Part shown: positions 1 through 64,000 of the stretch, one piece after another
Layout of the letters: each line of letters starts with the position of its first letter
How positions within the stretch are numbered: the stretch's first letter is position 1
Assembly: GCA_903896015.1 (NCBI GenBank)
Contig: CAITWF010000111.1
Location: 1-64,000 of the forward strand
DNA from: an uncultured Opitutia bacterium
GTDB taxonomy: Bacteria > Verrucomicrobiota > Verrucomicrobiia > Opitutales > Opitutaceae
Length of the DNA: 64,000 nt
Reading direction: 5' to 3'
Made by a program: the position numbers and the translations under genes
Notes under the pieces: model-generated
Told to the model about the DNA's origin: nothing
The model's input: only the letters and a program-made list of their open reading frames with translations
Databases searched by the model: none

Positions 1-2
1 AT

Positions 3-110
3 TATATCGAGACGTTTTACAACCCGACGAGACGCCACAGCTCGCTCGGTCAGATCTCACCTGTGGCCTACGAAATACAACAACAACCGAAAGACATCAA
101 AGCCGCCTGA
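3..110 (+). CDS. IS3-family transposase OrfB, C-terminal end (partial)
   Basis: This open frame runs in from the left window edge and ends at a TGA at 108-110. Its 35 residues contain IETFYNPTRRHSSLGQISPV, which matches the C-terminal end of the rve integrase core in IS3-family transposases (consensus Y-N-x-x-R-x-H-S-x-L-G-x-x-S-P). The catalytic DDE residues lie outside the window. Whether the element is intact cannot be judged. A matching IS3-type inverted repeat follows a few bases downstream, which supports the call. Confidence 0.85.
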   Translation, partial: YIETFYNPTRRHSSLGQISPVAYEIQQQPKDIKAA

Positions 111-115
111 ATTGG

Positions 116-140
116 TGTCCATTCTTTCGAGGCAAGCCCA
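116..140. mobile_element. Right terminal inverted repeat of the IS3-family element
   Basis: The 25 bases start with TGTCC and end with GGCAAGCCCA, six bases after the transposase stop. IS3-family right ends have this layout (TGTCC...GGCAAG..CA). The element boundary would then be at 140 and any 3-bp target duplication would begin with ACA at 141. The left end is outside the window, so neither the pairing nor the duplication can be confirmed. The 140 bp from 141 to the aroF stop hold no recognisable gene. Confidence 0.6.
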
Positions 141-280
141 ACAGGGCCCCGCGAATGATAAGACGAATAATCGTTTTCACGGTGCCTGTAGCCTACAACG
201 CGTCACGTTCGACCACAAGCTGCACGTCGGCTTTAAGACCGTTCGGCGAGCTGCACCTTGGTCGCGCCTGAACGCGGCGG

Positions 281-1336
281 TCACTTGAACCGTGGGGCGA
301 GGGCGGTGTGGAGTTCGCGGACGAGTTTTTCCGTCGTCGGCCAGTCGATGCAGCCGTCAGTGATGCTGACGCCGTAGCGAAGCTTTTCCTTCGGCTGCGG
401 GAAGGGTTGGTTGCCAGCGCCGAGGTTGCTTTCGATCATCGCGCCCATGATCGAGGCGTTGCCGGCGCTGATTTGATCGAGCAGGGAGCGGAGGACGTCG
501 GGCTGCAACTCGGGCTTTTTGGCTGAGTTGTCGTGGGAGCAGTCGACGAGGATCGACTTGGGGAGGCCGGCTTTGGCGAGCAGCGCCTCCGTTTGCGCGA
601 TGTGCGCGGGCGAGTAGTTCGGGCCGGCGGCGCCGCCGCGCAGGACGACGTGGCAGTCGGGGTTGCCGCGTGTGACGATCGCGGAGGCGGAGCCGTCGAG
701 ATTGATGCCGAGAAACGTCTGTGGTTGCGAGGCGGCCTTGATGGCGTTGATCGCAGCAGTGAAGGAGCCGTCGGTGCTGTTCTTGAAACCAAGCGGCATG
801 GACAGGCCGCTGGCCATTTGGCGGTGCGTCTGCGATTCGGTCGTGCGCGCACCAATCGCGCCCCAGCACACGAGGTCGGCGACATATTGCGGGGTGATCG
901 GATCGAGGAATTCGGTGGCAGTTGGCAGGCCGAGATCGAGCACATCGCGCAAGAAACGGCGGCCGAGGTGGAGGCCGGCGGCGATGTCATGCGAGCCGTC
1001 GAGGCGCGGATCCATGATCAGGCCCTTCCAGCCGACGGTGGTGCGCGGTTTCTCAAAGTAGACGCGCATGACAATCATTACGCGATCCGCCACCTCTCGG
1101 GCGAGGCCGGCGAGATTTCGGGCATAGTCGCGGCCAGCCTCGAGGTCGTGGATCGAGCAGGGACCGATGATAAGCAGGAAGCGGCGGTCATCGGTGAAGA
1201 TCAGGCGGTGGATTTCGCGGCGGGCGTGCGTCACGAATTCCGCCTGCGTCTCGGTTTTCGGCAGCTCCGCCAGGAGCGCAGCCGGCGACGGCAGGGCACG
1301 GGTTTCGACAACATTGAGGTCGGAGGTTCTCTGCAT
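281..1336 (-). CDS. aroF: 3-deoxy-7-phosphoheptulonate synthase (DAHP synthase, class I)
   Basis: This enzyme condenses phosphoenolpyruvate and erythrose 4-phosphate in the first, usually feedback-controlled step of the shikimate pathway. The 351 residues match the usual AroF/G/H length. GPCSIHD lies near residue 58, KPRTTVGWKG near 96 and DPRLDGS shortly after; together these form the substrate and metal pocket of class I enzymes. The ATG at 1336 gives a normal N-terminus but has no clear Shine-Dalgarno. The gene stands alone on its strand behind a leader with two terminator-like hairpins, which suggests transcription attenuation. aroE lies about 4 kb downstream. Which aromatic amino acid inhibits the enzyme cannot be told, so the F suffix is nominal. 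Confidence 0.95.
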   Translation of the reverse strand: MQRTSDLNVVETRALPSPAALLAELPKTETQAEFVTHARREIHRLIFTDDRRFLLIIGPCSIHDLEAGRDYARNLAGLAREVADRVMIVMRVYFEKPRTTVGWKGLIMDPRLDGSHDIAAGLHLGRRFLRDVLDLGLPTATEFLDPITPQYVADLVCWGAIGARTTESQTHRQMASGLSMPLGFKNSTDGSFTAAINAIKAASQPQTFLGINLDGSASAIVTRGNPDCHVVLRGGAAGPNYSPAHIAQTEALLAKAGLPKSILVDCSHDNSAKKPELQPDVLRSLLDQISAGNASIMGAMIESNLGAGNQPFPQPKEKLRYGVSITDGCIDWPTTEKLVRELHTALAPRFK

Positions 1337-1418
1337 GAACCGTCAGCTTGGCGTTTCCGCTGTGTGGCGCGCAAGCCCCGCTTCGGTCATTGCGCTTGCC
1401 GGGTCGATTCAGATGGGC

Positions 1419-1467
1419 AAAAAAGTGGCCGGCCGCTTACCCCTAAGCGGCCGGCCTTTGCTTTCTT
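1419..1467 (-). terminator. Strong hairpin with U-run in the aroF leader (attenuator candidate)
   Basis: A perfect 13-bp inverted repeat (1427-1439 with 1444-1456) closes on a CCCC loop. Read on the minus strand it is followed by AC and six T (1424-1419), the form of an intrinsic terminator, about 80 nt before the aroF start. The plus side is also T-rich (1457-1467). No gene ends here on either strand, because the flanking genes diverge. A plain end-of-gene terminator is therefore unlikely and leader attenuation is the simpler reading. Confidence 0.65.
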
Positions 1468-1476
1468 AGTTACCCC

Positions 1477-1497
1477 AAAACTCCCGCTAGGCGGGAG
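1477..1497 (-). terminator. Second, smaller terminator-like hairpin in the aroF leader
   Basis: CTCCCGC (1481-1487) pairs with GCGGGAG (1491-1497). On the minus strand the stem is followed by TTTT (1480-1477). It sits just downstream of the predicted aroF promoter and upstream of the stronger hairpin, so the leader carries two in tandem. The loop is only three bases if all seven pairs form. Confidence 0.4.
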
Positions 1498-1520
1498 AAG
1501 TCTCAAATTGAATAGGGAAA

Positions 1521-1548
1521 GAGATAGCGTTGTTTGGAGTGGCGTCAA
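1521..1548 (-). promoter_or_regulatory. Predicted sigma-70-type promoter for aroF
   Basis: On the minus strand TTGACG (1548-1543) is followed after 16 bases by TATCTC (1526-1521). This predicts a start near 1514 and a leader of about 180 nt that includes both hairpins. It is a by-eye match only. Confidence 0.4.
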
Positions 1549-1610
1549 GGCGAGTTTTCAAAATCTCTCACTTTTTTTGCTAAATACTCTTTTATAGGTT
1601 CTTACGTCTT

Positions 1611-2498
1611 ATGAATTCCTCTTCTCCTGCGACGGTTTTTTGGTGGCGGCCCGCCGCTTGGCTGCGCGTGACCGGTGGCGACGCTGCCAGTTTTTTGCAG
1701 GGTCAGTTCACCAACGACCTGCGAGGCCGCTCGTCAGGCTCGGCCGTGTACGGCCTATGGCTGAACGTGAAGGGCAAGATCGTGGCCGATTCCTTTGTTC
1801 TGCGCGGCGTGAATGCGGATGAGTTTTGGGTCGGCAGTTATTATTCGCCGGCAGCGGTGATTCGCGAGCGGCTCGAAAGCTTCGTGATCGCCGACGACGT
1901 TGTGATCGCGGACGAGACCGCGGCGTGGTCGGCGGTTGCAATTGGTGGAGAGGGCGACGCGGCCACGTGGGCCGTGACTCCTGCCGTGGGATTTTGTTTT
2001 TGCGGACGTCGCGGGCGCGGGGCCGCACAGGAATGGGTTTTTCCAACCCCGGCGGCGAATGACGTACGGACGCGGCTCGCCGGCCTGCGCGAGCTTTCCG
2101 CGGATGACGTTGCGTTCCGGCGCATCGAAGCGGGTGTACCCGCGGTGCCGGTTGATCTTGGGCCGGGCGACTTGCCGAACGAAGGCGGACTTGAGACGGA
2201 GGCGATTTCCTACACGAAGGGCTGTTACTTGGGGCAGGAGGTGATCGCGCGGCTGAAGTCCATGGGGCAGGTCCGGCGGAAACTCGTGGGCGTGGCGATC
2301 GCGGCGGGAAAAATTCCGCCGCTGCCGGCACCGCTGTTTCTCGGTGCTCGCCAGGTCGGCAACCTGCGGTCGGTGGCTCCGGACGGTGCCGGCGCTTGGA
2401 TCGGGCTCGCGATGGTGACCTTGCTCCATGGCGCGAGCGGTGCGCAGCTGGCGTTCGGCGCGGAGTTGCCTGTCGAGGTGAGCGTGGTGAACCTCTGA
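1611..2498 (+). CDS. ygfZ: YgfZ/GcvT-family folate-binding protein
   Basis: YgfZ proteins bind tetrahydrofolate and support assembly or repair of certain iron-sulfur enzymes, such as MiaB, in the cytoplasm. The 295 residues show the family signature KGCYLGQEV near residue 205, including the conserved Cys, and the GcvT-like start with FLQGQFTNDL. The ATG at 1611 is used. An A/T-rich stretch (1561-1600) ahead of it is the likely promoter region. A short gene starts two bases after the stop, so the two are probably cotranscribed. Confidence 0.9.
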   Translation: MNSSSPATVFWWRPAAWLRVTGGDAASFLQGQFTNDLRGRSSGSAVYGLWLNVKGKIVADSFVLRGVNADEFWVGSYYSPAAVIRERLESFVIADDVVIADETAAWSAVAIGGEGDAATWAVTPAVGFCFCGRRGRGAAQEWVFPTPAANDVRTRLAGLRELSADDVAFRRIEAGVPAVPVDLGPGDLPNEGGLETEAISYTKGCYLGQEVIARLKSMGQVRRKLVGVAIAAGKIPPLPAPLFLGARQVGNLRSVAPDGAGAWIGLAMVTLLHGASGAQLAFGAELPVEVSVVNL

Positions 2499-2500
2499 AC

Positions 2501-2737
2501 ATGACCGAACTTGATCAGCTCACCCAGGCCTGCGTTCGGCTTGGCGCGCCCCCGGCACAGGCTGCGACGATGGCCGCGCAGCTGTTGAAGCGCGCGGAGC
2601 AGCTCGCGGTGGAGCGCCACACCACCCGCGAAAGCGAACTCGCCCGGCTGCTGCTGCTCGTCGTGCAGGGCCGCGCCGGAACCGTGCCGCCAGATTTTTC
2701 GCCGGCACCTCCGCGATCGCCCGCTCCTCCCGCTTGA
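2501..2737 (+). CDS. Small conserved-looking hypothetical protein downstream of ygfZ
   Basis: This 78-residue protein starts two bases after the ygfZ stop. It is mostly helical by eye (LTQACVRLGAPPAQAATMAA, then a second amphipathic stretch) and has a proline-rich tail. No membrane segment or signal is present, and no family is recognised. The tight spacing and clean ATG argue that it is real and translationally linked to ygfZ. Confidence 0.6.
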   Translation: MTELDQLTQACVRLGAPPAQAATMAAQLLKRAEQLAVERHTTRESELARLLLLVVQGRAGTVPPDFSPAPPRSPAPPA

Positions 2738-3217
2738 GCGCCGGGCGGACACCGGCGCAATTCGATTTAGAGGGAGGACCACCTCAGCTAATGCAACAGA
2801 GCCACGTTCTCTATTTTCTGTCAATCGAGGGCCGATCCGAGAATCTCAAGTGGCTTCGCCGATATCGCTAAGGTCTCTGCGGAAGCGGTCAGTCAGCTGC
2901 GTCACGAATAGTGCTCAGTGAGAGAAGATGAACTCGGCCGGGCGAAAAAGGCGGCCGCTCAGATCGAACAGGGACCTGGATGGAATAAGACTGGTCCTGA
3001 GTAGTCGGCTGGCGAAAAAACCGCGCGCCCATCGAAGACATTCACGGCGCAGTGCCACCGGGACCAGTCAATGTCCCGCAGCCCCACTTGAGTTTCCGCA
3101 CCACCAGCCAACGCGAATACGGGGCAAAATGCCGCCAGGTGGCGTCAGGTGCATAGCCCTAATTCGATTTGACCGCACCCCCCGTTGCGCGTTGCCTCGC
3201 CCCTTCGCTCACCCCCG
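2738..3217. other. 480-bp intergenic region without a recognisable gene
   Basis: The stretch between the small hypothetical gene and HU has no convincing coding frame. A 97-codon plus-strand frame starting near 2928 has no family resemblance and an Arg/Pro-rich composition typical of antisense or chance frames. AATTCGATTT occurs at both ends (2759-2768 and 3161-3170). No tRNA, riboswitch or terminator was seen. Confidence 0.6.
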
Positions 3218-3493
3218 ATGAACAAAGCCGCCCTCGTCGACGAAGTACAAAAACTCCTCGGCGACGGCACCTCCAAGGCCTCAGCCGAGCGCGCGCTCGA
3301 CGCGGTGCTCGATGCCGTGAAACACGGCCTCAAGCGCGACAAGGAAGTTTCGCTCGTGGGCTTCGGCGCCTTCGCGATCGCCACGCGGCCCGCGCGCCGC
3401 GGCTTCAATCCGCACACGAAAAAACCGATGAAAATCCGCGCCATGAAGACCGTGCGCTTCAAGGCCGGCGGCGATCTTCGCCCGGGCGCATGA
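3218..3493 (+). CDS. hup: HU-family DNA-binding protein
   Basis: This is a histone-like dimeric nucleoid protein that bends DNA without strong sequence preference. The 91 residues match HU length. The start MNKAALVDEVQKLL, the GFGAF turn and the arm region RPARRGFNPHTKKPM are diagnostic of the DNABII family. The ATG at 3218 is chosen because it begins the conserved first helix; an upstream in-frame start at 3185 would add a non-family extension. An intrinsic terminator follows. Confidence 0.93.
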   Translation: MNKAALVDEVQKLLGDGTSKASAERALDAVLDAVKHGLKRDKEVSLVGFGAFAIATRPARRGFNPHTKKPMKIRAMKTVRFKAGGDLRPGA

Positions 3494-3529
3494 CGCGCTC
3501 CGCCACCGCGCGCCGCGCTTCCCGCTCGA

Positions 3530-3553
3530 CCCGCCGCGCCCGGCGGGTTTTTT
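3530..3553 (+). terminator. Intrinsic terminator after the HU gene
   Basis: CCCGCCG (3530-3536) pairs with CGGCGGG (3541-3547) around a four-base loop and is followed by six T. It ends 37 bases after the HU stop and just before galK, so galK needs its own promoter or read-through. Confidence 0.85.
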
Positions 3554-3569
3554 CGTGCCGGATCAAACC

Positions 3570-4715
3570 ATGAAGTCGCAGCTCACCGAGAAATTTCGCG
3601 CCACCTTTGGCCGCGCCCCGCAATGGGTCGCCCGCGCGCCCGGCCGGATTGAGTTCATCGGCAACCACACCGACTACAACGGGGGCACCGTCCTTGGCGC
3701 CGCGATCGATCGCGGCGTGTGGGTAGCGCTCGCGCTGCGCGACGACGGGGAGCGCCGCTTCGCGACCGATCAACGCGGCGATCTCGTCACCCTCCCGGCC
3801 GGCGAGTTGAAAAAGCAAACGGGCTCTGCGGCGTGGACGAACTATCCGCTCGGTGTGCTCGCGGCGCTCCCGGAATTTTCGCAACGCGCTCCGGCCGGTT
3901 TCGATTATCTCGCGATGTCGGACCTGCCCGTCGGCGCCGGCCTCAGCAGCAGCGCCGCGATCGAGCTCGCCTCGGCGCTCGCGTTTCTCGCCGCCACGCA
4001 GCAATCGCCCGATCGCGCGACCGTCGTGAAGATCGGCCGGCATGCGGAGAATCATTTCGTCGGCGTCCCCTGCGGCATCCTCGATCAGGGCGTGTCGGGC
4101 TTCGGCCGGAAAGACCGTCTGGTGTTCATCGACTGTCGCGGCCCGACGTTTACGACCGTTCCGCTGCCCGCCGGCGCGCACTTCTGGATTTTCAACACGC
4201 ACACCAAGCATGCGCTCGTCGACGGCCTCTACGCCGCGCGTCACCGCGAGTGCATGGAGGCGGCGCGCGCGCTCGGCGTGAACCTGCTGGTTGAAGCACC
4301 TCCCGCGGCGGTCCTCGCGGCGGAAAAAAAACTCTCGCCCGTCGCCTTCCAGCGCGCCCGCCATATCGTTGAGGAAATCGCGCGGGTCGGCGCCACGGTC
4401 ACGGCGCTCGGTGCCGGCGATCTCGCGCAGGTGGGTCAGCTCCTCACTGCTTCGCACCGCAGTTCGCAGACGCTGTTCGAAAACAGCACGCCCGAACTCG
4501 ATTTCCTCGTCGATGCGCTGACGACGACCCCGCACATTTTCGGTGCGCGCCTAACGGGAGGAGGCTTCGGTGGCGCGGTGATGGCGCTGACTTCGGAAAA
4601 ATTTTCCGCGGGAGACGCCGCCGCCGTTTCCGCCGCCTACGCGAAGCAATTCGGCACCGCGCCCGACCTGCTCCACGCGCAGACCGGCGACGGCGCGGAG
4701 TTGCTCGTGACCTAA
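3570..4715 (+). CDS. galK: Galactokinase (GHMP kinase family)
   Basis: This enzyme phosphorylates galactose to galactose 1-phosphate (Leloir pathway). The 381 residues match family length. The galactokinase signature GRIEFIGNHTDYNGG lies at residues 25-39, with N in place of the usual E before HTDY. The ATP-binding GAGLSSSAA motif is near 122 and TGGGFGGA near 330. The ATG at 3570 is preferred; the in-frame GTG at 3555 lies at the foot of the HU terminator. No other Leloir genes are nearby. The stop overlaps that of the convergent prepilin peptidase gene by four bases. Confidence 0.9.
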   Translation: MKSQLTEKFRATFGRAPQWVARAPGRIEFIGNHTDYNGGTVLGAAIDRGVWVALALRDDGERRFATDQRGDLVTLPAGELKKQTGSAAWTNYPLGVLAALPEFSQRAPAGFDYLAMSDLPVGAGLSSSAAIELASALAFLAATQQSPDRATVVKIGRHAENHFVGVPCGILDQGVSGFGRKDRLVFIDCRGPTFTTVPLPAGAHFWIFNTHTKHALVDGLYAARHRECMEAARALGVNLLVEAPPAAVLAAEKKLSPVAFQRARHIVEEIARVGATVTALGAGDLAQVGQLLTASHRSSQTLFENSTPELDFLVDALTTTPHIFGARLTGGGFGGAVMALTSEKFSAGDAAAVSAAYAKQFGTAPDLLHAQTGDGAELLVT

Positions 4716-5623
4716 AACAGCGCCCCGACCTCCGCGAACCACGCCCCCACCCAGGCGCGGAAAAACAGAAAGTACAGCGCGCCCGCGATCGCCAGCATGG
4801 GGCCGAACGGTACTTGCGCTCCGAATGCCAGCGGCACCGCTTCGCCCTCGGGATTTTCCGACGGCGGTGCGACCGGCGAGGCCTTGCCGGAAATCTTCTG
4901 CCAGACGAACGCCACCGCGAACCACACCGTGCCGACGAGCGCGCCGCCGAACACCGCAAACGCCGCGCCCTGCCAACCGCAGAACGCGCCGATGGCGCCG
5001 ACGAATTTTACGTCGCCGAAACCCATCGCCTCCTTTTTCAGCACCGCTTCCGCGACCAGCGCGATCCACAGCACGAGACCGGAGCCGATGAGCAATCCCT
5101 CCAGCGACGCGGTGCCCGCGCGAAGCGAGTCGACGAGCGCCATCTCGCCGGGCGCGACATGCAGCCGCGGCACGAGTGCCGACAGCAGCACACCGAAAAC
5201 GCCGAGCCCGATTGTGAACACGTCCGGGATGATGAAGTGATCGAGATCGATGAAGGTCGCAGCAACGAGACAGCTCAGGAAAATCCAGCCGCACACCGCG
5301 ACTGCGGGCGGAAACCGCAGCCAGCATACGGCGAACAAGACGGCCGTCAGCAGTTCAACGAACGGATAGCGAAACGAGAAGGGCCGGCCGCAGCACCGCG
5401 CGCGACCGCGCAGCACCAGCCAAGAGAGCATCGGAATGTTGTCCTGCCACTTGATCGGCTGGCCGCACCCGCAGTGCGAGCCGGGCGTGACGATGGATTC
5501 GTCCTTTGGCACGCGATAGATGACGACGTTGAGAAAACTGCCGACACAGGCGCCGAGCGCGAACGCGAACGCGGGAAAGAACCACGGAAACGCGGCGGCT
5601 AGTTCGGCGTAGGAGGCGAGCAT
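4712..5623 (-). CDS. pilD: Prepilin peptidase (type IV leader peptidase)
   Basis: This inner-membrane aspartyl protease cleaves and N-methylates type IV pilins or type II secretion pseudopilins. The 303 residues hold about eight hydrophobic segments. FIDLDHFIIPD and GFGDVKFVG carry the two catalytic aspartates. The N-terminal cytoplasmic loop keeps DNIPMLSWLVLRG but its cysteines are unusual: CGCG and RCCG instead of the standard CxxC pairs. It lies convergent with galK and 35 bp downstream of aroE on the same strand. No pilin genes are in the window. Confidence 0.9.
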   Translation of the reverse strand: MLASYAELAAAFPWFFPAFAFALGACVGSFLNVVIYRVPKDESIVTPGSHCGCGQPIKWQDNIPMLSWLVLRGRARCCGRPFSFRYPFVELLTAVLFAVCWLRFPPAVAVCGWIFLSCLVAATFIDLDHFIIPDVFTIGLGVFGVLLSALVPRLHVAPGEMALVDSLRAGTASLEGLLIGSGLVLWIALVAEAVLKKEAMGFGDVKFVGAIGAFCGWQGAAFAVFGGALVGTVWFAVAFVWQKISGKASPVAPPSENPEGEAVPLAFGAQVPFGPMLAIAGALYFLFFRAWVGAWFAEVGALF

Positions 5624-5658
5624 GGCGAAACCGGATGACGGATTTCAGGGCGGTAAAG

Positions 5659-6561
5659 TCAAACGCCCAACGCGGCGCGCGCGGCGGCGAGCATCGTGGG
5701 AGCCGTGGAGCTGGCCGGCGCGCCGCTCCAAATCTCCAGCGACTTCGCGCCCTGGTGCACGAGCATCGCGAGCCCATTGGCGTGCGGCAGTCCGAGAAAA
5801 TCCGCCTGTCGCAGGAGCGGCGTCCGCGGCGGGTTGTAGATCATGTCGAAGACGGCGGCGACGTTGGGGAGCGCCGTGAGATCGATCGGCGCGGGATCGT
5901 CGGGGCGCAGGCCGGCGCTGGTCGCGTTGATCACGAGCGCGCCCGACGGGAGATCAGCGGGTGGGGCGACGGGTGAGAATCCGCGCAAGGGAATCGAGCC
6001 GGCGAGCGGTGCGAGTTGCGTGAGCAACCCCTTGAGATTTTCCGGCGTGCGATTCGCGATCCACAGCGACGCACAGCCGCGCCCGAGGCATTCGACGGCC
6101 GCCCCGCGGGCCGCGCCGCCCGCGCCGAGCAAGATCGCGTGCGTGCCGGCGAGGTCTCGGCCGAGCGTTTCGCGGACGGCGGCGGCGAGGCCGTAGCCGT
6201 CGGTGTTGAAGCCGAGCCAGCCGCGCGGCGTCCAGCGCAAGGTGTTGACGGCGCCGACCGGCCGCGCGGCCGGGTCAATTTCCGCCACGCGATCAAAGGC
6301 GATGATTTTGTGCGGGACGGTGAGGTTGACGCCGTGAAAGTTCTTCACGTGCAGCAGCTCGAGCGCGCCAGGCAGATGGTCCGGGTGCACGTCGAAGCGG
6401 TGATAGCACCAGTCCGTGCGGCCGAGCGCCGCGAGCGCGGCATTGTGCATCGGTGGACTGACCGAATGTTTGATCGGATGGCCGAGGACCGCGAGCGAGG
6501 TCCCGGGGTGCGACCAGGTTTCAAGGTCGCGCAGGGTGAAGACGGGGTCGACGGCGCTCAT
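5659..6561 (-). CDS. aroE: Shikimate dehydrogenase
   Basis: This enzyme reduces 3-dehydroshikimate to shikimate with NADPH, the fourth step of the shikimate pathway. Family motifs are present: GHPIKHSVSPPMHNAAL, NLTVPHK with the catalytic Lys, GFNTDGYG, and the nucleotide-binding LGAGGAARG. The ATG at 6561 (MSAVDPV) is preferred over the start eight codons upstream, giving 300 residues. It follows the SirB1-like gene by 48 bp in a minus-strand run (yggS, sirB1-like, aroE, pilD) that may be cotranscribed. Confidence 0.93.
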   Translation of the reverse strand: MSAVDPVFTLRDLETWSHPGTSLAVLGHPIKHSVSPPMHNAALAALGRTDWCYHRFDVHPDHLPGALELLHVKNFHGVNLTVPHKIIAFDRVAEIDPAARPVGAVNTLRWTPRGWLGFNTDGYGLAAAVRETLGRDLAGTHAILLGAGGAARGAAVECLGRGCASLWIANRTPENLKGLLTQLAPLAGSIPLRGFSPVAPPADLPSGALVINATSAGLRPDDPAPIDLTALPNVAAVFDMIYNPPRTPLLRQADFLGLPHANGLAMLVHQGAKSLEIWSGAPASSTAPTMLAAARAALGV

Positions 6562-6609
6562 GCGTGCCGCCAAGAAAACGCGCAACCCCCGCCGAAACGC
6601 GAACGATTT

Positions 6610-7578
6610 TTACGGCGCCATATTGCGCTCGTAGGTCGACTCGAACTCCTCGACGAAACTCCCGAAGAGTTTCGCCAGATCGGGTTCGCCGGACGCGCCG
6701 TAGTGGTTCACGAGATTGCGGCAGCAGCGACAGAGCACCTCGCGCACGGGCGTCGGTGCAAGATCGCTCGGCTTGGGCACGACGTGGCTGATGCGCAGCG
6801 CATCGAAGATCTCATCGGCGTCGCGGAAGATGCCGCGATCGAACGGATCAATGAAGAACGGCAGGTCGTCCGTGAAGCAGCCGACGATGAAGTGACCCGG
6901 CAATCCGACCGGCTCGAGTTCGAGCCCGAGGCGGGCGGCGACGAGCAGGTAAACAATGCTGAGCGAAACCGGGATGCCCGTGCGGCGCGCGAGCACTTGG
7001 TCAAGAAAGCTGTTTTTGGGATCGGTGTAGTGCTCGACGTTGGCGTGGAAGCCCCATTCGTGAAACAGCACGCGGTTTACGATGCGGCATTTTTCGCGCG
7101 GCGTGGATGGCTCTACGATCAACTCGCGGCAACGCTTCGCGATGGCGTCGAGCGCTCCGCAGCACGCGCCGACGTCGAGCCGCGGCGAGACGGTGCGGGC
7201 GAGCAGCAGCGCCCCAGTCTCCAGCTCGTAGTTCATCGAGCGGATGAAACTGCGGAATTCCCCGACCGGATCGGCGAGCTTCAGCTCGTCGAGAAACCAA
7301 GCGGCATGGCGCGCGAGCACACGGTTCGGGCCGCGCGCGATCGATTGGAGAAACGGGGCTGCGTCGGGCCCCAGCTGGGCGAAGTGGGCGAGGAGTGCGC
7401 GGCGCACACGGGCGCTCGGGTCGTCGAGCAGGCTCAGCAGTGCTTCCCGGCGGGCGGCTGTGAGCGATTCCTTTTCCACAGCCCGAAGCGAAAAAAGTTT
7501 TTCGCGCAGCGCAACCGCGAAACGGCCGGCGGGAGAAATAAATTTCTTGTCGGAATTTTCGCGCCCCGCGCCGCTCAA
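6610..7578 (-). CDS. SirB1-family transglutaminase-like protein
   Basis: The protein contains the stretch NSFLDQVLARRTGIPVSLSI, characteristic of SirB1-type transglutaminase-like proteins whose biochemical role is undefined. N-terminal residues 40-110 look like short HEAT-type helices (DDPSARVRRALLAHFAQLG). A cysteine pair, CRCCR, lies near the C-terminus. The likely start is a TTG that overlaps the stop of yggS (TTGA), suggesting translational coupling. The protein is 322 residues and has no signal peptide. Confidence 0.75.
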   Translation of the reverse strand: MSGAGRENSDKKFISPAGRFAVALREKLFSLRAVEKESLTAARREALLSLLDDPSARVRRALLAHFAQLGPDAAPFLQSIARGPNRVLARHAAWFLDELKLADPVGEFRSFIRSMNYELETGALLLARTVSPRLDVGACCGALDAIAKRCRELIVEPSTPREKCRIVNRVLFHEWGFHANVEHYTDPKNSFLDQVLARRTGIPVSLSIVYLLVAARLGLELEPVGLPGHFIVGCFTDDLPFFIDPFDRGIFRDADEIFDALRISHVVPKPSDLAPTPVREVLCRCCRNLVNHYGASGEPDLAKLFGSFVEEFESTYERNMAP

Positions 7579-8282
7579 TCCCGCGTGCCGTAGAGCGCCG
7601 TGCCGACGCGCACGATCGTGCTGCCGGCGGCCACGGCCGCGGTGAGATCGCCGCTCATGCCCATCGAGAGGTCGCGGAGCGGGGTGCCGAATTTTTTGCC
7701 GAGGTCGTCGCGCAGCGCGCGGAGGTTGGCGAACGTGCGCGCGGCGTGCGCGGCCGTTTCGGCGGGTGTCGCGCCCAGCGGCGCGATCGTCATGAAGCCG
7801 TCGACGCGGAGATTCTTCGTTGCGAGCGCGGTTTCGAGGAGCCGCGGTGCATCCGCCAGATCGGCGCCGAACTTCGCGGGATCGTCGCCGGCATTGATTT
7901 GGAGGAGGACGGGAAGGATTTTGCCGAGTTCGGCGGCCGCACGATCGAGGTGATGGAGCAGTTTTACACTGTCGACGCTTTGCACCCGATCGAAAAGCGA
8001 TGCGGCGAGCTTAGCCTTGTTTGACTGCAGGTGGCCGATGAGTTCCCACGCCACGGGTGCGGCGGTCAGCGGTTTCTTCTCCGCGGCCTCCTGCACGCGG
8101 TTCTCGCCGACGGCCCGCAGGCCATAGCGCGCAGCGTAATCAGCGGCGGCGGCGGGATGGGTTTTCGTGACAGCCAGCAGTTCGACGTCGCTCGGATCGC
8201 GTCCGACGCCCGCGCATGCATTGGCGATTTCTGCGCGAATCTTGTCCGCGCGCCTCGTAAACTCTTCAAAAGGGATGAGCAT
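7575..8282 (-). CDS. yggS: YggS-family pyridoxal-phosphate homeostasis protein
   Basis: YggS/PLPBP proteins carry PLP without a known catalytic reaction and help balance vitamin B6 and amino-acid pools. The 235-residue protein has LLAVTKTHP with the PLP Lys near residue 40, ELIGHLQSNK, and the C-terminal SMGMSGDLTAAVAAGSTIVR phosphate-binding region. Length and motifs are complete. It is the first gene of the minus-strand run and diverges from the LysR gene across 91 bp. Confidence 0.93.
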   Translation of the reverse strand: MLIPFEEFTRRADKIRAEIANACAGVGRDPSDVELLAVTKTHPAAAADYAARYGLRAVGENRVQEAAEKKPLTAAPVAWELIGHLQSNKAKLAASLFDRVQSVDSVKLLHHLDRAAAELGKILPVLLQINAGDDPAKFGADLADAPRLLETALATKNLRVDGFMTIAPLGATPAETAAHAARTFANLRALRDDLGKKFGTPLRDLSMGMSGDLTAAVAAGSTIVRVGTALYGTRD

Positions 8283-8322
8283 GGCTTGATTCGCTGGCGG
8301 GTTTAGAGAAACTACTTAAGGG

Positions 8323-8351
8323 TTTACGGCGAGCACCGGTCTTCTTATCCT
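8323..8351 (+). promoter_or_regulatory. Predicted promoter of the LysR-type regulator
   Basis: TTTACG (8323-8328) is followed after 17 bases by TATCCT (8346-8351), placing a start about 16 nt before the ATG. The match is by eye. The element sits in the divergent yggS/lysR spacer, where a LysR protein could also bind its own promoter. Confidence 0.4.
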
Positions 8352-8373
8352 AACGCCAGAATCTGCGCTAATC

Positions 8374-9273
8374 ATGCAAATTGAAAACTTCAAAATCTTC
8401 GCGGATCTCGTCGAGACGAAGAGTTTCTCGAAATCGGCGAAATTAAACGGCATCACGCAATCGGCGGTGAGCCAGCAGGCGCGGGCGATGGAGCGACACT
8501 TCAAGACGCTGCTCATCGATCGAAGTCAGAAACAATTTCAGCTCACGCGCGAGGGCCAGCGGGTCTACGACGCGGCGAAGGAAATGCTCCACACCTACGA
8601 GAAGCTGCTCTCGGAGCTGCAGGAAATGAAGAAGGTGATCAGCGGCACCATCCGGCTCTCCACGATCTATTCGATCGGGCTGCACGAGCTGCCGCCGTTC
8701 ATCAAAAAATTCCTCCACGATTTTCCGTCGGTCAACGTGCGCGTCGAATACCGCCGCTCAAACCTCGTTTACGAGGACATCCTGCACAACGCGGTGGACT
8801 TCGGCTTGGTGGCGTTTCCGATCAAGCAGCGTCAGATCGAGGTGCTGCCGTTCCGCAACGATCACCTCGTGCTCATTACGCATCCGCAGCACGCGCTCGC
8901 GAAGCGCGCCGAGATCGAGGTGAAGGACCTCGCGGCGCAAAAATTCATCGGTTTCGATCCCGACATTCCGACGCGCAAGGCCGTCGATCAGATTTTCCGC
9001 GAGCACAAGCTCGAGATCGAGCCGGTCATGGAGTTCGACAACATTGAGACCGTGAAACGCGCCGTCGAAATCGATCACGGCGTGGCCATCGTGCCGCAGG
9101 CGACGGTGCTGCAGGAACAGAAACAGGGCACGCTCGCGGTGCTGCATTTCAAGGGGAAGGATTTCACCCGCCCACTCGCGATCCTGCACCGCAAGGGCCG
9201 GGTGCTCACGCCCGCGATGAAGAAATTCATCGAGACCCTCGGGCTCGATCTACCCGAGATGCGCGATGCCTGA
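8374..9273 (+). CDS. LysR-type transcriptional regulator
   Basis: This 299-residue regulator has an N-terminal winged helix-turn-helix (FKIFADLVETKSFSKSAKLN, then ITQSAVSQQ), a linker helix to about residue 88, and a two-lobe effector domain from about 90 to 290. The overall form resembles the CysB/CbbR side of the family, but the inducer cannot be inferred. It diverges from yggS and is followed after 91 bp by a TlpA-like gene. LysR proteins often regulate a divergent neighbour, but a link to PLP homeostasis is only a guess. Confidence 0.9.
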   Translation: MQIENFKIFADLVETKSFSKSAKLNGITQSAVSQQARAMERHFKTLLIDRSQKQFQLTREGQRVYDAAKEMLHTYEKLLSELQEMKKVISGTIRLSTIYSIGLHELPPFIKKFLHDFPSVNVRVEYRRSNLVYEDILHNAVDFGLVAFPIKQRQIEVLPFRNDHLVLITHPQHALAKRAEIEVKDLAAQKFIGFDPDIPTRKAVDQIFREHKLEIEPVMEFDNIETVKRAVEIDHGVAIVPQATVLQEQKQGTLAVLHFKGKDFTRPLAILHRKGRVLTPAMKKFIETLGLDLPEMRDA

Positions 9274-9364
9274 GTCCGGGTGCTGCACCGTCGGATTCGG
9301 AATCGGGAAGAAAATTTGCGGCGGAGACTCTCACGGTTAGGCTCCGCCCTTCCGAATTGTCGCC

Positions 9365-9928
9365 ATGAAACAAACTTTCCCTTTCAAAAGTCTTGCCCTG
9401 ACCACGCTGGCATTCGGTTTCGCCGCGTGCTCCCGCCAGACCGAAACGCCAAAAGCGACCGCGAGCGTAGCTCCCGCGGCGAAGGCTTCACCGGCGCTGG
9501 CGGCGTTGCCGGCGCTTGGGGCGGCACCGAAGTGGACGCTGAAGGACACTCACGGCGTCGCGATCAGCTCGGAGCAATTCAAGGGCAAGGTCGTCGTCGT
9601 CGATTTCTGGGCGACGTGGTGCGGGCCATGCCGCTCGGAAATTCCGGGCTACGCGGACCTTCAGCGCAAGTATGGGAAGGATGGGCTGGTCGTCGTGGGC
9701 GTGTCGCTCGATCAAGCGGGACCCGGCGTGGTGGACGAGTTTGTGAAGAAATTTGGCGTGAACTATCAGGTCGTGATGGGCGATGACGACGTGCAAACCG
9801 CATTTGGCGGCATGGACGCGATCCCGACGACTTTCCTCATCGATCGCACCGGGCAGATTCGCGACAAGAAGGTGGGCGCCGAGCCGGCCGCGGAATACGA
9901 AAAAAAGATCACGTCGTTGTTGAACTGA
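9365..9928 (+). CDS. TlpA-like thioredoxin-fold lipoprotein
   Basis: The 187-residue protein carries a lipoprotein signal with a lipobox-like FAAC (Cys near residue 22), an Ala/Pro-rich linker, then a TlpA/ResA thioredoxin domain with WCGPC at 85-89. A cis-Pro motif, AIPTTFLIDRTG, is present. It is predicted to sit on the periplasmic face and reduce disulfides, for example in cytochrome maturation, though no cytochrome genes are nearby. It is followed by a long hairpin at 10044-10075. Confidence 0.88.
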   Translation: MKQTFPFKSLALTTLAFGFAACSRQTETPKATASVAPAAKASPALAALPALGAAPKWTLKDTHGVAISSEQFKGKVVVVDFWATWCGPCRSEIPGYADLQRKYGKDGLVVVGVSLDQAGPGVVDEFVKKFGVNYQVVMGDDDVQTAFGGMDAIPTTFLIDRTGQIRDKKVGAEPAAEYEKKITSLLN

Positions 9929-10043
9929 TCGGGAATTTCAGTCGCTGGCGTGGAGCGCCGAAGTGCTTTGCCCGATTGCGTTCATGCGAGCGTCGCGTTG
10001 CATGAACCGCGCTCGGGTTGCGCGGCGTTTTTTAGAAAGAGTT

Positions 10044-10075
10044 GGGGCCGGCGATAACCCCTTAACGCCGGCCCC
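10044..10075. terminator. Bidirectional terminator-like hairpin between convergent genes
   Basis: A perfect 10-bp stem (10044-10053 with 10066-10075) encloses TAACCCCTTA, which can pair further as TAA with TTA around CCCC. It lies between the plus-strand tlpA-like gene and the minus-strand GH3 gene. Flanking T-runs are weak (AGTATTTCTCTT on the plus side). An 8-bp inverted repeat, GTTCATGC/GCATGAAC, lies at 9980-10007. Nothing else was recognised in 9929-10183. Confidence 0.6.
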
Positions 10076-10183
10076 AGTATTTCTCTTCCGGCCTCGCAGC
10101 CGGTTCACGCTACCCAAAACCCTGCTTTGGGCAGGATGGATGTTGGAAGCACTGCGCGTGCCAGACCGTGTGACGCTTTTGCG

Positions 10184-11773
10184 TTAATCGACGGCGAAGT
10201 TTGTGACCTGCGCGAGTTCGTCGGCGATGATGCGATCGCTCCGGCAGCGGGGCGTTTTGTGCTGGCCACCCCACTTGCCGCGGAACTCGAGCCAGTGTTT
10301 GAACACGCCCGGCATCACGAGGCGCACGATCGGCGCGTCGAGTCCGCCACCGCGGCGTTTCGCCGCGTAGTCGTCGTTGAGCCGCTGGAGTTCGGTGTCG
10401 ATCTCGGCCGCCATTTGGGGACCGATGGGCGTCGCGATCGTGCCGGATTTCAATTCGATCCACCATTCGTGGCGGCCGCGAGTCTGGCCGGTGAGCGAAT
10501 TCGCGAAGATCGGCGCGACGTGGAAATTCACAATCGTCCACTGGTGGCGCGAGCAGACGGCGAGCAGCGCGTCGGTCACTTCCTTCTCGATCACGTGTTC
10601 GCCAAAGGCGCTGAGTTGCAGCTTGGTCCGGCCGACGTAAATGAGCCGCGGTGGTTCGGTGGAGATGAACCGCACCACGTCGCCGATCACATAGCGCACG
10701 AGGCCGGCGGGCGTCGTCAGCAGGAGCGCGTAATCGACGCCGGGCTTCACGTCCGCCAGCGGCACGATTTTTTTCGCGAGCTGATCGAGCTTCGACTCAT
10801 CGAACTGATCCATCGGGAGGAATTCGTAGAAAATTCCGGCGTCGGTCATCAGGCGCAGGCCGGCGGCGGCGTGGGTGTCCTGCGCGGCGATGAAGCCCTC
10901 CGAGGCCGGGTAGACTTCGTGAAACGTGACCGAGGGTCCGAGGGCGGCGCGCAGTTCCTCGGCAAACGGAGCGATCGGCACGCCCCCGTGGACGAAGCAC
11001 TCAAGGTTCGGCCACAGGCCCTGAAGATTTGAGATGCGCCGTTTGCCCTGGGTGGAATTCTCGCGCAACGCCGCGGCGAGCACCAGCACCCAGCTCGGGA
11101 TCCCGGCGAGCAGCGAGATGTCGAGCCGACGCGTGCGCGCCACGATCGCATCGATCTTTTGCGGCCAGTCGGTCATCTGCGCGATCGCGGTGCCGGGTTC
11201 GTAGAGATGTTTGTCGACCCAGCGCGGTAGGTTGAGTGCCGTAATGCCGCTAAGATCACCGGCGTAGGCGGCGTGTGGCTTCGCTTCCGCGATCGGATCC
11301 AGCGCAGTGGCGCCGCCGAGAAACAAGTGCCGGCCGCGAAATACGCCGGCGTGCTTCTTGCGCACGGTGTAGTAGAGCAGCGAGTCGAGACCGGCGCGGC
11401 GAAAATGCGCCAGCATTTCTTCCGTGATGGGCAAAAACTTCGTTTTGCCCGCGGTCGTGCCCGAGGAGACGGCGAACAGCGAACACCGGCCCGGCCACAG
11501 CACGTCGGCCTCGCCGCGTTTCACCTGCTCGATGGCGGGCGCGAGCTGCTCGTAGGTGCGGGGGACGATGCGCGACGCGAAGACACGGTAGGTCATGCCG
11601 GCCTCAATCCCGGCCTCGCGCCAGTAGCTGGAGGCGACGAGTTTCGGCTGCAGGCGGTCAAACGCGCGCTCCTGCTCTTCCGGGCCGCTCCGCTTCTTGC
11701 GCAGTTTCCACTCGGCCGCCGCAGTAAGCAAACCCGCGCCGAACGTGTGAAAACTTTTTGCCCAAGCGGTCAT
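10184..11773 (-). CDS. GH3-family acyl-adenylate-forming protein
   Basis: The 529-residue protein resembles the GH3 auxin-promoter family. Plant members adenylate an acyl acid and conjugate it to an amino acid; bacterial members are largely uncharacterised. FAVSSGTTAGKTKFLPIT near residue 105 is the ATP-binding P-loop of the ANL fold. VYPASEGFIAAQD and YVIGDVVRFIS correspond to later adenylation motifs. It has no signal peptide and is monocistronic on the minus strand. Substrate and product are unknown. Confidence 0.85.
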   Translation of the reverse strand: MTAWAKSFHTFGAGLLTAAAEWKLRKKRSGPEEQERAFDRLQPKLVASSYWREAGIEAGMTYRVFASRIVPRTYEQLAPAIEQVKRGEADVLWPGRCSLFAVSSGTTAGKTKFLPITEEMLAHFRRAGLDSLLYYTVRKKHAGVFRGRHLFLGGATALDPIAEAKPHAAYAGDLSGITALNLPRWVDKHLYEPGTAIAQMTDWPQKIDAIVARTRRLDISLLAGIPSWVLVLAAALRENSTQGKRRISNLQGLWPNLECFVHGGVPIAPFAEELRAALGPSVTFHEVYPASEGFIAAQDTHAAAGLRLMTDAGIFYEFLPMDQFDESKLDQLAKKIVPLADVKPGVDYALLLTTPAGLVRYVIGDVVRFISTEPPRLIYVGRTKLQLSAFGEHVIEKEVTDALLAVCSRHQWTIVNFHVAPIFANSLTGQTRGRHEWWIELKSGTIATPIGPQMAAEIDTELQRLNDDYAAKRRGGGLDAPIVRLVMPGVFKHWLEFRGKWGGQHKTPRCRSDRIIADELAQVTNFAVD

Positions 11774-11941
11774 GACAGCGCGTTGACGTTTAGGCAGCGC
11801 GCCCGGTCACAGGGCGGCAAGCGAAATTGTCCGCGCGTCTGCGTCTTACCCGATTTTAGCCGCGTGTGGGCTTGGTCAGCGACGGAGTTGAAACAGAAGC
11901 GTGACATTCGCGTGCCACTGCGCGTTTCTCGGCGGCGCACC

Positions 11942-12739
11942 ATGCCGCTCCCGCCCGTCATCTTCGAGGACGATACGCTCATCGCGTTCGACAAACCGAG
12001 CGGGCTCCTTGTCGCGCCCGATCGCTGGGACAAGCAGCGCGAGAACCTGATGGGACTCGTTCATGCAAAGCTCGGCGACCACGTCGCCAACGTCCACCGG
12101 CTCGATGCCGACACGAGTGGCCTGTTGATTTGCACGAAAAACAAACCCGCGCTCGATTTTGTCAGCGGCCAGTTTCAGTCGAAGACGGTGCGAAAAAAAT
12201 ATCATGCCTTCGCCGTCGTCCTCCCCATCGATGAGGCGATGAAGGTCGTGCAACCAATCCGCGACGCGGCGGGTGCGCTGCCGGATGAGTTCATCGTCGA
12301 CCTCGCGCTCGGCGAGGACGAGCGCCAGAAGGGCCGCATGCGTGTTTTCAAGGGCCGCGGCGGCAAGGATTGCCTGACGGAGTTTCGCACGCTCGAGCGC
12401 TTTGGGCGGTTCGCCTTCGTCGAATGCCACCCGCTCACCGGCCGCACCCACCAGCTTCGCGTGCACCTCGCCGCCGCCGGCGCGCCGATCCTCAACGATC
12501 CGTTTTATGGCGTGCCGGAAATCAAGCTGCTGCTGTCCGAACTCAAGCGCCGCTACAAGGGCCGCGACGAGGAGAAGCCGATGATTGCCCGGCTCGCCCT
12601 GCACGCGAGCGAACTCGTGCTCACGCATCCGGTCACGCGCGAGCCGCTGACGTTGACGGCGCCTTTGCCGCACGAGTTCGAGGTCGCGCTGAAATACCTG
12701 AGGAAATTTGCCGCCGGCTCCGAGCGATTGCGCCGCTGA
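11942..12739 (+). CDS. RluA-family RNA pseudouridine synthase
   Basis: This enzyme isomerises uridine to pseudouridine in rRNA or tRNA. The 265-residue protein has the catalytic motif HRLDADTSG at 52-60 (Asp near 55), preceded by LIAFDKPSGLLVAP and followed by the GRTHQLRVHLAAAG motif near 168. No S4 domain is visible, as in smaller family members. The ATG at 11942 begins the conserved domain; the frame stays open far upstream but without family similarity. The target position cannot be assigned. Confidence 0.9.
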   Translation: MPLPPVIFEDDTLIAFDKPSGLLVAPDRWDKQRENLMGLVHAKLGDHVANVHRLDADTSGLLICTKNKPALDFVSGQFQSKTVRKKYHAFAVVLPIDEAMKVVQPIRDAAGALPDEFIVDLALGEDERQKGRMRVFKGRGGKDCLTEFRTLERFGRFAFVECHPLTGRTHQLRVHLAAAGAPILNDPFYGVPEIKLLLSELKRRYKGRDEEKPMIARLALHASELVLTHPVTREPLTLTAPLPHEFEVALKYLRKFAAGSERLRR

Positions 12740-12793
12740 CGCTCGCGCCCGGGGAATTTCGTTTCGACTTTCCGCGCCCCACGGCAAGCGTCG

Positions 12794-12823
12794 TGTCCCA
12801 ATCCGTCTCGTGCGGCGCTATTA
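12794..12823 (+). promoter_or_regulatory. Shared promoter-like motif, copy 1
   Basis: TGTCCCAA (12794-12801), 14 bases, then CGCTATTA (12816-12823), ending 21 bp before the ATG at 12845. The same pair recurs upstream of three other genes in the window, with spacing that suits -35 and -10 elements. Confidence 0.65.
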
Positions 12824-12844
12824 ACCCCTCGATCGCGTTAACCC

Positions 12845-13732
12845 ATGTCCTCTTCCCGTGTCTTCACCCGTCGCGAAGTCTTGAAATCCGCCGCACTCGG
12901 CGCGCTCGCACTGCCGCTCCTCGACGCCCGCGCGCTGGCCGCTGATCCGGTCGCGGCTACTGCGGGCTCGGTGAACGAGGATCGTGAGCATGGCCTGCGG
13001 CTTGGCGTGGCGGGCTACACGTTTCGTGACCTCGGTGCCGCCGAATCGATCGCGGCCTTGAAGGCGCTGCGGATTAAGAATGCCTGCGTCTTCAAAAACC
13101 AGCTCAACTGGGAGACCGCCACGCCCGACGAGGCGCGGGCGGTCGCGGCGAAATATCACGCCGCCGGCATCGCGCTTTCGGGCACGGGTGTGGTGAACCT
13201 GACGAACGACGAGGCGAAGTCGCGACGCGCGTTCGACAACGTCCGCGCCGCGCAAGTGGCCACGATGATCTGTAAACCCGATCGCGACGCGCTGCCGCTC
13301 GTCGAGAAACTCGCGAAGGAATACGATCAGCGGCTCGCGATCCACAATCACGGCCCCGAGGACAAACTTTATCCCTCGCCGTCCGACACGTTCAACGCCG
13401 TCAAGTCGCTGGATGCGCGCCTTGGCGTCTGCATTGACATCGGCCACTCGATGCGCGCCAAGGCCGATCCGGTGGCGACGATTCGGCAATATGCCTCGCG
13501 CGTCTACGATTTGCACTTGAAGGACTCTCTCGCAGTGCCGGGCGCCATTGCCGACATTCCGGTCGAAGTGGGCGCCGGAAACATCGACATCCGCGGCGTG
13601 CTCCGCGTGCTGCTGGACATCCGGTATCGCGACGTCGTCGAGTTCGAATACGAGAAGGTCGCCGCCAATCCGATTACCGGCCTTGCTGAGTCCGTCGGCT
13701 ACGTGCGTGGCGTGCTGGCCGCGATGAGTTAA
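12845..13732 (+). CDS. Exported sugar phosphate isomerase/epimerase-like TIM-barrel protein
   Basis: The 295-residue protein begins with a twin-arginine signal (TRREVLKSAALGALALP, then a cleavage region near residue 32), followed by an AP-endonuclease-2-type TIM barrel. LAIHNHGPEDK, CIDIGHSMRAKADP and DLHLKDS carry the metal-binding His/Asp/Glu typical of xylose-isomerase-like enzymes. The substrate is unknown. It follows a shared promoter-like motif and precedes the redoxin gene by 10 bp, so the two probably form an operon. The start has CCC directly before ATG and no Shine-Dalgarno. Confidence 0.85.
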   Translation: MSSSRVFTRREVLKSAALGALALPLLDARALAADPVAATAGSVNEDREHGLRLGVAGYTFRDLGAAESIAALKALRIKNACVFKNQLNWETATPDEARAVAAKYHAAGIALSGTGVVNLTNDEAKSRRAFDNVRAAQVATMICKPDRDALPLVEKLAKEYDQRLAIHNHGPEDKLYPSPSDTFNAVKSLDARLGVCIDIGHSMRAKADPVATIRQYASRVYDLHLKDSLAVPGAIADIPVEVGAGNIDIRGVLRVLLDIRYRDVVEFEYEKVAANPITGLAESVGYVRGVLAAMS

Positions 13733-13742
13733 AGTTTTTCCC

Positions 13743-14981
13743 ATGAAAACCCTGCTTCGTCTCGCGCTCGCGGCCGCGCTCCTCGGCGGTTCGCTCTTCG
13801 CCCAGCAAAAAGTGAAGCGCAACGCGGACGGCACTGTAGACCTTGCGAGTGAGTTGCCGCCCGATGCGCACCGGCTCGCCCTCGGGGACGCCGCGCCCGA
13901 CTTCCACCTCAAGGGTGTTGATGGAAAATTTTATTCACTCGCCGATTTTCCCGCGAGCCGCGCCCAGCTGCTGATGGTCGTGTTTCTCTCGAACCACTGC
14001 CCGTATTCTCACGCGGCCGAGAATCGTCTCATCCCGCTCGCCAACGAATTTGCCGGCAAAGGCCTCGCGGTGATCGCGATCAATCCGAACAGCCCCGACG
14101 GCATCGACGTCAGCGAACTCGGCTACAGCAAATACAACGACAGCTTCGAGGAGATGGTTCTCTACGCGAAGGAGAAGGGCTTCACGTTTCCCTACGTTTA
14201 CGATGGTGAGACGCAGCAAACCGCCAAGGCTTACGGCTGCCTCGCGACGCCGCACGTCTTCCTCTTCGACGCGCAGCGCAAGCTCCGCTATGTCGGCCGG
14301 GTCGATGATTCGCGCTTCGAGGATTTGAAGACCGTGAAGTCGCTCGATGCGCGCAACGCCGTCGTGGAGCTGCTCGCGGGCAGGCCCGTCACCGTCGCGA
14401 CCACCACCGTCCTCGGCTGCTCAACCAAGTGGAATTCCAAGCGGGGCGACGTCGCGCTGGCCGAACAGAAATGGAAAGCCGAGCCCGTCGATCTCGCGCT
14501 GATCGATGCGGCCGGGATCGCGAAACTCGCGCAGAACAGCTCCAACCGCTACCGCCTCGTCAATGTCTGGGCGACGTGGTGCGCCCCGTGTGTGGCGGAG
14601 TTTCCTTCGCTCGTCTCGCTCGCGCGCCGGCTCGGTAACCGCGACTTCGAGTTCGACACGATCAGTCTCGACGATCCGAAGCTGCAGCCGCAGGCGAAGA
14701 CGTTTTTGGAAAAGCAGCACGCCGCGCCGCCCGGCCGCCTGAAACGCATCCTCAAAGCCGAAGGACGCACCGGCACGAATTTCCTCTACACCGAAGCCAG
14801 CACCGACGCGCTCGTGAAAGCGCTCGACCCCGAGTGGCCCGGCCCGCTGCCGCACACCGTGCTGATCGCGCCGGGCGGCAAGATCGTCTATCGCCACAAC
14901 GGCCCGGTCGAGCCCGCCGAGTTGCTCGCGAAAATCATCGCCGAACTCGGGCCCTACTACACGCCCGACCACGTGAAATAA
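13743..14981 (+). CDS. Exported protein with two thioredoxin-fold domains
   Basis: This 412-residue protein has a Sec signal (MKTLLRLALAAALLGGSLFA). Its first AhpC/TSA-like redoxin domain has NHCPYSHA near residue 83 and a TPHVFLFD cis-Pro segment. Its second TlpA-like domain has WATWCAPC near residue 279 and a later PHTVLIAPGG segment. It is predicted to act in the periplasm in thiol-disulfide exchange. It lies 10 bp after the TIM-barrel gene, and the start context is TTTTTCCCATG. Confidence 0.85.
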   Translation: MKTLLRLALAAALLGGSLFAQQKVKRNADGTVDLASELPPDAHRLALGDAAPDFHLKGVDGKFYSLADFPASRAQLLMVVFLSNHCPYSHAAENRLIPLANEFAGKGLAVIAINPNSPDGIDVSELGYSKYNDSFEEMVLYAKEKGFTFPYVYDGETQQTAKAYGCLATPHVFLFDAQRKLRYVGRVDDSRFEDLKTVKSLDARNAVVELLAGRPVTVATTTVLGCSTKWNSKRGDVALAEQKWKAEPVDLALIDAAGIAKLAQNSSNRYRLVNVWATWCAPCVAEFPSLVSLARRLGNRDFEFDTISLDDPKLQPQAKTFLEKQHAAPPGRLKRILKAEGRTGTNFLYTEASTDALVKALDPEWPGPLPHTVLIAPGGKIVYRHNGPVEPAELLAKIIAELGPYYTPDHVK

Positions 14982-15052
14982 TTCACGCTCGGCGCTTGTC
15001 TTCGGTGCGGGCCGTTGGTCTTGCTGACGGCCGCGCAAACGTCGTCTCCTGC

Positions 15053-16108
15053 ATGGCCGCTCCCTCCTCTTCGCCCACCTTTGGCTTCGGTATCATCGGC
15101 ATCGGCCTCATTGCCGATTTTCACGCGCGGGCGATCGCGACGATTCCGGGCGCGAAACTCGTCGGCGTCGCGACGCGCAACGCCGACAAGGCCCGGGCCT
15201 TCGCCGCAAAACACGGCGCGCCATTTCACACCACCGATATTGCCGCACTCGTTGCCCGCCCCGACATCCAGGCGGTGTGCATCACGACACCCAGCGGCGC
15301 TCACCTCGAGCCCGCGCTCGTCGCGATCCGTGCGGGCAAGCACCTGGTGATCGAAAAGCCGATCGAGATTACCACGGTGCGCACGGATGAAATTCTCCGC
15401 ACGGCGGAAGCGGCCGGGGTGCACATCGCGCCGATTTTCCAGTCCCGCTTTGGCGAGGGCGCGCGCACGGTGAAAGCCGCGATCGACGCCGGCCGGCTCG
15501 GCCGGCTCGTGCTCGCAAGCAACTACGTGAAGTGGCACCGCACGCGCGAGTATTACACCGCGCCGCGCGGGCAGTATGCGAACGACGGCGGCGGCGCCGT
15601 GATCAATCAGGCGATCCACGGGCTTGATCTTTTGCAGTGGTTCGTCGGGATGCCGTCCGAAATCTTTGCGTGGACGACGCGCCGCGTCTATGGGCACATC
15701 GAGGTTGAGGACACCGCGACGGCGTCGCTCAAATTCGCGAACGGCGCGCTCGGCGGGTTTGAGGCGAGCACGGCGTTGTGGCCGGGCTGGGCGCGTCGCC
15801 ACGAGATCTGCGGCGAGCATGGCTCGATCGCCCTTGAGGACGATCGGATCACGCACTGGGAATTTCGCACACCGCTGCCCGGCGATGAGGCGATTCGCAC
15901 GGCGGGAAAGGACAACGCCCTTGGCTCCGGCGCGAGCGAGCCCGGCGCGATCGCGGTCGAGGGACATCGCCGGCAGCTGCAGGAGTTTGCTGACGCGATT
16001 CGCGCCGGGCGCGCGCCCGCGCTTGACGGCCGTGAAGGCCGGAAAGCAGTCGCGTTCGTTAACGCGATCTACGACTCGGCGGCACGTGGTGCGCCGGTGA
16101 AGCTATGA
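15053..16108 (+). CDS. Gfo/Idh/MocA-family oxidoreductase, cytoplasmic
   Basis: This NAD(P)-dependent sugar or inositol dehydrogenase-like protein has 351 residues. The Rossmann start GFGIIGIGLIADFHARAI, the EKPIEITT motif after a Thr-Pro-Ser loop, and NQAIHGLDLLQWFVG with the catalytic His/Asp region are all present. Unlike the family member at 52096 it has no signal peptide. The ATG at 15053 is used; the frame is open further upstream inside the redoxin gene. It is likely cotranscribed with the permease at 16232. Confidence 0.88.
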   Translation: MAAPSSSPTFGFGIIGIGLIADFHARAIATIPGAKLVGVATRNADKARAFAAKHGAPFHTTDIAALVARPDIQAVCITTPSGAHLEPALVAIRAGKHLVIEKPIEITTVRTDEILRTAEAAGVHIAPIFQSRFGEGARTVKAAIDAGRLGRLVLASNYVKWHRTREYYTAPRGQYANDGGGAVINQAIHGLDLLQWFVGMPSEIFAWTTRRVYGHIEVEDTATASLKFANGALGGFEASTALWPGWARRHEICGEHGSIALEDDRITHWEFRTPLPGDEAIRTAGKDNALGSGASEPGAIAVEGHRRQLQEFADAIRAGRAPALDGREGRKAVAFVNAIYDSAARGAPVKL

Positions 16109-16231
16109 AGAGACCAAAGGCGAAAGGCGGGGGACCGGAGCTTTTTTTGTTTCCGCTCGTCCTTTGGTTTACCTCAGCTCTTGGTCTTTGTTCTCTCGTC
16201 TCTGGTCTTTAGTCTTTCCGCCTTTCTTCCC
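16109..16231. repeat. Purine/pyrimidine-rich intergenic repeat
   Basis: The spacer between the oxidoreductase and MFS genes begins with GACCAAAGG and CGAAAGGCGG. It ends in a pyrimidine-rich stretch with GGTCTTT twice, AGTCTTT once, and CCGCCTTTC, the complement of GAAAGGCGG. The arms are thus loosely inverted copies of a 7-9 bp unit and not one clean hairpin. No gene or clear terminator is present. Confidence 0.5.
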
Positions 16232-17572
16232 ATGACCCCAAATTCCCCCGCCCAGCCTTGGTGGCGTTCGTTCACGCGCGAGCACTGGTTCGTCTTCATC
16301 GTCGCCTCGCTGGCGTGGTTCTTCGATTGTCTCGACCAACAGATTTTCAATCTCGCGCGCGATCCGGCGATGGCGGACCTGCTCCTCGACAAGGCGAAGG
16401 CCACGGAATACGGCCCCTATACCACTTCGTTCTTTCTCGTCGGCTGGGCCGTCGGCGGACTGACCCTCGGCGCGATGGGCGACCGTTTCGGACGAGCGAA
16501 AATTCTCACCTACGCGATTCTGCTCTATTCGGTCTGCACCGGGCTCAGCGCGCTCTCGTCGGGCTTTTGGGATTTCTGTGCGTATCGGTTTCTCACGGGC
16601 ACGGGCGTCGGCGGTGTCTTCGGCTTGGCCGTCGCGCTGGTCGCGGATTCGGTGCCGGATCGCGCCCGCGCCCCCGCGCTCGGTTTGCTGCAGTCGTTTT
16701 CCACGATGGGCAACATGACTGCCGCGCTCATCGGCATGGGACTTGGCGCGATGGCCGTGATCCCGTTTGGCCTCAAGTCCTGGCAGGCGATGTTTCTCAT
16801 CGGCGCGTTGCCGGCGTTTTTCAGCGTGCTTGTGCTCCGCCAGCTGAAGGAGCCAAAGAAGTGGGTCGATGCGCGCGCGGCCGGCGTGAAGACCGGCGCG
16901 AAGTTCGGCTCTTACGCGGTGCTGCTCGGCCATCCGCGCTGGAAAAAGAACGCATGGCTCGGCCTCATCATGTGCAGCGCGGGCATCATCGGCCTGTGGG
17001 GCATCGGCAACTTCCACCCAAAAATTGTCGCCTCGATCGTCGAGGCACACTTCGCGCCGCAGCATCTTTCCGCGGATGCACTCCGCCAGGAAAAGACCTG
17101 GTGGACCTCCGTCGCGCTGCTCTGCCAAAATATCGGCGGTTTCTGCGGCATGATGTCGCTGGCGAAACTCGCGCAGGTGAAGAGCCGACGCTTCGCCTCC
17201 ATCGTCGCGCTGTCGCTCTCGCTGGTAACGACGTGGCTCGTGTTTTGGGGCCTGCGCGAGTTCAGCCAGATTTTCTGGATGCTGCCGCTGATGGGCTTTG
17301 GCCAGCTCTCGGTCTTCGGCGTGTATGCCATCTATCTGCCGGAGCTTTTCCCGACCAGCTTGCGCAGCACCGGTACGAGTTTCTGCTACAACGTCGGCCG
17401 CATCGTCGCCGCCACGGCGCCGTTCACCGTCGGCCAGATCACGAAAAAACTCGGCGGCAACGTCGAGGGCTTCCGCACCGCCGGCCTGTGGGTGAGTCTC
17501 GTGCTCCTCGTCGGCCTGGTGGCGATCCCGTTCCTGCCGGAAACGAAAGACCAACCGTTGCCGGAGGAGTGA
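16232..17572 (+). CDS. Major facilitator superfamily permease
   Basis: The 446-residue protein has about 12 hydrophobic segments. The MFS loop 2-3 motif GAMGDRFGRAKIL lies near residue 84, and the sugar-porter-like LPELFPTSLRSTG motif lies late in the protein. The form resembles sialic-acid or sugar/acid MFS carriers. The ATG at 16232 is chosen (CTTCCCATG); an in-frame TTG 17 codons upstream would extend into the repeat. Its neighbours suggest uptake of a sugar or sugar acid processed by the Gfo/Idh enzyme. Confidence 0.88.
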   Translation: MTPNSPAQPWWRSFTREHWFVFIVASLAWFFDCLDQQIFNLARDPAMADLLLDKAKATEYGPYTTSFFLVGWAVGGLTLGAMGDRFGRAKILTYAILLYSVCTGLSALSSGFWDFCAYRFLTGTGVGGVFGLAVALVADSVPDRARAPALGLLQSFSTMGNMTAALIGMGLGAMAVIPFGLKSWQAMFLIGALPAFFSVLVLRQLKEPKKWVDARAAGVKTGAKFGSYAVLLGHPRWKKNAWLGLIMCSAGIIGLWGIGNFHPKIVASIVEAHFAPQHLSADALRQEKTWWTSVALLCQNIGGFCGMMSLAKLAQVKSRRFASIVALSLSLVTTWLVFWGLREFSQIFWMLPLMGFGQLSVFGVYAIYLPELFPTSLRSTGTSFCYNVGRIVAATAPFTVGQITKKLGGNVEGFRTAGLWVSLVLLVGLVAIPFLPETKDQPLPEE

Positions 17573-17645
17573 GAAGACGTTGTCTGATTCGCGCCGACGA
17601 GACTCGAATTTCTCGCCCTTGGTTAACGCGTAGATCCAAAACTCT

Positions 17646-18650
17646 ATGAAACGAAGCGGAGGGTTTGCAGCTTTCTTAGATGGATTCGCGGCTGTGCGTT
17701 TGCTGCTGGCCGGATGCTTAGCCGCCACTGCGATGACGTGCTCGGCGGCGAACCCGGCCGAGAAGCTACTGGGCGCGAAGCGCATCGTGTTCCTTGGCGA
17801 TAGCATTACTCAGGGTGGCGACTACGTCACCGACGTGGAGTGCTGGCTGCTTGCGCAAGGAGTGCAGGTGGAGGTTCTCAACTTGGGTTTGGGCAGTGAA
17901 ACCGCCTCTGATCTCACGCTCGAGGAAAACGCGGCGCATGTGAAGAAATACGGTTTCGGTCGGCCCTTTGTGAGCGAGCGGCTGGCGCGTGTCCTAGCTG
18001 CGACCAAACCGGACTGGATATTTGTGTGTTACGGGATGAACGACGGCGGCAGTCTCACTGCGGATGAAGCCGGCACGAAGCGCTTTGCCGAGGCGGTAAC
18101 CCGACTGCGCGAGGCGGCGCTGCAGGCGGGCGTAAAACATGTGGTGCTTTGCACTCCGCCCGCGCACGACGCCAAGAGTGAAGTAGCCCAGCAATTTCAC
18201 GACCAGAATCTGACCCGGTATGCCGCCTGGCTGGTGTCAAAACGTGCCGACGGATGGGAAATCGTCGATATCCACACACCCTTTAGGGCCGCGCTGGACG
18301 CGCGACGCGCGCAGGACCCGACGTTTGAATTTGCCAAAGACGGCGTGCATCCCGGCCGCGAGGGCCATTGGGTGATGGCGCGGGAAATTCTCTCCCAAAC
18401 TTTTGGCGCGCCGTTGAAGGATGTTGCTGATGCTGAGGATTTGTTTCCCTCGCGGGGCGCCGAAATTCGCGCCTTGGTCCGGGAGCGCATGGTCCTGCTT
18501 TTCAGCGCCTGGATGACGCAGATTGGGCACGGACGCCCGGGTGTGGCGGGAGGTCCTGGGGCTAAGCCCGGCCCGACGGTCGCGGCTGCGAATGCCACTG
18601 CCGCCGGACTGACGCAAAAAATCCAACGGCTCCTCGACGGCCGGCCTTAG
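17646..18650 (+). CDS. SGNH/GDSL-type hydrolase with signal peptide
   Basis: The 334-residue protein is predicted to be an exported esterase, possibly a carbohydrate deacetylase. After an N-terminal hydrophobic signal (LLLAGCLAATAMTCSA), the GDSIT block carries the catalytic Ser near residue 52. LGLGSETA, GMND and DGVHPG supply the Gly, Asn and the Asp/His pair of SGNH enzymes. The C-terminal 60 residues are low-complexity Ala/Gly-rich. It is monocistronic and convergent with the alginate-lyase-like gene. Confidence 0.88.
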   Translation: MKRSGGFAAFLDGFAAVRLLLAGCLAATAMTCSAANPAEKLLGAKRIVFLGDSITQGGDYVTDVECWLLAQGVQVEVLNLGLGSETASDLTLEENAAHVKKYGFGRPFVSERLARVLAATKPDWIFVCYGMNDGGSLTADEAGTKRFAEAVTRLREAALQAGVKHVVLCTPPAHDAKSEVAQQFHDQNLTRYAAWLVSKRADGWEIVDIHTPFRAALDARRAQDPTFEFAKDGVHPGREGHWVMAREILSQTFGAPLKDVADAEDLFPSRGAEIRALVRERMVLLFSAWMTQIGHGRPGVAGGPGAKPGPTVAAANATAAGLTQKIQRLLDGRP

Positions 18651-18776
18651 GCGACCGCGCAAACGCGGTGAAAGAGGAAGGCGGGAAACAAATCATGTTC
18701 ACCGCGACCGTAGATCGCGAGCCCGCTCACTTTAAGGGCGACCCGTGGGCGGCGGGGATTGGCGAAAATCGATGCG

Positions 18777-19967
18777 CTATTTCGCCACGCTACCCAGCAC
18801 CGGTGGCAGGCCCACCGCGCCGATGTCGCCGTGCGTGAGCGTTTCCCAGACCATGTGGTTGGAATCGGCGCCGGTCGGTCGGTTCGTCGGGATGACTTTC
18901 GCCATGGTCGGCAGCGCAACGCCGAGGCGCGAGTGATAGTGATTGAACGCGATCTCCCACGTGGGTTCGAGGGCGAACTCCAGATTGGGCGGCGACTTCA
19001 CGTTGTTCGGGGCGAGGAACTGCGCCTGAAATTCCATCGCGGCGGTGATGCGCGCGCCCTGCTCCGCGTAGAGGTCGAGGCCTTGCTGGCGGGCGGTCTC
19101 GGCGGCGTCGACGATCGAGGCGAAGGTCATGTTGGCGTGGTGTGGATCGCGCGCAGTTTCCTGGAGGAGGCCGTCGACGAGCGGTGGCACGTGGCTCTTG
19201 TTACCCCAAGGCGCAGAGGAGGGCAGGGCGCTGGGCGGCACAATGGGCGAAGGACCGTCGGATTTCAGATAGATGCAGGCGGGCACCCGACCGCGCCACA
19301 TGCGCACGCCATCGGCAAAGAGGACGCGATCGTCGTTGAAGACGCCGATGTTGATCAGCGCCTCGGCCATCGCGACTTCCTTGTTCCCGTTTTCGTCGCA
19401 CCCGTGGATGAGCGAAGGCACGTATTGGGTAACGAGCATTTTTTGGAAGCGCGTGATGTCTTCCTTTTCCCAGAACGTTGACGTGGCGCGGATGATTTCG
19501 GCGGCGCGTGGCCAGACGGAAGCGGCCCACGCGGCCTGCACGGGGCCGTTGTCGTTGAGGTGGCCGCCGATGAGCGTGCCGGCCCAGGCATTCATGATGC
19601 GGATGGCGTTGCGGGCGTATTTTTCGTTGCCGGTTACGACCCACGCGAGCGCCTGCGTGTAGGCGGCGGTGGCATCTCGTCGCTCGTCCTTGCAACCGAG
19701 ATCGGGCTTCGAATACGGCCCGCACTCGACGCTCGCGCGCGGGCTTGGCGTATAGTTGAGCGCGGCGAGCTCGCTTTTGAGCAGCGCGGAAAATGCGGTC
19801 TTTTGTGGCTCGGTGCCGGCCGCCACGCGCTGCTTGATCAGGTCGAGCTGCGCGCGGTTGAGCAGGATGCCGGGATGGAGAAACGGCGTGTGCGAGGGAT
19901 CGTTTTTGGCGCGGGCCGCAGGGGCGAGCGCACAGAGAGACAGAAGAAAAAGGGTGGGGAGTCGCAT
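18777..19967 (-). CDS. Alginate-lyase-family exported protein
   Basis: The 396-residue protein has a Sec signal (MRLPTLFLLSLCALAPAARA) and an alpha/alpha-barrel of the alginate lyase superfamily, including LHPGILLNRAQLDLIKQRV, NDNGPVQAAWAASVWPRAAE and NHYHSRLGVALP. It is likely a periplasmic uronate polysaccharide lyase, but the real polysaccharide is unknown. The ATG at 19967 is preceded by CCCC. A shared promoter-like motif ends 13 bp upstream, which would give a leader of only about 6-7 nt. The frame stays open far upstream without a signal-like start. Confidence 0.82.
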   Translation of the reverse strand: MRLPTLFLLSLCALAPAARAKNDPSHTPFLHPGILLNRAQLDLIKQRVAAGTEPQKTAFSALLKSELAALNYTPSPRASVECGPYSKPDLGCKDERRDATAAYTQALAWVVTGNEKYARNAIRIMNAWAGTLIGGHLNDNGPVQAAWAASVWPRAAEIIRATSTFWEKEDITRFQKMLVTQYVPSLIHGCDENGNKEVAMAEALINIGVFNDDRVLFADGVRMWRGRVPACIYLKSDGPSPIVPPSALPSSAPWGNKSHVPPLVDGLLQETARDPHHANMTFASIVDAAETARQQGLDLYAEQGARITAAMEFQAQFLAPNNVKSPPNLEFALEPTWEIAFNHYHSRLGVALPTMAKVIPTNRPTGADSNHMVWETLTHGDIGAVGLPPVLGSVAK

Positions 19968-19980
19968 GGGGCTGTGGGGG

Positions 19981-20009
19981 TAATAGCGGCAGCGGCTTCG
20001 ATTGGGACA
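19981..20009 (-). promoter_or_regulatory. Shared promoter-like motif, copy 2
   Basis: On the minus strand TGTCCCAA (20009-20002), 13 bases, then CGCTATTA (19988-19981). It lies 13 bp before the alginate-lyase-like start. This is the only copy on the minus strand, and it points toward its gene like the others. Confidence 0.65.
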
Positions 20010-20088
20010 ACCTCCGTGTTGCGCCCGGCCGGCCCGGCCGCGTAACCTCGCCCAACCTTGTCCGTCACAGCACTCCAACCCCCTGCCG

Positions 20089-20661
20089 ATGCGTTTCTGG
20101 ATTAAAATCATTCTCGTGCTTTGCTTCCTATGGATGTGCCCCGGTTTGACCGCGGAAACCGAATCGGGCGAGTTGTGCGATTTGAAAACCGCGGCGGAAA
20201 AAGGCGATCTCGGCGCGCGGGCGGAGCTGATTCTGCGCCTCTGCAACCACCAGCCGCACGATTACGTCGAGGCCGCCCAACTGCTCATGCTCAACGCGAA
20301 GCAGGGGGACAGCGATTCCGCCGACATGCTCGGCCAGCTTTATCGCTCCGGCGAAGGGGTGACAAAAAATTACGCGGCATCAGTCCTCTGGCTGAAAAAG
20401 GCCGTCGATCTCGGAAACGTCTACGCTCAATACCACATCGGGTTGCGCTATGAGGGGGGCGAGGGCGTGACGCAGGACTTCGCCGAAGCCTATTTCTGGT
20501 ATGTGACGAGCGCGGCCCTGCAGTTCAACGACAGCTTCCGGGCCCTGACCATGCAGCGACGCGACCAGATCGAAAAGAAGCTTTCGCCCGAACAGGTCAT
20601 CGAGGTGCAGAATCGCAGTGAGCGGTGGGTTGAGGAATTTTTGAAAAAACATCCGCGCTGA
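20089..20661 (+). CDS. Sel1-repeat protein with signal peptide
   Basis: The 190-residue protein has a hydrophobic N-terminus (IKIILVLCFLWMCPGLTA) and two or three Sel1 repeats: ADMLGQLYRSGEGVTKNYAA, then AQYHIGLRYEGGEGVTQDFA. Sel1 proteins act as periplasmic or envelope scaffolds, and no partner is evident. The ATG at 20089 precedes the signal directly. The gene diverges from the alginate-lyase-like gene over 121 bp. Confidence 0.85.
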   Translation: MRFWIKIILVLCFLWMCPGLTAETESGELCDLKTAAEKGDLGARAELILRLCNHQPHDYVEAAQLLMLNAKQGDSDSADMLGQLYRSGEGVTKNYAASVLWLKKAVDLGNVYAQYHIGLRYEGGEGVTQDFAEAYFWYVTSAALQFNDSFRALTMQRRDQIEKKLSPEQVIEVQNRSERWVEEFLKKHPR

Positions 20662-20728
20662 CGGGCCGGAGGGACCGTGAGACGAGCTCGCGGCGAAGGC
20701 ACGGGATTTGGTCGCTATGATTGCGGCG

Positions 20729-20757
20729 TGTCCCAATCGCGCCGCGCCGCGCTATTA
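20729..20757 (+). promoter_or_regulatory. Shared promoter-like motif, copy 3
   Basis: TGTCCCAA (20729-20736), 13 bases, CGCTATTA (20750-20757), then 29 bp to the ATG at 20787. The downstream leader is pyrimidine-rich and has no Shine-Dalgarno. Confidence 0.65.
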
Positions 20758-20786
20758 TCTTCTTCGTAACCCCCACTGCTGTTCCC

Positions 20787-21776
20787 ATGAATGCTGGATT
20801 TTCCCGTCGAGACTTTCTCAAAGGCGCTGCGTTGCTTCCAATCGCGTCCGCGCTCCCCGCGTCGTCGGCGCTCGCCGCTGCCGAGCCTGTGAGGCGCGTG
20901 GGCGGGCCGCAGCTCAAGGTGTCGTGCAACGCCTACTCGTTCGCGAAGCAACTCGGCACCGGCGGCAAGGGCCCGCTGAGCTTGGTCGCGTTTGCCGAGT
21001 TTTGCGCCAAGGCGAATTTCGACGCGATCGATCCGACCGGCTACTATTTTCCCGGCTACGAAAAGAACGGCCTCGGCGTGCCGACGGACAAGTTGATCTT
21101 CGAGCTGAAGCGGCGCTGCTTCGATCTCGGCCTCGGCATCAGCGGCACGGGCATCGGGAATAATTTCACGACCGCGGACCAGGCGGCGCGAGCCAATGAC
21201 GTGCAGCGCATCAAAAAATGGATCGAAGTCGCCGCGAAGCTCGGCGCGCCGGTGATTCGCGTCTTTGCCGACACCCAGATGCGGGCCGAGACGTGGCAGT
21301 CCGTCTCCAAAGGGGCGAAGCGCGACGACGTGGAAAAATGGATCGCCGACGATATCCGGGAGTGCGCCGATTACGGTGCGAAGTTTGGCGTGACCGTCGG
21401 CGTGCAGAATCACGGTGATTTCATCCGCACTGCCGACGATCAGATTGCCCTCATCCGGCGTATCGACTCGCCGTGGTGCGGCGCAATCGTGGACACCGGT
21501 TACTACCGTGCGACCGACAATTATGGCGAGATGGCGAAGGCCGCACCGTATGCGGTGAACTGGCAGGTAAAGCAGGGCACGGAGGGCGTCGAAAACGAAG
21601 CCTCCGCTCCGACCGATCTGATTCGGTTGCTCAAGATCGTGCGCGCGTCGGGCTACCGCGGCTATCTGCCGATTGAGATTCTTTCTTCGCGCGGCGGCAC
21701 GGCGCCCAAGGATCCCGTCAAGGTCGTGCCGGAATTTCTCGCCGAAGTGCGACAGGCGATCGCGGCCACGGCCTAA
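20787..21776 (+). CDS. Exported sugar phosphate isomerase/epimerase-like TIM-barrel protein
   Basis: The 329-residue protein starts with a twin-arginine signal (SRRDFLKGAALLPIASALPA), followed by a xylose-isomerase-like barrel. VGVQNHGDF, IVDTGYYR and LPIEILSSRG mark metal-site strands. It shares fold, Tat export and promoter motif with the protein at 12845, but the two are only distantly similar. The DUF1080 gene follows after 11 bp and is probably cotranscribed. Enzymes of this type act on keto-sugars, but the substrate cannot be stated. Confidence 0.85.
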   Translation: MNAGFSRRDFLKGAALLPIASALPASSALAAAEPVRRVGGPQLKVSCNAYSFAKQLGTGGKGPLSLVAFAEFCAKANFDAIDPTGYYFPGYEKNGLGVPTDKLIFELKRRCFDLGLGISGTGIGNNFTTADQAARANDVQRIKKWIEVAAKLGAPVIRVFADTQMRAETWQSVSKGAKRDDVEKWIADDIRECADYGAKFGVTVGVQNHGDFIRTADDQIALIRRIDSPWCGAIVDTGYYRATDNYGEMAKAAPYAVNWQVKQGTEGVENEASAPTDLIRLLKIVRASGYRGYLPIEILSSRGGTAPKDPVKVVPEFLAEVRQAIAATA

Positions 21777-21787
21777 ATTTCTCCCCC

Positions 21788-22543
21788 ATGAATCTAAAAC
21801 TCCCCGCCCTTCTTTTCTGCTCGTTCGCGTTGAGCGCGCCCGCCTTCGCCGCCATCGAGGAGCCCATCGACAGCCGCTTCGTCGCGGCCAAGCCCGGCGC
21901 ATTTCCTGCGACGCCCGCCTCGCCAACGCTCGGTGCGAAACCGCCGATGGGCGCGATCGTTTTGTTTGACGGCAAGAACCTCGACGCCTGGGCGAAGAAG
22001 GCCGGCAAGGACTGGCTGAAGGAGGACGGCCCCGCGAAATGGAAACTGGTCGAGGGCGACGCCGTCGAGGTCGTGCCCGCGAGCGACTGCCTCATCACGC
22101 ACCAGAAATTCGGCGACTGCCACGTGCACGTCGAGTTTCGCACGCTTGGCGCGCCGACGAATAGCGGCGTTTATTTTCAGACCCGCTACGAGGCCGACAT
22201 CAACGAGACCTACGGCAAGACCGACGGCAATCCCTGCGGTAACCTCGGTAACTGCACCCCGAAGGGCACGCTCCCGAAAGCCCGCCCCGCACGAGCGCCT
22301 CTGGAATGGCAGACCTTCGACATCGATTTTAGTGCTCCGCGCTTTGACGCGACGGGCAAGAAGACCGCCAGCGCCCGCATGACCGTCGCGCTCAATGGCG
22401 TGAAAATCTACGAAGACCAGCAACTCAACCTGCCCACGGGCGCGGCCGGCCGTCTCGGTGAGGCGCCGACCGGTCCGCTCATGTTGCAGGAGCACGGCAT
22501 GCCGATCCAATTTCGCAACATCTGGCTCGTGGAAAAGAAGTGA
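21788..22543 (+). CDS. DUF1080 (3-keto-disaccharide hydrolase-like) exported protein
   Basis: The 251-residue protein has a Sec signal (MNLKLPALLFCSFALSAPAFA) and a DUF1080 jelly-roll domain. LFDGKNLDAWAKK near residue 60, HVHVEFRTLGAPTNSGVYF and PLMLQEHGMPIQFRNIWL are family hallmarks. Some members hydrolyse 3-keto-glycosides. Pairing with an exported TIM-barrel protein and a nearby Gfo/Idh enzyme fits an oxidation-based glycoside breakdown route, which is inference. The start context is TCTCCCCCATG. Confidence 0.88.
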   Translation: MNLKLPALLFCSFALSAPAFAAIEEPIDSRFVAAKPGAFPATPASPTLGAKPPMGAIVLFDGKNLDAWAKKAGKDWLKEDGPAKWKLVEGDAVEVVPASDCLITHQKFGDCHVHVEFRTLGAPTNSGVYFQTRYEADINETYGKTDGNPCGNLGNCTPKGTLPKARPARAPLEWQTFDIDFSAPRFDATGKKTASARMTVALNGVKIYEDQQLNLPTGAAGRLGEAPTGPLMLQEHGMPIQFRNIWLVEKK

Positions 22544-22566
22544 TCGGGGTCTGCGCTGCGCGCCGC

Positions 22567-22595
22567 TGTCCCAAAACCGGCGGCTCGCGCTATTA
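22567..22595 (+). promoter_or_regulatory. Shared promoter-like motif, copy 4
   Basis: TGTCCCAA (22567-22574), 13 bases, CGCTATTA (22588-22595), 23 bp before the EF-hand gene. The TonB-dependent receptor gene may be cotranscribed from it. Confidence 0.65.
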
Positions 22596-22618
22596 ACTTC
22601 TCAGTTACCTTTAACCCC

Positions 22619-22966
22619 ATGAATCAAACTCGTCTCCTCGGCGCGGCGGTCGTTTGCGCGACAGCCCTGTTCTCCACTTCGCTTTTCGCCCAGTCACCCG
22701 GGCCGAAGGCGCGTATTTTCGCAAAATACGATACGAACAAAAACGGCGTCATCGATGGCGATGAAATCGAGGCCGTCCGCAAGGCGTTCGCCGCCGATCC
22801 GAAGGGCGAGTTTGCCGTCTACGATACAAATCATGACGGCAAGCTCAGCGACGAGGAGATCGCCGCCATCAAGCCGCCGGGCGGGAAGAAGGGTGGCAGC
22901 AAGAAAAAGTCCGATGCCGACGCGAAGCCAGCGGACGCCGCCGCGCCGAAATCCGACGGCAAGTGA
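22619..22966 (+). CDS. Small exported EF-hand protein
   Basis: The 115-residue protein has a signal peptide ending near LFAQS, two canonical EF-hand loops (YDTNKNGVIDGDE and YDTNHDGKLSDEE) about 35 residues apart, and a Lys/Ala/Asp-rich tail. It is predicted to bind calcium outside the cytoplasm. It is expressed from the shared motif and lies 63 bp upstream of the TonB-dependent receptor. Confidence 0.88.
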   Translation: MNQTRLLGAAVVCATALFSTSLFAQSPGPKARIFAKYDTNKNGVIDGDEIEAVRKAFAADPKGEFAVYDTNHDGKLSDEEIAAIKPPGGKKGGSKKKSDADAKPADAAAPKSDGK

Positions 22967-23029
22967 CGCGGAGCGCCGCGGGCGCGCCAGCGTTTCATTT
23001 TTGATCGACCAACCGCAAACCCCATCCCC

Positions 23030-25246
23030 ATGAGATCATCTTTCCGACTCCTTGGCTGCGTCCTCGCCGTGGCCCCGGTGCTGTTCGCCCAGCCGGCGAC
23101 CACCTCCGGCAAGACCGAAAACTCCGGTGAACTCGTCCAGCTTTCCGAGTTTTCCGTGCAGGAAAACTCCGATACTTCCTACATCGCCTCGGAGAGTGTC
23201 ACCGGCACGCGCACTGCCACGAAGATCGCCGATCTGCCGTACGCCGTGAGCGTGATCACGAGCGAATTCATGAACGACTTCGATCTCTTCAGCCTCACGG
23301 GCGATCTGAACGGCGTCGCGGCCTCGTTGAACAACGTGAACGACGAGGGCACCTACAGCCTGCGCGGCCTCACGACGAACAACAATTTTTACCTGCGCAA
23401 CGGCTTCTACCGCCTCGGCATGGTCGATCGCGTAAACACCGATCGCATCGAGGTCATCAAGGGCCCCAACGCCGCGCTCTACGGCGCCACCAATCCGGCG
23501 GGCATGATCAACATCGTAAGCAAAGCTCCGAAGCTCACCGCCTACCAGAGCTTCGCGGTCACGTTCGGGCCGTTCGACAACCGGCGCGTCGAGTTCAACG
23601 TGAATCAGCCGCTGGGTTCGGTCGCTGGCGTCGGTCTTTCTAATTTGCTCAGCGTGCAGGTTACCGATGCGAATACCCCAGCCTCCGCGCCGTCGGGCAC
23701 CAAGAACCGTGTCGTCGACGACGTTTTGCAGGCGAAGCTGAAGGACGGCAGCACACTCACCGCCGAGTTTGAATGGTCGCAGATCAACGTCACTCCTGGC
23801 TACTCGGCATCGATCCCGAATCAGACGCTGGTTGACGGCAAGACGCTCACCGCCGTGACGCGCCCGGATTTGGTCAACTTCAACCAAGACGGTCCGGTGG
23901 GCTACAAGAACCGTTCCACCTACTCGGCCTACCTGACCTACGAGAAGCGCTGGAATTCCATCTGGTCGAGCCGCGTCAACGGCTATTGGTATCGTCGGCC
24001 CGAGATTCAGTTCAACGTCAGCTCCAGTTCGACGTTCAATCCTTTCACCAACACGTTTTCCGCCCGCTCCGTGCAAATGGACGAACTGAACCAGGATGGT
24101 GGCGCGTTCCAGATCGACACGCTCGCGAAATATCCAGTCTTCGGCGGCGAAGTGAAGGGCCAGACGCTGTTCACCGTCGACTACTCGCAAAATTGGCGCA
24201 CGCGCGAGATTTGGGGCTTCAACACCAAGCTCTACTCGATCCCCGCGCTGTCGATCGTCACGCCGAACTACACGGTGCCGCCGTTCGATGCGTTCAACAT
24301 CGTCACACGTTACGACAAGACGCGCGCGGACGATCTCGGTTTGTTTCTTAGCCAGCAATTTCGCGCGTTCAACGATCGCCTCATTAGCTTCATGAGCCTG
24401 CGGCACGATGCCGTGGTTTATAATTTTAACTTCGGCAACCAATACAACGCGAGTGGCGGCGCACTGAAGACTCCCGGCCAGGTGCTGCACTACGACAGCC
24501 GCGCGTGGTCGCCCTCGCTGGGCGCGAATTACAAACTGACCAAGTCGGTCGCCTTCTACACGAGCTACAGCCAGTCGTTCGCGCCGCAATTGCAGGTGGC
24601 GAAGCTCGGCACCCCGCCGTTGGATAACGAGCGTGCCAAGGGTTTCGACTACGGCTTCAAGTTCGGCCTTTTCGACAACCGGCTCCAGTTCACTACCGGC
24701 GGCTTCTACATCGATCGCACCGGCGTGAAGACGACCGTCAAGGACCCGGTCACCGGTCTCACCGACACCGTGGCCGCCGGCTCGCAAAACGCGAAAGGCT
24801 TCGAGATCGAGGGCTCGTGGCGCGCCACGGAAAACCTCACCGTGCTCGCCAACTACAGCTACACGAACGCGAGGATCACGTTTAACGGCACCACGGTCAC
24901 CGACGTCGGCCAGCCTCCCGCCGGCGTGCCGGTCGATCAGGCTTACCTCGCGCTCGCCTACCGTTTCGGTGGTGCGCTGAAAGGCCTGAGCTGGCACCCG
25001 AGTGTAAATTACACCGGCGTGGCGTTTCCCAATTCGACCGCCACCGATATCACGCGCAATCTCGACGCACCCAGCAACGCCATCGTCAACATGGGCTTCA
25101 CCTACGCGTGGAAACAAGAGGGCCTGCGACTCAAACATTCGATCCGGATCAGCGCGAAGAATCTCTTGGACCGCACCTACCAGACGCCGGGCGGTAACCT
25201 TGGCCTTGGCCGCGGCATTTACTTCGCCTACTCGCTCAATCATTGA
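23030..25246 (+). CDS. TonB-dependent outer-membrane receptor
   Basis: The 738-residue protein has a signal peptide (to about residue 23), a probable TonB box region (LVQLSEFSVQ), a plug domain with LPYAVSVITSEF and RIEVIKGPNAALYGATNPAG, and a beta barrel ending in an aromatic/His C-terminus (FAYSLNH). No N-terminal STN signalling domain is present, so it is not a FecA-type transducer although an ECF sigma gene follows after 44 bp. The plug resembles siderophore-type receptors; the carbohydrate-related neighbours also allow a glycan ligand. The start context is CCATCCCCATG. Confidence 0.93.
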   Translation: MRSSFRLLGCVLAVAPVLFAQPATTSGKTENSGELVQLSEFSVQENSDTSYIASESVTGTRTATKIADLPYAVSVITSEFMNDFDLFSLTGDLNGVAASLNNVNDEGTYSLRGLTTNNNFYLRNGFYRLGMVDRVNTDRIEVIKGPNAALYGATNPAGMINIVSKAPKLTAYQSFAVTFGPFDNRRVEFNVNQPLGSVAGVGLSNLLSVQVTDANTPASAPSGTKNRVVDDVLQAKLKDGSTLTAEFEWSQINVTPGYSASIPNQTLVDGKTLTAVTRPDLVNFNQDGPVGYKNRSTYSAYLTYEKRWNSIWSSRVNGYWYRRPEIQFNVSSSSTFNPFTNTFSARSVQMDELNQDGGAFQIDTLAKYPVFGGEVKGQTLFTVDYSQNWRTREIWGFNTKLYSIPALSIVTPNYTVPPFDAFNIVTRYDKTRADDLGLFLSQQFRAFNDRLISFMSLRHDAVVYNFNFGNQYNASGGALKTPGQVLHYDSRAWSPSLGANYKLTKSVAFYTSYSQSFAPQLQVAKLGTPPLDNERAKGFDYGFKFGLFDNRLQFTTGGFYIDRTGVKTTVKDPVTGLTDTVAAGSQNAKGFEIEGSWRATENLTVLANYSYTNARITFNGTTVTDVGQPPAGVPVDQAYLALAYRFGGALKGLSWHPSVNYTGVAFPNSTATDITRNLDAPSNAIVNMGFTYAWKQEGLRLKHSIRISAKNLLDRTYQTPGGNLGLGRGIYFAYSLNH

Positions 25247-25290
25247 ATCGGCGCGCGCGAACCGCTCTGCTTCCGCTGACGAATTTTGCG

Positions 25291-25845
25291 ATGACGCCGC
25301 GCCCGCTCCACGACGAAACCGAAAGCCGCAAGCGGCTCATGGCCCTGATGACGCGGCATCAGCGGCAAATCTTTGCCTACATCTACACGCTGGTGCCCGA
25401 TCGGCACGACGCCGAAGATTTGCTCCAGGAGACGAGTCTCGTGGTTTGTGAGAAGTTTCATGAGTTCACGCCCGGCACCGACTTCGTCGCGTGGGCCTGC
25501 CAGATCGCGTGGTGGCGCATCCGCTATTCGCGGCAGAAGTTCGCGCGTTCGAAGGTCGTCTTCGACGATGAGGTGCTCGAGGCGGTCGCGCGTACCGCGG
25601 GCGAGATGGCGCCCGAACTCGACGAACGCCACGAGGCGCTGGCGGGTTGCCTGAAAAAACTTCCCGCCCGCGACCGCGAGCTCGTGCTCACGCGCTACGA
25701 GCCGGGCAGTGGCGTGGCCGAGGCCGCGCGCCGCTCCGGCCGCTCGATGGACGCCGCTTACAAGGCGCTTAACCGCTTGCGGAAACTGCTGCACGACTGC
25801 GTAACCAACCAGCTTGCGCATGAACCGCCCGGAGGCGTCGCGTGA
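25291..25845 (+). CDS. ECF-type RNA polymerase sigma factor
   Basis: The 184-residue protein has sigma region 2 (HQRQIFAYIYTLVPDRHDAE, then DLLQETSLVV) and region 4 (LPARDRELVLTRYEPGSGV, then a helix-turn-helix). The form resembles the sigma subfamily common in Planctomycetes and Verrucomicrobia. Its stop overlaps the GTG of the FecR-LamG gene by four bases, a typical sigma/anti-sigma arrangement. Its target promoter is unknown; the shared motif in this window is one candidate. Confidence 0.9.
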   Translation: MTPRPLHDETESRKRLMALMTRHQRQIFAYIYTLVPDRHDAEDLLQETSLVVCEKFHEFTPGTDFVAWACQIAWWRIRYSRQKFARSKVVFDDEVLEAVARTAGEMAPELDERHEALAGCLKKLPARDRELVLTRYEPGSGVAEAARRSGRSMDAAYKALNRLRKLLHDCVTNQLAHEPPGGVA

Positions 25846-27437
25846 ATCTTTCGGACCGCGAGATTTTGGAATTGAATGAACTGTGCGGCGCCGTCGTCGA
25901 CGGTGCGCTGACCGAAGCGCAGCGCGCCCGGTTAGCGGGCTGGCTGGCGGACTCGGAGGAGGCGAGGCGCTTCTACGTGCGCGCGCTCGGCCAGTCGGCG
26001 AGCCTGCACACTTACGCCTCAGAGATGTGCGCCGAGGCGCCGGACATCAGCGTGCCACCGCAGCGGCTGGCGCGTGCGATGCGCTATGGCGTCTGGTGGG
26101 GCACCGTGTTGCCGGCCGCCGCCGCCCTCGTGATTGGCCTGTGGTTTTCCTATCGGCCGGCGACGGCGCAGGCCGCGCCCGCGAGCGAAGGTGTCGCGCG
26201 CCTCACGGGCGCGAAAAATTCCCGCTGGTCGGCTGTCGCCCTTCAGCCGGGCGATCGGATTGAAAAAAACCAGAAGCTCGAACTCGCCGCGGGCCTCGCC
26301 GAAATCACCTTCGACTCCGGCGCGCGCGTGGTGCTGGAGGGGCCGGCGGCGCTCGACGTGAATTCCGCGTGGGATGGCACGCTGCGCCAAGGCACGCTGA
26401 AGGCAAGTGTCCCGCCTGAGGCCATCGGGTTTCGCATTTCCAATTCCGCCGTCGACGTCGTTGATCTAGGCACCGAATTCACGATGATCGCGGACGGTCG
26501 CGGTGCGGCCGAGGTGCTCGTGCTCAAGGGCGAGGTCGAGGCGGCGCCGCGCGGCTCTGATGACGAGACGATCCTGCTGCGCGAAAACGAGGCGCGGCGT
26601 TTCGCGGCGTCCGGTGTGTCGGGCGTGAGCGATCAAGAGAAGAAATTTGCGCAGTTCACGCAGCCGCTGGCCCTCGACCGGTTTGCGCCGGCGATCAGCT
26701 ATGTGCACTGGTCGTTCGACGACGCGTCCGGCGAATTGCTCCGCGCCGAAGCCGGTGGCCGGCCGCTCGTGAGCAGCGACGCGCACCTGAGCTCCAGCGA
26801 CGCCGCGCTGCTCGCAGCCAGCCATGTCCCCGGCCGCCGCGCGCGCGCGCTGCATTTCGGCGGGCAGCTTTTTGCGCGCGCGAATGTGCCCGGCCTTTCC
26901 GGCGCCTCGCCGCGCACGGTGGCGTTTTGGGTGAAGGTCCCGGAGGGCGCCGCGACCGATGCCTGGATGGTGTCGTGGGGCACGGCCATGAAGAAACTCG
27001 GATCGCGCCCCGTGCAGATCAGTTGGAACCGCCGGCCGGGCGAAGGCTCGTTTGGCGCGCTGCGCACCGACTTTGGCGGCGGCTACGCCATCGGCTCGCA
27101 CGACCTGCGCGACGGACGCTGGCATCACGTGGCCGTTTATTTTTCCGCGGGCGACGAGACGGTGCCCATGCAGGTGCGGCAGTATGTCGATGGCCGGCTT
27201 GAGAGCAGCACGATCACGCACACGCCTGGCAAGTCCGGCACCGCACCGCTCACGGGTGGCGCTGCGCAGATGGATGTCGTCTGGCTCGGCTGCCGGCTCA
27301 CGGGCAAGCAGCCCGAGCGTTTTCGTGGCGAGCTCGACGAACTCTTCATCGCCGATCGCGGTCTCGAGCCGAACGAGATTGTCTCGTTGATGAACGACAA
27401 CCGCTTCCCGGCTTCCGCGGTCGCGACCGCACCGTGA
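25842..27437 (+). CDS. FecR-like anti-sigma protein with C-terminal LamG domain
   Basis: The 531-residue protein has a short cytoplasmic anti-sigma region (residues 1-80), one membrane segment near 88-104 (VLPAAAALVIGLWFSY), a FecR domain (about 115-240, with VVDLGTEFTMIADGRGAAEV), and a concanavalin-like LamG domain (about 290-525, with PRTVAFWVKVPEG and LDELFIADRGLEPNEI). It probably holds the upstream sigma factor at the membrane and may sense glycans through LamG. The start is a GTG overlapping the sigma stop. Confidence 0.88.
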   Translation: MNLSDREILELNELCGAVVDGALTEAQRARLAGWLADSEEARRFYVRALGQSASLHTYASEMCAEAPDISVPPQRLARAMRYGVWWGTVLPAAAALVIGLWFSYRPATAQAAPASEGVARLTGAKNSRWSAVALQPGDRIEKNQKLELAAGLAEITFDSGARVVLEGPAALDVNSAWDGTLRQGTLKASVPPEAIGFRISNSAVDVVDLGTEFTMIADGRGAAEVLVLKGEVEAAPRGSDDETILLRENEARRFAASGVSGVSDQEKKFAQFTQPLALDRFAPAISYVHWSFDDASGELLRAEAGGRPLVSSDAHLSSSDAALLAASHVPGRRARALHFGGQLFARANVPGLSGASPRTVAFWVKVPEGAATDAWMVSWGTAMKKLGSRPVQISWNRRPGEGSFGALRTDFGGGYAIGSHDLRDGRWHHVAVYFSAGDETVPMQVRQYVDGRLESSTITHTPGKSGTAPLTGGAAQMDVVWLGCRLTGKQPERFRGELDELFIADRGLEPNEIVSLMNDNRFPASAVATAP

Positions 27438-27445
27438 CTCTAACC

Positions 27446-28453
27446 ATGCGCTTCACCCCCTGCCTGATTTTTCTCTCGCTCGCCGCGGTCGCAACGGCGG
27501 TGCCGAACCAAAAAATTCTGTTCTTCACGAAGTGCTCCAATTTCGAGCACAACGTCGTCAAGGAGCGCGACGGCCGGCCGAGCTTCGCGGCGCAGGTGCT
27601 CGCGGCGCTCGGGCCGGCCCACGGCGTCGAGTTCGTGTGCTCGAAGGACGGCTCCAAGTTCACGCCGGACTACCTCGCGCAGTTCGATGCGTTTCTCTTC
27701 TACACCAGCGGCGATTTGCTCGCACCGGGCAACGACGGCAACCCGCCGATGACGCCGGCCGGCAAGCAGGCGCTGCTCGACGCGATCAAGAAAGGGAAGG
27801 GTTTCATCGGCACGCACTCGGCGGCCGACACGTTTCACACGGACGAGACCGCCGCGACCAACACAAACCAGCCGCGCACCTGGCGCTACCGCCAGCTCGG
27901 GGATAAAGCCGATCCTTACACGCAGATGATCGGCGGCGAACTGATCGTACACGGCTGCCAGCAAATCGCCGTTGCGCGCGTCATCGATTCGGCATTTCCC
28001 GGCTTTGGCCCACTCGGCGATCACGTCGAGCGGCAGGAGGAATGGTATTCGATGACGAACTTTGCCCCGGACCTGCACGTGCTGCTCGTCCTCGACACGG
28101 CGAAGATGCGCAACCCGTATCCCGATGAGCCGAACTGGCCGCCGGTCGGCTGGGACACGCCGTACAAGCGGCCCGCCTATCCCGTGACGTGGGCGCGCCG
28201 CTACGGTGAGGGTCGCGTGTTCTACACGGCGCTCGGCCACAGCGAGGAGACGTGGCGCGATCCCGTGTTTCAGCAAATTCTGTTCGGCGGGATCGACTGG
28301 GCGCTTGGCCGGGCGAAAAACGACGTCGCCCCGAATCTCGCGCAGGTCGCGCCGCGCGCCGCCGATTTGCCGCCGGTGTCCGCGCCGGTCGCGGGACTTC
28401 CGCCCGCCCCAAGAAAATTGGAAGGCCAGACCCCGTCCCATCACTATCCATGA
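27446..28453 (+). CDS. ThuA-domain exported protein
   Basis: The 335-residue protein has a Sec signal (MRFTPCLIFLSLAAVATAVP) and a ThuA/GATase1-like fold: KKGKGFIGTHSAADTFH, then YGEGRVFYTALGHSEETW and ILFGGIDWALGRA. ThuA proteins are linked to trehalose and other sugar metabolism, with no proven chemistry. The ATG at 27446 is preferred because it starts the signal. An in-frame GTG at 27434 would overlap the previous stop (GTGA) and cannot be excluded. The stop overlaps the VOC gene. Confidence 0.85.
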   Translation: MRFTPCLIFLSLAAVATAVPNQKILFFTKCSNFEHNVVKERDGRPSFAAQVLAALGPAHGVEFVCSKDGSKFTPDYLAQFDAFLFYTSGDLLAPGNDGNPPMTPAGKQALLDAIKKGKGFIGTHSAADTFHTDETAATNTNQPRTWRYRQLGDKADPYTQMIGGELIVHGCQQIAVARVIDSAFPGFGPLGDHVERQEEWYSMTNFAPDLHVLLVLDTAKMRNPYPDEPNWPPVGWDTPYKRPAYPVTWARRYGEGRVFYTALGHSEETWRDPVFQQILFGGIDWALGRAKNDVAPNLAQVAPRAADLPPVSAPVAGLPPAPRKLEGQTPSHHYP

Positions 28454-29454
28454 AACTCCGCCCCACAGCTTCGTTCATCTTGGCGTCCGTCGCGCTGCTG
28501 GCCTCGGCCGGCGCGCAAGAAGCGCCCAGGCGACCGCACATCCTCGGCGTTTCGCACGCCGCCTTCTACGTGACCGACATGGCGAAGGCGCGCGCGTTTT
28601 ACGAGGGGCTGTTTGGTTTCCAGTCGCCGTTTTCGATCCCGCGCAGGGATCCGAAGGAGCAGCTCGTCTGGATCAAAATCAATGATCACCAGACGATCGA
28701 GTTGTTCCCCGCCTCCGAGGTCGCGCCGGATGCGGACCGGCTTTATCACATCGCCCTTGAGGTCGACGACGCGGAGGCGATGCGCGTTTACCTGAAGTCG
28801 AAGGGCGTCGCGGTGCCCGAGAAGACCTCCGTCGGAAAAATCGGCAACAAAAACTATTTCGTGAAGGATCCGAACGGCAACACCGTCGAGATTGTCGAGT
28901 ATCTGGCGGACGGCTGGACGATGCGCGAAAAGGGAAAGTTCATGTCGGACCAACGCGTGTCGGTGCATATGCCGCACGTCGGCGTGATGGTCGGGCAGCT
29001 CGACGCGTCGATGAAATTCTACGGCGAAATTCTTGGTTTCGCCGAGATTTGGCGGGGTGGCGCAGGAAAAATCCTGAGTTGGGTTAACATGCGGGTACCC
29101 GACGGCACGGACTACATTGAGTTCATGCTCTACAACAAGGCCCCGACGCGCGACACGCTGCTGACCAAGCACCACATCTGCCTGGAGGTGCCGGACATCG
29201 TGAAGGCTTCGGAGATTCTCCAATCGCGCCCTTTGCCCGAGGGTTGCAAGCCGCCCGACGCGTTGAAGACCGGCGTAAACGGCAAACGACAAATCAATTA
29301 CTATGACCCCGACGGCACGCGCGTAGAAATCATGGAGCCGAAGACGTTCGACGGAAACCCCGTCCCGCCATCGAAGGCGCCGCCGCCGGAGCCGTTGCCC
29401 CCGTATGTGCCGGAGGGCGCGCTGAAGAAAGCCGCCGCCTCGACGAAAACCTGA
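28450..29454 (+). CDS. Exported protein with two VOC (glyoxalase/dioxygenase-fold) domains
   Basis: The 334-residue protein has a signal peptide (MKLRPTASFILASVALLASAGA), then two vicinal-oxygen-chelate modules. The first starts at HAAFYVTDMAKARAFYEGLF and contains VKDPNGNTVEIVEYL. The second starts at HVGVMVGQLDASMKFYGEIL and contains YYDPDGTRVEIME. It may bind a metal, but the reaction is not predictable. ATGA overlap with the ThuA stop implies coupling. It is the last gene of the sigma/FecR-LamG/ThuA/VOC run. Confidence 0.87.
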   Translation: MKLRPTASFILASVALLASAGAQEAPRRPHILGVSHAAFYVTDMAKARAFYEGLFGFQSPFSIPRRDPKEQLVWIKINDHQTIELFPASEVAPDADRLYHIALEVDDAEAMRVYLKSKGVAVPEKTSVGKIGNKNYFVKDPNGNTVEIVEYLADGWTMREKGKFMSDQRVSVHMPHVGVMVGQLDASMKFYGEILGFAEIWRGGAGKILSWVNMRVPDGTDYIEFMLYNKAPTRDTLLTKHHICLEVPDIVKASEILQSRPLPEGCKPPDALKTGVNGKRQINYYDPDGTRVEIMEPKTFDGNPVPPSKAPPPEPLPPYVPEGALKKAAASTKT

Positions 29455-29479
29455 GCGCGCTCGCGGCGTGGCGGACGGC

Positions 29480-30232
29480 TCAGGCTTTGAGCTTTTCCAA
29501 CGCCTCGCGGGCGCGGCGTTTCGCCTCGTCGTCGTATTTCAGCTTCCGCGGCAGCTCGAGGGCCTTGTGTAGTTCGCGTTCGGCCTCGCTGCGCTGACCG
29601 TCCGCCAGCAGTGCGAGGCCGAGTTCGGCGTGATGCGCGGGAACATCGGGCGCGAGCTCGACGGCGCGGCGCAGGTGCTTCACGCCCTCGGCGACCGACG
29701 CGGGTGGGAGGGCGCCGTAGACGAGTTTCACAAGAAAGCGCTTGGTCGCGCCGACGGAGGCGACCTCGTAGTGCCACTGGCCGAGCACATGGTGCGCGAA
29801 GTCTTCGTTGGGTTCGAGGGCGAGGGCTTGCTCGGCGTAATCCTTCACGAGCCGCGAATTTTCGATCTTGGTGCGGGTGTCGGAATACTGCCCGATCTTC
29901 GCGTAGCAGATCGCGAGGGAGAGGGTAATTTCGGGATTCTTCGGCGCGAGCTGGTGGGCCCGCAGTGTATAGGCCAGCGCCTGCTCGCAGAGATGGCGCT
30001 GCTCGATCGGATCGGCGAGATCGAGCGTGAGATCGGAATACTGCCGGGCGATTTTCTGGAGTACGATCGGATCGTTCGGACGCGCGGCGTCCGCTTGGAG
30101 GAAGAGGTGGAGCGCGGTTTTCGAATCGAAGCGCGCTTCGGCTGCAAGGGCCTGCTTGACGAGATCCACGTCGTCCGCGGCGTGAGCCATCCCGAGGCCC
30201 GCGAGAAACAAAATGAGCAGGTGTAGGCGCAT
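29480..30232 (-). CDS. Exported TPR protein resembling RMDN proteins
   Basis: The 250-residue protein has a signal peptide (MRLHLLILFLAGLGMAHA) and several TPR-like repeats. The block HHVLGQWHYEVASVGATKRF, then LVYGALPPASVAEGVKHLRR, resembles eukaryotic regulator-of-microtubule-dynamics (RMDN) proteins. It begins six bases after the upstream methyltransferase stop, so it is the last gene of the minus-strand lipid cluster. Its role is unknown; a periplasmic scaffold is the cautious reading. Confidence 0.75.
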   Translation of the reverse strand: MRLHLLILFLAGLGMAHAADDVDLVKQALAAEARFDSKTALHLFLQADAARPNDPIVLQKIARQYSDLTLDLADPIEQRHLCEQALAYTLRAHQLAPKNPEITLSLAICYAKIGQYSDTRTKIENSRLVKDYAEQALALEPNEDFAHHVLGQWHYEVASVGATKRFLVKLVYGALPPASVAEGVKHLRRAVELAPDVPAHHAELGLALLADGQRSEAERELHKALELPRKLKYDDEAKRRAREALEKLKA

Positions 30233-30238
30233 CGGCCG

Positions 30239-31249
30239 TTAGGGTCGGCGGAAGAGGTAGTGGCTCACGATCCACTCGTCGCCGCGGCGGTAGCCCCAGA
30301 GTTCGGCACAGCTCAGGTAGAACACGCGCCAATAGGCCCACCATTTTTCGGCGTGTTCGCGACCGTAGGTTTCGGCGAAGAGCGGGAGGATTTCGGCGCG
30401 GTGGGCGTCCATGTTTTTGAGCCAGTGCTCGGCGGTGCGCTGGTAGTGGGTGCCATTGACCTGCCAGTCACGGACAATCTTCAGGTCGTCTTGAAATTGT
30501 AACAGCAGGTCGTGTGCGGGCATCTGGCCGCCGGTAAAAAAGTAGCGGCTCATCCAGTCGGAAGCGTCACGCGCGACGAAGTGGTAGCTGTAGCGTGCGT
30601 GCGTGAAGATGTGCGTGAAGAGCAAGCCGCCGGGCTTCATCCAGCGCGCGATGTTTGCGAAGAGCAGCTGGTAGTTTTTCAGGTGCTCGAACATCTCGAC
30701 GGAGACGACGCGGTCGAACTGCGCGGGAGCGGTGTCGAAGACGTTGATGTCGCAGGTGATGATTTCGAGATTGGTGAGGCCGCGCTTTTTTGCCTCGACG
30801 TCGATGAACTCCTTCTGCGTGCGCGAATTCGAGATCGCGGTGATGCGGGCGTGCGGAAATTTTGCGGCGTTGTAGAGACAGAGCGAGCCCCAGCCGCAGC
30901 CGAGTTCGAGGATGCGCTGGCCGTCGGCGAGCTGGGCGCGTTCGGCGTAAAGCGCGAGCATCGCCTCTTCGGCCTCGGCGAGTGACTCGCGACCGGTCGG
31001 GTAGAGGCAGCCGGAGTATTTGAGGCGCGGGCCGAGGCAGAGTTGGTAGAAGCGCGTCGGCACTTCATAGTGCTGCTCGTTCGCCGCTGCGGTCTGCTCG
31101 GCGAGCGCGCGGGTCTTTAGATTGGCGACGTAGGCGGCGCGATCATAGACGGCGGACTCGTCACGCAGGCGTTGAGCCAGCAGCCGGCGGATGCCTAGGC
31201 GCAGCAAGGCATCGGGCAGCAGATTTTTTTCGAGAAGCGTGTCGATCAT
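30239..31249 (-). CDS. SAM-dependent methyltransferase, CFA/coclaurine N-methyltransferase-like
   Basis: The 336-residue protein has the SAM motif RILELGCGWGSLCLYNA near residue 120 and VVSVEMFEHLKNY. The C-terminal part (THARYSYHFVARDASDWMSR, YFFTGGQMPAHDLLLQFQDD, VNGTHYQRTAEHWLKNMDAH) resembles coclaurine-N-methyltransferase-type members of the cyclopropane synthase superfamily more than true Cfa. It may methylate a lipid, an amine or an unsaturated acyl chain. It is separated from the DUF1295 gene by a GTAG-rich inverted repeat. Confidence 0.85.
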   Translation of the reverse strand: MIDTLLEKNLLPDALLRLGIRRLLAQRLRDESAVYDRAAYVANLKTRALAEQTAAANEQHYEVPTRFYQLCLGPRLKYSGCLYPTGRESLAEAEEAMLALYAERAQLADGQRILELGCGWGSLCLYNAAKFPHARITAISNSRTQKEFIDVEAKKRGLTNLEIITCDINVFDTAPAQFDRVVSVEMFEHLKNYQLLFANIARWMKPGGLLFTHIFTHARYSYHFVARDASDWMSRYFFTGGQMPAHDLLLQFQDDLKIVRDWQVNGTHYQRTAEHWLKNMDAHRAEILPLFAETYGREHAEKWWAYWRVFYLSCAELWGYRRGDEWIVSHYLFRRP

Positions 31250-31254
31250 GGTGA

Positions 31255-31324
31255 GTAGCGCGTAGCGCGTAGTGAGTAGAAGGCAGGCGAGCGGTGACCA
31301 TGCTCACTACCCGCTACTGGCTAC
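31255..31324. repeat. Imperfect inverted repeat of GTAG-type units
   Basis: Arm 31255-31276 and arm 31303-31324 are inverted copies differing at three of 22 positions, built from short units such as GTAGCGC and GTAGTGAG. They can fold into a long hairpin between the DUF1295 and methyltransferase genes. There is no T-run, so it may be an intergenic repeat, an mRNA-stability element or a processing site. Confidence 0.7.
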
Positions 31325-31327
31325 GTG

Positions 31328-32113
31328 CTACTTCTTCGGGAACCACGGGACGAAGGCGCTCGTTGTCTGCTGATAGCGGCGATAGGCGTCGCCTCGGCTG
31401 CGGATGCTTTGCTCTTCGGTCATGGGTATGCCTGTTACGCGCAACAGCAGGTAAAGGATGCTCATGGGACCAATGATCGCGACCCAGCCCCAGGGCGAAG
31501 CGAGGGAGAAAACGAAATAGCTCACCCAGATGAGCCACTCGAAAAAGTAATTCGGGTGCCGGCTGTAACGCCACAGTCCGGCATCGCATACGCGGCCCTT
31601 GTTCGCTGGGTTGCGCTTGAATGCGGCCAGTTGCGCGTCGGCGAGCGCTTCGCCGCTAATCGCGACGAGCCAGAGGGCGGCGCCAGCGAATTCAAGCGGG
31701 CGCAGCGCGGGGGCGGGGTTCACGCAGGCGACGAGAAACGCGACACCGAGCAGCACGACTGACGCCGCCTGCATTTGGAAAAAGCCAAACATCTTCGCGG
31801 CAAGGTTTGCGGCCCAGTCTTTGCGCAACTGCACGTAGCGTCCGTCCTCGACCGGATGGTGCCCCATCACGCGAATAAAAAGGTGGGTGCCGAGTCGCGC
31901 GCTCCAGACCGCCGCCATGGCGGCGATGAGCGCCCGGCGGATGGGCCAGCCGGACCCGAGCAGCGCGTAACAGGCCGCCAGCGCGCCAAACGCATACGAC
32001 CACGCGATGTCGACGATGCCGTAGTTGTTCATCCGGCGTGCGACCAGATAGAGTACTGCGAACACGCCGCACAGCGCGGCGAGGGCGAGACCGGCGAGCG
32101 CGGGCGCGTTCAC
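31328..32113 (-). CDS. DUF1295 family membrane protein (steroid-reductase/ICMT-like fold)
   Basis: The 261-residue protein has about six hydrophobic segments. The C-terminal SRHPNYFFEWLIW motif is typical of DUF1295, related to steroid 5-alpha-reductase and isoprenylcysteine methyltransferase membrane folds. It could reduce or methylate a lipid. The start is a GTG overlapping the DUF2062 stop (GTGA); the frame stays open upstream but encodes no family sequence there. Confidence 0.85.
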   Translation of the reverse strand: MNAPALAGLALAALCGVFAVLYLVARRMNNYGIVDIAWSYAFGALAACYALLGSGWPIRRALIAAMAAVWSARLGTHLFIRVMGHHPVEDGRYVQLRKDWAANLAAKMFGFFQMQAASVVLLGVAFLVACVNPAPALRPLEFAGAALWLVAISGEALADAQLAAFKRNPANKGRVCDAGLWRYSRHPNYFFEWLIWVSYFVFSLASPWGWVAIIGPMSILYLLLRVTGIPMTEEQSIRSRGDAYRRYQQTTSAFVPWFPKK

Positions 32114-32664
32114 GGGATCGGCGGGCGCGAATGCTGATTTTCCGGCGGCGGGTCCTTGGGCGTCACGGTCACCCGCACGCGCGCCGCCTCGCGCAGGATC
32201 GGCAGGGCGATGTGATAAACGATCAGCGCCCAGAAAGGCGCGAGGATCGCCCAGACGACGATGGCGTGCAGGCCGGTCATGCCGAAGACCCGGAGGAACT
32301 GCATGGGCTCTTCCCAGAGCAGGTTGGCGAGCACGCGCATCTTGAACGGCCGGTGCGGTTCGCCGAACAGCCACTCGCCGGTGCGGATCATCCACCAGAT
32401 GAGCGGAATATGGATGGGCGTGCAGAGGTAGTTGACGACTTGGATGATGGGCTGATTGAGGCGCAGCGCGATACCGACGAGCAGGCAAAGCAGCGTGGTC
32501 GTGCCCAGGATGGGAAACAGCGCGATGGCGCTGCCGATTGCGATCGTGAGGGCCACTTTTTCCGGGGTGATGCCCTGCGTGAGCTGCGCGACGACCGGAT
32601 CGAGCACGCGCCGTTGCCAAACGGTGCGTGGCGGGCTGGTGGGAGCAGCAAGGGATTCAGGCAC
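32110..32664 (-). CDS. DUF2062 domain membrane protein
   Basis: The 184-residue protein has hydrophobic segments at about 35-65, 70-85 and 130-160. It contains the DUF2062 pattern TPEKVALTIAIGSAIALFPI, then LGTTTLLCLLVGIALRLNQP. The function of the domain is not established. It lies between DUF1475 and DUF1295 genes, and its stop overlaps the next start. Confidence 0.85.
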   Translation of the reverse strand: MPESLAAPTSPPRTVWQRRVLDPVVAQLTQGITPEKVALTIAIGSAIALFPILGTTTLLCLLVGIALRLNQPIIQVVNYLCTPIHIPLIWWMIRTGEWLFGEPHRPFKMRVLANLLWEEPMQFLRVFGMTGLHAIVVWAILAPFWALIVYHIALPILREAARVRVTVTPKDPPPENQHSRPPIP

Positions 32665-32721
32665 GGGACGAAAGGCATAACAAAGATTGCCCGGATGGGA
32701 AGCAGCGTTCGGCGGATTTTT

Positions 32722-33129
32722 TCAGGGCCCCGGCCACGCGAGCGCGATCACCGCGATTCCAATCACCGCGAGCGCGGGGCCGAGTTTGCCGGCGCCGTCG
32801 TGTCGGCGGGTGAGCACTTCGGCGAGTTTTCCGTCGGTGGGCGTGCGAAACAGTTCCGCGAGGCAATAGGACGACATCGCGATGTTGCCGAGCAGCATGA
32901 TGGCGACGAACCACGCGAGCCGCGAAACGATCGACGTCTCTTTGTAACACACCCACACGAAAAACGTGGTGAATCCCCAGTAGGCGTCGAACATCGTCGC
33001 GACGAACCAAGGATGCGCGAACACATCGCGCGGCACCGCGAAGAGCGGGCATTGCAGGCTCGCCCAGCTCGTAACCCAAAGCATGGAGGCGATCACGACG
33101 AGGAACAGCCCGCGAAGAAATACGATCAT
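32722..33129 (-). CDS. DUF1475-like small membrane protein
   Basis: The 135-residue protein has four hydrophobic segments. FATMF-type text is replaced here by WFVATMFDAYWGFTTFFVWV, followed by LAWFVAIMLLGNIAMSSY, the DUF1475 style of membrane protein with conserved acidic Asp in a helix. It begins five bases after the CFA-like stop, so it is probably translated with it. Function unknown. Confidence 0.7.
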   Translation of the reverse strand: MIVFLRGLFLVVIASMLWVTSWASLQCPLFAVPRDVFAHPWFVATMFDAYWGFTTFFVWVCYKETSIVSRLAWFVAIMLLGNIAMSSYCLAELFRTPTDGKLAEVLTRRHDGAGKLGPALAVIGIAVIALAWPGP

Positions 33130-33134
33130 CGTGC

Positions 33135-34445
33135 TTAAAGGCTAAGGTTGTTTGCGCGCGTGTGCAGGGTGTGGACGACGGAGATGTTGCGCATCGCGAA
33201 CGCGCCCTCGCAGTAGGCCAGGTAGTAGCTCCATTTGCGGATGAAGCGATCGTCGAAGCCGAGGGCGCGGATCTGGTCGAGGCGCGCGAGGAAGTTGTCG
33301 TGCCAGATGCGCAGCGTGCGGGCGTAGTCGGGGCCGAAGTCATCGACTCGGTGGAGCACGAAGCCGCCGGCGCGCGCGAGTTGATCGTTCACGCGATTCA
33401 GTGAGAGCAGGAGCGAGCCGGGGAAGATATGTTTCTGAATGAAATCGACGCCGCGGCGGAACTCCTCGTAGCGCGCATCGGGGCACGTGATGAACTGGAG
33501 CGCGAGCAGGCCGTCGCGTTTTAATAGGCGATCGAGCACGGTGCAAAACTCCGGGAGGTATTTGTGCCCGAGCGCCTCCATCATTTCGATCGAGACGATT
33601 TTGTCGAAGGAGCCGCGGAGGTCGCGATAGTCGCGGAGTTCGACGCTGACGCGGTCGGCAAGGCCTGCGGCGGCGATGCGCTGCGCGGCAAGATCGAACT
33701 GTTGCTGGGAGATCGTGACGGTCGTCACGCGGCAGCCGTAGGTGCGCGCGGCGTGGAGCGACCAGCCGCCCCAGCCGGTGCCGATCTCAAGCACGTGATC
33801 GTTGACGGTGAGGCGGAGGGCGCGGCACAGCGCGTCGTTCTTCTCGCGTTGGGCCTCTTCGAGCGAAAGCGCCGGCGCGTGCGCTGGCCAGCGCGCGGCG
33901 GAATACATCAGCGACGGATCGAGGAAGAGCGCAAAGAAATCGTTCGAGAGATCGTAGTGCGCGGCGATGTTGCGGCGCGCGGTCTCGCGGGAGTTCGGGC
34001 GCAGCACGTGGCCGAGGCGATTGGTGAAGCGCAGGAGATTGAGCGCGAAGGACTGGGCGCGTTTTTTGGCGGAGCCGGACAGCGTGGGGGCATCGTCGAC
34101 GTTGAGCAGAAACCACGAAATGACGGCGGTGAGGTTGGGCGTGTCCCAATCGCCGTCGATGAACGACTCAGCGAAACCGATGTCGCCGCCGAGCGTGCAC
34201 TTTTTGAAAAACACCTCGCGCCGGACGTGGATGTGCGCGGAGGCCGGAATCGCGAGCGGCAGCGGGCGCGTGAGCGCGTCGGCCTGCGAGCCGAGTTCGT
34301 GGACGGTGCCATCGGGCAGCTCCATGCGCAGGTGGCCGCGCTGCATACCGGCGAAGGCGTTGAGCACGGCGCCGCGGAAGAGCGAGGGCGCGCGCGATTC
34401 ACCGAACGTGTCGGCGGTTGAAGCGTTGGCGGGATCGGAACTCAT
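33135..34445 (-). CDS. cfa: Cyclopropane-fatty-acyl-phospholipid synthase-family methyltransferase
   Basis: The 436-residue protein transfers a methylene or methyl group from SAM to unsaturated acyl chains at the inner membrane. It has an N-terminal lipid-binding region, the SAM site VLEIGTGWGGWSLHAARTYG, the SIEMMEALGHKYLPEF active-site block, and the FIQKHIFPGS motif typical of Cfa. The ATG at 34445 is chosen because it overlaps the DUF1365 stop (ATGA). The product could be a cyclopropane, methyl-branched or methylene acid. Confidence 0.9.
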   Translation of the reverse strand: MSSDPANASTADTFGESRAPSLFRGAVLNAFAGMQRGHLRMELPDGTVHELGSQADALTRPLPLAIPASAHIHVRREVFFKKCTLGGDIGFAESFIDGDWDTPNLTAVISWFLLNVDDAPTLSGSAKKRAQSFALNLLRFTNRLGHVLRPNSRETARRNIAAHYDLSNDFFALFLDPSLMYSAARWPAHAPALSLEEAQREKNDALCRALRLTVNDHVLEIGTGWGGWSLHAARTYGCRVTTVTISQQQFDLAAQRIAAAGLADRVSVELRDYRDLRGSFDKIVSIEMMEALGHKYLPEFCTVLDRLLKRDGLLALQFITCPDARYEEFRRGVDFIQKHIFPGSLLLSLNRVNDQLARAGGFVLHRVDDFGPDYARTLRIWHDNFLARLDQIRALGFDDRFIRKWSYYLAYCEGAFAMRNISVVHTLHTRANNLSL

Positions 34446-35305
34446 GCGGCGTCGGAGGGCTGGGCGTGGGCGACAGAAATATGCGGGCGGTAGAGATCGC
34501 GCTGATCGGAGGGGCGCGCGGCCTTGGCGAACCACGGCACGCGCTTCAGCCAGAGCCGGAACGCATGCCAGTGAATCAACGCAATGACGCGCACGGTGAT
34601 GAGCGGATATTTCAGCGAAAACCACGCCAACCGCGCCCCCGTCAGCTCGCGGCGGTCGCCGGTGAGCGCGCTCGTGAGCGTGCGCTCCGTGCCGACGTAG
34701 TCGTCGATCTGGACCGAGAGGCGGTCGCCGGGTGTGCGCAGGGTGAAGTCGAACGCCACGTCGACGTCCGAGTAGGGCGAGACGTAGAAATGCTTCGGCA
34801 CGCGCACGCGAAATTCGCCGTTCTGCGCGGCCTGGGCGTCGGGCCCGAGGAAATAGGGTTTCATTTCCTTGAACGTGTTCGTCACCTCGGCGATCGCGGC
34901 GAGTGGCGCGCCGGCGCGATCGTAGCAGAAATAGAACGAGACCGGGTTGAACAGGTAGCCGGCGACGCGTGGCAATGTCACAAGCACGACGCGCCCGCCG
35001 TCCAGGGTGACGCCGTGCGCAGCGAGATAGGCGGTCACGCGCTGCCTGAGGCCGCCCGAGGGTTCGCGCGCGCCACGCGGCGGTTCCGCGGTGCGGTTGT
35101 GCAGGGTTTCATCCGTGGGGAGAAAATCCCCCTCGCGAAAACTGTAGAGATTGCGGCGGCCGACGGAAAACAAGGGCATACCCCGGTCGAGCGTCGCGAG
35201 TTCATCGAGATCGAGCGCGAAGAGGAAGATCCGGTAAAGAAAGCGGTGCGGGCGCGGTGAAAATCGCGCGTGCATGACGTGGCACTCGTAAAGGCAGGAA
35301 TTCAT
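34442..35305 (-). CDS. DUF1365 family protein
   Basis: The 287-residue protein shows the DUF1365 start (YECHVMHARFSPRPHRFLYR) and the central LPRVAGYLFNPVSFYFCYDR. DUF1365 genes often neighbour CFA-like methyltransferases and FAD oxidoreductases in lipid-modification loci. Its reaction is unproven. It overlaps the CFA-like gene by four bases and starts 27 bp after the GT2 stop. Confidence 0.88.
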   Translation of the reverse strand: MNSCLYECHVMHARFSPRPHRFLYRIFLFALDLDELATLDRGMPLFSVGRRNLYSFREGDFLPTDETLHNRTAEPPRGAREPSGGLRQRVTAYLAAHGVTLDGGRVVLVTLPRVAGYLFNPVSFYFCYDRAGAPLAAIAEVTNTFKEMKPYFLGPDAQAAQNGEFRVRVPKHFYVSPYSDVDVAFDFTLRTPGDRLSVQIDDYVGTERTLTSALTGDRRELTGARLAWFSLKYPLITVRVIALIHWHAFRLWLKRVPWFAKAARPSDQRDLYRPHISVAHAQPSDAA

Positions 35306-35332
35306 CTGGAACCGAAAGCTGGTTCGGCGGTG

Positions 35333-36052
35333 TTACGTCCGGGGCGCCGGATTGGATGCGCGCACGCGCAGTCTCCACCAGAGGCCGAGGAGATCGACGA
35401 AGGGGCGGATGGCCATGACGCGCAGGCCGTATTTGGACTCGCCGGCCCGCCGCGCGCGGTGCGCGACCGGCACCTCGCGCACAGTAAACCCGGCGGCGAC
35501 GGCAAACGCCGGCAGGAAGGAATACATCGTGCGGATCGGCAGGAAAGACGCGGCGACCTCGCGGCGGAAGATTTTCAACGAGCAACCGGTATCACTGACG
35601 CCGTCGCGCAGCAAGGCGCGGCGGACGGTATTGGCGAGGCGCGACATCGTGCGCCGGAGCGTCGAGTCGTGCCGCGCGACCCGCGCTCCGGTGATCATGT
35701 CGGCGGTGGCGCGGAGCGCCCAGATCTTGGCGAGTTCACCGGGCGGGTTTTGGCCGTCGCCGTCGAGCATCGCCAGTCGTTCCCCGCGCGCCACCGCGAA
35801 GCCGCGACGGAGCGCGGCGGCTTGACCGTAGTTCGTTGGAAGTCTTTCGACGCGCAGGCCGGGCCAGTCGCGCGCGAGGGCGGCGAGGTTGGCGGCGGTG
35901 GCGTCGCGGCTGCCGTCGTCGATCGCGATCACTTCGGCAGCGATGCCGAGCGCATCGAGGGTCGCGCGCAGCTCGGCGAGCAGCGGGGCGATATTCTCGG
36001 CCTCGTTGTAGAACGGTATGACGACGGAGAGTTCGATCGCGGTTTCGCTCAT
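35333..36052 (-). CDS. GT2-family glycosyltransferase (polyprenyl-phosphate sugar transferase-like)
   Basis: The 239-residue protein has the GT-A start LSVVIPFYNEAENI, IDDGSRDAT, and the DGDGQNPP metal-binding motif near residue 100. It looks like a DPM1/DpgS-type enzyme that charges a polyprenyl phosphate for use by membrane GT-C enzymes. It lacks a C-terminal membrane anchor. Its start overlaps the upstream GT-C-like stop (ATGA), which links the two functionally. Confidence 0.87.
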   Translation of the reverse strand: MSETAIELSVVIPFYNEAENIAPLLAELRATLDALGIAAEVIAIDDGSRDATAANLAALARDWPGLRVERLPTNYGQAAALRRGFAVARGERLAMLDGDGQNPPGELAKIWALRATADMITGARVARHDSTLRRTMSRLANTVRRALLRDGVSDTGCSLKIFRREVAASFLPIRTMYSFLPAFAVAAGFTVREVPVAHRARRAGESKYGLRVMAIRPFVDLLGLWWRLRVRASNPAPRT

Positions 36053-37632
36053 GGTTGGGCGAGCGATTTCACGCTGGAAATCCAGGACTCGTTGGAGAGG
36101 CCGGCGGCGAGTTGGTCGGCGGCGGCCTGCAACGCGGCCCGCGGCACGCGGCGCGTGGTCATGCGGCCATGGTCGTCGACGTAGACCACGAAGGCCTCGG
36201 GCGCGGCGCGAAGTGTTTCGATCGGCCGGCGATCGGCGACCCACGTGTCTGTGTGGATGTAGTTCACGAAGCGCTCGACGAGATGGCCGGGCTGCGGCGC
36301 GTGGGCTAGAAACGGCGCACCATAGCACGGCGGGCTCGACCACGCCCATAGCCAGACCGGGCCGAACGTCTCCGGCACCGCCGTGAAAACATAGAGGTCA
36401 GGCGAGGCCGTCAGCTCGCGATCGATCGCGGCGAGGGCGGCCTGCGAAATCGCGGCGGCGCGCTGCCACGGGCGCACGGCGGCGACGTGCGCTGCGGCGA
36501 ACCAAGCCATCAGCGCGCCGGTGAGCACGGCGCGCCAAGGCAGTGCGGCGCAGACGAGGCCGACGGCGAGCGCAAAGCCAACACTTGGAAAATGAAGATG
36601 CCGCGGAGAAAAATACGTGACGCCAAGCAGGGGAAATACCGTCAGGAAAAACCAGGCCCCGCCAAAAAACAGCATCGTCGTAGCGCGCCGCGCGCCGCGC
36701 GCAATCGCCCACGCGAGTGCGCCCGCGACGAGCATGAGAGCGGCGAGCCAGAGCGCATGTAACGTGGCGATCGGCGGCGGCGTGACCCATTCCTGCCGGC
36801 CGCTGAACGGCAGCAACGGCACGAGCCAGCCCCAGTGCGCGGCCTGCCGCCGCCACGCGGGGTCGTCGGTCCAGAGGTTGTAGCCGATGCCGTCGTGGCC
36901 GAATGCCGCCCGCCGGCACAGCGCGTAGAGCGCGATGAGCGCGACCGCGCCGCCGAACACCGCGGCGCGGCGCAGCCATACTTTGCGCGACGCGCGCGGC
37001 TCAATCACCGCCCAGCTGAGCGCGAGCAGCAGCGGCACGAACAGGCAGAGTTCCTTGGAAAACAATCCGAGAAACAGCGCGGCGAGCGCAGCGATCAGGT
37101 GGTTGCGCCGGCCGCTTTCGCAAAAGAGTTCTGCGCCGAGCCAGAACAACAAGGCTGCCGCCGTTGCGATCAGATCGACGCGGCCGGTGATCCATACGAC
37201 CGCTTCGGCGTGCGCCGGATGCAGCGCGAAGACAAGACCGGCGGTGACGGCCGCGAAGGCCGAGCGCGCCGAATAGCGCCAGGCGAGCCGCATGATGAGC
37301 AGCACCGAGAACAGATGCAGGACGAGATTGGTGAGCCGGTAGCCGAGCGCGGCGCCGCCGAAAAGTTTGGCGTCGCCCATCAGCGACAGCGCCGCGAACG
37401 GCCGCAGTTCGCGCGTAGGCTGGCCCCACACGCCGCCCGACCACTCGTGCGTGAATAGCCTTGGCCACTCGCTCCACGGCAGGTCTCGGAAATGCGCGAG
37501 GTAAACGAAGTCGTCGGCGAGAAATCCACCCGTGAGCGACGGCAGAAACGCCGCCGCCGCGACCGCGAGCACGAGCGCGGTCAGCCAGCGGGGCAGCGCG
37601 GCGCTTGATGCGGTGGCGGGCGTGACGGACAT
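36049..37632 (-). CDS. GT-C-like polytopic membrane protein
   Basis: The 527-residue protein has about 11-12 hydrophobic segments. An early acidic loop motif, FLADDFVYLAHF near residue 33, is typical of GT-C glycosyltransferases that use polyprenyl-phosphate sugars. LVFALHPAHAEAVVWITGRV resembles TMTC-type O-glycosyltransferases. It has a soluble C-terminal tail. The GT2 gene overlaps its stop, consistent with a donor-synthesis and transfer pair. The acceptor is unknown. Confidence 0.75.
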   Translation of the reverse strand: MSVTPATASSAALPRWLTALVLAVAAAAFLPSLTGGFLADDFVYLAHFRDLPWSEWPRLFTHEWSGGVWGQPTRELRPFAALSLMGDAKLFGGAALGYRLTNLVLHLFSVLLIMRLAWRYSARSAFAAVTAGLVFALHPAHAEAVVWITGRVDLIATAAALLFWLGAELFCESGRRNHLIAALAALFLGLFSKELCLFVPLLLALSWAVIEPRASRKVWLRRAAVFGGAVALIALYALCRRAAFGHDGIGYNLWTDDPAWRRQAAHWGWLVPLLPFSGRQEWVTPPPIATLHALWLAALMLVAGALAWAIARGARRATTMLFFGGAWFFLTVFPLLGVTYFSPRHLHFPSVGFALAVGLVCAALPWRAVLTGALMAWFAAAHVAAVRPWQRAAAISQAALAAIDRELTASPDLYVFTAVPETFGPVWLWAWSSPPCYGAPFLAHAPQPGHLVERFVNYIHTDTWVADRRPIETLRAAPEAFVVYVDDHGRMTTRRVPRAALQAAADQLAAGLSNESWISSVKSLAQP

Positions 37633-37669
37633 TCACGAAAGGGACTCATGTTGCCGCGTGCGGCGCAAG

Positions 37670-38947
37670 TCACCAGAGCGCGACGCCGCGAGCGATGAAC
37701 GGCGCGAGCCCCGCGCACAGCACCGCCCACCACGCGATGAGCCGGCGCCGATCGATGGCCGTGAGTTCGAGGAAAAGCAGGAGCATCACGGCGCCGTCGA
37801 GAAAGTAGCGCGGTTCGACGAGGCTGTTCAGTGCGGGCAGGAACGCGCCAAACGCGAGCGCCAGCCAGAGCGTGCGGCGGTGCGGTTGGTGCGCCACGAC
37901 CAGCGCGAGTGCGGCGGCCATGGCGACGAGATTGAGCCCCGAAAGCGCGCGCAGCCACGGATGCGTGTCGAGGATGATGAGCGGCCAGTTGCGCAGCAGC
38001 GTGAACTTGCCGTCGTCCCAGAAAAATTCGCGGTTCCATGCGTGCGGGTTGCGAAACGTCAGCGCGAGCAACGCGGCGAATCCGAGCGCGGTGCCCGCCA
38101 GCCCAAGGGCAAGGGTGCGCGCGCCATTCACGTGGGAAAAAGCCCGCCACTCGTGCCACGTGCCGCGCGCATGAGTGAGCCACACGGGCAGCCCGAACCA
38201 CAGTGCGAGCAGGCCGGCGAAGTGGATGGAGGCGGGATTGGGGTGAAGTTCGTTGCCCGTCTGTGTTCCCGGCGTGAGCCGGCCGGCAAAGAGCACGGCG
38301 ATGACCGCGCTGCCGAGCAGGAGCGTGAGCCAGCGGATGCGCGAGAGGGTTTCGCGCCACGATCCAATGCGTGGGAAAATTTCCAGTGAGATGAGGAACG
38401 CGGCCCATGCCAGCGTGGTCTGGCGGATGAGCGCGGCGGCGGTGAGCGCGAGCGCGGCGAGGAAGTAGCGTCGGGAGAAGTGCGCGGCGAACGCGAGCAA
38501 CACGCAGGCGATCGCGGGCACGTCGGTGTAGGCCAGCGCGGTGAACGGTTGAAAGAGGGGCAGCAGCGCGAACGTGAGTGTGGCCGCGCCGGCGCCTTCT
38601 CCCCCCGTTTGGTCGGTAGAGCGGGTACGAAAGTTTTTCCATGCGCTGAAAAATGCGCCGAGGGCGAGCCAGGCGGTCGCGGTCGTCACCAACCGCGCGA
38701 GGGTCAGGAGCGAGCACGGTGGGTGAAGTTTCCAGAGCGCGACGACCACGAAGTGGTAGCCGGGCAGCATCGTCATCTGCTCGGGCCAGCCGGGCTTGCC
38801 TTCGAGAAAATGATAGATGTTTCCGAGGTGGCCGGATTCGTCGACGAGGTAGTCTGGCCGAAAGTGATTGAAAGCTAGGAACCACGCGAGCGGCAGCGCG
38901 AATGCGGCGGCGAGGCACGCGCGATCGGCTCGGGAGGTGGCGGACAT
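37670..38947 (-). CDS. GT-C-like polytopic membrane protein (ALG10-like)
   Basis: The 425-residue protein has about ten hydrophobic segments. The first loop carries YLVDESGHLGNIYHF with the D/E pair of GT-C enzymes, and the sequence resembles DIE2/ALG10-type glucosyltransferases (MTMLPGYHFVVVALWKL, ALIRQTTLAWAAFL). The ATG at 38947 is chosen over one six codons upstream. It sits directly upstream of the second GT-C-like gene. Confidence 0.75.
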   Translation of the reverse strand: MSATSRADRACLAAAFALPLAWFLAFNHFRPDYLVDESGHLGNIYHFLEGKPGWPEQMTMLPGYHFVVVALWKLHPPCSLLTLARLVTTATAWLALGAFFSAWKNFRTRSTDQTGGEGAGAATLTFALLPLFQPFTALAYTDVPAIACVLLAFAAHFSRRYFLAALALTAAALIRQTTLAWAAFLISLEIFPRIGSWRETLSRIRWLTLLLGSAVIAVLFAGRLTPGTQTGNELHPNPASIHFAGLLALWFGLPVWLTHARGTWHEWRAFSHVNGARTLALGLAGTALGFAALLALTFRNPHAWNREFFWDDGKFTLLRNWPLIILDTHPWLRALSGLNLVAMAAALALVVAHQPHRRTLWLALAFGAFLPALNSLVEPRYFLDGAVMLLLFLELTAIDRRRLIAWWAVLCAGLAPFIARGVALW

Positions 38948-39001
38948 GAGCCGAGGCTCACGCAAGCGCGCGGTGGCGCAAAGCAGAAACGCGGTGGCGC
39001 G

Positions 39002-40288
39002 TCACGCGGGCCACGGATCGCGCCCGAGCAGATGGGTCGCGAGCCGGTGCGCGCTGAGGAGCCCGTCTTCGTGGAAGCCAAAGCGCTGCCACGCGCCCGC
39101 GAAATAGGTTTCGGTAGTGCCACGTGCGGCGGCATTGAGGGCCGGAATTTCTTCCTGTGCGCGCACGGCGCCGAGACTGAACAGGGGGTGCTCGTAGTTG
39201 ATGCGGCGGAGAACCTTTTCCGGCGCGATCGATTCGGGGCGGTTGATCGTGACGAAATAATTTTCGCGGTCGCTGACGCCTTGGAGCGAATTCATCCAGT
39301 AGTGCGTGGCGGCGGAGACGCGGCCGTCCGCGCCGCGGTTGATTTCGTAGTTCCAGCTCGACCAGGCGAGGCGCGTGCGCGGCATGACGGCGGTGTCGGT
39401 GTGGAGCGTGGCGACGTTGGGCTGGTATTTGAATTCGGCGAGGAGCCGCGACTCGGCGGCGGTGGGATTCACGAGGAGTCGCAGCGCCTGATCGCCGTGG
39501 CACGCGAGGATGACGTGATCGAAATTTTGAGCCTCGCCGGCGGAGGTCATGATCGTGACGCCGCGCGGGGTGCGGATGACGCGCGACGCGGCGATGCGCA
39601 AGTTGATCCGATCGCGGAAGGGCGTGGTGATTTTTTCGACGTAGGTTTTCGCCCCGCCATCGACGGTCCACCATTGGTGCTGGGTGTGCAGGCCGAGAAA
39701 ACCGTGGTTGTGAAAAAAGCGGAGCAGCGAGCTTGCGGGAAACTCCAGCATGAGCTCAGGCGGCGTGCTCCACACCGCGGAACTCATTGGGACCAGATAG
39801 AGTTTGAAGAAATCCTCCCCATAGCCGCGGCGCTTGACGTAGTCGCCGAGGGTTTCGTTTTGCGCGGCGGGGTCGGCGAGGGCGGCGACGGCTTCGGCGT
39901 TGAAGCGGTTGATCGCGGCGAGCATCCGGTAGAAGCGGGGGCGGAAAAGATTTTTGCGCTGGGCGAAGAGGTGGTTAAGCGACGAGCCGGCGAACTCGAG
40001 GCCGCTGTCGGCGTGGCGTACGCTGAACGACATCGCGGTCTTCTTGGTGGGAACCTGCAACTCGGCGAGGAGGCGCGTGAGGAGCGGGTAGGTGGCGTAG
40101 TTGAACACCATGAAGCCTGTGTCGATCGGCACGGCGCGGCCGGTGCCGGGCTCTTTGGCGGTGACGGTGTGGGTGTGGCCGCCCGCGTAATCGTTCTGCT
40201 CGAAGAGCGTTAGATCGAAATCACGCTGGAGAAAGTGGGCGCAGCCGAGACCGGCGATGCCGGTTCCGATGATGGCAAGTCGAGGCAT
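39002..40288 (-). CDS. FAD-dependent amine-oxidase-like oxidoreductase
   Basis: The 428-residue protein has an N-terminal dinucleotide motif (AIIGTGIAGLGCAHFL) followed by DYAGGHTHTV, and a C-terminal FAD region ending near YFAGAWQRFGFHEDG. Proteins of this class commonly accompany DUF1365 and CFA-like methyltransferases and probably oxidise or reduce an acyl chain. It has no signal peptide. It lies 61 bp downstream of the desaturase. Confidence 0.88.
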   Translation of the reverse strand: MPRLAIIGTGIAGLGCAHFLQRDFDLTLFEQNDYAGGHTHTVTAKEPGTGRAVPIDTGFMVFNYATYPLLTRLLAELQVPTKKTAMSFSVRHADSGLEFAGSSLNHLFAQRKNLFRPRFYRMLAAINRFNAEAVAALADPAAQNETLGDYVKRRGYGEDFFKLYLVPMSSAVWSTPPELMLEFPASSLLRFFHNHGFLGLHTQHQWWTVDGGAKTYVEKITTPFRDRINLRIAASRVIRTPRGVTIMTSAGEAQNFDHVILACHGDQALRLLVNPTAAESRLLAEFKYQPNVATLHTDTAVMPRTRLAWSSWNYEINRGADGRVSAATHYWMNSLQGVSDRENYFVTINRPESIAPEKVLRRINYEHPLFSLGAVRAQEEIPALNAAARGTTETYFAGAWQRFGFHEDGLLSAHRLATHLLGRDPWPA

Positions 40289-40349
40289 GGACGTTGACGA
40301 ATGAGTGCCCTGCTACGCGTGACTCGCGCGGACGGACTCGATCATCAGA

Positions 40350-41549
40350 TCAACTCTGCGCGGCGGGCGGAGGAGTTTTTTTCGCGAGGTTGTGCGTTTC
40401 TTCCGTGACGTCGCGGTGGATCGCGGGGCCCTCGGCTTTTTTCGGGGCGGCGGCCTGCGAGGCGGTCGCCGTGGCGACCGCAATCGCGGCAGCGGCTGGC
40501 ACCACTTTTTTCAGATTGCTGAGGGAATAGTCGGGATGATGGCTCGCGGCGTGTTGCGCGGCGGCGATGGTATGCAGGTGGTCGGCGCGAGCGGCCTCAT
40601 CGAGGATCGATTGGGGGACGGGCTTGAGGCCCCAGATGAAGCCGGTCCATGAGAGCGCTTTCAACCCGTAGTAGGTGATGTCGATTTCCCACCAGTAAAA
40701 GCCCTGACGCGTGCACGCTTGGTAGCGGTGGTGGTTGTTGTGCCAGCCTTCGCCGAGGGTGATGAGGGCGAGGACCAGGCTGTTGCGCGAATCGTCGGTG
40801 GTATCGAAGCGACGTTTGCCCCAGAGGTGGGTGAAGGAGTTGATGCACGCGGTGCCGTGGAAGAGGACGGTCGTGCTCACGAAGAAGCCCCAGACGAGCA
40901 TCTGGGCGCCGGTGGTGTGCAAGCCGGGGGCTACGTGCGCGAGCAGCCCGCCGGTCGTGAAGAGCGCAACCGCGAGGAGGATCGGCACGATGAGATCGAA
41001 GCGGTTAAGGAAGACGAGTTCGGGGTATTTCGCGAGGTCGCGGATTTTTGTGTAGTCGGTGGGAAAGTTGCGGCGGCTGGTGATCCAGCCGATGTGCGAC
41101 CACCAGAAGCCATGGACGTGGGGCGAGTGGGCGTCCTCGGGCTCGTCGCTATGCTGGTGGTGGTGGCGGTGGTGGTAGGCCCACCAGAGTGAGCCACGTT
41201 GCACGGCGGTGCCGGCGAAAACCGCGAGCAGAAACTGGCCGAAGCGCGAGGTGCTGTAGCTCTTGTGGGAAAAATAGCGGTGATGGATGCCCGTGACTGC
41301 GAACATCCGCACGAAGTAGAGCGCCACGGTAGTCCAGACGGCGATTGGGCTCCATCCGACCCAAATCACGCCCAGGCAGCCTCCGTGGAGAATGATGAAG
41401 GGGATGCAGCGCAACCAGTCGACCCTGTCCTTCTCAGCCCACAGCGCGTCACGCCCTTCCGGGATGTAATCAGCGTCGAACCACTGGATGAGGCGGGCGA
41501 ACGCGCGGCGAACGATGGACGGGTGGGAGGCGGCGAAGGGAGCTGACAT
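40350..41549 (-). CDS. Membrane fatty-acid (acyl-CoA/acyl-lipid) desaturase
   Basis: The 399-residue protein is a stearoyl-CoA-desaturase-type di-iron enzyme with the three histidine boxes HRYFSH, HHRHHH (in WWAYHHRHHHQHSD) and HNNHH (in GEGWHNNHHRYQ). Four membrane segments flank them. The last 90 residues are an Ala/Lys-rich extension. The ATG at 41549 is used. It is the first gene of the minus-strand cluster and would supply unsaturated chains to the methyltransferases. Confidence 0.92.
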   Translation of the reverse strand: MSAPFAASHPSIVRRAFARLIQWFDADYIPEGRDALWAEKDRVDWLRCIPFIILHGGCLGVIWVGWSPIAVWTTVALYFVRMFAVTGIHHRYFSHKSYSTSRFGQFLLAVFAGTAVQRGSLWWAYHHRHHHQHSDEPEDAHSPHVHGFWWSHIGWITSRRNFPTDYTKIRDLAKYPELVFLNRFDLIVPILLAVALFTTGGLLAHVAPGLHTTGAQMLVWGFFVSTTVLFHGTACINSFTHLWGKRRFDTTDDSRNSLVLALITLGEGWHNNHHRYQACTRQGFYWWEIDITYYGLKALSWTGFIWGLKPVPQSILDEAARADHLHTIAAAQHAASHHPDYSLSNLKKVVPAAAAIAVATATASQAAAPKKAEGPAIHRDVTEETHNLAKKTPPPAAQS

Positions 41550-41969
41550 GCGATTCAAAAATACCAGCAAAGTGCGGGGGTGGGTCGGTGCAAGGAGGGA
41601 TTCGGAAAAGATTACCCCCAGTTTAGGGGAAAGTTACGATTCGGGTGATGACTGGGATGCCGTTTGACAATCAGGCATAACACCTGCTCTTGGGCGCATG
41701 CTTTCGAAGGACTCCCCAAAAGTTCTTTGATTTTCGCGTGCGCGAGCGAGTCGCGTCACGCGCTGCTTCCATCGGTCAGGCGTGTCGAGTCGCGTCGTGG
41801 CCACGGGTTATCCCAAGACTAAAGCTTTGGCTGCGCGGCGTTTTAACGCGTCGCGCGGTCGAAACCGCCGGAACTCGGTGCGCGCCCACAGCGCGTTTCG
41901 AGCGATGGCGTTCAACCCGATAGTGATAACAGAAAACAAACTCTCCGCCTTACCGCGGAGTTTAATACC
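41550..41969. other. 420-bp divergent spacer between desaturase and TonB-C genes
   Basis: No coding frame here is convincing. The region holds a small CCCC/GGGG hairpin near 41615-41632 and TTGACA at about 41664 without a good -10. The hairpin over the Shine-Dalgarno of the next gene is listed separately. Promoters for the desaturase cluster must lie here, but none can be assigned with confidence. Confidence 0.5.
41938..41963 (+). promoter_or_regulatory. Hairpin that covers the Shine-Dalgarno of the TonB-C gene
   Basis: AAACT (41938-41942) can pair with AGTTT (41959-41963) and CCGC (41945-41948) with GCGG (41955-41958), with a two-base CT bulge. The GGAG Shine-Dalgarno (41957-41960) lies in the stem, nine bases before the ATG. 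Opening of this hairpin would control translation. Confidence 0.5.
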
Positions 41970-42362
41970 ATGAAAGCAGTCAGCAAACTCGCAGTCCTGA
42001 TCAGTATGGGTGCGTTCGTCTCCGCCGCTTATGCGACGACCGACGAGCAAGCCTATCTCGAATCGTGCCGCAAGGCTCCCGGTGTGCCGGTGCCCGTCAC
42101 GGTGGTTACTCCCACCGTCGGGCCCGAATACAACGGCGCCACGGTCGAACTCGAGTTCATCGTGGACGCGGCAGGCAAGCCGGCCGGTTTCAGCGTGAAG
42201 TCCACTTCGGACGCCACACTGGCAACCGCCGTTCTTGACGCCGTGAAACAGTGGCGGTTCACACCCGCGCAGAAAGACGGTCACCCGGTCGCGACGAAAG
42301 TCGCACTCCCGGTGAAGATCGTTGATCCCGCACGGGTGAGCTCCCCGCTCGCCATGAACTAA
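41970..42362 (+). CDS. Small exported TonB C-terminal-domain protein
   Basis: The 130-residue protein has a Sec signal (ending near AYATT) and one TonB C-terminal-like domain: VELEFIVDAAGKPAGFSVKS, then LDAVKQWRFTPAQKDG. It has no N-terminal membrane anchor or proline-rich spanner, so it is not a normal TonB. It may be a free periplasmic domain of unknown role. A clear Shine-Dalgarno precedes the start, and an intrinsic terminator follows. Confidence 0.82.
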   Translation: MKAVSKLAVLISMGAFVSAAYATTDEQAYLESCRKAPGVPVPVTVVTPTVGPEYNGATVELEFIVDAAGKPAGFSVKSTSDATLATAVLDAVKQWRFTPAQKDGHPVATKVALPVKIVDPARVSSPLAMN

Positions 42363-42381
42363 ACCATAATCAGTAAATCAC

Positions 42382-42421
42382 CAGGGGCGCTTCCGTTCGT
42401 GGAGGCGCCCCTGCTTATTTT
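42382..42421 (+). terminator. Intrinsic terminator after the TonB-C gene
   Basis: CAGGGGCGC (42382-42390) pairs with GCGCCCCTG (42405-42413), followed by CTTATTTT. Confidence 0.85.
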
Positions 42422-42764
42422 GGCGCCCTGCCCCGGCGCGACGGAACGAAGCTTCCCGAGGCCAAACGCCGTGCGTCAGCTCTCCCCGTCGCTCGAACGT
42501 GACGAATCGGTCGCCACGAGGATGGTTAAAAGCAGGAGGACAATGACAGTGGGCAGCATGGCTTGGTGTAGTCGGCTAAAGTGGGAAACGCTCCATCCTA
42601 GATTGTTTCACGCAAAAGGGAATACGCAGATCGACGGATAACAGATGTGCAGTTGTGCCGCCGGCTTGGCGCTAATAACGGTTTGGGTCGGCGCGTGGAC
42701 ACGGCGAAAAACGACAGGCCGGGCCGGATGCGCGCCCGACCCGGCCCGGGATTTGGGCGATGAC
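42422..42764 (-). other. 343-bp convergent spacer with a likely minus-strand terminator hairpin
   Basis: Arms 42719-42727 and 42741-42749 are a perfect 9-bp GC-rich inverted repeat. On the minus strand, downstream of the DUF4097 stop, a run of five T follows after about seven bases (42709-42705), so it could end that transcript. The rest of the spacer (42422-42700) shows no gene or RNA that I recognise. Confidence 0.5.
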
Positions 42765-43775
42765 TTACTTCTTCGCCTCGATCTGGCGGAGGGTCACGTC
42801 GCCGTTCATCGTGGCCACCGTGATCTCGGGGCCGCCTCCGTTGAGCGTGCCAGTGACGAGCTTCCCGCCGGTCACGGGCGGAATGGGGGGCATTGGCGGA
42901 ATGGGGGGCATCGGCGCGGGAGAATCGGCCGTGACCTCGCGGGCGCCATCGCGCGCAGCCTGCGCCGCTTCGCGAATCGCCACCGCGCTGGCACGGGCCG
43001 CTTCACGGATCGCGTCCCTCACCTCGGGAGTGATCGCGTCGCCGCTGTGAATTGTCATGGCCTTGGGCGTGCGCTTCGAGCTGCGTGGCGTGTTTTCGGT
43101 CTTGGTCACGAGCGCCTTGTCGTCGAAGTCGGTGAGGATCGAGCCGTTTTGCGTGCGGAGCCGGACGTTGGCTTTCGTGTCCGCCGGCAAACGCAGCACG
43201 ACCTCGCCGTTCATCGAGGTAAACGAGAGGGGTTTGCCGTCGTGAAGTTCGCGAATCGCGGCACGGATCTCGCCGTTCATCGTTTCGATAAGGGCGCCGC
43301 CGCTCACATCCTCCAGTCGGATCTCGCCGCTCATGTTCTTGATTTCCAGATCGCCGGCGACGCCCGTGCAGGAGACGTCACCCCCGAAAGAATTCGCGAT
43401 GACTACGTTGGTGTTGCGCGGCACGGTCACGCGGAAATTTGCGCTTCCGCCCGCCCAGCCGTCGCTGAGCGCATCGAGCGTGACGATGTTGTCTTTTTCG
43501 ACGAGCGAATAGCCGGACGCGGCGCTGAGCACGCGCAGGCCGTCCTTGCGCGGTTTGGCGCTCGTGGCCTTCGCCTCGGATTTGACCGTGATTTCGGCGG
43601 CTTCGTCGCCCTTGATACTAAGGTTGCCGTGGCCGACGACGATCTTGAGGGTGCCGGGCTTGGCGGGATCAGAGAACTTGATGGTGGTGGGAGTTTCCTC
43701 GGCGCGCGCGGCGGTGATGAGCGCGAACGCGGCGGCACAGAGAAACGAGCAAGGGAGTCGGAGTGACAATGACAT
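42765..43775 (-). CDS. DUF4097-family exported beta-helix-like protein
   Basis: The 336-residue protein has a signal peptide (LPCSFLCAAAFALITAARA) and repeats of short beta strands typical of DUF4097 putative adhesins: FGGDVSCTGVAGDLEIKNMS, then GEIRLEDVSGGALIETMNGE. The C-terminal third is Ala-rich helical with a proline/methionine spacer (MPPIPPMPPIPP). It lies 79 bp downstream of an ECF sigma/anti-sigma pair and may belong to that regulon. Confidence 0.82.
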   Translation of the reverse strand: MSLSLRLPCSFLCAAAFALITAARAEETPTTIKFSDPAKPGTLKIVVGHGNLSIKGDEAAEITVKSEAKATSAKPRKDGLRVLSAASGYSLVEKDNIVTLDALSDGWAGGSANFRVTVPRNTNVVIANSFGGDVSCTGVAGDLEIKNMSGEIRLEDVSGGALIETMNGEIRAAIRELHDGKPLSFTSMNGEVVLRLPADTKANVRLRTQNGSILTDFDDKALVTKTENTPRSSKRTPKAMTIHSGDAITPEVRDAIREAARASAVAIREAAQAARDGAREVTADSPAPMPPIPPMPPIPPVTGGKLVTGTLNGGGPEITVATMNGDVTLRQIEAKK

Positions 43776-43854
43776 GGAACGGAGGGTTTGAGTTTAAGGG
43801 TTGAGGACGGGCTCTCGTGGGCGATCGTCAGGTTGTGCGGGTTGTGAAAAATTT

Positions 43855-44682
43855 TCAGAGCTGGGTGAGCGCGCGCCTGGCGGCGTCGCGCACGCTGGGA
43901 TCGGCGCTGTCGCTGGTGGAGATTTTCTCGAGCGCGGGTGCGGCCTCGCGGTCGCGGGCGGCGGCGAGGAAGTCGATCATCGAGACCTGCACGAGCGGGT
44001 TTTGCTCGCGGGGCAGCGAGGCGAGCACGCCGGCGCGCACGACTTCCTGATCGGCGTGCGGGTAAAGCGCCTCAAGCGCGCGGAGCCGGACGTTGGTGCT
44101 CGGATCGAGCGCGAGCGAGCCGATTAGGTCGTTGAGGACTTTGTCGTTGGGATTCTCGACCGTGGCGGAAGTCAGCACACCGCGCAGGCGATCGTTTGCG
44201 GGGCGTTGCTGCTGCTGGAGGAGCGAGTAGCCGACGAGCTGGCCCATCTTGGACACCTGCTCCTGGAGCGATTTGATTTCCTCGCGCATCGCGACAGTGT
44301 CACCCGCGGGCGCCGGCGGAGGCGTGGAGCGCTGGCCGGCGACGAAGCCGAGCACGAGCAGCGCAACGGCCGTGATCGGTGCGAGAATCCAACCGAGGAG
44401 CGAGACGCGCCGCGCGCGCCGATCGCGCGCGGTGGCGACTTGGATGCTCGCAGCGGAATTCTTTTCCTCCTCGATCATCGCGTAGAAATTTTGCCGCAGG
44501 CGCGGCGAAGGCGAGGGCGTGGGCATGGCGTCGAGGGCGGCGAGCGTTTGGCTAAGCGAGGAAAACTCGCGCTGGCAGTCGGGGCAGCTGGCGAGGTGGG
44601 TGCGGGCGTCGAGATGAGCGGTCAGCGCGGTACGGCGATCGAGCAGCGCGGCGAAATTGTCGCGGGCGGTGGTGCAGTTCAT
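43855..44682 (-). CDS. Zinc-finger anti-sigma protein with HEAT-like C-terminus
   Basis: The 275-residue protein has an N-terminal HC2-like module (HLASCPDCQREF; His and two Cys), one membrane segment near 102-122 (LLGWILAPITAVALLVLGFV), a coiled coil (MREEIKSLQEQVSKMGQLVG), and HEAT-type repeats at the C-terminus (DPSTNVRLRALEALYPHADQ). It probably anchors the overlapping ECF sigma factor at the membrane and senses an extracytoplasmic signal. ATGA overlap with the sigma stop. Confidence 0.87.
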   Translation of the reverse strand: MNCTTARDNFAALLDRRTALTAHLDARTHLASCPDCQREFSSLSQTLAALDAMPTPSPSPRLRQNFYAMIEEEKNSAASIQVATARDRRARRVSLLGWILAPITAVALLVLGFVAGQRSTPPPAPAGDTVAMREEIKSLQEQVSKMGQLVGYSLLQQQQRPANDRLRGVLTSATVENPNDKVLNDLIGSLALDPSTNVRLRALEALYPHADQEVVRAGVLASLPREQNPLVQVSMIDFLAAARDREAAPALEKISTSDSADPSVRDAARRALTQL

Positions 44683-45326
44683 GGGCGGGACTCCTTTTGG
44701 AGTTGGAAATAGATGTCGCGCAGTTCGCGCAGCGCGCGGTGGGCGCGGACCTTCGCGGCGCCGACGGAGCATTCGAGGATGCCGGCGATCTCGGCGAACG
44801 AGAGTTCCTGAAAACGCGCGAGCAGCAGCACCTCGCGATCATCGCGATCGAGTTGGGCGAGCGCGGTGTGGAGAAGCGCGTGATCGTCGCGCACGGTGGC
44901 ATGTTGGGCGGCGTGCGGTGCGTCGTCAGCGTGCTCACCGAGCGCAACGGGATCGGTGGCGTGCGGGGCGGCGTTGCTCTTGCGGAAGTGATCGGCGGCG
45001 CAGCGGCGGGCGAGATGATACATCCAGGCGGTGAAGCTGCCGTCGTCGCGGTAGGTGTGGCGGTATTTGAGCATCCGCTGAAACACGGTCTGCGCGACAT
45101 CCTCGGCCGCGGCACGATCGCCGGTGTATTTCACGAGAAAGCCGAAAAGCTGGCCGTGGTGGCGCTCGAAGAGTTCGCCGAGCGCGTCGAGTTCGCCATC
45201 GCGGACTGCGAGCATGAGCGCGTGATCGGAGCGTTGATCGGTGGCGGTGTCCACGGGAGCAGGGCGCGGCGGTTCAACCGCAGGCGCGGGCGGATGAACA
45301 CGGATTTCGTCGAAGGTGGCAATCAC
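44679..45326 (-). CDS. ECF-type RNA polymerase sigma factor
   Basis: The 215-residue protein has sigma region 2 (LGELFERHHGQLFGFLVKYT, AAEDVAQTVFQRMLKY) and region 4 (LDRDDREVLLLARFQELSFA, EIAGILECSVGAAKVRAHRA). The N-terminal 35 residues are Pro-rich. It is transcribed with the anti-sigma gene; the target promoters are unknown. Confidence 0.93.
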   Translation of the reverse strand: MIATFDEIRVHPPAPAVEPPRPAPVDTATDQRSDHALMLAVRDGELDALGELFERHHGQLFGFLVKYTGDRAAAEDVAQTVFQRMLKYRHTYRDDGSFTAWMYHLARRCAADHFRKSNAAPHATDPVALGEHADDAPHAAQHATVRDDHALLHTALAQLDRDDREVLLLARFQELSFAEIAGILECSVGAAKVRAHRALRELRDIYFQLQKESRP

Positions 45327-45440
45327 GGCGGCAACGGGACATAGACAGTTGGTGTCCAGGGAAACCGGGCTGGCGTCGCAAAGTTACGAAATTTCGCATC
45401 GCGGTTGCGTCGCGCCCATCGAGCCATAGCCTGACGACGC

Positions 45441-46400
45441 ATGAACCGCCGCGATTTTCTCATTCGCTCTTCATTGTTAACCACGGCCGGGCTGCTGGCC
45501 AGGACCCGGCTCGCTGCGCAAATCCCGGCGGGCCCGACGCCGAAGCCTGCTGTCGCCGCTGCCACGCAGCCCGCCCCGACGGTCACGGAATTTCGTCCGC
45601 TCCGCCGCGATGTCGGCATCTTCACCGGGCGCGGCGGCACGATCGGCTGGCTCGCGAACAAGGATGCGCTGCTCGTCGTCGACACCCAATTTCCCGACAC
45701 CGCCGCGACGTGCCTCGCCGGCCTGCCCGGCGAAAAAAATCGCACGCTCGACCTCGTCATCAACACCCACCACCACGCCGATCACACGAGCGGCAATCCG
45801 GTCTTCAAACCCGTTTCCAAAACCATCGTCGCGCACGCCAACGTCCCGAAACTCCAGTTCGCCGCCGCCGAGAAAGCCGGCTCGCTGGACAAGCAGGTCT
45901 ACGCCGATACGACCTTCCCCGACGTGTGGCGCCGCGAACTCGGCGGCGAAATCGTCACCGCCGAATACCACGGCGCCGGCCACACGAGCGGTGATATCAC
46001 GGTGATGTTCGAGAAGGCCAACGTCGTGCATATGGGCGACCTCATGTTCAACCGCCTGTATCCGGTAATCGATCGGCCGGCGGGCGCGAGCATCCGGCAC
46101 TGGATCGTCGTGCTCGAGGAAGTCGCGAAGAATTATCCGGCCGACGCGATCTACGTGTTTGGCCACGGCAACCCAAAGTTTGGCGTCACCGGCAAGCGCG
46201 ACGATCTACTCGTGTTCCGCGACTACTGGACGGCCGTCCTCAACTACACCGGCAAGAAAATCGCCGCAGGCGAGCCGAAGGAAAAAATCATCGCACTCGA
46301 AAATCTCCCTGGCTTCCCGGATTTCCACCAGCCACTGCCGAACCGCCTCGCCTCGAACCTCGGCACGGCGTTCGACGAATTAACCGAGAAGAAGGGCTGA
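45441..46400 (+). CDS. Exported metallo-beta-lactamase-fold hydrolase
   Basis: The 319-residue protein has a twin-arginine signal (NRRDFLIRSSLLTTAGLLA) and an MBL domain. INTHHHADHTSGNP supplies the HxHxDH zinc ligands, HGAGHTSGD and MGDLMFNRLYPVID supply later His/Asp, and VFGHGNPKFG the last His. The substrate is unknown; such exported MBL proteins are diverse. It is monocistronic and divergent from the sigma operon. Confidence 0.87.
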   Translation: MNRRDFLIRSSLLTTAGLLARTRLAAQIPAGPTPKPAVAAATQPAPTVTEFRPLRRDVGIFTGRGGTIGWLANKDALLVVDTQFPDTAATCLAGLPGEKNRTLDLVINTHHHADHTSGNPVFKPVSKTIVAHANVPKLQFAAAEKAGSLDKQVYADTTFPDVWRRELGGEIVTAEYHGAGHTSGDITVMFEKANVVHMGDLMFNRLYPVIDRPAGASIRHWIVVLEEVAKNYPADAIYVFGHGNPKFGVTGKRDDLLVFRDYWTAVLNYTGKKIAAGEPKEKIIALENLPGFPDFHQPLPNRLASNLGTAFDELTEKKG

Positions 46401-46415
46401 GCCCCGGCGCGCCGA

Positions 46416-47036
46416 TCACCTGGCGCGCAGGACGGCGCGAATGGGCGATCCCTCTGCGCCCGCGATCTTCAGCGGCAACGCGATCAGTTCATAAACGCCC
46501 GGTGCGGCCGCGCGCAGGTCGAGGTTTTCGAGGATGATGATGTTCGCCGCTTCGAGCCGGTGATGAATCTGCATAGAGGGATCGTCGATTTGATCGACGG
46601 AGGGCAGGTCGAGGCCGATCAGTTTCACGCCCTGCTCGCCGAGCCACGCGGGCACGTCGGGCGCGAGCAAGGGGATGCGCGCGGGGAACTTCGTTTTGTC
46701 GTCGCAATGATTGGTGCGGACGAGCACGCGCGGCGTTGCGTGGCCGTCGAGGCCGGCAAAGTGGTCGCACGTGAGGGTCATCGTGTCGGGCGCGAGAAAC
46801 ACGCGCGCCGTCCCGAGCAAGACATCCAGATCGATTTGATCGATGGGGAGGCCGGCGTCGTTGTAGTGGAGCGGGGCGTCCATATGCGTGCCGGAATGGA
46901 TGCCGCTGGTGAATTTGCCGACGTTGGCCGACGCGCCGGTGGCCATCCGGCAGACGAATTCGAAATGGAACTGCGTGTCGCCAGGCCATGGGGCCGTGGC
47001 GTCGCAGAGCGGATGGGTGATGTCGATGAGCTTCAT
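46416..47036 (-). CDS. kynB: Cyclase-family protein, probable kynurenine formamidase
   Basis: The 206-residue protein has the cyclase/KynB motif FTSGIHSGTHMDAPLHY with the zinc-binding His/Asp. The start MKLIDITHPLCDATAPWPGD is characteristic of KynB. It would hydrolyse N-formylkynurenine to kynurenine. The ATGA overlap with kynU makes this assignment much stronger than sequence alone. No tryptophan dioxygenase is in the window. Confidence 0.87.
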   Translation of the reverse strand: MKLIDITHPLCDATAPWPGDTQFHFEFVCRMATGASANVGKFTSGIHSGTHMDAPLHYNDAGLPIDQIDLDVLLGTARVFLAPDTMTLTCDHFAGLDGHATPRVLVRTNHCDDKTKFPARIPLLAPDVPAWLGEQGVKLIGLDLPSVDQIDDPSMQIHHRLEAANIIILENLDLRAAAPGVYELIALPLKIAGAEGSPIRAVLRAR

Positions 47037-48301
47037 GTGACGAGGCCGTGATGGGCGGGATATTTTTCGTAGGCACGCGTGCGCGCGATCTGCTTCAATC
47101 GCGCGATCGCTTCGGCGCATTCCGCAAAGCGCGTGGTGAGCGGGGACGGCGCGAGGCGGATGAGATCAGGCGCGCGGAAATCGGGCACGACACCCGCGGC
47201 CTTCAGGGCCGAGCAGATCCGCCACGCCTCGGGATGGGCGAGCGCGAGATGGCCCCCGCGCACGAGCGCGGCGCGGGGCGTGATGAGCTCGAAGCCGAGC
47301 GGCGCGAGTTCGGCGTCGATCTGCGCGATGAGAAAATCGGTGAGCGCGACGGATTTCTTGCGCAACGCCTCCACGCCGCCCGCCTCGGCGATCAGTTCGA
47401 GCGAGCCGAGCAGCGGCGCGAGGGAAAGAATCTGCGGCGTGCCGATGTGGAGCGCGACGGCGCCGGCCGCGGGCTCGTGGTGCGATGCCATCGCGAAGCG
47501 CCGATCGGCGCGCACGCCCCACCAGCCGGCGAGCCCCGGCGGGCGATCGAAGTGGCGGCGGTGCAGAAAAAGTCCGCCCACGGCGCCGGGGCCGGCGTTG
47601 AGCCATTTGTAATTGCACCAAAACGCGAAGTCCGCGCCGTCGCGATCGAGGGCGTGCGGCACGGCACCGATGCTGTGCGAAAGATCCCAGCCGATGAGGA
47701 TGCCGCGCTCGCGGGCTTTGCGGGTGAGCGTGGCGATGTCGAGCAACTGTCCGCTCGTAAAGACGGCAGCCGGTAGCACCGCGAGTTGCACATCGTCCGT
47801 AAACGTATCGAGCAAATCGTCGAGTCGCAGCGTGCGGCCGTCGCGCGAGGGCACGAGTCGCAGGTGCGTCGCCGGATCGAGGCCGCGGAGCCGCAGGTGC
47901 GAGGCGAGCGCGTAGGTGTCCGAAGGAAAGTTCACCGCGTCGCCGAGAATCACGCGGCGCGCCGGGTGCGAGGGATTGAAGAGGGTGGCGAGGAGTTGGT
48001 GGAGGTTCGCGGTGGTCTGACTGGTGACGCAGACTTCGTCGGGCGCGGCGCCGAGGAGCGGCGCGAGTTTTTCCGCGGCGGTTTCGCTCATCGTGAGCCA
48101 CGGCGGCGACGCCTCGGTCCAGCTGTCGATGCCGAGCGTGCGCCACTGCTCAACGACGCTCGCAAGCGAGGCCTCGGCGCGCCGCGAGAGCAGCCCGAGG
48201 GAATTGCCGTCGAGGTAGATTTTTCCGGGCGGCAGAAAAAACTCCGCCCGAAACCGCGCGAGCGGATCAGCAAGATCGAGGGCAGCGGGGTCGGCGGACA
48301 T
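47033..48301 (-). CDS. kynU: Kynureninase
   Basis: This PLP enzyme splits kynurenine to anthranilate and alanine. The 422 residues match the family. The substrate-binding start IYLDGNSLGLLSRRA, FPSDTYALAS, and the PLP Lys in FWCNYKWLNAGPGAVGG are all present. The ATG at 48301 is used. It is paired with kynB for tryptophan breakdown or NAD-related use. Confidence 0.93.
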   Translation of the reverse strand: MSADPAALDLADPLARFRAEFFLPPGKIYLDGNSLGLLSRRAEASLASVVEQWRTLGIDSWTEASPPWLTMSETAAEKLAPLLGAAPDEVCVTSQTTANLHQLLATLFNPSHPARRVILGDAVNFPSDTYALASHLRLRGLDPATHLRLVPSRDGRTLRLDDLLDTFTDDVQLAVLPAAVFTSGQLLDIATLTRKARERGILIGWDLSHSIGAVPHALDRDGADFAFWCNYKWLNAGPGAVGGLFLHRRHFDRPPGLAGWWGVRADRRFAMASHHEPAAGAVALHIGTPQILSLAPLLGSLELIAEAGGVEALRKKSVALTDFLIAQIDAELAPLGFELITPRAALVRGGHLALAHPEAWRICSALKAAGVVPDFRAPDLIRLAPSPLTTRFAECAEAIARLKQIARTRAYEKYPAHHGLVT

Positions 48302-48396
48302 GGGGTGAGAGTCGGTGAAGACGCCGTTCGCGCCAAACAGAATTCGCGGCGGTTTTGCTCGCGCCACGTAGCGGAAAAATTTTACTGCGTTATCCC

Positions 48397-49338
48397 ATGT
48401 CGTCCTTTATTCGATCGTCGGTCCGCCTCCTGTTGATGTTCTCCTTGGCCGGTCTGCTTCGCGCGGCGGACCCCACGCCGAGCCTCGTGTTTTTCACGGC
48501 CGGCGACATGCGCAGCTTCACGGAAAACACGAAGCCCGACGGCAAGCGCTTCTTCGACGGCACATGCGAGGCGATGGCGCGCGTCGGCCCGGGCGCGTTT
48601 TTGATATCGCCTGGCGACTTTGATCCGCCGGCGGCCAATCGAGCCGTGATTGATCGCTACCTCGGGAAGAATTTCCTGTGGTATGTCGTCGTCGGTAATC
48701 ACGAGGTCGAAAACGCCGCCGTCATGCCGTGGGTGCGTGACTGGCTCGCGGGCGACATCCCGCATGTCGTGCGCCGGGGCCTGCCCGGCACGCAGCTCAC
48801 GATCTACTCGTGGGACTTTGGCAACTCGCACTTCCTCGCGATCGACAGCTACCCTTGGGCGAAGGCGGGCATTCCTGGCGACAAGGATGCCGCGAAAAAA
48901 GGCGACAAGGGCAAAGTCGATCTCACGGAGGAAACCTTCAACTGGATCGAGGACGACCTCGCGGCGACGAAGCAGCCGTTCGTGTGGGTCACCGGCCACC
49001 AGCCGCTGGAATCGCTGCCCGACATGGACAGCGGACGCGGCCGGCACGGCGGTGAGTCGGTGAGCTCTGATCCGGCGCGTGCGGCGCGCTTCGCCACGCT
49101 GCTGAAGAAATACCACGTGCGCGCCTACATCTGCGGCCACACGCACAACACATCGATTGAACGGGTGCAGGGGGTGTGGCAGTGCGACTCCGGCCACGCG
49201 CGCGGCGGCGGTGACACTGGCTCACCCAGCACGTTCTTAAAATTCCGCATCGTCGGCGACAAGCCGTTCGTAGACATCTACCGCGCCGATCCGCTCGGCG
49301 TGAACTACACGGTGCGCAAAACGGTCGAGCTCAACTGA
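48397..49338 (+). CDS. Exported metallophosphoesterase
   Basis: The 313-residue protein has a Sec signal (to about residue 24) and calcineurin-like phosphoesterase motifs: FFTAGDMR, SPGDFDPP, VVGNHEVE, VTGHQPLES and ICGHTHNTSIE. The first motif has AGD where the family usually has xDxH, so one metal ligand may be altered. Substrate unknown. The start context is TATCCCATG. It diverges from kynU. Confidence 0.85.
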   Translation: MSSFIRSSVRLLLMFSLAGLLRAADPTPSLVFFTAGDMRSFTENTKPDGKRFFDGTCEAMARVGPGAFLISPGDFDPPAANRAVIDRYLGKNFLWYVVVGNHEVENAAVMPWVRDWLAGDIPHVVRRGLPGTQLTIYSWDFGNSHFLAIDSYPWAKAGIPGDKDAAKKGDKGKVDLTEETFNWIEDDLAATKQPFVWVTGHQPLESLPDMDSGRGRHGGESVSSDPARAARFATLLKKYHVRAYICGHTHNTSIERVQGVWQCDSGHARGGGDTGSPSTFLKFRIVGDKPFVDIYRADPLGVNYTVRKTVELN

Positions 49339-49345
49339 GCTCGCG

Positions 49346-49383
49346 GGCCGACGCGTTTCCGTTTGCGACGGACGGCGTCGGCC
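49346..49383 (+). other. GC-rich hairpin after the phosphoesterase gene
   Basis: GGCCGACGC (49346-49354) pairs perfectly with GCGTCGGCC (49375-49383). It lies just after the phosphoesterase stop at 49338, in a terminator position, but has no T-run. Confidence 0.35.
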
Positions 49384-49418
49384 GTTAGCCATGGTTCAAT
49401 CCGCAACCCGTCGCCGCC

Positions 49419-49667
49419 ATGTTCAAAGCCGTCCTCAAAACCTTTTTCCTGCTCATCATTCTGTTCGTCATGCTCTACGTCGGCATGAACAACACGAAGG
49501 AGATCGATTTCAATTTCCCGATCGCCGGCACAACCGCCAAGGAACCGATCCACGCGTCGGCGGCGTTGATTTTCTTCGGGGTATTCGCGGCGGGCGTGCT
49601 CGCGGGCACGATGCTGCACAGCGGCGGTGGCGGCGGGAGCAAGAAGAGCAGTTCGAAGGAAAAGTAA
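49419..49667 (+). CDS. LapA-like small membrane protein (DUF1049)
   Basis: The 82-residue protein has two hydrophobic segments (FFLLIILFVMLYVGMNN and ASAALIFFGVFAAGVLAGTM) separated by EIDFNFPIAG, the LapA/DUF1049 pattern. A Gly/Ser/Lys tail follows. In proteobacteria LapA helps control LPS synthesis; here only the family can be stated. Confidence 0.75.
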   Translation: MFKAVLKTFFLLIILFVMLYVGMNNTKEIDFNFPIAGTTAKEPIHASAALIFFGVFAAGVLAGTMLHSGGGGGSKKSSSKEK

Positions 49668-49670
49668 GCT

Positions 49671-50396
49671 TCACACGCGCGCCTGCGCGCGGCGGAGATT
49701 ATCGCAGACGATCGCGGCCGCGGTGGCGGCGTTGAGCGATTCGGCACCGCCGAATTTCGGAATCGTTACCCGGCGCGTCACGCGGGCGGCGACGGCCGGT
49801 GAAAGCCCGCGGCCTTCGCTGCCGATCACGACAACGGCATCGCGCAGCGGCGGCAGTGCATGGACGTCGTCGCCCGTGAGATCGCAGCCAAGGATCGGCG
49901 CGGAGGTTTTTTTCAGCGCTCTCGCGAGTTCCGCGGTGTGCGCCGTCATGCGCACGAACGATCCCATGGAGGCGTTGATCGTTTTTTGGTGAAACAGGTC
50001 GGCGCAGTCGGGCGAGAGCACGACGCGATCGAAGGCGAACCAGTCGGCGATGCGGATGAGCGTGCCGACGTTGCCGGCGTCCTGCACGCCGTCGAGCGCG
50101 AGCGTGAGCCCGCGATCAAGGGCGCCAGGCGCGAGCGCGGTGCGGACAATCCTTCCGACCGCAAGGACGCTGGACGGCGTGGGAAAGTGCGAGGCGCGCG
50201 CCATTTCCTCGACGGTGATGGCGTGGGTCTTTGCGCCGGGCCACGCGGGCGTCGCGTAAATTTCCGAAAAGGAAAATTTCGCCGCGAGCAGCTCGGCGAC
50301 GACTTTCTCCCCCTCGAGGACGAAGAAGCCGAGTTCCTCGCGGGTTTTTTTTTCGCGCAGGGAGCGCAGGCGCTGAAGTTCGGCCTTGGTGAGCAC
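49671..50396 (-). CDS. TrmH/SpoU-family RNA 2'-O-methyltransferase
   Basis: This SAM-dependent SPOUT enzyme modifies rRNA or tRNA. Motifs: LDGVQDAGNVGTLIRIADWF near residue 105, VVIGSEGRGLSP near 188, and IPKFGGAESLNAATAAAIV at the C-terminus; together they form the trefoil knot. The GTG at 50396 follows GAGG by eight bases and is preferred over a TTG 12 codons upstream. It gives 241 residues with an N-terminal substrate-binding domain. Confidence 0.88.
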   Translation of the reverse strand: MLTKAELQRLRSLREKKTREELGFFVLEGEKVVAELLAAKFSFSEIYATPAWPGAKTHAITVEEMARASHFPTPSSVLAVGRIVRTALAPGALDRGLTLALDGVQDAGNVGTLIRIADWFAFDRVVLSPDCADLFHQKTINASMGSFVRMTAHTAELARALKKTSAPILGCDLTGDDVHALPPLRDAVVVIGSEGRGLSPAVAARVTRRVTIPKFGGAESLNAATAAAIVCDNLRRAQARV

Positions 50397-50489
50397 GGCT
50401 GGAGCCTCAAGGACGAAAGTGCGTGAACGCAATCTCTCGTCGCGCAGCTTTGGCTTTCCAAGCGGAGACGCATACGCAAGCTCGCTCGC

Positions 50490-51704
50490 ATGAAACGAGT
50501 CGCCCCGCTCCTGCTGCTGTCGCTTTCACTCACCTTGATTCTCGCACCGTTCGCGTGGGCGGCCGCGCCTTCCGCTGCCTCCGCGGCGGCGGACAAGTCG
50601 CCGGTGGCGCCGCTGGCGACCGCGATTTCGACCGTGACGGGCATCGCGATCTCGCCGCTGCTCGGCACGGGGGCGTATGGCGCGTATCAGTGGATGACGG
50701 CGAAGGACGACGCGGCGCGCGCAGCGCTGCCCTGGTATGCGCAGTGGAAATTTTTTGTGCCGGCGCTGTTGATCGTCGGTGCGTGCGCGGCGAAGGATGC
50801 GCTCGGCACGGCGCTGCCGCCAGGGCTGAAGAAGCCCTTCGACGTGCTCGAACTCGTGGAAAACAAGACGAGCGGCCTCGTCGCCGCGGGCGCGGTCGTT
50901 CCGTTCACGATGGCGAGCGTTTCCAAAATAATCGTCAGCGGAAAAACGGCGGCCGCCGGCGCGGCGCTCGGGACGAGCGGATTCGCAATGGTGCAGCTCG
51001 GCGCGATCGATTGGTCGTGGCTGCTGGATATTCTCACGGTGCCGTTCGCGCTGGCCGCGTTTGGCTTCGTGTGGATGGCGTCGCACGCAATCAACGTTTT
51101 AATCCTGCTCAGCCCGTGGGGCGCGATCGATGCGGCGCTGAAGTCGATCCGCACCGGTCTGCTCGGCCTGCTCACGCTCTGTGCGGCGATCAATCCGTGG
51201 GTTGGCGCGGCGCTCTCACTGATCTTGATCGTGGTGGCGTATTTCGTGGCCGGCTGGGCCTTTCGCCTGACGGTCTTCGGCACGGTGTTTTGCTGGGAGT
51301 TTGTGACCGGAAAAAAGAACGGCTTCACTCCGCAGGCGACGAACAATCCGATGTTTGCCGGCGGCAACCTGCCCAGGGTGCCGGCGCGCACGTTCGGGCG
51401 GCTCGTGACGCGCGCGGACGGAGGATTTGAATTTGTCTACCAGCCGTGGCTTGTGCTCGCGGAGCGGCGCGCGCCGGTGCCGGCCGCGACCCTCGCGATC
51501 GGCCGCGGGTTTTTCCTCTCGACGATCGTCACGGAAAACGGCGATACGTTTTTCCTGCTGCCGCCGCGCTACCGCGGGCACGAAGGGGAGTTGTTGCGCG
51601 TGGTGAAGCTCGCTGGCGGTGTGCGGGAGGCGGGGCTGCGCAAGGCCTGGAGCGCGATGAAGGAATTGTTCGGCGGCGCCGCGGCGAAAACCCAGCTCGC
51701 GTGA
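50490..51704 (+). CDS. Hypothetical membrane protein of 404 residues
   Basis: No family is recognised. It has a signal-like start (LLLLSLSLTLILAPFAWA), about six more hydrophobic segments to residue 270, and a C-terminal soluble part (about 280-404) containing RTFGRLVTRADGGFEFVYQP and DTFFLLPPRYRGHEGELLRV. The DoxX gene overlaps its stop (GTGA), so it starts a three-gene operon with DoxX and a Gfo/Idh protein. Confidence 0.75.
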   Translation: MKRVAPLLLLSLSLTLILAPFAWAAAPSAASAAADKSPVAPLATAISTVTGIAISPLLGTGAYGAYQWMTAKDDAARAALPWYAQWKFFVPALLIVGACAAKDALGTALPPGLKKPFDVLELVENKTSGLVAAGAVVPFTMASVSKIIVSGKTAAAGAALGTSGFAMVQLGAIDWSWLLDILTVPFALAAFGFVWMASHAINVLILLSPWGAIDAALKSIRTGLLGLLTLCAAINPWVGAALSLILIVVAYFVAGWAFRLTVFGTVFCWEFVTGKKNGFTPQATNNPMFAGGNLPRVPARTFGRLVTRADGGFEFVYQPWLVLAERRAPVPAATLAIGRGFFLSTIVTENGDTFFLLPPRYRGHEGELLRVVKLAGGVREAGLRKAWSAMKELFGGAAAKTQLA

Positions 51705-52099
51705 ACGCACTCCGCTCCGCGCTGCGCTGGGTGCTCGCGGTGTTTTTTTTGGCGGCGGGTGCGAATCACTTTCGCACCCCCGGGATTTATGTCGGCATGA
51801 TGCCGCCGGGGCTGCCGTGGCCGGCGGCGCTCAACGCGATCGCGGGCGTCGCGGAAATCCTTGGCGGAATCGGATTACTCGTGCCGGCGACGCGCCGGCT
51901 CGCGGGCTGGGGCTTGATCGTTTTGCTCGTCGCGGTCTTTCCGGCGAACGTGCACGTCGCGCTTGCGGGGCAAATGCCGGGCACGGATTTTTCTCCGCTT
52001 ACCCTCTGGCTGCGGCTGCCGTTTCAGGGGGTGTTCATCGCGTGGGTGTGCTGGGTTGCACGTGCCGGAAAAATCGGTTCACACTCCGGCACCCCATGA
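51701..52099 (+). CDS. DoxX-like membrane protein
   Basis: The 132-residue protein has four hydrophobic segments and the DoxX-type AGANHFRTPGIYVGMMPPGL and GVAEILGGIGLLVPATRRLA. Such proteins are often linked to quinone or redox functions, with no clear reaction. The start is a GTG overlapping the upstream stop. Its own stop overlaps the next gene by ATGA. Confidence 0.83.
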   Translation: MNALRSALRWVLAVFFLAAGANHFRTPGIYVGMMPPGLPWPAALNAIAGVAEILGGIGLLVPATRRLAGWGLIVLLVAVFPANVHVALAGQMPGTDFSPLTLWLRLPFQGVFIAWVCWVARAGKIGSHSGTP

Positions 52100-53433
52100 A
52101 CCGTCGCTCCTTTCTCCAATCGACCGCGGCTGCGAGTGCGCTTGCCGCGTTTTCCGTTCGCACCCGGGCCCAGGAAAAATCGGGCCGCAAGTTTCGCACT
52201 GCGCTCGTCGGCTGTGGCTGGTGGGGCGGCAACATCGTTGGCGAAGCGATGGCGAGCGGCGCGTGTGAAATCGTCGGGTTGTGCGACGTCGATCAACGCC
52301 AGCTCGATCCGACGGCGGAGCGCGTCACCAAGCTTACTGGCGATCAGCCGAGGAAATACCGTGACTACCGCGAACTGCTCGCGAAGGAAAAGCCCGAGAT
52401 CGTGATCGTGGCGACGCCCGATCACTGGCACGCACTGCCGACGATTGCGGCGGTGAAGGCGGGCGCCCACGTTTACGTCGAGAAACCGATCGCGCATACG
52501 ATCGCCGAGGGGCGCGCGATGGTGAACGCCGCTCGCGCTGCGAACCGCGTCGTGCAGGTCGGCACGCACCGGCGCACCTCGCCGCATACGATTCAGGCGC
52601 GCGAGCTCATCCGCTCCGGCAAGGCCGGCGAGATTGGGATGATTCGCTGCTTCGTTAACACGGGCGGCAGCGGCCCGGAAAAACCGCTGCCCACCTTGCC
52701 TATTCCGCCCGGTCTCGACTGGGACTTGTGGTGCGGACCGGCGCCACTGCGGCCGTTCAACGGCACGGCGAACAACCAGGGCATCCACCCACGCGGCTTT
52801 CGGCAGTATCTGGATTACGCGAACGGCACGCTCGGCGACTGGGCGATCCACTGGTTCGATCAGGTGCTGTGGATTACGGGCGAGAAGGCACCGAAGAAAA
52901 TTTTCGCTCTTGGCGGCCGGCCGGTGAAGGGCCCGCCAGTCTTCACGCCCAACGAGCAGACGACCGACGCGCCCGATCACCAGATTGCGAATTTTGAGTT
53001 CGATAAATTCAACCTCGCGTGGGAATCGCGGCAGTTCGCCGGGCACAACGGCGAGAAGGGCGACAACGCCGGTGCGAATTTCTACGGCACGAAAGGCGTG
53101 TTTCAGGTGGGCTGGCGCGGCGGCTGGACGTTTTTTCCGTCGAATCCGAACGAGCCCGTGCTGCACGAAGACGCGAAGCTCAACCAGCCCGACGGACAGA
53201 ATATCCGCGAGTTGTGGGCGGATTTTCTCGACGCGATCAAGACGGGCCGGCGTCCGGTCGCGGATATCGAAGAAGGCCACCGCTCGACGAACTGTTCACT
53301 GCTCGCGGTGATCAGCATGAAGGTCGGCCGCAGCCTCCAGTGGGACGCCGCGACCGAAACGATCGTCGGCGATCCCGAGGCGAACAAGCTGCTGCGCCGT
53401 GCGTATCGCAAGGGCTGGGAGTATCCGACGTAG
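52096..53433 (+). CDS. Tat-exported Gfo/Idh/MocA-family oxidoreductase
   Basis: The 445-residue protein has a twin-arginine signal (NRRSFLQSTAAASALAAF), a Rossmann domain (TALVGCGWWGGNIV), EKPIAHTIAEGRAMVNAA, and a C-terminal domain with DWDLWCGPAP and DWAIHWFDQVLWITG. Exported members are thought to carry a tightly bound nucleotide and act on glycosides in the periplasm. Overlap with the DoxX gene suggests a redox link. The start context is CACCCCATG. Confidence 0.88.
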   Translation: MNRRSFLQSTAAASALAAFSVRTRAQEKSGRKFRTALVGCGWWGGNIVGEAMASGACEIVGLCDVDQRQLDPTAERVTKLTGDQPRKYRDYRELLAKEKPEIVIVATPDHWHALPTIAAVKAGAHVYVEKPIAHTIAEGRAMVNAARAANRVVQVGTHRRTSPHTIQARELIRSGKAGEIGMIRCFVNTGGSGPEKPLPTLPIPPGLDWDLWCGPAPLRPFNGTANNQGIHPRGFRQYLDYANGTLGDWAIHWFDQVLWITGEKAPKKIFALGGRPVKGPPVFTPNEQTTDAPDHQIANFEFDKFNLAWESRQFAGHNGEKGDNAGANFYGTKGVFQVGWRGGWTFFPSNPNEPVLHEDAKLNQPDGQNIRELWADFLDAIKTGRRPVADIEEGHRSTNCSLLAVISMKVGRSLQWDAATETIVGDPEANKLLRRAYRKGWEYPT

Positions 53434-53442
53434 TCTGCATGG

Positions 53443-53925
53443 TCAGTCGTCGAGCGGAAAATCGAGGCGCAAGGTTTCGCCAACGGGCAGCGCGCGCCAG
53501 CGCGCGATAAGTGCCGCACGCGTGGCGCGAATGCGGGCGAGTTCGTCAGCGGAGAGCACACGAAACGGCGGAAGATTTTGCGCGGCGAGTGAGTTCGTGA
53601 GCGCGGTGGCGAATTCCGGCGGCGACAGATCATCGCCGAGCCGTTCGATCGTGCCGACGAGATTTTCGGCGAGGAACGATTCGGCGGGCAGGCGAGCGGC
53701 GAAGCCGCGCTCGGCGAAATTGTCGAGCTGCCAGCCATCGGCTATGAGGCCGAAAAACCCGCGACGCAGACCGAGTTCCGATTCGACGGCAAAATGCGCG
53801 AGGTCGTGGAGCGGATAAAATGAGTCGAGCCGCGACCAGGTCGCGGTGCCGTCCGGCCGCCGGCATGCGAGCGACGATCGCTCGGCGGAAATTTTCTTCA
53901 GCTCGATATGCAGGGCCCGGCTCAT
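53443..53925 (-). CDS. Hypothetical protein with HDLAH motif
   Basis: The 160-residue protein contains FYPLHDLAHFAVESELGLRR, then GFFGLIADGW. A His-Asp...His pattern of this kind recurs in an uncharacterised bacterial family. No signal or membrane segment is present. The ATG at 53925 overlaps the stop of the 73-residue gene (ATGA). Function unknown; possibly metal-binding. Confidence 0.7.
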   Translation of the reverse strand: MSRALHIELKKISAERSSLACRRPDGTATWSRLDSFYPLHDLAHFAVESELGLRRGFFGLIADGWQLDNFAERGFAARLPAESFLAENLVGTIERLGDDLSPPEFATALTNSLAAQNLPPFRVLSADELARIRATRAALIARWRALPVGETLRLDFPLDD

Positions 53926-54143
53926 GGCTTCGGGAACAACGTGCGCGGGCGCGATGCGACGGCGCTCGGAAATTCCACGCCCCAGAGCGCCGGACGTCCC
54001 TGCGGTCGGGGGGCGTCGTCGGGCGCGAGGTATTGGAACACGTCGTTGAACTTCAGGCTGCACGGGAGCCGGCGTTGCGTGCGCGAATCGATCTTCGGAT
54101 TTACCGCGATCACGGCGGTGGTGAAGGGTGGGGAGTTCTTCAT
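53922..54143 (-). CDS. Small hypothetical protein (73 aa)
   Basis: It contains VNPKIDSRTQRRLPCSLKFN, a pattern I loosely associate with some restriction endonucleases. It is too short for a complete enzyme. Both ends overlap neighbouring genes by ATGA, so it may be a true small gene or a fragment of a decayed longer one. No family is assigned. Confidence 0.5.
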   Translation of the reverse strand: MKNSPPFTTAVIAVNPKIDSRTQRRLPCSLKFNDVFQYLAPDDAPRPQGRPALWGVEFPSAVASRPRTLFPKP

Positions 54144-54472
54144 TCTCTTCGCGGCCGCGCGCGCCTCTTCGGCGTCAGCGATCGATCCTTGATCACGGCG
54201 TCGAGTTTTTCGAGGTCAGCGCGCGTGACGGCGCCCCAGAGGTTTTTCCAGACAGCGGGCTCGATGCGCGGGGCGACGAGGTTGACGAAGATTTTTTCGT
54301 CGACCTCCTGCCGCCAGAAACCCAGCACGAGGATGAAGGGTTCGGCGGTGTCGAACTGCCGCAGCGCGTCGCCGAGATCGACGGACGTGCCATATTTCAC
54401 GGCCTTTGGATTCACCGGCGCGCCGGCGGCAAGCGCGCAGACGAAAAAGAGCAATCTGCCGCGCAGCTTCAT
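54140..54472 (-). CDS. Hypothetical protein (110 aa)
   Basis: It contains YGTSVDLGDALRQFDTAEPF, then ILVLGFWRQEVDEKIFVNLV and W...LWGAVTRADLEKLDAVI. The first 20 residues look like a signal peptide (LRGRLLFFVCALAAG), but the frame is open further upstream, so the N-terminus is uncertain. Its stop overlaps the 73-residue gene. No family is assigned; a restriction-enzyme remnant is possible. Confidence 0.5.
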   Translation of the reverse strand: MKLRGRLLFFVCALAAGAPVNPKAVKYGTSVDLGDALRQFDTAEPFILVLGFWRQEVDEKIFVNLVAPRIEPAVWKNLWGAVTRADLEKLDAVIKDRSLTPKRRARPRRE

Positions 54473-54549
54473 CGGGATTTTTTGGCGAATGCCCGGAGGA
54501 GATGCAACGAAGGTTTGAAAGCGCTGCGGCATTGGCCTCTGCTGCGGCC

Positions 54550-55956
54550 ATGCGCCGCGTTGTTTCATTTCTCCTGCTGTGCTGCGTGCTTTCGATCGCC
54601 GGCTTCGCGCAGGCGCCGCGGCCCAACATCGTCTTCATCCTCGCCGACGATCTCGGCTACGGTGAGCTCGGCTGTTACGGCGAGAAACTGATCGCGACGC
54701 CGCACGCCGACCGGCTCGCGGCGGAGGGAATGAAATTCACGCAGTTTTACGCGGGCTGCACGGTCTGCGCGCCGTCGCGCAGCGTGCTGCTTACAGGCCA
54801 GCACATGGGCCACACGACGGTGCGCGGCAACGCTGGCCGTGGTGACTCCGCCGCGCAGACGCTACATGCGGGCGACGTCACGATCGCGCGCGTGGTGCAC
54901 GACGCCGGCTACGCGACGAGTCTCGTCGGCAAGTGGGGCCTCGGCAACGAGGACGAGGAGGGCGAGCCGCGCAAGCAGGGCTTCGACGAGTATTTCGGCT
55001 TTCTCAACCAGACCCACGCGCACAACCACTTTCCAGATTTTCTCTGGCGCAACGGCGAAAAGATCGCGCTGCCGAACGTCGTCACGCCCGTCGGCCAGAT
55101 TCCCGGCGTGGGTTACGCGACGAAGCGCGTCGTCTACGCGAACGATCTCTTTTTTGACGAGGCGCGGGCGTTCATCGCGCGAAACCGCGCGCGGCCGTTT
55201 TTTCTCTACCTTGCCCTGACCACGCCGCACGCGAACAACGAGGCTGCGCGCCTGCTCGGCGACGGTAACGAAGTGCCCGATCATCACGCTTACGACAAAC
55301 AGCCGTGGAACGATTCCCAAAAAAACCACGCCGCGATGATCACGCGGATGGACGACGGCATCGGCGCCGTGATGGCGCAATTGCGGGAACTCGGGCTCGA
55401 CGAGCGCACGCTGGTGATTTTTACGAGCGACAACGGCCCGCATCGCGAGGGCGGACCGAACTATGCGCCGGAATTTTTCACCGCGAGCGGCCCGCTCCGC
55501 GGCATCAAGCGCGATCTGTGGGATGGCGGCATCCGCGTGCCGTTTATCGCGCGGTGGAGCGGCCAAATCAAAGCCGGCACGCAGTCGGCGCACGTTGCGT
55601 ATTTCGGTGATTTCATGGCGACCTTCGCCGATCTCGCCGGTGGAAAAACGCCGCCCGAGCGCGACAGTATTAGCCTCTTGCCCACACTCCTCGCTCGTGG
55701 CGCGCAAGTGAAGCACGACTTTCTCTACTGGGAATTTTACGAGGGCGGCACGAGCCAGTGCGTGTTGCTCGGCGAGCGTTGGAAGGGCTTGCGGCTAAAA
55801 TCGCCGGCCGCGCCGATCGCGCTTTATGATCTTGCGGGGGATCTCAGTGAGAAGATGGATGTCGGGGCGAACAATCCTGAGTTGATCGCGCGCGTGGCGG
55901 AGATCATGCGGACGGCGCACGTCGACAACGCCCACTGGAAAATTCCCGGTCTGTAG
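54550..55956 (+). CDS. Exported sulfatase (arylsulfatase family)
   Basis: The 468-residue protein has a signal peptide to about residue 20. NIVFILADDLGYGELG supplies the metal-binding Asp pair near 33-34. VCAPSRSVLLTG near 73 is the CxPSR motif whose Cys is converted to formylglycine. FTSDNGPHREGG carries later ligands. It hydrolyses sulfate esters, probably on polysaccharides, in the periplasm. The maturation enzyme is not in the window. It diverges from the hypothetical cassette. Confidence 0.93.
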   Translation: MRRVVSFLLLCCVLSIAGFAQAPRPNIVFILADDLGYGELGCYGEKLIATPHADRLAAEGMKFTQFYAGCTVCAPSRSVLLTGQHMGHTTVRGNAGRGDSAAQTLHAGDVTIARVVHDAGYATSLVGKWGLGNEDEEGEPRKQGFDEYFGFLNQTHAHNHFPDFLWRNGEKIALPNVVTPVGQIPGVGYATKRVVYANDLFFDEARAFIARNRARPFFLYLALTTPHANNEAARLLGDGNEVPDHHAYDKQPWNDSQKNHAAMITRMDDGIGAVMAQLRELGLDERTLVIFTSDNGPHREGGPNYAPEFFTASGPLRGIKRDLWDGGIRVPFIARWSGQIKAGTQSAHVAYFGDFMATFADLAGGKTPPERDSISLLPTLLARGAQVKHDFLYWEFYEGGTSQCVLLGERWKGLRLKSPAAPIALYDLAGDLSEKMDVGANNPELIARVAEIMRTAHVDNAHWKIPGL

Positions 55957-55965
55957 TGCGCGCGG

Positions 55966-57078
55966 TCAGCGGGCGAGCGGGAGCGTGAAGCAGAAGGTCG
56001 CGCCCTTGCCCGGCGTGCTTAGTGCCCAGATTTTGCCGCCGTGATCCTCGGCGATCTTTTTGCAGATCGTCAGGCCGAGGCCGGTGCCGTGGGCCTTGCC
56101 GTGCGTGGCGAAAGGTTGGAAGAGCGACTGGGCGATTTCCGGCGCGATGCCGCGGCCGGTGTCCTCGATTTCGACGCGCAGGATGCCATTCTCCGTGGCG
56201 AAGCGCAGGAAGATTTTCCCGCCGTCGGGCATTTCGTCGACGGCGTTGTTGAGCAGATTGTAGAAGAGTCGCGAGAGCCGCTGAGGGTTGACCTGCACCT
56301 CGACCGCGGGCGGCGGATTGGCGAGCGTGAGCTTCACGCCGCGCTCGGCGATCTCGGCGCGAATTTCGTCGACGAGCGGATTCATGTAACGCGCGAAATT
56401 CACCGGCTGCAGATACGGTTTCTGGCCGCTCGGCTTAGTGAACTCGATCAGCTCCTGGAGCATGTTGGTCATGCGCTCGACCTGGCGCGCGATGCGATCG
56501 TGGGCTTTGGCGCGCATCGGCGGCGCGGTGGTGTCGGAGCACGCGAGTTCGGCGGCGAGTCCGATGATGGTGAGAGGATTTTTAAAATCGTGGACAATGG
56601 TGCCGGCGAAGCGGCCGATGACGGCGAGGCGCTCGGCCTGCAGAATTTCGTCGGCGTATTTCTGGTTGAGCGCCCGCATGCGCAGGGAGAATTCGCGGAT
56701 AAGGTTGAGCGCGAACTGCGGGCGGCGCTCCAGCACGCTCAAGAGATCGCCGCGGGAAAGAAAGTAGGTCTCGGTGTCGCCCTGGGCCCGGGCGGTGGCG
56801 GAGCGGGGCGCATCGTCGAGTACCGCCATCTCGCCGAAAAAATCGCCTGGACCAATGAGCGCGAGCACGCGCGTGAGTCCATTGCTGAGGACGGCGGAGA
56901 TTTCCACGCTACCTGTTTCAACCAGATAAAAACCATCGCCGGCATCACCCGCGGAAAAGACTATCTCGCCGTCGCGGTATCGACGCACGCGGCCAGTGCG
57001 ACCGAGCATGCGCAATTCATCGTTGAGCGCGCCGACGAAGCGGGTTTCCGAAGACGACATGCCGGGCAGTGTAGCCAT
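55966..57078 (-). CDS. Histidine kinase with N-terminal cyclic-nucleotide-binding domain
   Basis: The 370-residue protein has a cNMP-binding fold at about 20-130 (GEIVFSAGDAGDGFYLVETG, GDFFGEMAVLDDAPRSATAR), a connecting helix, then HisKA (IVHDFKNPLTIIG, His near 163) and HATPase (NAVDEM, DTGRGIAPEI, GTGLGLTICKKIAEDHGG). No membrane segment or receiver is present, and no response regulator is adjacent. It is predicted to be a cytoplasmic sensor for a nucleotide-type or other small ligand. Confidence 0.92.
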   Translation of the reverse strand: MATLPGMSSSETRFVGALNDELRMLGRTGRVRRYRDGEIVFSAGDAGDGFYLVETGSVEISAVLSNGLTRVLALIGPGDFFGEMAVLDDAPRSATARAQGDTETYFLSRGDLLSVLERRPQFALNLIREFSLRMRALNQKYADEILQAERLAVIGRFAGTIVHDFKNPLTIIGLAAELACSDTTAPPMRAKAHDRIARQVERMTNMLQELIEFTKPSGQKPYLQPVNFARYMNPLVDEIRAEIAERGVKLTLANPPPAVEVQVNPQRLSRLFYNLLNNAVDEMPDGGKIFLRFATENGILRVEIEDTGRGIAPEIAQSLFQPFATHGKAHGTGLGLTICKKIAEDHGGKIWALSTPGKGATFCFTLPLAR

Positions 57079-57182
57079 CGCCGGGCCAAAGGAAAGTCAT
57101 TCGACGTGAGGTCTTTGCCCCGGGACTCAAAGCACGCGTCGGTCGGTCGGGCCGTCGAGCGTGCCGTCGGGCTCAGGAAAAC

Positions 57183-57641
57183 TTACTTCGCTGCGGGCGC
57201 GGGCGGCGGATTCTTGCACGACTGCCAGGCGAGAAACCGCCACTTTCCCTTCTCTTCGCGCCACACGCCAAGAAAATTGAGATCGAGTTCGTTGGCGCCA
57301 CTCGCGTTGCGCGTGTGGCTGATCACGCGGCCGGTCATGAGTACTATGCCGGGGCTGGCGGGGAGAAAGTTTTGCTCCTTGTAGTCGTAGGTTTCGTAAA
57401 CGGTGCTGTGGGTCGTGAGCGCCTTGATGTAGCTGGCCTTCGTGTCGACATGGCCGCTGGAGTGGGCATAGCGCAGTTCGTCGGAGAAAATCGCGTCGAG
57501 CCGCGCGCCGTCACCGGCCTTGGTGGCGGCAACGCGCTCGGCATCGGCGGCGCGAACAGCTGCGATGACTTTGTCGTCCGCAGCGCGGAGGGAAATGAGG
57601 GCGAAGGCGAGGAGCGGTAGGAGGCGGAGGATATTTTTCAT
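57183..57641 (-). CDS. Exported SnoaL/NTF2-like (DUF4440-type) protein
   Basis: The 152-residue protein has a signal peptide (MKNILRLLPLLAFALISLRA) and an NTF2-like cone fold. AVRAADAERVAATKAGDGAR, LRYAHSSGHVDTKASYIKAL and WREEKGKWRFLAWQS are typical of DUF4440. It has no predictable reaction. The start context is TCTCCCCATG. Confidence 0.85.
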   Translation of the reverse strand: MKNILRLLPLLAFALISLRAADDKVIAAVRAADAERVAATKAGDGARLDAIFSDELRYAHSSGHVDTKASYIKALTTHSTVYETYDYKEQNFLPASPGIVLMTGRVISHTRNASGANELDLNFLGVWREEKGKWRFLAWQSCKNPPPAPAAK

Positions 57642-57700
57642 GGGGAGAAAGCCGGAGCAGCAAATCCCCGCGGTCCGCCCGGCGCAAGCTGCGGGTTGGT

Positions 57701-58411
57701 TTAATCCAGTCGCGTGAAAAACCGATCGAAGCGCGGGCGCAGCCAGTGATTCAAGTCGGCGGAGACGACCACGCCCTTCGCCTCGCCGATGATTTGTTCC
57801 CGCGGCACAAGGCCGAAAAAGCGCGAGTCGTGGCTGTTGTCGCGATTGTCGCCCAGCATGAAGTAGTGGCCGGCGGGCACGCGCGTCGGACCGAAGCTGC
57901 GGAGCGCGGGTCGGGCTGGCAGAGCCATCACCGCATGCGAGCGCGCGCCGCCATTGGAAACCAATAGCTCATTCGCAAAGATCGCGCCGGCCCGCTCCGC
58001 CGGTTCAAGATCGCGGGCTCCACGTGCATCGATGCCGAGCGGCACATAGGTCTGGGCGACGTCATTGACGAAGAGAACGTCGTGGCGCAGTTCGATCGTA
58101 TCGCCCGGCTGACCGACGACACGTTTTACGAGCCGCGTGTCGTCATCGGGCGAGAAGCACACCACGACATCGCCGCGCGCCGGCTCTGCCCAGTGCGCAA
58201 GTCGCGCCAACGTGAACGGCACGCGCAGGTCATAAGCGAGCTTGTTGATGAGGACTACATCGCCGCAGAGAATCGTCGGCTGCATCGAGCCAGAAGGAAC
58301 GTAGTTGATGTCGGCGAGCGCGGACTTGGCGGCGGTAATCAGGACGAGCGGGAGCGCGAACGGACGGAGCCATACTTTCCAGAGCTCACGGACGTATTTC
58401 TTCGGATTCAT
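57701..58411 (-). CDS. lepB: Signal peptidase I
   Basis: This inner-membrane Ser/Lys protease removes Sec and Tat signal peptides. The 236-residue protein has one N-terminal hydrophobic segment, YVPSGSMQPT with the catalytic Ser near residue 42, DTRLVKRVVGQPGDTI with the catalytic Lys near 96, and GDNRDNSHDSRFFGLV. It lies about 60 bp downstream, on the same strand side, of an exported NTF2-like gene. Confidence 0.95.
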   Translation of the reverse strand: MNPKKYVRELWKVWLRPFALPLVLITAAKSALADINYVPSGSMQPTILCGDVVLINKLAYDLRVPFTLARLAHWAEPARGDVVVCFSPDDDTRLVKRVVGQPGDTIELRHDVLFVNDVAQTYVPLGIDARGARDLEPAERAGAIFANELLVSNGGARSHAVMALPARPALRSFGPTRVPAGHYFMLGDNRDNSHDSRFFGLVPREQIIGEAKGVVVSADLNHWLRPRFDRFFTRLD

Positions 58412-58531
58412 GGGGCGTTACAATCAGGCGCGCGAGCGCCGGGGAAGTTCCCTTGGACCGACGGCGCACCGGCCGGGCCAGACGGCGAATTTTCGTTTGT
58501 TTTCAGAGGGTCGGGCGGCGATAGTGATCCA

Positions 58532-59473
58532 ATGCTAGCCAAATCCCCGCACGCCGCGTTAACGCGGCTGTTCGATGAAGTCGGCACCGTGGACTGCGTC
58601 GGTGTCGAGGAGCGCGTGGCCAAGTACACCACGCGTTCGATCAAAAAGGTCTCCAAGGTGAAAGGCCTCAGACTTGCCACCTCCATGGTCGATCTCACGA
58701 CCCTCGAGGGCAAGGACACGCCCGGCAAAGTTGCTTCGCTCTGCCAAAAAGCGATGCATCCGCATCCCGGCCTCGAAGCGCCGCAGGTCGCGGCAGTGTG
58801 TGTTTATCCTTCGATGGTGCGCCACGCGCGGAAGGCGCTCGGCAGTGATACCGCCGTGCGCATCGCCTCGGTCGCAACGGCGTTTCCCAGCGGGCAGACC
58901 TCGTTGCGCACGCGGCTCGCCGAGGTCAAGGCGGCCGTCGCTGACGGGGCCGACGAAATCGACATGGTGATCAATCGCGGCGCGTTTCTCGCGGGCGACT
59001 TTGCCGTGGTGCAGGATGAAATCGCCGCGGTCGTCGAGGCGTGCGGCGACTGCGCGCTCAAGGTGATCCTCGAAGTCAGTGAACTCGAAACCTACGACAA
59101 CATCCGCGCCGCATCTTTCCTTGCGATGCGCGTGATGCGCGAGGGTGACTTCATCAAGACGAGCACCGGCAAGACCTCGCTTAACGCCACGCTCGGCAAC
59201 AATCAGGTGATGCTCGAGGCGATCCGCGACTTCTACCTCGATACCGGCATCGCGATCGGCATGAAGCCGGCCGGTGGCATCCGCACCGCGAAGCAGTCGC
59301 TGCATTTTCTTACCGCCGTGAAGGAAACGCTCGGCGACGCTTGGCTCACCAACGAACGCTATCGCTTTGGCGCGAGTTCGCTGCTCAACGACCTCCTCCG
59401 CCAACTCGAAAAGGAAAAGACCGGCGCCTACCAAGCCCCCTATTATTTCAGCGAAGCCGCCGAAAGTTATTAA
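58532..59473 (+). CDS. deoC: Deoxyribose-phosphate aldolase
   Basis: It splits 2-deoxyribose 5-phosphate to acetaldehyde and glyceraldehyde 3-phosphate. The 313-residue protein is the longer form of DeoC. EIDMVINRGAFLAGD, KVILEVSEL and GDFIKTSTGKTS (Schiff-base Lys near 209), then GMKPAGGIRTAKQ, are all present. The ATG at 58532 is used. It is separated from the aldehyde dehydrogenase by a palindromic repeat; acetaldehyde from DeoC is the obvious substrate for that enzyme. Confidence 0.93.
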   Translation: MLAKSPHAALTRLFDEVGTVDCVGVEERVAKYTTRSIKKVSKVKGLRLATSMVDLTTLEGKDTPGKVASLCQKAMHPHPGLEAPQVAAVCVYPSMVRHARKALGSDTAVRIASVATAFPSGQTSLRTRLAEVKAAVADGADEIDMVINRGAFLAGDFAVVQDEIAAVVEACGDCALKVILEVSELETYDNIRAASFLAMRVMREGDFIKTSTGKTSLNATLGNNQVMLEAIRDFYLDTGIAIGMKPAGGIRTAKQSLHFLTAVKETLGDAWLTNERYRFGASSLLNDLLRQLEKEKTGAYQAPYYFSEAAESY

Positions 59474-59480
59474 TTTAATC

Positions 59481-59572
59481 GCCCGCGAATCACGCGAATC
59501 GTCACGAACTATTTCAAATCGAAGCACTGCAACTGCCGCTTGAATTCGCGTTCATTCGCGTGATTCGCGGGC
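59481..59572. repeat. Palindromic intergenic repeat with 19-bp perfect arms
   Basis: Arm 59481-59499 and arm 59554-59572 are perfect inverted copies of 19 bp, built from units like ATTCGCG. The right arm is preceded by one further ATTCGCG. It occupies almost the whole deoC/ALDH spacer and has no T-run. It may be a mobile-type intergenic repeat or a processing hairpin. Confidence 0.85.
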
Positions 59573-59579
59573 CCAATAA

Positions 59580-61082
59580 ATGCCTACCCTTACGCCCGAC
59601 CGTAAAACGACGCGCCCTTCGCGTCCCGCCCCTGAACTCATCTTTGGCGATCTCTGGGAGTTTGATCCCGCGCCTGAGACAGCCGATCCGAAGCTCAAGC
59701 CGCGCTACGATTTTTTCATCAACGGCCAGTTCGTTCCGGCGAAGTCGGGAAAATATTTCGACTCCGTCAACCCGGCCAACGAGCAGAAACTCGCCGAGAT
59801 CGCGCTCGCCGGCAAGGATGACGTCGACGCCGCCTACGCCGCCGCGCACAAGGCGTTCGACACGACCTGGGGCAAGATGCCCGGCCGCGAGCGCGCCAAA
59901 TACATCTACCGCATCGCCCGCCTGCTGCAGGATCGCGCGCGTGAGTTCGCCGTCGCGGAGACGCTCGATGGCGGCAAGCCGATCAAGGAGTCGCGCGACT
60001 TCGATGTGCCGATGGCCGCGGCGCATTTCTTTTATCATGCGGGCTGGGCCGACAAACTGGAGTATGTCGCACCGGGTCGCCGCGTCGCGCCGCTTGGTGT
60101 CGTCGGTCAGGTGATTCCGTGGAATTTTCCGCTGCTTATGCTCGCGTGGAAACTCGCCCCCGCGCTTGCGATGGGCAACTGCGTCGTCCTCAAACCGGCT
60201 GAGACGACCTCGATCACGTGTCTCAAGCTCGCAGAAATTTTACAGGATGCGGATCTGCCGCCGGGGGTGGTGAATTTTGTCACCGGTTTTGGCGAGACGG
60301 GTGCCGCGGTGATGGGTCATCCGACGGCGGTTAAAGTTGCGTTCACCGGCTCGACTGAAGTCGGCAAGATCATCATGCGCTCGCTCGCGGGCTCCGGCAA
60401 AAAGATGACGATGGAGCTCGGCGGCAAGGCCGCGAACATTGTCTTTGACGACGCGCCGATTGATCAGGCGGTCGAGGGCATTGTGAACGGTATATTCTTC
60501 AACCAAGGCCACGTGTGCTGCGCGGGCTCGCGCCTGCTCGTGCACGAGCCCGTCGCGGACAAGGTGATCACGAAGCTCAAGACCCGTATCAAGGTCCTCC
60601 GCGTCGGCGATCCGATCGACAAGAACACCGACATCGGCGCGATCAACTCACGCGAGCAGTTGAAAAAAATTTCCGAGCTCGTCGACAGCGGCGTAAAGGA
60701 GGGCGCGGAGATCTTCCAGCCGGCGTGCAAGCTGCCGACAAAGGGCTTCTATTTTAGGCCGACGATTTTCAGCAACGTGTCGATGAGCCATCGCATCGCG
60801 CGCGAGGAAATTTTCGGGCCGGTGCTTTCGATCCTCACCTTCCGTACCGTCGACGAAGCGATCGAGAAGGCCAACAACACCGCGTTCGGTCTCAGCGCCG
60901 GCGTGTGGACCGACAAGGGGTCGCGCATACTGAAGATGTCGACCGAGCTGAAAGCCGGCGTCGTCTGGGCGAACACCTACAACAAGTTCGATCCGACCTC
61001 GCCGTTCGGCGGTTACAAGGAGAGCGGCTTCGGCCGCGAAGGCGGTCGGCAGGGGCTGCTCGATTACTGCAAGCTCGTCTGA
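59580..61082 (+). CDS. Catalytic aldehyde dehydrogenase (ALDH16-type first half)
   Basis: The 500-residue protein has the full NAD-dependent ALDH active site: PWNFPLLMLAWKLAPALAMG with the catalytic Asn, FTGSTEVGK, MELGGKAANIV with the general-base Glu, and GHVCCAGSR with the catalytic Cys near 313. The motif PFGGYKESGFGREGG is near the C-terminus. With deoC upstream it probably oxidises acetaldehyde. The short ALDH-like protein at 62460 completes an ALDH16-like pair. Confidence 0.93.
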   Translation: MPTLTPDRKTTRPSRPAPELIFGDLWEFDPAPETADPKLKPRYDFFINGQFVPAKSGKYFDSVNPANEQKLAEIALAGKDDVDAAYAAAHKAFDTTWGKMPGRERAKYIYRIARLLQDRAREFAVAETLDGGKPIKESRDFDVPMAAAHFFYHAGWADKLEYVAPGRRVAPLGVVGQVIPWNFPLLMLAWKLAPALAMGNCVVLKPAETTSITCLKLAEILQDADLPPGVVNFVTGFGETGAAVMGHPTAVKVAFTGSTEVGKIIMRSLAGSGKKMTMELGGKAANIVFDDAPIDQAVEGIVNGIFFNQGHVCCAGSRLLVHEPVADKVITKLKTRIKVLRVGDPIDKNTDIGAINSREQLKKISELVDSGVKEGAEIFQPACKLPTKGFYFRPTIFSNVSMSHRIAREEIFGPVLSILTFRTVDEAIEKANNTAFGLSAGVWTDKGSRILKMSTELKAGVVWANTYNKFDPTSPFGGYKESGFGREGGRQGLLDYCKLV

Positions 61083-61085
61083 CGT

Positions 61086-62441
61086 ATGGCCGAAAAAACC
61101 TTCTTTACGGCTCCCCTCAAAACCGAGCGGATGCCGCCGGGCATTCCGTTCATCGTCGGCAACGAAGCCGCTGAGCGGTTCAATTTCTACGGGATGCGCG
61201 CGGTGCTCGTTGTGTTCATGACGAAATATCTCATGGACCGCAGCGGCGCACCGGCACCGATGACCGAGAACGATGCGAACAAGTGGTATCACTTGTTTCT
61301 CTCGGCCAACTACTTCTTCCCGACCATTGGCGCGATCGTGTCGGACGCGTTTTGGGGCAAATACAACATGATCGTCCGGCTCTCGCTGGTGTATTGCCTC
61401 GGCAGCGTGGTGCTCGCGCTCGATCACACGCGACTCGGCCTGACGCTTGGCCTGACGCTGATCGCGATCGGTGCGGGCGGCATCAAGCCGTGTGTCTCGT
61501 CACACGTCGGCGATCAGTTTGGCTCGGGCAACCAACACCTTCTCGCGCGGGCGTTCGGCTGGTTCTATTTCTCGGTCAATTTTGGATCGTTCTTTTCGAT
61601 TTTGCTGATTCCGGTGCTGCTCGATAAATACGGTCCCGGACCTGCGTTCGGCGTGCCCGCGGTGCTGATGCTGTCGGCGGCGTTCATCTTCTGGAGCGGT
61701 CGCTACAAATTCGCGCACATCCCGCCCGGCGGAAAAACCTTCCTGCGCGACACCTTCAATCGAGAGGGTTTCGCGACGCTCGGCCGCATCGCGATCATCT
61801 TCGCGTTCGTCGCCGTGTTCTGGTCGCTCTGGGATCAGAGCGGTGGCGAGTGGGTGACGCAGGCTCAGAAGATGGATCTGCATTTCCTCGGAATCGAATG
61901 GCTTGCGTCGCAAATCCAGGCGGTCAACGCGATCATGATTTTGGCGTTCATCCCGCTCTTTCAATACGTGATTTATCCGGCGATCCACCGCGTGTGGCGG
62001 CTCAACGAGCTAAGGAAAATTGGCATCGGTCTCGTCGTCACGGGTCTTTCGTTTCTCGTGAGCGCGTGGATCGAGCGCCAGATCGCCGCTGGTCTTAAAC
62101 CCAATATCGGCTGGCAACTCCCCGCCTACGCGTTGCTTTCCGCGGGCGAAGTGATGGTTTCAATCACCGGACTTGAGTTTGCCTACACGCAGGCGCCGAA
62201 ACACATGAAGGCGATGGTGCAGGCGATCTACCTGCTCGCGGTTTCCGCGGGTAATTTGTTCACCGCCTTGGTGCACGTCTTCATCGCAAATCCCGACGGC
62301 ACGGTGAAGCTCCAAGGCTCGGCTTACTACACGTTCTTCGCGTGGCTCTCGATCGGCTGCGTGGCGCTCTACGTTTTTGTCGCGAAAGCCTACCAAGAAA
62401 AATCCTACCTGCAGGACGATGCCGCTCCGGCGACCACCTGA
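61086..62441 (+). CDS. POT/PTR2-family proton-coupled transporter
   Basis: The 451-residue protein has 12 or more hydrophobic segments and the PTR2 signature GNEAAERFNFYGMRA near residue 26, plus IGAGGIKPCVSSHVGDQFG. Family members take up di- or tripeptides and sometimes other solutes such as nucleosides or nitrate. It begins 3 bp after the ALDH stop and sits between the two ALDH-related genes, so it may bring in the substrate for that pathway. Confidence 0.9.
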   Translation: MAEKTFFTAPLKTERMPPGIPFIVGNEAAERFNFYGMRAVLVVFMTKYLMDRSGAPAPMTENDANKWYHLFLSANYFFPTIGAIVSDAFWGKYNMIVRLSLVYCLGSVVLALDHTRLGLTLGLTLIAIGAGGIKPCVSSHVGDQFGSGNQHLLARAFGWFYFSVNFGSFFSILLIPVLLDKYGPGPAFGVPAVLMLSAAFIFWSGRYKFAHIPPGGKTFLRDTFNREGFATLGRIAIIFAFVAVFWSLWDQSGGEWVTQAQKMDLHFLGIEWLASQIQAVNAIMILAFIPLFQYVIYPAIHRVWRLNELRKIGIGLVVTGLSFLVSAWIERQIAAGLKPNIGWQLPAYALLSAGEVMVSITGLEFAYTQAPKHMKAMVQAIYLLAVSAGNLFTALVHVFIANPDGTVKLQGSAYYTFFAWLSIGCVALYVFVAKAYQEKSYLQDDAAPATT

Positions 62442-62459
62442 TTTAAACCCCTCACGCTC

Positions 62460-63323
62460 ATGTCACGTCTCCCGATCACCAAAACTCCGAAGCCCTATGT
62501 CGGCGGTGCATTCATCCGTTCTGAGAGCGGGCGCACGTTTGCTGTGAAGGATGCGGCCGGAAATTTCTTCGCCAACATCCCGCAGTGCACGCGCAAGGAT
62601 CTGCGCAACGCCGTCGAGGCCGCCGCGAAAGCCGGCCCCGGCTGGGCCAAGCGGACCGCCTACAACCGCGGCCAGATTCTCTACCGCCTCGGCGAAATGC
62701 TCGAAGCGCGCCGCCAGGAAATGATCGACGTGCACGTGCAACTCGGCGGCCCCAAAGGCCCCGTGACCAAGGCCATTGATACCGCGATCGATCGGCTGAT
62801 TTACTACGCCGGTTGGGCCGACAAATACGAGCAACTGCTCGGCAACGTGAACCCGGTGGCCTCACCGCATTTTAATTTCACGGTCACCGAGCCGATGGGC
62901 GTGATCGGCGTGATCGCGCCGGATTTTCCCCCGTTGCTGCCGCTCATCTCGCTGATCGCGCCAGCGATCGTGAGCGGCAACACGGTCGTGGCACTCGCCT
63001 CGGAGCAGGTACCGTATCCCGCGGTGCTGCTCGGCGAGATGCTCGCCACGAGCGATCTGCCGGGTGGTGTGGTGAATATTCTCACCGGCTTCCGCAAGGA
63101 ACTGGTGCCGACCTTCGCGACCCACACGCACCTACGCGCGATCGTGGGGGCGGTGGGCGCGGACGATCGCAAGGCGCTCGAACTCGGCGCCGCCGAGAGC
63201 GTGAAGCGCACGCACTTTGTTCCGGCCGAAGGCGTCAACTGGCTCGACGATTCCGCCCAGAGTCTCTTCGCGATCCGCGACACGCTGGAGTCCAAGACGA
63301 CCTGGCACCCGATTGGGGCCTGA
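62460..63323 (+). CDS. Short, non-catalytic aldehyde-dehydrogenase-like protein
   Basis: The 287-residue protein matches the N-terminal cofactor domain of ALDHs: YVGGAFIRSESGRTFAVKD, VTEPMGVIGVIAPDFPP, and GGVVNILTG. It lacks the FTGS loop, the Glu of the MELGGK motif and any catalytic Cys motif. The ending at HPIGA looks like a natural C-terminus and not a break. ALDH16 proteins have a second domain of this type; here it is a separate gene in the same operon. Confidence 0.85.
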   Translation: MSRLPITKTPKPYVGGAFIRSESGRTFAVKDAAGNFFANIPQCTRKDLRNAVEAAAKAGPGWAKRTAYNRGQILYRLGEMLEARRQEMIDVHVQLGGPKGPVTKAIDTAIDRLIYYAGWADKYEQLLGNVNPVASPHFNFTVTEPMGVIGVIAPDFPPLLPLISLIAPAIVSGNTVVALASEQVPYPAVLLGEMLATSDLPGGVVNILTGFRKELVPTFATHTHLRAIVGAVGADDRKALELGAAESVKRTHFVPAEGVNWLDDSAQSLFAIRDTLESKTTWHPIGA

Positions 63324-63344
63324 GCGGTGTGGCTGTCGGAGCGC

Positions 63345-63812
63345 CTAGGTTTTGGTCGCGCGGTCGGCCGCGTTCTCGGCGAGGCGCTCGATGAGCTTTT
63401 CGAGGCGCCGTGCGCGCGTCTCCGGCGTGCGCGACTGGTCGAGCAGCTCGACAATGCCTCGTTTGGTCGAGGGTGAGGCGCGTTCGAGGGCGATGGCCGC
63501 AGTCGGCCGAAACTGCAGCGCGCGGAGCAAGTCGGGTGGAAATTCCGGGGCGCGCGGTCCGGGGTCTTGCGTGAGTTCGACCGTGAGCTTGTCGCCGGCG
63601 TCGAGCTTAGCCGGACGGAGCACGTCCATTTGTAACACCAGGCGGCGCTTGTTGCCACCGGCAGGGTTGAGCGTGCTTTGGGTCGCGGCGCCTGCGTAGC
63701 GGGCGATGACCGGCACGTGTGCGCCGCCGCCCAAGGCCGCGACGATACGTGGCGGCACCAGCACCGAGCGCAGGATCCCGACTTTGACGATGGGCACGGT
63801 GAACGTCGGCAT
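63345..63812 (-). CDS. YdeI/DUF1905-like protein
   Basis: The 155-residue protein has an N-terminal DUF1905-like beta domain and a C-terminal YdeI/OmdA-type helical tail (SPSTKRGIVELLDQSRTPET, then RARRLEKLIERL). Some relatives are linked to bacteriocin or stress protection; the mechanism is unknown. It lies opposite the ALDH operon and three bases downstream of the PfkB gene on the same strand. Confidence 0.83.
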   Translation of the reverse strand: MPTFTVPIVKVGILRSVLVPPRIVAALGGGAHVPVIARYAGAATQSTLNPAGGNKRRLVLQMDVLRPAKLDAGDKLTVELTQDPGPRAPEFPPDLLRALQFRPTAAIALERASPSTKRGIVELLDQSRTPETRARRLEKLIERLAENAADRATKT

Positions 63813-63815
63813 GGC

Positions 63816-64000
63816 TCAGCGGTCACGCTGAAATTTTGCGACCGCGGAGGCGGTGGGCATCGCGGGTGCTGTGCCAAATTTTGTGACGGAAAGCGCGGCG
63901 ACGATGTTGGCGAACCGGGCGGCGGCCAATTGGTCCCCGGAGAATTTCACCAGACCGGCGGCGAACCCGCCGGCAAACGCATCGCCCGCACCGGTCGTAT
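63816..64000 (-). CDS. PfkB-family sugar kinase, C-terminal end (partial)
   Basis: The gene begins beyond the right edge; the last 60 codons are present. TTGAGDAFAGGFAAGLVKFS contains the GAGD anion hole with the catalytic Asp of ribokinase-type kinases. Close to deoC, a ribokinase or deoxyribokinase is plausible but cannot be proved from this fragment. Confidence 0.87.
   Translation of the reverse strand, partial: TTGAGDAFAGGFAAGLVKFSGDQLAAARFANIVAALSVTKFGTAPAMPTASAVAKFQRDR

Follow-up and report, generated by a model that had tools for sequence, protein, structure and literature searches.

The two-part element that precedes four genes in a 64,000-nucleotide stretch of DNA from an uncultured Opitutia bacterium (GCA_903896015.1, contig CAITWF010000111.1; the window, taken at its whole length) is very probably the core promoter read by the ECF σ factor encoded at 25291-25845, which a putative FecR-LamG anti-σ factor would hold inactive and which would drive four local units, including the one that contains its own gene. 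This reading is built on what the sequences display, namely the element itself, its exclusivity within the genome, its conservation together with the σ factor, its rigid spacing and its position before start codons. There are also points against it: the spacing is 18 bp at one of the sites (P1), the -10 box is more A+T-rich than is usual for ECFs, and conservation by itself cannot tell which protein binds the element.

The four copies reported in the initial annotation, starting at 12794, 20009, 20729 and 22567, proved to be exact in position and strand. P1 (12794-12823, plus strand) reads TGTCCCAA-N15-GCTATTA, with a spacer one base longer than in P2 (19981-20009, minus strand), P3 (20729-20757, plus strand) and P4 (22567-22595, plus strand), all of which read TGTCCCAA-N14-GCTATTA. 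When the boxes are delimited as TGTCCNAA and GCTATT, the spacer is 14 bp at three sites and 15 bp at the 12794 site, and from TGTCCC to CTATTA it amounts to 17 bp at P2-P4 and 18 bp at P1, in line with the 17-18 bp put forward for -35 and -10 boxes. Each of the four sites points, as had been proposed, towards a gene whose product has an export signal, and the element ends 21 (P1), 13 (P2), 29 (P3) and 23 bp (P4) before the ATG, which agrees with the 13-29 bp originally described. That these words arose by chance, or represent a short dispersed repeat, can practically be dismissed: duplication can yield four near-identical words close together, but spacer and flanks differ among P1-P4, shuffled windows give a chance expectation of 0.00, and the conservation of the rigid spacing in other contigs that carry the σ factor already contradicts such an origin.

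The same exclusivity is seen at the scale of the genome. The scan that the initial annotation had proposed, run with spacers of 11 to 16 nt (TGTCCCAA-N11-16-CTATTA), returned four matches only in the whole 4.96 Mb, all of them P1-P4 and all within the 13 kb upstream of the σ gene, against none for the reversed control pattern; the TGTCCCAA half alone occurs 54 times in the genome. At a constant spacer of 14 bp and with a tolerance of two mismatches, the whole genome gave 25 matches versus 46 for the reversed control, so that no weaker or wider regulon is visible, and a genome-wide regulon was rejected on these grounds. Viral contigs contained 21 motif matches, a number that a rough estimate places within what chance would give in a collection of that size.

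The genes behind the four sites, grouped into units by strand and short gaps (the gene calls come from a simple script, and their start codons and operon ends are approximate), would form a full catabolic and transport cluster and not a set of secreted proteins alone. P1 would open a plus-strand unit with a Tat-exported xylose-isomerase-like TIM barrel (PF01261; 12845-13732), a redoxin/thioredoxin-like exported protein (13743-14981), a Gfo/Idh/MocA oxidoreductase (15053-16108), an MFS/sugar transporter (16232-17572) and, as its possible end judging by strand and spacing only, a GDSL/SGNH hydrolase (17646-18650). P2 precedes an alginate-lyase-like exported protein (PF05426; 18777-19967, minus strand), while P3, which is kept before the same gene in relatives, precedes a second Tat-exported xylose-isomerase-like TIM barrel (PF01261; 20787-21776, plus strand), probably transcribed together with a 3-keto-disaccharide hydrolase family protein (PF06439, DUF1080; 21788-22543, plus strand). 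P4 would head the plus-strand unit with the σ gene: a small exported EF-hand protein (22619-22966), a TonB-dependent outer-membrane receptor (23030-25246), the σ factor (25291-25845), the FecR-LamG protein (25842-27437), a ThuA-family protein (27446-28453), where the coding frames nearly abut, and, as the end of the unit, an exported glyoxalase-fold protein (28450-29454). The secreted catabolic regulon originally envisaged is retained as to its catabolic character and is local, with four transcription units within 17 kb; it is neither genome-wide nor restricted to secreted proteins. Since DUF1080/PF06439 proteins have been linked to 3-keto-glycoside breakdown (PMC9007349), the best guess is that the cluster encodes a 3-keto-sugar-type catabolic pathway. 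What it has in common with 3-keto-glycoside catabolic clusters is a member of the 3-keto-disaccharide hydrolase family, accompanied by TIM barrels and an oxidoreductase of the Gfo/Idh type; what sets it apart is its alginate-lyase-like and redoxin proteins and its proposed ECF promoter. A Sel1-repeat gene (20089-20661) separates the alginate-lyase-like gene from the TIM-barrel gene and looks inserted, because in relatives the promoters of these two genes adjoin each other back to back, at distances of mostly 12-45 bp.

ECF σ factors are abundant in Verrucomicrobiota, and the one proposed as the reader of P1-P4 contains, in its 184 aa, the σ2 and σ4 domains (PF04542 and PF08281) and no further Pfam domain, which is the composition of an ECF (group IV) σ factor. 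It belongs to TIGR02989 (Sig-70_gvs1), with 185.2 bits (E 7.5e-55) for a curated NCBIfam cut-off of 124.55 bits, and it is the only one of the 25 TIGR02989 matches in the genome above that cut-off, the other 24 falling below it. A second σ-like gene in the window (44715-45185, minus strand), with 64.6 bits and therefore below the cut-off, has no motif. The open-access literature searched yielded no paper that names the TIGR02989 subfamily, and an alignment of the σ orthologs with their paralogs showed a few clade-specific residues and no clear promoter-specificity code.

One line of evidence that links the element to this particular σ factor is their co-occurrence. Among 200 genomes of the family, orthologs of the σ factor (at least 80% identity, separated by a clear gap from paralogs with at most 44%) were found in 11, and the 29-nt motif in six, all of them among the 11 with an ortholog and none among the 189 without it (Fisher 5.6e-9, for a sample in which close relatives are not independent of each other). 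In these six genomes the motif lies within the same gene cluster, and the proposed scan of related Opitutaceae, in this way, placed it only where the ortholog is present. Four of the other five ortholog genomes (G026, G043, G090 and G031) carry motif variants ending in C or T, and the fifth (G159) is represented by a contig of 5.6 kb whose sequence begins within the TonB gene, so that the site region is cut off. In a sample of 338 genomes of the phylum, the exact motif was present in five of the six with an ortholog and in 11 of the 332 without one, and this last figure does not exceed what the reversed control gives. In one of those five (G261) the exact match and the σ gene are on different contigs, and directly upstream of the σ gene there is a near-match, TGTCCCAA-N14-GCTATGT; the exact motif, with a 14-bp spacer (L178), lies between two exported-protein genes and is possibly a distant target or chance. 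G270 holds three related matches in differing contexts, with no window-homologous genes nearby. The P1-equivalent position is occupied in G023, directly upstream of the redoxin/thioredoxin-like gene and with a 14-bp spacer, and in G025, by AGTCCCAA, with the 15-bp spacer of P1 in the window, and in the single-contig genome of another genus (G070) the same four units carry sites. Two copies of the cluster (L041 and L156), with two σ orthologs, are present in G054, and in each copy the motif stands ahead of the TIM-barrel gene.

A wider comparison was made with 33 other contigs carrying the σ factor (66-92% identical), and the element was present, in its exact form or with up to two mismatches, in nearly all of them where the relevant DNA is available. 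The contigs seemingly without it (L051, L052, L057 and L061) start inside the cluster, downstream of the expected site, and with more DNA for L057 both divergent sites were present. On most contigs, the same signal appears to adjoin the same σ factor across the phylum Verrucomicrobiota. Much of this footprint was gathered by matching the boxes, the spacing test and the de novo search being less circular. When the boxes were fixed and the spacer was allowed to range from 4 to 30 bp, 602 kb contained 36 exact sites at 14 bp and one at 15 bp, which is P1 of the window, and none at the 25 other lengths, the expectation being 0.005 per length. A de novo search of the masked non-coding DNA that precedes the σ gene gave TGTCC-N17-GCTAT as the top gapped word, found in 20 of 26 loci, the best word in shuffles reaching at most four; without masking of the coding DNA, the search returned coding-sequence noise only. 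A matrix trained only on sites from the more distant loci (L062-L080, L162 and L163) ranked the three 14-bp sites of the window first, with 26-33 bits, the next match having 9. The resulting consensus is TGTCCnAAw-N13-YGCTATTa, and 15 orthologous sites share only 39% identity in the spacer between its boxes; the boxes thus seem to have been maintained while the flanks drift (with the identity of the boxes being partly selected for).

These comparisons also bear on whether the sites could be promoters of the housekeeping σ factor, or of another ECF, conserved by chance in an inherited gene cluster. TATTA does resemble part of a -10 hexamer, and the many sub-threshold TIGR02989 matches mean that other σ-like genes exist in the genome, but this explanation is hardly credible in view of the mere four sites in 4.96 Mb, of the background levels of the motif in genomes that lack the σ ortholog and of boxes that are kept over divergent spacers; moreover, 20 paralogous σ loci (286 kb) contained no motif site at all, a result that also led to the rejection of a motif common to all ECF paralogs.

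The position of the element has its own implications. At the loci examined, the distance from its end to the start codon is usually 7-103 bp (7-8 bp at L060), and in many relatives divergent sites start 12-24 bp apart, which together leave little room for another promoter. No σ70-like promoter (TTGACA-16/18-TATAAT-like) was found between 12400 and 23200, and neither the 15 bp upstream of the motif nor the leader downstream shows strong sequence conservation. All this, together with the single fixed spacing over the phylum, makes it improbable that the motif is an operator bound by a conventional activator or repressor, with some other promoter driving the genes. Two-part operators exist, the -10 half is atypical for ECFs and a LysR gene is located 3.5 kb upstream of P1; nevertheless, no transcription-factor gene is found at the same place in relatives, as judged by homology to the window genes, whereas the σ gene co-occurs with the motif. 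As for the LysR regulator (8374-9273), it is 92% identical to a counterpart near the P1-like site in G023, and the surroundings of the cluster in the remaining relatives examined showed no counterpart. The dedicated σ factor that the initial annotation had suggested, “perhaps the ECF factor at 25291”, is favoured over an activator site by co-occurrence, rigid spacing and a position as close as 7 bp to the ATG. It is also favoured by the occurrence of the motif upstream of the σ gene or its operon, both in the window and in relatives: in distant ones (62-80% identity), the site is often directly before the σ gene or before the EF-hand leader gene or operon, which would imply autoregulation.

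The FecR-LamG protein that adjoins the σ factor (25842-27437, plus strand) is likely its anti-σ sensor. Its conserved N-terminus is predicted to form three helices and to be cytosolic, and it is followed by one transmembrane segment (about 84-102), a FecR domain (PF04773, 24.9 bits, just above the cut-off of 24) and a LamG domain, so that it has the FecR domain after a single transmembrane segment that characterizes FecR-type anti-σ factors. In a structure model of moderate quality (pLDDT 78, with the transmembrane segment and the linker poorly predicted), the FecR part matched in Foldseek a putative anti-σ factor from Parabacteroides (4m0n, E 3.2e-6) and also the PupR signalling domain (6ovk), and the matches of the model include carbohydrate-binding lectin-like domains as well. 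According to the mechanism proposed, this protein would hold the σ factor at the inner membrane until released by a signal in the periplasm, which may be a sugar that the LamG domain binds. The free σ factor would then recognise the -35 (TGTCCnAAw) and -10 (YGCTATTa) boxes with their 17-bp spacing, and would transcribe the P1 cluster (TIM barrel, redoxin, Gfo/Idh, MFS and GDSL), the alginate-lyase-like gene behind P2, the P3 unit (TIM barrel and 3-keto-disaccharide hydrolase) and the P4 unit (EF-hand, TonB receptor, σ, FecR, ThuA and glyoxalase). As the P4 unit holds the σ gene, positive autoregulation would result.

How does this system compare with those already described? The ECF41 promoter is TGTCACA-n16-CGTC (PMC3426412), and the element studied here (TGTCCCA-N16-CTATTA) resembles it in a -35 box beginning with TGTC and in the fixed spacing, as does the apparent regulon in being made up wholly or mainly of neighbouring genes. 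However, the -10 box is GCTATT(A) instead of CGTC, no extra C-terminal domain was found in the 184 aa of the σ factor, and this has a separate, putative FecR-type partner and belongs to another subfamily (TIGR02989). Canonical ECF promoters contain AAC in the -35 box and CGT in the -10 box (PMC8103513), while the consensus TGTCCnAAw/YGCTATTa has neither. The cluster shares with FecI/FecR systems (PupI/PupR) the joint encoding of a TonB receptor, an ECF σ factor and a FecR-domain membrane protein, whose FecR part is predicted to resemble the PupR signalling domain structurally. FecI-like systems lack autoregulation (PMC8103513), in contrast to what appears to be the case here. Further differences are the LamG domain added to the FecR protein and targets that suggest sugars and not iron. 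Some polysaccharide utilisation loci of Bacteroides are controlled by ECF σ/anti-σ pairs, and the present cluster is similar to them in its glycan-type gene content, its TonB receptor, its secreted enzymes and what is probably a dedicated ECF/anti-σ pair, but it belongs to another phylum, uses another promoter, has no SusD noted in it and carries the same promoter before each of its units. The system is most likely a real, tight and local ECF regulon of a known kind, with new details. One TIGR02989 σ factor would thereby be assigned an exactly described promoter, a regulon delimited to four units and a plausible sensor, which makes its signal (perhaps a sugar whose 3-keto derivative the cluster degrades) directly testable, and the apparently orthogonal σ-promoter pair can be offered for expression tools.

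Across Verrucomicrobiota, the motif-headed gene most often present beside the σ gene is that of the EF-hand protein, also at loci with other catabolic genes (L063, L064, L065, L066, L067, L070, L072, L073, L075 and L080). On this basis, a tentative and rather unlikely reading is that the EF-hand protein, the ECF σ factor and the FecR-LamG protein constitute a phylum-wide module with its own promoter, in which the EF-hand protein would act as a calcium- or ligand-dependent periplasmic co-sensor and not as a mere target. At one of these loci, from the Verrucomicrobiia (L065:985-9305), the motif also precedes, on the other strand, an Ig-domain protein and a PEP-CTERM protein, which suggests a wider local regulon of surface proteins there. 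At another locus (L071:5915-8474), near the σ ortholog, a motif with one mismatch stands 11 bp before a planctomycete-type cytochrome gene (PSD1/PSCyt1/PSCyt2).
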